NCBI GenBank assembly: GCA_001630475.1 | Contig: KV419486.1 | Span: forward strand, 1 to 28,890 | DNA length: 28,890 nucleotides | Direction of reading: 5' to 3' | Source: Sistotremastrum niveocremeum HHB9708 | Lineage: Eukaryota > Basidiomycota > Agaricomycetes > Sistotremastrales > Sistotremastraceae | Part shown: positions 1 to 28,890 of the stretch, one piece after another | How positions within the stretch are numbered: position 1 is the stretch's first letter | Layout: the number at the start of each line of letters is the position of its first letter | Notes under the pieces: model-generated | Told to the model about the DNA's origin: nothing | The model's database searches: none | What the model saw: only the letters and a program-made list of their open reading frames with translations | Translations under genes and position numbers: made by a program

Positions 1-54
1 TACATCATGACCACCTGCAGACTACTGTACCACAGCTTCCACAAGCCAGCAAAT

Positions 55-98
55 AAGCTACAACTCGTATTGCCCGTTAGGGTTGCACCTCTAGTGAA
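55..98 (-). repeat. 44-bp inverted repeat, left arm (hAT-like end?)
   Basis: Bases 55-98 are the exact reverse complement of 26238-26281. Read on the minus strand from base 94 the arm begins TAGAGGTGCAACCC, which resembles a hAT terminal inverted repeat. On that reading an element would extend leftwards out of the window and base 94 would be its last base. The identity continues five bases past that point (TTCAC), so the true boundary is uncertain. Confidence 0.6.
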
Positions 99-238
99 TT
101 CTATGATTCAATCTCCTTCACCTTTGCGCAACACCTGTTATCCTTTGCCATTCGACGACTCCACAGCACCGGCTATACCAGCTGCTATATATACCTTAGA
201 CGTGGTGGATGATTTCGAGGTGGTCTGGAGGCGTTCCG

Positions 239-432
239 TAGGGGTTTATGCGACTGTGTCATGAGCATTCAGTGCCTTGGTAGGGGTTTATGCGAGCCAT
301 GTGAGTACCTCGCCATTATCTGTTGCTCGGTCTCGTCCACTAAAACACTTTCGATCCTCGAGCCTATTCCGGTAGTGGTCTGACCATTCCTGTGAGAGAA
401 GTCAAAGGTGTTGAGCTTAGGGGTTTATGCGA
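239..432 (+). repeat. Three copies of TAGGGGTTTATGCGA
   Basis: The 15-mer TAGGGGTTTATGCGA occurs at 239-253, 281-295 and 418-432, always in the same orientation. Spacing is irregular (42 and 137 bp between starts), so this is not a simple tandem array. A weaker relative (TAGCAGTTTATGTAA) lies near 476. It could be a protein-binding site cluster or a remnant of a repeat. The sequence itself does not decide. Confidence 0.6.
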
Positions 433-598
433 CCTGGCAAAGGGTAGACAATGTCGAAATTTCAATCAGGCTCATTAGCAGTTTATGTAACTAGAAGACA
501 GTGATATTCCTCAGTCGCGCAGACATTATAAAAGCGAATTCAAATCCTAATCTAATTGTCCAAACACATGTCCTATCGAGAAGGCGTATTGCAGATGC

Positions 599-1161
599 TC
601 ATTCGGTCGCGGGCGCTCCGCCGACCTTTTGGGAGCTTTCTATGTCATAGAAAGCTCTGTACTCCCAAGCTCGACGTCCCTTCATCCGAGTCATCAAGTT
701 TCCCTCTTCCTCTTCATCTGGATCGTGAGGAAGAATCCCTCCTTGAATCAGCGCCACAAGTTCTGGAGGCGTGACCCATGGGTCGATGACGGCCTGTTCT
801 TCCGCAGGCTCGGTAGGTGTTGGGCTTGGAGGCCTCGCTGATGGCGTCGCAGGGGGTGTAGGCGTTGGCGGCGTTGGCTCAACTGGAGATGGCGGCGGTG
901 GTGGTGGTGGTTCCGATGTAGATACCACTGGTGCAGTTTGGAGAGCGGGTATCTCCAGACGATCCTGCGTGTTTCCGCTAGAGTGTGCTTTGTTGCCTCT
1001 ATTGAAGTTTGGAGTAGATTTTCGAACTCGTACGCCACTATTAAGTATGTTAGAGCGAGGTTCATTCACCAAGATAGTCAGTCTTACATCTGTGGACCGC
1101 GAAGTATTGCTACGGCGGCGGGGGCGCTGCGAAGAGAGCGTGGTTTCTCTTGTCTAGGCAT
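599..1161 (-). CDS. Proline-rich hypothetical protein, two exons
   Basis: I do not recognise a family. The proposed model has exon 1 at 1161-1088 and exon 2 at 1037-599, with a 50-nt intron between them. The intron has a GTAAG donor, a CTAAC branch motif and a TAG acceptor. Splicing preserves the frame and gives about 170 aa ending in TGA at 599-601. The start ATG at 1159-1161 is the first on the transcript side of the divergent promoter. Residues about 50-95 form a run of Pro with Ser and Thr (PPPPPPPSPVEPTPP). A compact tail follows, with DPWVTPPELVALIQGG, an acidic DPDEEEEG patch and a basic Arg/Lys stretch. No signal peptide or membrane helix is visible. The folded part is probably the C-terminal 60 residues. 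The strand choice rests on the clean intron and the low-complexity protein. The antisense frames are Gly/Val shadows. Confidence 0.55.
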
Positions 1162-1382
1162 ATTGAATTGAGGGTAAATGAATGATGGTGATGATGATAT
1201 GAGCGAGAGTGATGCTTTCAGATGAGCAGTCGGTGAGAATGATTCAAGTTGTGTGATTGATTATTAAACGTGACCTGGATTTCGGAGTCTCGCTATTGGA
1301 TTCAAAGTCAGAGCGACTGTACAGTTCCAATTTTTATCCACAACTTACCACACATCAGTACTTCCACACTCATTCACTCAAA
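1162..1382. promoter_or_regulatory. Divergent promoter, proline-rich gene and DUF6532 gene
   Basis: These 221 bp separate two start codons that point away from each other. The plus-strand side ends in a C/T- and A-rich leader with CTCAAAATGCC around the ATG, a usual fungal start context. No strong TATA box is visible on that side. The shared spacer suggests coordinated expression, but that is inference. Confidence 0.45.
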
Positions 1383-4300
1383 ATGCCTCGGGCCAAAGCT
1401 AAGGATCCCCACGGGCTACAGCCATCCGGCTATCCCTGGGGGATTATCCGTGTGACAGGATATCCGCGTGACAGGATAGCCGTGACAGGGCCCATCCGAG
1501 GATGGAGGATGGAGGGCCTGGATTTTCGAGGATATCCGGATATAAATTAATATATTTATTATTTTATTTATTATTTTATTTATTATTTATATTATATATA
1601 TTATTATTTTAATCATTTATATATACATTTTCGATTATTTTTATTATTTTATTCGAATTTTTCGGACCTCACCACAGCCTGCAGCCTGCATCCAGCCTAG
1701 TGTTTGCAAGTCAGGTCACGTAACCGCCAAATAACCGTGACTTAGCCGTAACTTAACCATTTGTGACCTAACCATGGTTAAGGTCATGGCTCAGAGCTGG
1801 TGGTCAAGTCACAGTCATGGACCTCCCAGAAATCCTTGACCGCTTGCCTTAACCAATATGGGTAGATCCTTGTCTGCAGCCTTCCCCAGGCCTTCTGGTG
1901 TGTTCTGCTTGTCATATACATCATATATGAGGTCCAAGAACCCAGATTAAGTAGTAAAAAGTGGAGATTTATGACTTTTTTCAGGTCATAACCGCATTAA
2001 CCGGTCAAAGTCAGGTCATGGTCACCCAATTTTGGCTTAACCGTGACCGTTTGCGGTTATAGGTTACAGCAAAACCCCAAAAAATAACCGTGGTTTGGTT
2101 ACGGTTAGGGCCTCTGAGGTGCCCATAACCTAACTTAACCCGACTTTCAAACACTAATCCAGCCCTACATCCAGCCCTCCATCACTCAATCCATCCCCAA
2201 GCTGCCCATTTCCACCACTGACAGTCTTCTCCAAGGGTCTACACACTGTCTTGAGGTTGCTGAGCGACGTTGTCGATGAGGAAGGGGGTCCAAACGATGC
2301 TTGAGGCCGGTCGGTGGTGTTGGAGAGAGGCAGGGGACGAACAGCTGAGTTTGAAAACAGTCCGCGCGTCGTTTGTTGATCGTGTTTGATCAAGTTTGAT
2401 CACGGTCGGATCGCGGGAACACATATGTAAATAGTGAAAATAATATATATATTCGAAAATTAATATATATATTAATATATATTAAAACAAATAATATATA
2501 TATTAATATCCTAGGATGATCCGGATAATCTCGGATATCCCCGAAAATCTCGGATATCCCCCCCATTTTATCCGAGGATGGGGGATGGGCCTCCGAGAAA
2601 TTCCGGGGATATCCTTATCCTAGGATATAGCCCGTGGGGATCCTTAGCCAAAGCAACTGGTGGCACCGCAAAGTCAAAGACTGCTGCTGCTGCTGCTGCG
2701 ACCACCGCTGCAAAAAGCGGTACAAAGCGCAAGAACGCGGACGACACCGTCAAGTCTGTCGATCAAGAGACTCCCCCCAAACGTCAACGTGGAACCAAGG
2801 AAAAGGAGAACCAGATACCCCCTGCACCTGCCCCAGAACGTATGGCAACAAGATCCAAGCGAACTCCCACCGAGCGTGGAGAGCTTTTGAGTACGTGCCC
2901 GTCGTCTTCGTCATACTGATTATTGATATTAATATTGAGTAGCTCAGGAGATTACCAAGTCCAACTATCGACGAGCCTCCCAAGCAAGCAAGAAAGCCGT
3001 CACCAAGGAAGTTGCACAAGCCAACGAGCGCGCCGACGACGTCCAAGATCGCCCTCAGACTTTGTCAACAAGAGAGCCGGAGGTCCCTCCTCGTCAACAG
3101 AGAGGTCCTCTTCAGTCGTTTGAAGGAGATGATGAAGAACCTGAGGCAGAGGATCATCACGCCGAGGGACAGGGTGGTGATTTACCCGATTCAACAGTAA
3201 GTCCGGTTTATCCTCGTGGAGCTATTGCCAGGTTTCTAAATAGAGTTCTTCGATCGTAGTTTCAGGTCGTTCCGCATGCGAGAACCACTCGGGGTTCTGC
3301 TAACGGTGTCGGTCGATACTCTCAGACTGGCATAGATGGCCAACGAGCCATTGACGTTGATTCTATGGAGTCTTATAGTCGAGGATCCTCCCCTAATGGA
3401 AAATCTTATGAGCATGGCATGAGAGCAGCGGGAGAAAATACTTCTGATAGCATTCATTCTTCAACACCGGCCTCCCTTCATCATGGCAGTAGCCAGTCTG
3501 GTGCTTCCAGCACTTTGAGGAACCACTCCTCTTATTATCCGAGTCCCTCTCGGGATCGCTCTCGCAGCCCTCGTTATCGTCGCGAGAGATCCAGAGGAGA
3601 TCGTCGTCGATCGTACAGCCGCTCTCCTCGAGTCAACAATTCGTCTCGATATGGAAAAGACTCCGATTATCGAGACACAAGGACTCCTCCCTCTCTTCGC
3701 TATCGTAGTCAAAGTCGAGAGAGAAGCCACAACAGTGACTCACGGGGTCGCTCTCGAGTTGCCACTCCTCTCCACGGCGCAAGCCGTAACAGGCCTGCTA
3801 GTCCACGCCGATCTCAATCTCCACCCAGATCTGGGCTAACGGAACGTTATTCTCAGAACTCTCGCCAAGCAGACTCGGGCCGCAATACCCAGGCCCCCGC
3901 TCAGAGCGGTTCTCAGATCCAGATCCGCAACTCCTACGTTGCGGGTCCCAACATTATCGTCCATGGAGGCGGTGGCGGAAGCAGTCAGGGGGACCAAGGC
4001 AGCTCGAAAGGTCGAGATAACATCAATCGTGGGAATGATCGTGGAGATCATCGCGGTGGGCCCAGAGAACATCAGCAGCCTCAAGGTGGTGCGGGTGGCG
4101 GCGGTGGCGGCGGCGACTCGAGTTCCTCAGATGAAGAAGACAATGGCGGCGGCGGCGGCGGTGGCGGTGGAGGTCCAGGTGGTCCTGGCGATGGTGATGG
4201 AGACAGTAGCGGGCCTGATGATCAACCGGATGACGACGATGTGGATGACGAAGATGACAGACCTAGACGTCGCGGTCATGGAATTCCCTATCCTCCTGAC

Positions 4301-5421
4301 ATCGATCCCTTCTATCTATCTCCCACTGGGAAAGAGATCCCTCTCCGTAACCCTCAAATCACAACGGGCAAAGTCTCCGCATGGCAGTACCACGAGCAGT
4401 ATCGGAAGACCTTCTCGAAGTCTTGGAAAATTTTCATCGTCTCGCTGCTTCTCGAATGTCTCTTTCCGGATCCTGAGGGAGAGCGAAGACTGGCAATAAA
4501 AGCCTGGCAAGAAGCTTGCGACAGCGATCAGGTGTCGGCAAATTATGGATATGATGACCTGATCATCAGTAATGTGAGTAAAAATCATCCACAAGACTTC
4601 TGCTTACCTGTTCCCTTAGATCTTGCAGAGGGTGCCGCAGACTCGTAGCAAGCTCAAATCGACCGCAAGATCTTGGGTCGGAAGCTTCGGTCTAATCAAG
4701 ACCACGCAGAAGTCGAAGATGGCTGAGAATCGCAAGCTGCATGATAATCTGGTCAAAAAAGGACGATTCGTAGTCAGGGTACGTACGATAAACCACCCAG
4801 AGCCTATCTGAGAACTGTCGTCAACCCACAGGAACCCAATAATGCTTCGGACTTCCGTGTTTATCAAAACGCTGCAATCGCTGGAGTTCTTCGTGATGCT
4901 TTCTTCAAGAAGAGAGGTGTAGGTGATCTTGCTCGTCGGAAGTTCGATACCCTGCGGCCGGAACTCATCGCTGCGGCCTGCGCAGCTGTAAGTCAACCCA
5001 ACGATTGTCTATCGTCTCTCCAGATCTCCATCACTTACCGATGATCCCTATAGATCGAGAATGCTATCAACGAATATGCGAAGGGTTATTTTAAGGCGGA
5101 AGACTTCACCGCTGTCGATTACCGGTCTGCGTGGGCGATCCATCTCCAAACGCTGGAACGCTTTGGAAACTCGGGCAGAACTCCCCACCGCGCCCTGGAG
5201 ATTCTCTTGATGGACCTGCATGCGGAATTATAGTGCGTACTTTATCCTCCATCCTGTCAGCAATCTCACTCTCAGCTGCCAGCCTCGACCTCGCTCCCAA
5301 TCCTGAGGAGATGGCCGATGTCGCTCCCAAATTCGATGACGATCTTCTCGCTCAAGCTGCTGATGGTCTTGCCGATGGATACGAAGGCGATAACGAAAGA
5401 GGATTTGGCGTCGGTGCTTAG
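1383..5421 (+). CDS. RS/Gly-rich protein with C-terminal DUF6532 domain, exon 1 split by a transposon
   Basis: Seven exons are inferred: 1383-1399 joined to 2655-2890, 2943-3196, 3266-4573, 4620-4778, 4832-4987, 5054-5232 and 5283-5421. All phases agree and the uninterrupted product would be about 815 aa. After MPRAKA the N-terminus has a poly-Ala run from a GCT repeat (about 2682-2700) and a basic stretch (KRKNADD). Exon 3 encodes an RS-type region (SPSRDRSRSPRYRRERSR), then poly-Gly and Asp/Glu blocks. The C-terminal 270 residues match DUF6532, a domain of unknown role in Agaricomycetes. Landmarks are FIVSLLLECLFPDPEGER, LKSTARSWVGSFGL and the FRVYQNAAIAGVLRDAFF stretch. Introns are 46-69 nt. 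At exon 3 an alternative acceptor at 3259 would add Phe-Gln in frame. The mRNA may end earlier at TAG 5231-5233 if the last intron is retained. The insertion puts a stop at about 1548-1550 in the original reading frame. RS regions usually bind splicing factors or RNA, so a nuclear role is inferred only. Confidence 0.65.
1400..2646. mobile_element. Non-autonomous hAT-like element, 1,247 bp, in exon 1
   Basis: The ends are a perfect 19-bp inverted repeat, TAAGGATCCCCACGGGCTA at 1400-1418 and its complement at 2628-2646. The element is flanked by an exact 8-bp target duplication, GCCAAAGC, at 1392-1399 and 2647-2654. An 8-bp duplication is the hAT superfamily hallmark. Subterminal zones repeat GGATATCC and GGATAATCC-type motifs in both orientations (about 1440-1540 and 2510-2620), typical of transposase-binding arrays. 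The interior is AT-rich and contains a second element at 1698-2156. No transposase frame is present, so movement would need an enzyme in trans. The perfect termini and target duplication point to a fairly recent insertion. Confidence 0.88.
1698..2156. mobile_element. Nested hAT-like MITE, 459 bp
   Basis: The left end TAGTGTTTGCAAGTCAGGT (from 1698) and the inverted right end TAGTGTTTGAAAGTCGGGT (ending at 2156) match at 17 of 19 positions. The flanks are an exact 8-bp duplication, ATCCAGCC, at 1690-1697 and 2157-2164. The inside is built of short direct and inverted repeats around GGTCATGG, TAACCGTGACC and GGTTAAG, with no coding frame. It sits within the larger element at 1400-2646, so it landed in that element, here or in an ancestral copy. 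Its ends are unrelated to the host element's TAAGGAT ends, which implies a different transposase. Confidence 0.85.
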
Positions 5422-6646
5422 AGGTCGTCGTTCCGTTCAACCGGAGTTCATGATCGTTTTTGGTAGTTTCCCCACCACCGTTCTTCTCCCTTCACTTGTT
5501 ATCTCGGACTCACTCTTTTTTCATTTCTTTTCGAAGATCGCGCTCGCTGTTTCCTCTTTTCTCTCAACGTTCTCTTCGCAAAACTCCCCCTCAAAAAAAA
5601 ATCGAAAAATCGAAAATCGTCTCTCCTTCAATTTACTCCGCTTTTCCCCCACTTCCACACTCTTTTCTCTTCGAAATCCCATCGTTTTCTCGACCGTCGT
5701 TCATTTGATTTTAGCGTAGTGAACTGTAGCGAATATCTCGCTTTAATAGAGTCGCAAATTTATCATTGTTGCTCCATAATCAACCGTTCCAACCAAAGCC
5801 GCGCAAAGAAATTCCTATAACGAGAAAGCAGATTTGATTGATACTGGAGATAATGGCATTTGTCAAGAAACGATATGTGGGAGCTATGTATGTGCTACAG
5901 AAGTGGGGCATAGCGTCTGGCTGTAGATCCATAGCCCTCAAGAGCAAGGACCTGGCTATCGATGCTATTGTCGCTACAGCATGCTCTGTAGCGTCGCGTA
6001 GCCGGCAGTATCCGGGGGCCGGTTTCCTGATGTGCGGAGGTTCGAGGAGATGGATACTGAGGGGCTATTAGGGGCTCGGGAGAGGAGTGTGATGATGATG
6101 AAGGTGGGTGTCGATGACTGGGAAGGATGATGGATGGATAGGGGCACAAAAGAAGGTGAGGGGATGCTCGTCGGAACGGTGTGGCGAAGAAGCGATCGAA
6201 GGACTCGGATTCGAGTTGTCCTGCACAAATGGTATAAACGAGTGGTGGAGTGAGTAAAAACTGATCAACAGAGGTGCGAAGATGACTGTGAATGATGAGC
6301 TCGTCAAGAGCTATGCTGAAAGCGAATAATATAAAAGGTATGAAGAGCGAACGGGGTACAACGATGGATAATGCCCCCCTGCGTCGGTCACCAGATGAAG
6401 GAAACGAGATCACAACTGTGTCTCGTAGCGCATGTGCAGGCTCGAAGGGGGGCGATGTATCCAGGGATGTATTGGGGCGAATCAGGAGACGTACATGATC
6501 AGTCTCTAAACTAGCGGTACTTATAGTGAAAATAGAGTCAATGTATCGCATGGACATGAAACATAGAAGCTCTAAAAGACAGGAGAATAATCACATGTCC
6601 GAGATATGCGGAAAACGAGCATGAGGAAAATAGGGGAAGGAAATAG
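5422..6646. other. Spacer between DUF6532 gene and DUF6535 copy A
   Basis: The first 300 bp are pyrimidine-rich with A-runs and probably hold the 3' untranslated region of the DUF6532 gene. A 220-codon open frame lies on the minus strand at 5895-6557. It is rich in Ser, Pro and Arg, has no recognisable domain, and is not supported by any paralogue. The counterpart of exon 1 and of the promoter seen before copies B, C and D would be expected just upstream of 6646 and is not detectable. Confidence 0.4.
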
Positions 6647-9183
6647 GGGAGGATGAACAGAATTCCCTACAGTACGACATCGTACTGGCGAAGACGAAAG
6701 AAAAGGCCGATGAATGGAATTCAACGATGGACGTTACTCTGATCTTTGTGAGTGAGACGTTGTTCAAATTGATCGTCCGATACTGATTGTGCCTAGATCG
6801 CATTGTTCTCGGCGGTGCTTACCGCGTTCCTTGTCCCCGCTACCCAGGCCTTGCTCCCCAGTCCTAATGACTCGACAAATTCCACCTCTTCGTCTCCCCC
6901 ACCTCTCCCTGCTCGATCCGCTGAAGCAGTGTGCGCATTTTATTATCTATCACTTATTACCGCAGTGAGTCCTGATACCAGCGGTGTACCAATCGCATAC
7001 TAAATGAATCCCGAATTAGATCATTATTGCGGTTTTATGCGCGCTCGGCCGCCAATGGGTTCGGAGATTGACGATCCGACCGAACGTAAAAAGTTGGAGG
7101 GCCCGGACGTTCTGGCACATCGAACGTATGCGTCGAGCAGAACGTTGGATCCAGATTCTCATGGAGGTCCTCTACCGGATGTTGTTGACCTCCATAGGAT
7201 TGTTCATGACAGCACTTCTTTATCAGCTGTGGAACCTCTCGGGCTCGTTTGAGGAAAGAGCGACCATTCTCATCGCGACTTGGTCACTGGGGGTCATTCT
7301 GGTGATGGGCATTGTCTGCACTATGATTGCAACAACCTATCATGCCGTACGTTACCAGGGCTCGGTCTTTGAGGGAATGGTCAGTAAAGCCATCATCGGT
7401 GAAGCCGATTTAGGCCTGTTGAAGATTGTGACTCGCGGTCGAGAAGCGGCCGGCGCCATGAAGCGCAGGCTTAGGAAAATCAAGCCCAGAGCATGGTTGA
7501 GATATGGATGGGAACGACTTCGAACAGCGAACTTGATGGATAGTTTGAAGACAGTAATGCAATGGGTTCGGGCGGACGTCATACGGAAGGACCGGAGGCC
7601 GTTTGTCTGCTGGGTTAAGCACATAGCCTGGAGGGGTCTAGTGAGACTCGTGAACACCGCGAGGTCTCGGGTTGAGAAGATGAAAGACTGGGTTCAACTG
7701 AACAGAATCAAGGTCGAATGCGACTCCGCTGAACGACTGCTGGGAACGTACCTGGATCAGATCGCAGACGCTAGCGATCCTACCCTAGTGGAACGAGCAG
7801 CTGCTTCATTCCGGTATCGGGACTGGGTGCAATATGGAAGCGGTTCAACAGATCTCCTGAAGAAAGTCATCGAGCGTTTGACGGCGACCGACATGTCGAT
7901 TCGCGCGAGGGAAACGGTCGCTGTACAACTATTCCGGTTTCAATCTTGGATTGTCCCGAGACAGGAAGAGATCGATACCTTCAGAGAGTATGAGGGGTGG
8001 AGGATTACGGGAGTAGGGCAGCATGCGCGGTTAAAAAATTGGAAGGAGGAGGCCATGCAACATGACGAAGAAGAGCGCCGGGCAATTGAATTAACTGGAC
8101 TTCTTATCGAGCAGCACACGGTTGGCATCTCTCAATTTTTCAGTCCAACTAAGGATAACTACCGCAACATTCTGGCTCTCATATCTCTCCCATCCGACGA
8201 ATTTGTTGCTAAGTGCCTCTGCATCAGTGACCTAAACGAGGATTTTGGCGACCACGAAAAGATTCACAACTGGGCTATGGAACATTGCGGCAGGCTCATT
8301 GCTCGCCAAACCGACGACTTTACCCCGATTCTCACTCACATTGATCTCATTCGGACTATGAGAACTTTGCTCCGAGGGAAGGATAGCCGTGGTTCGTTAT
8401 CGTATAACGACATACTCCCAAGGATTATCGGCAATCGGGGTATTGAAGTCCTTGCCTTCCTTAACCAGTGGCTTTCCGAAAATCATTCCAGCTTTCACTC
8501 GGCCGCTTTTCAATGTGCATTTGAATCTGCTCTTCGCTCTCACTCAAACGCCGAGCTCGATATTTCCCCTGCCATTGCCTACATGGCTCAAAATGTACAG
8601 TTGCATTATTGGGCCAAAGCTGCTGATGCATTGCTTGCCTACCTCGACCATCATGACGTCACGACATTGTTGGACCATTCCGGGATCCATCTCTTCCTCC
8701 AGCAATGTGTGGATGCAGATTTTGTGGATCAGTATGGTAACCGGCTTTACTACTCCCGACAGGGCAGCGACGATATTCAAGAGTCCCGGCGGCGTTCTGC
8801 CCAGGCCCTCCTGGAGCGTAAGTTTTGCTCATTATTTCCTAAATTCGACTAACAAGTAATCAGGTTATCAAACCATTTTTATGCCCTCGAGGTCTCCACA
8901 TCGGCACTCAGCAACGATCGACGACATCGAAGCCAATCCTGAAGTGGCTGAAGAAGATCTCGGGTGTGGTACACATGTCCCATGGGATCCAAACGAGTCA
9001 GACGATGAAGACGCATCACCTCTAAAGAATGTCAAGGACCGAGTTCCTACCCCCTACCCCTCTTCGGACGACCTTGTCGAAATGACTTCTTCTCCGTCAC
9101 TTGTACCGGCTTCCGCTTCTCCCGAATCTGCGGTGCCGGTCTTAGACCATAGTGTTATCGACATTGACGATAGCGAGGCATGA
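6647..9183 (+). CDS. DUF6535 membrane protein, copy A, first exon missing
   Basis: Four exons align with exons 2-5 of the complete copies: 6647-6747, 6797-6964, 7020-8817 and 8864-9183, giving 795 codons plus a TGA stop. The acceptor at 6644-6646 keeps the phase of the paralogues, but exon 2 is 30 nt shorter than theirs. No exon 1 match exists upstream. A downstream in-frame ATG at 6727-6729 would start the protein just before the first helix. Four hydrophobic helices are visible: ALFSAVLTAFLVPATQALLP, AVCAFYYLSLITAIIIAVLC, the LMEVLYRMLLTSIGLFMTAL stretch, and TILIATWSLGVILVMGIVCT. The tail keeps SDPTLVERAAASFRYRDWVQ and FVAKCLCI. The C-terminus (VPVLDHSVIDIDDSEA) lacks the HHVINMT motif of the other copies. 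This is the most diverged member. It may be a 5'-truncated but otherwise intact gene or a recent pseudogene. Confidence 0.7.
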
Positions 9184-9582
9184 TCGCACATACGAGACAT
9201 TTCATTTTGACACTACTGTCTTTGACCAGCAGAGCATTTTCTTTGAATGAACGAACCATTTGCTGGGCGAGGATGATCCTTCTTCCTGTCAAGGGAAGGT
9301 CGTCGAGAGCACTAATAGGACTTATAGTCAATGTACCGACCCAAGTCATCGCGAAAGACGACGTATTCATTGTCGATATTGATATGAGAATAAAACTTGA
9401 TAAAAAGGGAACCAGTTGTGCCTGGAATAGCCATGAGTTGAGCGCCAGAAGCATGTCAGCGCGATGCACGCACCGGACAGGTCGATCTCCTGTCGGGCCT
9501 TGAATCCTTTCACCCTCCTTGTCTCCTAACATCACCATCCCCCACCCCCTCTCCCAGTCGTTCCTCTCAGCCGTCCGAAAGT
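9184..9582 (+). promoter_or_regulatory. Spacer and promoter of DUF6535 copy B
   Basis: From about 9410 to 9510 the sequence closely matches the upstream regions of copies C and D. Shared words include GTGCCTGGAATAG, GAAGCATGTCA and GATGCACGCACCG (about 9463-9475). A pyrimidine-rich leader (CACCCTCCTTGTCTCCTAAC) then runs to the ATG at 9583. The part before 9400 follows the stop codon of copy A and shows no gene of its own. Confidence 0.5.
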
Positions 9583-12397
9583 ATGTCTGAGCCGCTGCCG
9601 CCGACAGAATCTGCATCGCAAGAATCAGGCACCCCGAATGTCGATCATGATAGATCTACGATCGCTTTAATGACAAATCAATTTGGCGCTCTGCTCGAAG
9701 CAGTGAAAGAACTCAACGTTACGATGGGCGCTCAAAAAACGACGATGGAGGGAGTGAAGAGCACATTGATTGAGCATGGCGCTAAGTTTGATGTGTTGAT
9801 CAAAGACGCGTTAAAAAGTGAGCCATCCGTGTTTTAGAATTGATCGGTGATTCTTGACAGGGGATTCTAGATGATCAACCTTATGATGAGAAAGCATTAG
9901 ATGACGAATCCACGTGCCTTGCGCTATACGATATCGTGATGGCGAAGACGAAAGAGAAAGCCGAAGAATGGAATGGAACAATAGACGTGACCCTCATCTT
10001 CGTACGTTCTCATGCGATATCTACCTTTGACAATAATCAGTAACGTGATGTAGATCGCATTGTTCTCGGCTGTGCTCACCGCGTTCCTGGTCCCAGCAAC
10101 TCAAGCCCTTCTACCCAATTTCTCCGACTCCGAAACTTCTGGAAACTCAACGTCGACATCTTCACAAGGACCTCCTCTGCCTCCGAAATCCGCTGAGGCC
10201 GTCTGCGCCCTATATCATTTATCCCTAATCACCGCCGTAAGTTGTCTTGGAAATAAACGATGGCTAACTAAAACGCTTACCTCTTGATAGATAATCATAG
10301 CAGTGCTCTGCGCACTCGGCCGTCAATGGGTCCGGAAACTGACAACGAAACCCAAGTTGAACAGCTGGAGAGAACGAACCCTCTGGCACATGCATCGTAT
10401 GAAACGAGCCGAAGGCTGGCTCCGAGCCCTCATGGAAGTGCTCTACTGGTTCCTTCTCCTCTCTATCGGACTGTTTATGTCCGCAATCCTCTATCAGCTC
10501 TGGAATCTCTCTACATCCTTTGAAGAGCGTGCGACTATATTGGTCGCTACGTGGGGTGTGGGCGTCGTTCTGGTGTCAGGCATTGCGGTGACGATGGTTG
10601 GGACTACGTATCATGCGGTACGATACGAGGCTTCCGTGTTTGAGGGAGTTGTGAGTCGAGCTATTATTGGGGATATTGATCTAGGCCTTGTGAAAGGCTT
10701 GAAAAGCGGATATCGCCAGATACGAAAGTCGATATCAAGAGGATGGAGGAAGATTGGCGGGGTGGCGTTGATGGAGCGATTGAAGGGTGGTAGGAAAACG
10801 ACGCGACAGTCGCTTTGGATTATGAGGGAGGAGAGCAGGTCGACCGACAAGTCAAGCGATACATTTTCGTGGCGGCGGCGGCGGCGTGCGGCGGAAGCCC
10901 TGCGGAAGACATTCGACTGGATGAAGACCTTCCGGATCAAAGTGAACCGACACTCGGAGGATGAGCTGATGAATGCGTACTATGAACTGCTCGCAGACAC
11001 AAGCGATCCAATCCTCCTCGAACGAGCAGCCGCGTCTTTCTGCTACAGAGACTGGGTGCTGTACGGAGAAGGATCGATTGATCAGTTGAAGAAGGCCCTT
11101 GATCGATTGATGGCGACGGACACTTCATTTCGGGTCAGAGAGACTGTGAACGCGCAGTTTTCTCGGTTCAGTACATGGATCCCTGTGAGACGGAGAGAGA
11201 TAGAGGAGAAAAGGGAATTCAGAGCGTATGCTGACAGATGGGCGAGAGAAGGAGACGAATTTTTTATGGCAAGATCGAAGACAAGAGAAGAAGAAGCGAA
11301 GAAAGACGAAGAGGAAGAACGCCGAACAATTCAATTGACGAATTTCCTCCTCAGCCAACGAAAAGACAAAATCTCTCCCTCCTTCACACCAACGTGGGAA
11401 AACTGCGCTGACATCTTGGACCTCCTCTCTCTCCCAATCGACAAATTCGTCGCCAAGTGTCTCTGCATAGACGACCACAACAATAACTTGGGAAAACACC
11501 ACAGCATCTTCCATGTCTCTGTTGAGCATTGCTTCCGTCTCCTTTCCGCGAACAAATTCGATGACGTTACGCGCATCGTTTCCCACGTCGATCTCTTTCC
11601 CGCCGTCAGATCCTTTGTCCTCGCCCATTCCTACGATTCCCGGTACGATCGTGTTTTCAGACTGATCATCAGCGATCGCAGGTCCGATGTTCTTCGCTTC
11701 CTCACCGAATTCCTCTCACCTCCTCGTGATTGGTCTCATGTCAATCCTGGCAACGCATCTTCTGTCTTTCTGATCGCTGCTGGCTTCCCCCCTCAATTCC
11801 CCTCCGACCTCGATCTGTCCCCAATCATCGCACACATCGCTCGACATCCTCCATGGTGGAATTGGCGCGAAGCTAGCGAAGCACTGATTGCCTGTCTCGG
11901 CCAGTGCAACATCTCGACATTGTCAGATCCTGCCAGCGTTTATTACTTCCTTCAGCAATGCGTTCATCTAGAATTGTCTCCCCCTGAATGGAGGCCTAAG
12001 GATGCAATCCGCCGCGCCAGCTCGGAAACTCGCGACGCTGCTTCAATACTCTTGCATCGTAAGTTTCCCCCCTTCTCTTATCCAAGCCATCTAACGTGCC
12101 TCAGGACACAAAGCTTTCTTTGCTCCCTTCATTATTCCCCTCCCTCCTTCCCCTCCGCTCACACCATCCGACAACGCCATCTCCCTGAACGGTCACAATT
12201 CAGATTTGGATTTTCCGCTTCTATCGGATTCTGTCGATATCCCCGACGCCGTCCCATCACTTCCCATCGACACCCTCGACGATTCTACTACTGTAATCAC
12301 CTCAGTTGCCCTCGATCGTCCCGGACTCCCTTCTAGCTCATCTACATCGCACGCTGACATTCATCATGTCATTAACATGACGGATACTGTCCTTTAA
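9583..12397 (+). CDS. DUF6535 membrane protein, copy B, complete
   Basis: Five exons are placed by paralogue comparison and splice signals: 9583-9817, 9871-10001, 10054-10236, 10291-12058 and 12105-12397. The product is 869 aa. Residues 1-78 hold a Ser/Pro-rich start and a likely amphipathic helix (FGALLEAVKELNVTM) with an IEHGAKFDVLIKDALK segment. The DUF6535 domain starts near residue 80 (DQPYDEKALDDESTCLALYD). Helices lie at about 121-143, 168-197, 231-253 and 266-291. From about 320 to 770 comes a soluble tail with SDPILLERAAASFCYRDWV, a charged coiled-coil-like stretch (KTREEEAKKDEEEERRTIQL), FVAKCLCIDDHNNNLGKH near 570-587, and DLSPIIAHIAR. The last exon is Ser/Asp-rich and ends with HHVINMTDTVL. 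The biochemical role of DUF6535 proteins is unknown to me. The start follows the shared promoter block. Copy D is its closest relative here. Confidence 0.85.
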
Positions 12398-12856
12398 TAT
12401 CTGATCAAGTCGTATCGTACGTGTTCGCGGCCATCTGCGCTCTTCCTTTTCATGTAACACCTACATTCGTAGACGATATCTCCAATTAATAATCTGACGT
12501 CGCCTTTGTCTTTGATATCATCACTCAAGATAACGGACAGATCGCGTCATTCTCGCAGCAGTTCGAAGTTGCAGCCTGTTGTAGAAACAAATAATGACTC
12601 ATGCACAGAGAGTCGAAACGCTCTCTGTGACTTTTTTGGCGGTATCTTTTTCTCGGAGTACGAGTCTGTTCTATTGGTGTACAAAATATGGTGTAACTGA
12701 TTTACTATCCATGTAAATCGAAGCTGGCTATGAGCTTTGACTTGGAACAATACATTGCATATTCGCCGGATGCAGCATTGGCACAACTCAGTTGCATTTA
12801 GCATTTTCGTCAGGGACACATAACTTCAAGAAACTCAAGGCTTCGTATTTAGCACG

Positions 12857-14440
12857 TCAAAGAGCATCACGAGAGGATACAGAGCTTGCGGCATCATCAG
12901 TCCAGAGAGAATCGCCGAGTACGATTGCGATTGATGCGAAATCCAGAATTGAGTATGGAATGAGATTCAAGCATTGATCGAAATCCAAGTCCGGCTCCAA
13001 GAAGACGCCGTTAGAGACAGGCATGAGGGACCTGAACTGGTTTCGAGCCGATCGAGCAAAGCACATTTGGGAACGAGCATTCGGTTTGCTGTGCCCTAGT
13101 TATCAGGATGAAGGCAACGGACGAGATTGGCACCAGAGATCAAAGTTGGAAGAAATTTTACGTCGTGGTGTCGTATTCGTCCTATCTCTTCGCATTTCTT
13201 CGACGTTCGTGGAGGATGTGTTCGATGTTCATGTCGGATCCCGGATTCGGAACGTGGGCTAGTCAGCGAAGTCAGTTCAGAGACAATAAAGTTCAGTTTC
13301 GAGGAAATCTTGCAGAAGAAGCGAGAGATAAAGACAGGAGGAAAGCCGAACAGCCAGCAGATCGCAAGTGATCGTGAACGTCTAAGAAATGAAGACGGCG
13401 GGGTCCTGAGGTGCCGGAATCACTATAAGAGTCCCAGCAGTGTAGATCTTGCATTCAATTAGACGAAATCCGTCGTTTGGCGACTTGAAGACCCAATGGA
13501 TGTCGGGTAATGGCCCGAGTCCAGAGATAAAGCTATCTTGAGGGATGTAGTTCTTAAAGCGACTTTTAGTATTTGATGACCTGACTTGAGACGCGAAGAC
13601 ATGAGCGAGATATCGGAGGAGAGAGGAATGCTGAATGCAGGATGAGGCAGAGATACTGGAAAGCTGGCTGATACCGATAGTACCTTAGCCTCTTAAATCG
13701 TCGTCAGAATGGTGACACGTACCGAGAGGAAGACACGACTCTCCTCATCCTCACATGTTCGAAAGCTGCTTCTGGCTCTGCAACATCCACGCCGATGCAT
13801 AATCCACCCAATGATCCACGGCTTGAGAGCGACTGATTTGCAAAGATCGGCTTGAAGATCGCTGAAGACGTGGCGACCGAATGGACTGGCAGAGCCATTG
13901 TATGAGAGAACCGACCCATCCCCAAGTTCAGGATGATGATAGAATCGTAGAGGCATCAGGAAGTGAGGTCATTATATCTGCGAAGACCGGAGATGAGCAT
14001 TGATCTTGACTGACGAATCTGGAACTGACTCAGAAGAGGGCCTTCATGAGATGGGATTTGCTATTCGACGCCGAGACATATCCACATCAGAACCGGGAGA
14101 GATGTACTGGGGTCTTCAAACATCCAACTCAGACCCGCTTGAATGAGATTTGATGAGGCTCTGGAGTCATATGGCGGATGTGGACATTTTTGATAAGTGT
14201 CAATCAGCGAGTTTTTTGACCGAGAGAATGGGTTGATTCGAGAACTTGGATTGACGGCGAGATAAAACCCTTCTAGGTGGTAACGGTCTCTGGGAATGTA
14301 TCAAGACATCCGGGGCTTCGAGAGCGGAATGGACTGAAGCCAAATGGAACTCGCGATCGAAGAGACGAGCCTGAGAGAGGTGCTTACATCATCAAGATCA
14401 TTTCCTCTGCTACCTTCAACGAGCAGTTCAACTCTCGCTG
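12857..14440 (-). pseudogene. Relic minus-strand spliced gene, unit 1
   Basis: Pieces of a minus-strand gene are visible because they match the other duplicated unit at the protein level. From 5' to 3' they are an exon ending at 14388 (LNCSLKVAEEMILM) with a GTAAGC donor, an exon around 13725-13900 (ALPVHSVATSSAIFKPI, then RRVVSSSR and a GTACGT donor), and a last exon ending at the TGA at 12857-12859 (FDQCLNLIPYSILDF, IAIVLG, DDAASSVSSRDAL). Frames between these pieces are broken, and I could not assemble a full model or name a family. The matching frame and stop in both units argue that this once encoded protein. Confidence 0.4.
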
Positions 14441-14839
14441 CAGCGATTTGATCACAGGATGGCTTTGGTCTGGGATACCCCTAGAGTGACTATTGATACG
14501 AGGCAGTCTTAAAATTGTACACCTGGATCGGGTGTTTCGTGCCTGGTTTCGTGGGTACAAAATTCTCACTTTTCTTCGAGCTCAATGTCAACAATCTAGC
14601 AATTCTCTATCTAAGTAGATCGGGGCACAACACAGTGGTATTATCCGCCTTGACTTCCACTACGACGAATCGCACGCATAAGTCACAGTCTTATGATTCC
14701 CCTATTCAGGACGCGCTGGCGACACCCTCGGCGTCCCGGGACCAAAATTTTCCCCTGGCAACACATGATCGACTCTATTCGAAGACTCTATTGACAATAT
14801 GATTGAATTCTCTGATGCGACACGTGCGTTTTAGGCGCG

Positions 14840-15500
14840 AACCATCGCTGCCGCGGAGAAAGGTCCAAAACGCTCGGGACCGAGTGAGTTATATTTTCGC
14901 AGGGTCCTCTCACACCGACTGACAAATATTGTTCGTATGATAGTGCAGCGGCTGTCTCTCTATCAAATACTCTCTCGTCAACATGAACGGCTTACGAAAA
15001 CGGGCCTTGACCAACTTCATCCTAAATCTGAGTTTTCCCACCCAACATCGACCCCAGAAGTGATAGCCTATTCATCAAATTTGCCAGCATTCGGACCATA
15101 CTCGAGTATATTCCGCAACTCATTTAGAGGTCACTTTTGCCAACTCTCCCTTACCGACATCTTCTTGAGAGCTCCGCGAGCGTCGTTACTTTCACACATG
15201 GAATATTCTCCACAACGGCGCGTGATTGATTTCACCGACAGAATGGATATATTACTGTCTCAGGCACGGGCTTCGGATAAAGACGCAATCAAAGACCATC
15301 CACCGATCGATCAATCCTCTTTTTCATTTTCCTCCAGTGCGGCAAATTCCTCGCGGATAAATCAACTTGAACTTGCCTGGCGAACCTTGGACAGTGGTTC
15401 AAGTCTTGCAACATTTATGAAAGTGTGCAAGTCTAGCAAAAATTTCAGCGCAGAAGATGCACCTGACAGTGTGTCGCTCGAATGGTGCCATCCAGGATTC
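14840..15500 (+). pseudogene. Relic plus-strand gene fragment, unit 1
   Basis: An exon reading TIAAAEKGPKRSGP ends at a GTGAG donor at 14884. A TAG acceptor at 14941-14943 leads into CSGCLSIKYSLVNMN, which soon meets stops. The second unit has the same exon (IASKEKVPSGSGT), an intron at the same place and a CSSTLLNQESPGDMN continuation. A longer open frame at 14937-15515 in another phase is probably chance. No family is recognised. I infer a decayed gene of which only the splice junction and short blocks persist. Confidence 0.3.
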
Positions 15501-15520
15501 CGGGGGACACGCTAAGACGA

Positions 15521-15925
15521 AGCACGAAGAACCTGAGAGAGTATTTGAGGGTAAATTTCCAGAGATTTTCCTGGGCTTGCAATCTGCGAAAACTCGACAT
15601 GACATTTGTGGTGCTTGATCGTAGAGAGAAAGTAGACGATTGAGACCCATAGATTTTTTTCGAACGAGTTATTGGATTCGGAAGGCCGCGGGATCAAAAG
15701 AAGCGCCGGCACAGCCATAGTATTACGTCAGATTCAGGACCAAGGCGCGAAGGCGCGCAGCAGTTTTGCTCGAAAATAAAAGGAGAAGTCCCCAACGTTC
15801 AGTTTGATCATAACCAAAAAGGAAGAAAAATTGACAGGAAAAGTCTATAGCGGTCAATAAGATGACGATCGGCCGATCCTCTTCTAAAATGACCTCGCCA
15901 TTGCTAAATTGAAGGCATATCGATC
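15521..15925. other. Spacer before copy C, no gene seen
   Basis: Only short unsupported open frames occur, and no repeat of note was found. The sequence separates the end of duplicated unit 1 from the promoter block of copy C. Confidence 0.4.
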
Positions 15926-16077
15926 CAAAATGGGCATAAGATGTGCCTGGCACAAACAAGACATGAGCGTTAGAAGCCTATCATCGCAATGCACGCACCG
16001 CACAGCTCGAGCTCTGGTCGGAATCTGAATCCACCTTGTCTCGAACCCCCATCATCTCTCGTCTAAACTCCACACCC
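15926..16077 (+). promoter_or_regulatory. Conserved promoter block of DUF6535 copy C
   Basis: This region shares GATGTGCCTGG, ACATGAGCGTTAGAAGC, ATGCACGCACCGCACAGCT (15989-16007) and CACCTTGTCTCGAAC with the upstream region of copy D, and more loosely with copy B. Conservation in noncoding sequence next to each ATG suggests core promoter and 5' leader elements. No canonical TATA box is seen. Confidence 0.55.
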
Positions 16078-18887
16078 ATGTCGGACCCAACCCCTCCACC
16101 AACGGAGCCTACGTCGACAACGAATGCAGATGGCGAAGCCCATGAAGCATCGGTAACGGCGCTATTGACGAGTCAATTCGGTGCACTACTGGATGCTGTG
16201 AAGATACTGAATGTCACCATGGATGGAGTGAAGACAACGCTGGTAGACCATGGGAAGAAGTTTGATATCTTGACAAGGGACGCACTGAAAAGTAAAGTTG
16301 CAACAATGCATATCAGAAAAGACGCCGAAAACTGTCTGTAGATGATCAGGCATACGATCAGAAGGATCTTGAGGATGAATCCACGTGTATGGCTCTTTAC
16401 GATATGGTCATGGCCAAGACCAAAGAGAAAGCGGACGAATGGAAAGAAACGATGGAAGTTACACTGATCTTCGTGAGTCATGTCAGGGCGTGTTTAGGAG
16501 CATTCAGTGAATTAGGACAGATTGCTTTATTCTCGGCAGTACTCACCGCCTTCCTCGTTCCTGCTACCCAAGCCCTGCTGCCAAACTCTGGCAATTCCGG
16601 CAATTTGACCCTATCTTCTTCACAGCGTCCTCCCCTACCCCCTCGATCTGCCGAGGCCGTCTGCGCATTTTATTATCTGTCGTTGATAACTGCCGTGAGT
16701 ATTGATTGGAATTTCGCGATCTTGGGAAACCAACCTACCAATACACCAGATCATCATTGCGGTGCTGTGCGCTCTTGGCCGTCGCTGGGTGAGAAAATTA
16801 ACGACCAAACCAAATGTCAAGACCTGGAGAGAGAAGATGTTCTGGCATATCGAACGTATGCATCGAGCTGAAAGCTGGCTCCAAACTCTCATGGAGGTCC
16901 TATATTGGATGCTCCTCTCCTCAATTGGGCTTTTCATGGGCGGGCTCCTTTATCAGCTATGGAACCTATCTGGATCCTTTGAGAAACAGCCCCCGATTCT
17001 TCTCGCGACTTGGGCGCTGGGCGTCATCCTTGCCTCAGGTGTTGCGTTCACTATGGTCGCGACAACGTATCATGCTATCCGCTATGAGGCCTCGATCTTT
17101 GAAGGGCTTATCAGCAAACTCGTTGTTGGACAGGCGAAGACTGTGCATCCGGAAAGTAGTGGAAGTATCGGAAGGTGGCTCAGAAGCAGAGCGGCGAAGG
17201 GAAGAAAGTGGTTTGCAGAGCTGAAGGTTGATGAATCCTTGAGAAGTGGATGGGCTCGGGTGAAAACCGTCAAACCAGGAGATGTTTCAAGGATCCAAGC
17301 GCTTATGATCAGGAAGATGTGGACGGTGTTCAACGGGTTTGCCAGACTTGTGAAAGGGGAGAAAGTTCTGGCAAACTTGAAGATGAACTCTATGATGAAA
17401 GCGAGCCACTGGATTGAAAGGAACCGAGCCGAGGTTGAATGCGAATCTATAGACCAGCTGCTCTTGACGTATCTGGACCAGATCGCAGAAGCCAGTGATC
17501 CGTCTCTACTGGATCGTGCGGTGGCATCTTTATCGTATCGAGACTGGGTACAGCATGGAGACGGATCGGTGGAACGATTGCAACAGGTTTTTAGGCGATT
17601 GATGGCGACTGACACTTCATTTCGTGTGAAGGAAACGGTCAGCGCCCAAATTTCGCGGTTCAGCGTGTGGATCTCCGAGAGACGGGACGAGATAGAGAGG
17701 AATAGGAGAGAGAGAGCACAACAAGACGGACTGGCGAGAGAGGGAAGCGAGTTCTGGATAGCAAGATCAAGGGAAAGGGAAGCAGAAGCGAAGCAAGACG
17801 AAAAACAAGAGCACCGAGCAATCGAATTGACGAAATTCCTCCTCAACCAGCGGACAGACAGAATCTCTCGCTGGCTCACTCCAACGTGGGAAAACTACAC
17901 TGACATCTTGAACCTGCTCTCTCTCCCATTCGACAATTTCATGGCCAAGTGTATATGCATAAACGACCACCACAACAATTTGGGAGACCACAAAAAGATT
18001 TTCCTGGCCTCTGTCGACCACTGTCGTGATCTCCTCGAGAGCAAGGATCACGATGACGTCACGCACATTCTGATGCATCTCGATTTCTCTTCTGCCGTCA
18101 AATCCTTCGTCCTCGCCGCTACCTACTTTCCCTTCTACAACGATATTCTCAGGTTGATTGTCGGTGATCGCACCACTGAAGTCCTTCATATTCTCAACGA
18201 AATTTTCTCGACTCCACGGGATTGGTCCGGTGTCGATCCCAGTGGCGCATCCTCTGTTTTTCTGATTGCTGCTGGCTCTTCCTCTCAATTCTCCTCTGAC
18301 CTCGACCTTTCTCCTATCATTGCACACCTTGCTCAACATCCGTCGTGGGAAAAATGGCGTCAAGCTAGTCAGACCTTGATGGCATATCTTGTGCAGAGTC
18401 AACTTTTGACACTGTCAGATCCTGCCGGCGTGCATCATTTCCTTCGGCAATGCGTTCTCCTAAGATTGGCTCCACCTCCAAACTCATCTTTCAGGGAAAT
18501 TCGGTCCGCGACCGTAGAAACTCGCGAAACTGCCGTGATGCTCCTGGATCGTGAGTTTACCTTCTTTGTTCCTCAAATTTGTCTCATTTTGCTTCAGGAT
18601 ATGTCGCCTTCGTCGCTTCCAGTATCCCTCTTCCCCCTTCCCCTCTATCAATTTCAGACGACATCGTAACAATAAACAGTCAGGATCCAGACCTGGATAT
18701 TCCGAATCTATCAGATTCTGATGGCTCCAACGAGGCAGCCCCATCTCCTTCCATTTACACCGTCCACGATCCTCTAACCCCCCCGCCCGATCCTCTTGTA
18801 ATTCCTTCCACTCCGTTTGCATCACCCTCCTCTGCCACCCATCATGTCATCAACATGACCAATCCGGAATTGAGATTTGATGATTGA
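16078..18887 (+). CDS. DUF6535 membrane protein, copy C, complete
   Basis: Exons are 16078-16291, 16342-16472, 16521-16694, 16750-18550 and 18598-18887, coding for 869 aa. The ATG at 16078 is chosen over upstream in-frame codons because it opens with MSDPTPPPTEPT, like MSEPLPPTE of copy B. Predicted helices are near residues 114-136, 159-188, 220-245 and 255-281. The loop after helix 4 and the stretch around residues 300-370 differ most from B and D, so C is a separate lineage within the cluster. The tail retains SDPSLLDRAVASLSYRDWVQ, a basic/acidic coiled stretch, FMAKCICINDHHNNLGDH and PIIAHLAQHPSW. The C-terminus ends HHVINMTNPELRFDD, slightly longer than in B and D. Its downstream region does not carry the relic genes found after B and D. 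Confidence 0.85.
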
Positions 18888-19869
18888 TACGGTCGTATCT
18901 ACCACGTCAGTGATGCGGTTCTTTCACGATTTTGGATCCTCATCAATTTTCGGTCTTTAGACCAAATTCTTCAACGTCGTCCTCCACGACCGTTATAAAA
19001 GAAATCAGTTGTCAACCAGAGTGCGCAATATTCTTGAATTTTTCGGCTTGGATGTACAAATAATCTGTCGGACGCGATTCATTTACTATTGATAGTGCAC
19101 ATCCAGTCGATGTAAAGGAGCTGGGACATTATTATGGAGATTGACATAAATCGAAACATCGCTTGATCTTGAATAATAGACTCCAACAAGACTGACATCA
19201 GAACCAGTCTTCAGCACCCTGTCGCGATAGGGTTTTGTAGAAATACGAGCTTCAGAAGGTCAATCAGGATCAGACAGAGACGACAATCGAAAGGCAGAGA
19301 AGATGAAAGAACCAGACAAAATGGGTCAATCAAGAAAATATCTGCAGGTTTTCCCATGTGCCTCGAAGGTTGCTGTCGTTCAATAGCCTGCAAGCTGGAA
19401 CATATAGCTTGCAGTTGCCCAACTTCAGAAAAAGAAATAGAATGGCCTGAAGAGATGCATCCGATAGAAAGGACCGAGTACGACGACCGGGCAATTCCCT
19501 TGATTTGCCACTGTATGGTGGATATGATAAGATGGTAGGAAGGCGCATAACTCGGGTGTCAGGCTGAGTAAATATGTCAAGATGCCAACTTCTAATGGGA
19601 GTTGATTAAAACTCGCAATGTCGACAGCAGAGAACATTTTGTGGAAACATGACGCCTCAGAGCAATTAGCATCAGCCGCGCAGACCAAGGATGAGAGTCA
19701 GGGATAAAGGCACGATGGACGCCCAAATGCTTCCGCACAAATAGGTCAAATGAAATTGCGTCCGGTCGACGGAAGAAAGTTCAGAGAAGAGTGCAGATCG
19801 ACGGCAGGCATTGGCGGATCTTCAGGAATCATATCCAATTTATTAATGATTGTGATAAATCAAGAACAG
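18888..19869. other. Spacer between copies C and D
   Basis: The first 150 bp resemble the 3' flank of copies B and D only weakly and probably include the transcript end. Around 19330-19690 short open frames exist on both strands, some Cys-rich, but none has paralogue support or a known motif. No gene is called. Confidence 0.4.
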
Positions 19870-20022
19870 AAAAGGGAATGAGATGTGCCTGGAATAGAAG
19901 TGAGATGAGCGTTAGAAGCATGTCAACAAGATGCACGCACCGCACAGCTTGAGCTCTGGTCGGGGTCTGAATCTACCTTGTCTCGAACTACCATCATCCC
20001 CTCATCCAGTCCATCGTCCGCC
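19870..20022 (+). promoter_or_regulatory. Conserved promoter block of DUF6535 copy D
   Basis: This is nearly the same sequence as before copy C: GAGATGTGCCTGGAATAG, AGATGAGCGTTAGAAGCATG, ATGCACGCACCGCACAGCT at 19931-19949, and GAGCTCTGGTCGG. The order and spacing to the ATG are kept (start about 75-90 bp after the 19-mer), which supports a common promoter inherited through duplication. Confidence 0.55.
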
Positions 20023-22840
20023 ATGTACGAGTCTTCGCCTCCAGAGCCCATCCCACAGCCGACACTTGAGGCTTCACGAAGAGACGCGGACGCTAACACG
20101 TCGACGATGGCTTTACTAACGGATCAATTTAGCGCGCTATTAGGCGCTGTGAACGCGCTGAACGTTACCATGAACGGGGTCAAAACCACGTTGGTAGACC
20201 ATGGCACGAAATTCGATGTTCTGATAAGAGATGCATTGAAAAGTGAGTCATTGACACAGAGCCTGATGATATCAGACTAGATTGACGGTTGTCGTAGATG
20301 ATCAACCTTACGACGAGAAAGCGTTGGACGATGAATCGACGTGTCTTGCGCTTTATGATATGGTGGTGGCGAAGACGAAGGAGAAAGCGGAAGAGTGGAA
20401 TGGTACGATTGATGTCACGCTGATATTCGTGAGTCAATGTAGATCGTTGGAGTGTTACTGGCGATGGTTACTCACAATTGAAACCATATAATTGTCATAG
20501 ATTGCTCTCTTCTCCGCCGTGCTCACGGCTTTCTTGGTCCCTGCAACACAAGCTCTGCTTCCCAGCTCAAGCGATTCATCAAATCCTGGTTCCAACTCCA
20601 ATTCCACTTCGACTCAAACTCTCCCTCCTCTTCCCGCTCGATCGGATGAGATTGTCTGCGCGTTATATTATCTGTCCTTGATCACCGCTGTGAGTTGCCG
20701 TACATAATTCACGAGAAGATAAATTTGCTTAAAGCGTACCAGATAGTCATAGCGGTATTATGCGCTCTCGGACGTCAATGGGTCCGCAAATTATCCACAC
20801 GACCCGACGTGGCGACCTGGAAAAGTCGAACAATATGGCACGTCGAACGCATGCGCCGAGCAGAAAGATGGATAAAAGTCCTGATGGAGGTCCTATATTG
20901 GCTTCTTCTTGCATCCATTGGGCTTTTCATGACTGGCCTCCTCTTCCAGCTCCGGAATCTTGCCATGTCATTCGAAGGGAGGGCGACAATTCTCCTGGCG
21001 ACGTGGGAGGTGGGAGTTGTTCTTGCCGCTGGAATCGCCGTCACTATGGTCGGGACCACGTATCATGCAGTGAGATACGAGGCTTCGGTGTTCGAGGGAC
21101 TGGTGAGCCGAGCCATTGTTGGGGATATTGATGTCGGTTTGGCGAAGGGCTTGGAAAGCGGATACGGGAAGATTGGAGAGTTGGTGTCGAAAGGATGGAA
21201 GAAGATTGGGGGAGCTGCGTTGATGGAGCGACTGGTAGTTCGTTGGAAAACGATCAGACGGTCGCTTGGGATTATGAGGGAGGGGAGCAGGTCGGCCGAC
21301 AACTCGAGTGATAATTTGTGGTGGCGGCGTGCCAGAGAATCCCTACCAAAGGCATTCGATTGGATGAAGATCTGCCGGATCAAGGTGAACCGGGACTCGA
21401 GAGATGAGTTGATGAATGCGTACCTCGAACTGATCGCTGATGCGAGCGATCCGATCCTTCTCGAACGAGCAGCCGCGTCTTTCTGCTACGGCGCCTGGGT
21501 GCAGTATGGAGAAGGATCGATGGATCAGTTGGAGAAGGTTTACAGTCGATTGACGGCCACGGATACTTCATTTCGCGTGAGAGAAACAGTGAACGCGCAG
21601 ATCGCTCGGTTCAGTGCGTGGATCCCTGAGAGACGGAAGCAGATCGAGAAGAACAGGGGAGACAGAGCAGACCAAGACAGATGGGCGAGAGAGGGAGATC
21701 AATATTGGATAGCACGAACCACGGAAAGGGAAGAAGAAGCAAAGAAAGAAGAAGAAGAAGAAGCCCGAGCAATTCAATTGACAAAATTCCTTCTCAGCCA
21801 ACGGAAAGAGTACATCCATCAGCATTTCACTCCAACGTGGGAAAACTGCGGTGACATCTTGCATCTCATTTCTCTCCCATTTGACAAATTCGTCGCCAAG
21901 TGTCTCTGCATAAACGACCATAACATCAACTTGGGAAAACACGGCAGCATCTTCTTTTGGTCTGTCCATCATTGCAACGATCTCCTCGACGCCGACAGAT
22001 CCGATGACGTCACACGCATCCTCTCCCATGTCGATCTCTTTTCCGCCGTCAAATCCTTCGTCCTCGCCCATGGATACGATCCCGAATACGATGATGTCCT
22101 CGAGTTGATCATTGGCGATCGCAGGACTGAAGTTCTTGGCTTTCTTGCTGAATTCCTCTCGAATCCTCGTGATTGCTCCAATGTCGATCCCGCTTTCGCC
22201 TGTGCAGTCTTTCTGATCGCTGCTGGCTCTCTCCCTCGATTCCCCTCTGACTTCGACCTTTCCCCGATTATCGCAACCGTCTCTCGAAATCCGTCATGGT
22301 GGACTTGGCGCGAAGCTAGTGACACATTGATGGCATATCTCGGGCAGTGCGACATCTTAGCACTGTCAAATTCTGCCGGCGTTCATCACTTCCTCCATCA
22401 ATGTGTTTGCCTAGAATTGTCTCCTCCTCAGTGGAACACTAGGGGTGAAATTCGACGGGCCAGCCCCGATACTCGCGAGGCTGCGCTCATACTCTTGCAT
22501 CGTGAGCCCCCCCTCTTTTTCCCCCCTCCCAACCATCTAACGTGCCTCAGGACACGGAGCTTTCTTTGATACCTTCACTATCCCTCTCCCTTCCCCTCCT
22601 CTTCCAGCAACAGACAGCGCCATCTCACTGAATGGTCAAAATTCAGATTTGGATTTCCTCCTTCTATCGGATTCTGTCGATCCCGAGACAGTCCCACCTC
22701 TTCCCATTAACACCCTCGACGATTCTACTACTCCTGTAATCAACTCAGTTGCCATCGATGCTCCCGGACTTCCTTCCAGCTCATCCACATCACTATCTCA
22801 CAATCATCATGTCATTAACATGACAGATCCTGGCCTATGA
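20023..22840 (+). CDS. DUF6535 membrane protein, copy D, complete
   Basis: Exons are 20023-20242, 20298-20428, 20501-20689, 20743-22501 and 22551-22840, coding for 862 aa. The second intron is 72 nt, longer than in the other copies. The start ATG lies inside a longer open stretch but is the first ATG after the shared leader. Helices lie near residues 116-138, 167-194, 227-250 and 262-288. Helix 3 reads LMEVLYWLLLASIGLFMTGL. The region after helix 4 (GWKKIGGAALMERL) matches copy B almost word for word, as does the final exon (DLDFLLLSDSVD to HHVINMTDPGL). The tail carries SDPILLERAAASFCYGAWVQ, a Glu/Lys-rich coil (REEEAKKEEEEEARAIQL) and FVAKCLCINDHNINLGKH. The frame is intact throughout, unlike the relic genes beside it, so the DUF6535 gene appears to be kept by selection. 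Confidence 0.85.
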
Positions 22841-23311
22841 TATCCAAGTACATTTTGTCGTACGTCTTCGGGGTCTTTTGAGCTCGTCCTTTTCATCTTA
22901 CACCTACATTCGTAGACAATGTCTCCAATCAATAATTTGACCTCGTCTTTATCTCTGTTATCATTTCAGATAGAAGTTCATAGAATCACATCGCGTCATG
23001 GTCACAGCAGTTGCAGCCTACTGTAGAACTGCAGCTCAACTCGTGTACATTGAAACGAGCTCTTCGACAACTTTGAAGGGTTTCTTTTGTCCAATACATG
23101 ATCTAGTAAAAGCAAGCACTGTCGTCCGGATTGTAATACAGGACATGACATTGTCCGTATACATTGAGGAAGGCTATGATCTTCAGAACAATACATGGCA
23201 TGTTTGTCAGATGCAACAGTAATATTACAACCATGGATCGAGCTCAGTTGTATTTGGCATTTGCTCAATGAGACATATATTCAAGAAACTCAAGGCTTGG
23301 TATTGAGCACG

Positions 23312-24905
23312 TCAAAGAGCATCACGAGGGGACACAGAACTTGCGGCATCATCATAGCGAAAATGACCGAGTACGATAGCAGTTAACGTGGGATCCAATA
23401 CTGAGTTCGGAATGAAAATGAGGATCAGGCACTGGTCGAAAACAGGACCAGCTCCAAAGAGACGGCAGGCGAAACAAGTTTGAAGGACCTGGACTATCGT
23501 CGAACTGGTCGAGCCAGGTTTAAACTCAGGAACGAGCTTTCGGTTTGATCGGCCCTAATCATCAGGATGAATGCGACGGACGAGATTGGTGCCAGAGATC
23601 AAAGTCGGAAGAAGATTTATTCGTGGTGTCCTATTTGTCCTGTCTCTTCGCATTTCTTCGAGGATTGTGAAGGAAGTGTCCGATGTTCAGCTACAATCCT
23701 GTATCGGAGTATGGGCTTATTTGAGAAGTCGAATAGAATAGAATACGGTTCCGATTCGAGGAAATCTTGCAGAAGAAGCGAGGGATAAACGGAGGGGGAA
23801 AGCCGAACAAGCAGTAGATCGCAAGTGATCGTGAAAGTGGAAGAAAAGAAGACGGGGTAATGGTTTGGTGGAGTCACTACGAGAGTCTTGGCACTGCGAA
23901 GCTTCCGTTTGCCTCGATGAAGTCCCTCTTTAGCTGCATCGAAAACACAATGAGTCTCGGATGGGGTCCCGAGTCCAGATATGAAGCTAGTCCGAGCGAT
24001 ATAGCCCTTACAGCGACTACTAGTATTCGATGAGTTGACTTGAGTCGAGAAGGCATGCGCGGGATATCAGAGGAGAGAGGAACGCTGAACGCAGTGAGAT
24101 CCTCGAAAGCTAGCTGATACCGATCATTGGTCAGTGTCTCGGGTCGTAGCTAGAATGATGACACGTACCGAGAGAAAGAAACGACTCTCCTCAACTTCTC
24201 GTAGTCAAAAGCCGCCATTTGCTCTGCATCATCCACAATTCCACGCCGAAACATGATCCACCAATGATCCACGTCTTAGAGCGCCCGATTTGCAATGATC
24301 GGCTTGGAGATAGCTGATGACGTGACGCCGACCGAATGAACAGGCAGACCCATCTGTGACAGAACCGACGTAGGCCTATTCGAGAATTCGCGATGTTTGT
24401 AGAGCCGGAAAGGCACCAGGAAGAGAGTTCATGATATCTGCCAAGACCGAAAATGAGCATTCATCGTGACTGACGAATCAGGAACTGACTCTGAAGGCCA
24501 TTCATGAAATAAGCGTTACGAATCGATGTCGAGAAGTATTCGCATCAGAGACGCATCAGAAACGCATCAGAAACGAAGGAGATGTACTGAGGACACATCC
24601 AGTACAGACTCGCTTGAATGAGATTTGATGAGGCTCTGAAGTCATATCGCGGATGTAGACATTGTTACGAGCGCGAGTCAGCCAGCGTTTCACGGAGAGG
24701 AGGTTTCGCTTCGAAAACGTTGATTAACGGCGAGACGAAACGTTTATAGGTAGTTACGGTCTCCAGGGATGTATCAATGCATCCGGAACTCTGGGAGCAA
24801 AATATACTGAAGCCAACTGAAACTCGAGGAGAAAGGGAGAGGTGCTTACGTCATCAAGGCCATCTCCTCTGCTGCCTTCAACGTGCAGCTCGATTGTGTC
24901 TCAAG
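23312..24905 (-). pseudogene. Relic minus-strand spliced gene, unit 2
   Basis: This is the counterpart of 12857-14440. The last exon reads FDQCLILIFIPNSVLD, TAIVLG and DDAASSVSPRDAL, with the stop at 23312-23314. An internal piece near 24185-24370 gives GLPVHSVGVTSSAISKPI but then hits a stop where the first unit reads on. Just downstream the frames differ (VDHWWIMFRRGIVDD). The 5' piece reads CTLKAAEEMALM before the same GTAAGC donor (24844-24849). Disabling changes are independent in the two units. No family is recognised. Confidence 0.4.
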
Positions 24906-25439
24906 CTGTTGATCATAGGCGTTCTTTCTAGATTCTTGCTAGCCTCTAGGTCGGGTATTGAGATGAGATGTGCTGATTTGGAGATGGCATTGTGTGGTTG
25001 GTGAGTGTAGACTTTTTAATCGTGCCACTTTTCTTCGAGCTCATTGCCAACTACCCTAGTGATTATCTATCTAGATCGAACTAGGTCGCATTAGTATTAC
25101 TACATGCAGGAATCGCTTTTCTTTGATGCGACACCTCTGGGTAGCTAACACTTATATGACTCCCAGTTCACGAGGCGCTGGCGACACCTTCAAGACTCAA
25201 GGACGAAAACTCAGTTCACTTGGCAATTAGAATGAATGAATATACCGACAATATGCTCAAGCTCAACTGATCTCGAGACTCCTCCGGGGATGGTAGATGG
25301 CTGCATCCACTTGGTATGTTGATCGAATCTATTCGTCGCCAGCTACACTACACATCCCTTCAAAAGTGCTCAAGAAGTTCTTCGAGGCGTTCGTAATCCT
25401 GCGATGGAGAATGTGTGGAATCGTCGATGTTGAGTGGGA

Positions 25440-26010
25440 GCATTGCTTCGAAGGAGAAAGTACCCAGTGGTTCGGGAACAGGTGTGTTTTATTCTCGTCG
25501 TTTGCTCAAAAGCTTACACTGACATACGATCGTAGTCTCATAGTGCAGCAGTACGCTATTGAACCAAGAGTCTCCTGGCGACATGAACAGCCAAATGAAA
25601 CTGCGCCTTAGCCTAACTCTTCGAAGAACGCGCGTTCTTCGACACCTCCGACATGGTGCCACCATCGATTACAGGATTGATACTGGATAATGTCGATTCT
25701 GGGCCGGAATCGCCGACTTATGCTTTGCTTTTGTCCTCTCTCAGTCAATATAGATTTGTCACAACTTTTTCGACATCTTCCGGAAAACACTCTTCACATC
25801 GCATCCGAGCCGAAAGGCGTTCCTGCCTCGCTTTTCATCCACCAACGCGCGAAGACTGAGATGAACAGAAGAATGATCCTTGCTCAACCCAAGTCATTCA
25901 TTTATCTTGGCGCGACCTCCCACATGAAAATAAATCATTTCCCTTTCAAGTCTTCTTGATTCTTCGCCCTTTTCATTTCCGTCCTTCTCGGCAAATTCCT
26001 CGCAGGTGGC
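25440..26010 (+). pseudogene. Relic plus-strand gene fragment, unit 2
   Basis: The exon IASKEKVPSGSGT is followed by an intron (donor at about 25492, acceptor TAG at 25541-25543) and CSSTLLNQESPGDMN. The frame stays open for about 45 codons and then stops. Further on, short blocks still match unit 1 at the nucleotide level up to GGCAAATTCCTCGC near 25989. Too eroded to name. Confidence 0.3.
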
Positions 26011-26237
26011 CACATTGAATGACCTTCCGAGTCACGAACAATGAAAGTTGTGCCACTGTGGCAAAAGTGCTGTGATAGCCCATCCAGGGACCACTGACAC
26101 AAAGAACACGAGGCCAAGTGATCCGAGGAAAATACTCAGGAGAGCATCGCCAGATGCGCTGTTTGACTTAAAACTCTCAAAGACTCGGAGATGCTGTAAC
26201 GGTGAGAAGACAACGCCAGAATTCAAGAGAACAATTC

Positions 26238-26281
26238 TTCACTAGAGGTGCAACCCTAACGGGCAATACGAGTTGTAGCTT
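26238..26281 (+). repeat. 44-bp inverted repeat, right arm (hAT-like end?)
   Basis: This is the exact reverse complement of 55-98. Read on the plus strand from 26244 it begins TAGAGGTGCAACCC and would be the left end of an element running rightwards, into which the 378-bp element at 26334 later inserted. No matching right end was found downstream within the window, so this may be a solo or truncated end. Confidence 0.6.
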
Positions 26282-26333
26282 GTCCAATGCTCACTGAACT
26301 GGAATTATAGCAGCATACCCAAGGTATTTTAGG

Positions 26334-26711
26334 TAAGGATGTTAGATGAGTGGTACCCGGTATTGCATGCCCGGGTACCTGCCACAGGTACCCGCCAAGG
26401 ACAGGTACCCGTACACACAATACCTGCATGTATCAATACCCGGCAGATGCAGGTATTGGTTCTGGGAAATTTTCACCACAGGTACCTGCCTCACCCATAG
26501 GTCTTCAGATACCCCAAATTTTTTATGGCTCCAAATTGCTCAAACAGCTCGAAAAAATTGTTTTAAAAATAGGAAATATATTCTGAATATCTATGGGTAT
26601 ACCTGACAGGTAGCAGGTACCCATGTCAAAATACCTGGCAGATGTGGGTATGGATTCTGAATTTCTGCGCAGGTACCCATACCCGCAAGATATACTCGTT
26701 TAACATCCTTA
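26334..26711. mobile_element. hAT-like MITE, 378 bp
   Basis: The ends are TAAGGATGTTAGATGAGT (left) and, inverted, TAAGGATGTTAAACGAGT (right), with the first 11 bases identical. An exact 8-bp duplication, ATTTTAGG, flanks it at 26326-26333 and 26712-26719. Subterminal regions repeat GGTACCTG, GGTACCCG and ACCCGG-type motifs in both orientations. There is no coding capacity. The TAAGGAT start matches that of the 1,247-bp element in the DUF6532 gene, so both may be mobilised by related transposases. Confidence 0.85.
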
Positions 26712-26751
26712 ATTTTAGGTCTCAAGTGGGTATGGCCACATATTCATCATA

Positions 26752-26849
26752 CTTCAGAAAAAATTAGACCTATTAATTGTACTTTTGAGTACTTTTTAGT
26801 GCTCCTGAGCGCTCAAAAGTACAATTAGTAGGTCTAATTTTTTCAGAAG
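26752..26849. repeat. Foldback, 38-bp arms
   Basis: The left arm at 26752-26789 and right arm at 26812-26849 are inverted copies with two mismatches, separated by 22 bp. Transcribed, it would form a long stable hairpin. The loop contains a further short palindrome (CTCCTGAG). It may be a small foldback element. I see no clear target duplication. Confidence 0.75.
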
Positions 26850-26947
26850 TAGTCACAGGCAAAAATGGAAAAAGTCCATTTGTGACTGGACTTTCAGACC
26901 CTAGATGAAGAGTTTAACCAGTCACAATCCCACCACAACCTGTGCTT

Positions 26948-27025
26948 GCCTGCAGTCACGTAGATTGGACTTTGGAACTCTATTTTAGAAGAGAGTTCCA
27001 AAGTACAATCTGTGTGACTGTAGGG
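26948..27025. repeat. Foldback, about 34-bp arms
   Basis: The arms at about 26948-26981 and 26992-27025 match inversely at about 29 of 34 positions around a 10-bp loop (ATTTTAGAAG). Both this and the preceding foldback contain AGTACAAT inside the arm, so they could be relatives. A smaller inverted pair (AGTCACAGGCAA at 26851 and TTGCCTGCAGTCAC near 26947-26960) links the two structures. Confidence 0.65.
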
Positions 27026-27039
27026 CAAACTGGCAGGCA

Positions 27040-27180
27040 ACCTGACAGATTGCCCACAGGTACAGGTACCTGCCTCAAATTTGGAAGTCAAACCCGTATC
27101 CGGCAGGTTTCTGCCCCCCAAGTACCTGCAACCCGTGGGTAGACCCTGCAGGTACCCGTCAACCCATCAATAACGGCAGG
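27040..27180. repeat. Degenerate GGTACC/CGGGTA-rich repeat patch
   Basis: Dense GGTACCTG, ACCCGTATCCGGCAGGTTT and CAGGTACCCG motifs resemble the subterminal sequence of the 378-bp element. A similar order of words is found at 28070-28203. This is probably a fragment of a related transposon whose ends are lost. Confidence 0.5.
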
Positions 27181-28890
27181 AGAGTGGAGAGAGTACGTAC
27201 ATGGGCATTGCAGTGAGTGGGACTAAAGACCAAATTTATCAATCACACTGGAGGACAAGATGGACGCTACAATGCAAGAGAGACGGGCTCGAATGAGTGG
27301 ACAAATAGGCAGAGAAGTGATGTCAACATACGATCTCAAACCAACGTGCCCCAGTATTTGCACTCTATACCTGTTCATGTACACACTTGAGTCCCATGGA
27401 GGAAAGCAGGCAAGGGGGAATTGAGGAATTGATCCAGATGCGGCATCTTGAGGATGAAAGCCGCGTCGTCAAGGGCAAAGGTTCCGACTGGAGGGGTAAA
27501 TGGCGACGCGTCAACAATCGGATGACAAGAGAAACGTAGATGTCGAAGGAAAGTGAGGTGCCATGCAAGGAGAAATCAAAGGCGAGATGAGATAGAGCAT
27601 GTGGAGGACGCAATGTAAGTAAGAAATAGAGTTAGTACAAGAAACGAAATGACGATTTAAAACACACCCAAACACATCATGGCCCTTATCACATCAACGA
27701 TCATCTTGTCCCACCAGACAGCTCCAGAGCCCCGATACTGACACACGAAAGACGATCTTGATTACCCGTGCTTGACTTGAGGAGCCAACGGAAACGACTC
27801 AGATGCGAGAGAGAAAAAGTGGAAATGGGACAAGAGAACTTTGTTGATGACGATTGGAAAGGTCGACAAGAATAGATTTTGGCACGTCCGTGGTGATAAC
27901 GATGTGAGATATCGTGAATAGGATGTTAATGGACGAAGGTGATGTGACGCTGAAGCTGCAGAGCCCAAGAGGCGCCCAATCGATGGTCAAGAGTGCCGCT
28001 TACGGTCAACACACCACGTGATGATGATGATATAATATATTTATGAATTTAAGCAATATATATATTAATTACCGCGGGTATGGCGGGTAACCCGTCGTTC
28101 CAGAAATCCAAACTCGTATCCGCCGGGTTTGGCTGCGGCAGATACCTAGTGTCGGGTACCTTTTGCGGGTACCCGGGTGACACCCAGCCCATGGGCAACC
28201 TTAGCCGTAACCTGACCAGCAGTTATTAGTCACAGGCAAAGAGCGTTCTTCGAGAGAGTAGTCACTGCACATAATACACCAAATTTGCCGGTCCGACCAG
28301 ATCGTTCTTGTCACGTCAGCTCTGCTCCCTCTATGAGTACAGAAATCGTGTTTGATCCAGACAGATTAGAATGGAATTGTCGAAGGAGGTGAGAAGCTGA
28401 AGTCATCGCAAGGAGATTCTGGATGATTGGGGACAGTCCGAGGGCATTGATGACTACGCTGAGGCAATATGACATAGAGTAGTTGAGTGGCTTCTGGAGT
28501 AATTGTTGCATCACCTTTGTTTTTGAGCCCGTCTTGCCTTCAAACATCCGACAGTTATACACCTGCTTGTCGACGCGCGGATACGGCAGTTTGACAAGGA
28601 CGAGAGCTTGTAGCGTAGGTGACAATCAAGAGGCGAGGGGGGATAACAAGAGAGCACAGAAGAATAATGAAGAATGCAAAATATGAGAAGACAGTGACTT
28701 GTGAGCAGTCGTCAATCGAGGAAGATGTGACATGCGGGGTGAAGAACGCACCTGCTATGCTTCTGGAATCTGGATTGGCATCACATTAGAACTGATTGAG
28801 GTCACTGCTTGCTTGAACAGCCGTTTAGCCAAGCTTATATCCTGATCCTTGAAGCATTGGTCTACGGAGATGATGACAGACATTGTGATC
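27181..28890. other. Right edge without a supported gene
   Basis: Apart from the transposon fragment at 28062-28203, nothing is called. Open frames on the minus strand at 27365-27613, 27762-27990 and 28311-28625 have biased composition and no known motif. A 42-codon frame from an ATG at 28881-28883 reading leftwards could be the first exon of a gene continuing towards 28311, but no phase-consistent splice was found. Confidence 0.4.
28062..28203. repeat. Transposon fragment with possible TAAGG-type right end
   Basis: The patch is rich in CGGGTA, GGGTACC and CCCGTATCC-like motifs. Read on the minus strand from 28203 or so it starts TAAGGTTGCCCATGGGCTGG, similar in style to the TAAGGAT ends of the two hAT-like elements. 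The base order is close to the patch at 27040-27180. No left partner and no target duplication could be matched. Confidence 0.45.

Follow-up and report, generated by a model that had tools for sequence, protein, structure and literature searches.

A nested pair of putative non-autonomous hAT-type elements in the first exon of a DUF6532 gene of Sistotremastrum niveocremeum

The host gene and its interrupted first exon

The window analysed here is the whole 28,890-bp stretch of contig KV419486.1 of Sistotremastrum niveocremeum HHB9708, read on the forward strand. Near its left end lies a gene on the plus strand whose first exon is split in two. The upstream part of exon 1 (1383-1399) begins with the presumed original ATG, in the context TCACTCAAAATGCCTC, and the downstream part was placed by the exon model at 2655-2890. 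The remaining exons were modelled at 2943-3196, 3266-4573, 4620-4778, 4832-4987, 5054-5232 and 5283-5421. The C-terminal part of the encoded protein matches DUF6532 (E = 1.9e-41) and its middle is rich in RS dipeptides; the first-pass annotation, which had called the gene an RS/DUF6532 gene carrying a hAT-like insertion in its first exon, is supported on these points.

To reconstruct the empty site, the insert and one copy of the flanking duplication were removed, and the flanks then joined as ATG CCT CGG GCC AAA GCA ACT, reproducing the in-frame join over GCC AAA GCA ACT that had been described previously. With six introns the empty-site model yields 815 codons with a single stop, located at the end. 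The view that the gene is otherwise intact therefore holds as far as the open frame is concerned; the exons, however, are those of a predicted model, this being one of 48 remaining acceptor combinations, with the last exon unfiltered and alternative acceptors possible. When the insert is left in place, the frame from ATG 1383 meets a stop at 1548, after 55 codons.

No empty-site paralogue was found, the DNA of the gene being without other match in the genome, and no second allele of the locus was found in the assembly. Protein relatives were detected at C41 and C54 (31 and 37% identical, respectively), over parts outside exon 1. The left flank gave no other match except for a short motif.

Other features of the window were recorded alongside the gene. 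The sequence AGGGGTTTATGCGA occurs three times upstream of it, between 240 and 432 (by eye). At the left end of the contig (55-104) a motif of ∼40 bp was found which recurs at 15 other places, including 26238-26281 of the window; several copies lie near contig ends and the motif is possibly subtelomeric. Positions 6600-24500 hold a tandem array of four diverged paralogues, all facing one way; DUF6535 (PF20153) was detected in three of the four main frames, while 7068-8852 gave no match at E 0.001. The introns and the occurrence of the DUF6532 and DUF6535 families point to a basidiomycete.

Two elements, one inside the other

The insert occupies 1400-2646 (1,247 bp). Its two ends form a perfect 19-bp terminal inverted repeat (TIR), TAAGGATCCCCACGGGCTA at 1400-1418 on the plus strand and its counterpart at 2628-2646 on the minus strand, and it is bracketed by an exact 8-bp target site duplication (TSD), GCCAAAGC, at 1392-1399 and 2647-2654. 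This anatomy had been noted in the first-pass annotation and was confirmed in full, but the accompanying claim of a single insertion has to be replaced by that of two nested elements, one of 459 bp with its own TSD inside another of 780 bp. When a 1,263-bp query was compared with its own genome, the outer parts (∼1-306 and ∼766-1258) recurred side by side, while the middle (∼307-765) recurred alone. The inner element lies at 1698-2156 on the plus strand, has the ends TAGTGTTTGCAAGTC and TAGTGTTTGAAAGTC, and is flanked by the 8-bp TSD ATCCAGCC at 1690-1697, which belongs to the outer element, and at 2157-2164. Once the inner element and one inner TSD are removed, an outer element of 780 bp is left, composed of a left part (1400-1697) and a right part (2165-2646), both on the plus strand, and other genome copies align with this sequence from end to end.

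A search for further 19-bp ends with different 8-bp flanks, as had been proposed, identified 12 other full-length copies of the outer element, giving 13 with the window copy; partial or distant matches (L063-L066) were excluded from this count. All 13 are flanked by exact 8-bp TSDs, with a different target sequence in every case (read by eye), and the window copy is 83.0-96.7% identical to the other 12, gaps ignored. The 19-mer TIR pattern, with up to three mismatches, was found at 18 places in the genome against 3 for a reversed control. The TSD/TIR bracket of the 1,247-bp insert is therefore not a product of chance, since every full-length copy has an exact and different TSD and the pattern matches far outnumber those of the control. 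The ends of the outer element read TAAGG...CCTTA and follow the family patterns TAAGGTTC[AG]GCACGG and TAAGGTTCCCCACGG.

The inner element, which terminates in TAGTG...CACTA with the end pattern TAGTGTTTG[CA]AAGTC, is absent from all 12 other full-length outer copies and belongs to a more numerous family. Near-full-length copies with 93-98% identity were found at 27 other places in the genome (28 with the window copy), and the end pattern gave 140 genome matches against 3 for the reversed control. Twenty-seven copies were aligned (26 of the 27 other places and the window copy); as they are the ones most similar to the window copy, this sample is biased towards close relatives. Among them the TSD is exact in 25, matches in seven of eight positions at L081 and is shifted at L004. 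Private substitutions number 33 in the 27 aligned copies, with a median of one per copy, and private indels number zero; this low private divergence fits a recent spread of the inner family, as judged from the aligned copies. Related subfamilies of 456 bp and ∼505-517 bp carry similar ends.

Both the 780-bp and the 459-bp elements are short, multicopy and non-coding, as is typical of MITEs and of non-autonomous elements in general, and the longest frame wholly inside the insert, among the frames listed, encodes 79 amino acids.

Further arrangements involving these families were seen elsewhere. At L016 (C24:425200-428200) an inner-family copy is broken by a further insertion, with ∼9 bp of the inner copy repeated on both sides and part of the locus reading N. 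At L091 (C14:807650-809651) a 2,002-bp unit has inner-type ends on both sides of an interior that reads N and is a candidate longer member of the inner family. A third family, ∼1.25 kb long and 71% alike to the outer family, has ends like TAAGGTTGCCCACGGGTTA and was found at C1:740626 and C56:105149; its TSD is exact at C56, and none was exact at C1 (by eye). Decayed remnants of this third family are present at 26370-27356 of the window, as stretches of 86-306 bp with 72-75% identity to L067 and L068, and among them, at 26851-26982, lies a piece of the ∼510-bp inner-type subfamily (79-85% identity). This region may represent another and older instance of nesting within the window.

Affinity with hAT elements and the search for a transposase partner

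hAT elements carry a TIR motif of the form YARNG. The TIR of the outer element is of this type (TAAGG..., 19 bp), as is that of the inner element (TAGTG..., 24-bp arms with 83% complementarity), and the 8-bp TSDs associated with hAT elements accompany all 13 full-length outer copies and, in exact form, 25 of the 27 aligned inner copies. Duplications of 8 bp are also found in other superfamilies, for example P and Merlin, and the Ac group has the target consensus nTnnnnAn. An excerpt of a study of hAT elements gives a TIR length of 5-27 bp for hAT elements and the target consensus nnnTAnnn for the Buster group (PMC3517528). Neither the Buster nor the Ac consensus, nor any other clear one, was found in the 13 TSDs of the outer family and the 25 of the inner family.

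The hAT dimerisation domain (PF05699) was detected at 21 places in this genome. At one of these a 4,354-bp unit (C68:52042-56395) surrounds the domain, with the ends TAGGGCTCGGCACG and TAGGGCTCCCCACC and the TSD GCTATGGG, which sits in a locally repeated GCTATGG tract. The unit exceeds the size of under 4 kb that is given for hAT elements in the excerpt of PMC3517528. Its ends share 12 and 11 of 14 letters with the outer-family ends TAAGGTTCGGCACG and TAAGGTTCCCCACG, and 10 and 11 of 14 with those of the window copy itself (by eye); they are thus similar and not identical to the outer family, and the interior is unlike the small elements. Among five hAT places inspected with longer flanks, a TA-ended pair with a TSD around the domain was found in one, C68; in 200 mononucleotide shuffles such pairs arose with a frequency of 0.005 for each sequence, a figure to be read against the five places scanned. 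The candidate pairs at C27 begin with AC and AT. Similar single ends were located by hand at C24 (TAGGGCTCC) and C13 (TAGAGCTCC), 412 and 418 bp behind the hAT domain respectively, and the corresponding end at C68 lies 409 bp behind it.

A loose end pattern matched seven times in 15 sequences, which represent 11 of the 21 hAT places: twice at C68, once each at C24 and C13, and three times elsewhere (twice in L105 and once, wrongly oriented, in L107), these last three matches being taken as chance. Two-mismatch 15-mer matches to the outer ends were dropped as evidence, with 52 in total against 82 in the control. When ten hAT places were examined with flanks of 1.5 kb, none showed a TIR pair with a TSD around the domain, and these ten places together with L093 were without convincing end similarity to either element (best E 0.004). 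Inner-type ends paired around a hAT domain did not occur among the matches listed, for ten places with short flanks and five with longer ones, nor was an autonomous element with the same ends as the outer element found at the 11 of 21 hAT places scanned.

Because the ends near the hAT domain at C68, C24 and C13 resemble those of the outer element, hAT appears to be the superfamily into which the outer family fits best. The inner family appears to fit hAT by its TSD and TIR type alone.

Among known systems, Scooter of Schizophyllum commune, reportedly described by Fowler and Mitton in 2000 as active and as the cause of two gene disruptions, is said to be small and hAT-like; compared by description only, it resembles the present case as a small, hAT-like, gene-disrupting transposon of a mushroom. 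In Marasmius oreades, an excerpt of the published description lists MarorhAT-4, -11 and -12 as non-autonomous hAT elements of 597-631 bp, with MarorhAT-10 as the autonomous partner (PMC9674265). Shared with that system, on the same partial text, are short non-autonomous hAT-type elements of several families in a mushroom, matching TIRs, recent insertions and, as a candidate in the present genome, a partner that carries the hAT dimerisation domain; the differences are that the Marasmius insertions were directly observed in monokaryotic protoclones, whereas activity is inferred here, and that the autonomous partner is known there, whereas no exact partner was found here (PMC9674265). The Drosophila hAT MITE family Mar is given in the excerpt of PMC3517528 as 610 bp long and non-coding, with short TIRs and 8-bp TSDs in most copies, as here, but is an insect family and has the Buster nnnTAnnn consensus, which is absent from the present TSDs. 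By description rather than by sequence, and as far as the excerpt of PMC9674265 goes, the elements reported here are closest in kind to MarorhAT.

History of the insertion and fate of the gene

The insertion had been called recent on the strength of its perfect TIR and exact TSD. These do not date the event, because the window TIR owes its perfection to a T-to-A substitution private to the window copy, at its position 6, and because exact TSDs are present even in copies that are ∼83% identical. In the nearest relatives, L010 and L011, the 19-bp ends differ from each other by two mismatches and one mismatch, respectively. What does speak for youth is the small number of private substitutions in the window copies, 9/780 (∼1.2%) in the outer and 3/459 (∼0.7%) in the inner element, values which set an upper bound for age and which gene conversion could lower. 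On this small private divergence the insertion event would be fairly young.

The most probable explanation (probability about 0.88) is that two separate cut-and-paste insertions brought nested non-autonomous hAT-type elements into the DUF6532 gene. As its anatomy and its 12 sister copies show, the 780-bp outer element inserted into codon 6, duplicating GCCAAAGC, and the 459-bp element, from the other and more numerous hAT-type family, inserted into the outer copy, duplicating ATCCAGCC, either before or after the outer copy's arrival in the gene. Both elements were presumably moved by a hAT transposase supplied in trans. In this nucleus the gene would then be silent, or else its translation would start at one of two remaining ATGs, 2578 and 2842. 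Possible, but on balance unlikely, is a single event in which an outer element already holding the inner one jumped into the gene as a 1,247-bp composite. The similarly low private divergence of the two elements would suit this, and it is also the reason why the order of insertion cannot be told; the inner element, however, is present in 0/12 other full-length outer copies, giving no sign of a mobile composite, and the inner family is numerous by itself.

An older insertion into a dead gene, the frame of which stayed open by chance, appears improbable. It draws some support from the survival of exact TSDs in 13/13 outer copies, by which the TSD is no proof of youth, and from a neutral model in which the chance of an undamaged frame is 0.345 at 1.15% divergence with zero indels, as in the inner family, and 0.15 at 0.65% with 0.1 indel per substitution. 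In the outer family, however, private indels number 13 and private substitutions 135 (∼0.1), and at this ratio a divergence of 1.15% should have produced 3.3 disabling changes, of which none was seen (chance 0.036), the chance falling to 0.003 at 2%. The open host frame favours, without proving, either an insertion more recent than the bound or a gene that is still used.

Under two nested insertions the original frame is ended by the insert, so that translation starting at ATG 1383 could give the original full-length protein only if splicing removed the insert. That the insert acts as an intron and leaves the product nearly ordinary is very improbable. By hand, a possible acceptor was seen where the 3' end runs into the TSD (TCCTTAG|CC), and a weak in-phase donor, GTGTGA, at 1450, but between 1383 and 2655 the sole GTRNGT donor lies at 1898, past the stop at 1548, and an intron of ∼1.2 kb would be long beside the 46-69 nt of the other modelled introns of the gene; the splice-site search within the insert found no good intron. 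An assembly artefact, in which repeats were wrongly joined to the gene, might be suspected from the shortness of the contig (28,890 bp) and from the repetition of both families elsewhere, but is scarcely credible, as a misjoin would not be expected to leave an exact TSD around each of the two elements together with an empty site that reads in frame.

With two in-frame ATGs left, the gene interrupted by the nested elements may be re-started rather than dead. The first of these ATGs is borne by the outer element: an exit frame of ATG 2578 and 22 further codons (2578-2646, plus strand) is open through the 3' TIR in the phase of the host and, as part of a 113-codon frame on unspliced DNA, continues through the TSD into exon 1. 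The product would start MGDGPPRNSGDILILGYSPWGSL, 23 element-coded residues replacing only MPR. The second, at 2842-2844 on the plus strand, is the first ATG downstream of the insert and would give, in the host frame, a protein minus its first 68 residues. Competing upstream ATGs are present at 2425, which stops at once, and 2516, which is out of phase, as is ATG 2585. An exit ATG 63-69 nt before the 3' end, open and in the same phase, is found in 13/13 full-length outer copies, probably because the terminal sequence is conserved, and the chance that such a frame lands in phase with a gene is one in three. That the gene is alive with the element-given start, MPR being replaced by MGDGPPRNSGDILILGYSPWGSL and transcription arising either within the AT-rich part of the element, from a promoter located there, or from one farther upstream, is an unlikely proposition.

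These data suggest that two apparently young non-autonomous hAT-type families are present in one genome, a member of one family being lodged within a member of the other, and that the insertion in this gene is testable for polymorphism between nuclei or strains. Events of this kind are well known, and the locus appears to be a clean and fairly young example, the twist being an in-frame replacement start codon borne by the element. If the exit ATG is unused, this would be an ordinary, well-preserved gene disruption. If it is used, the locus would illustrate in a simple way how a gene can acquire a new start codon from a mobile element in a single step, and the outer family, to judge from its conserved exit frame, may recurrently supply start codons to genes at its landing sites.
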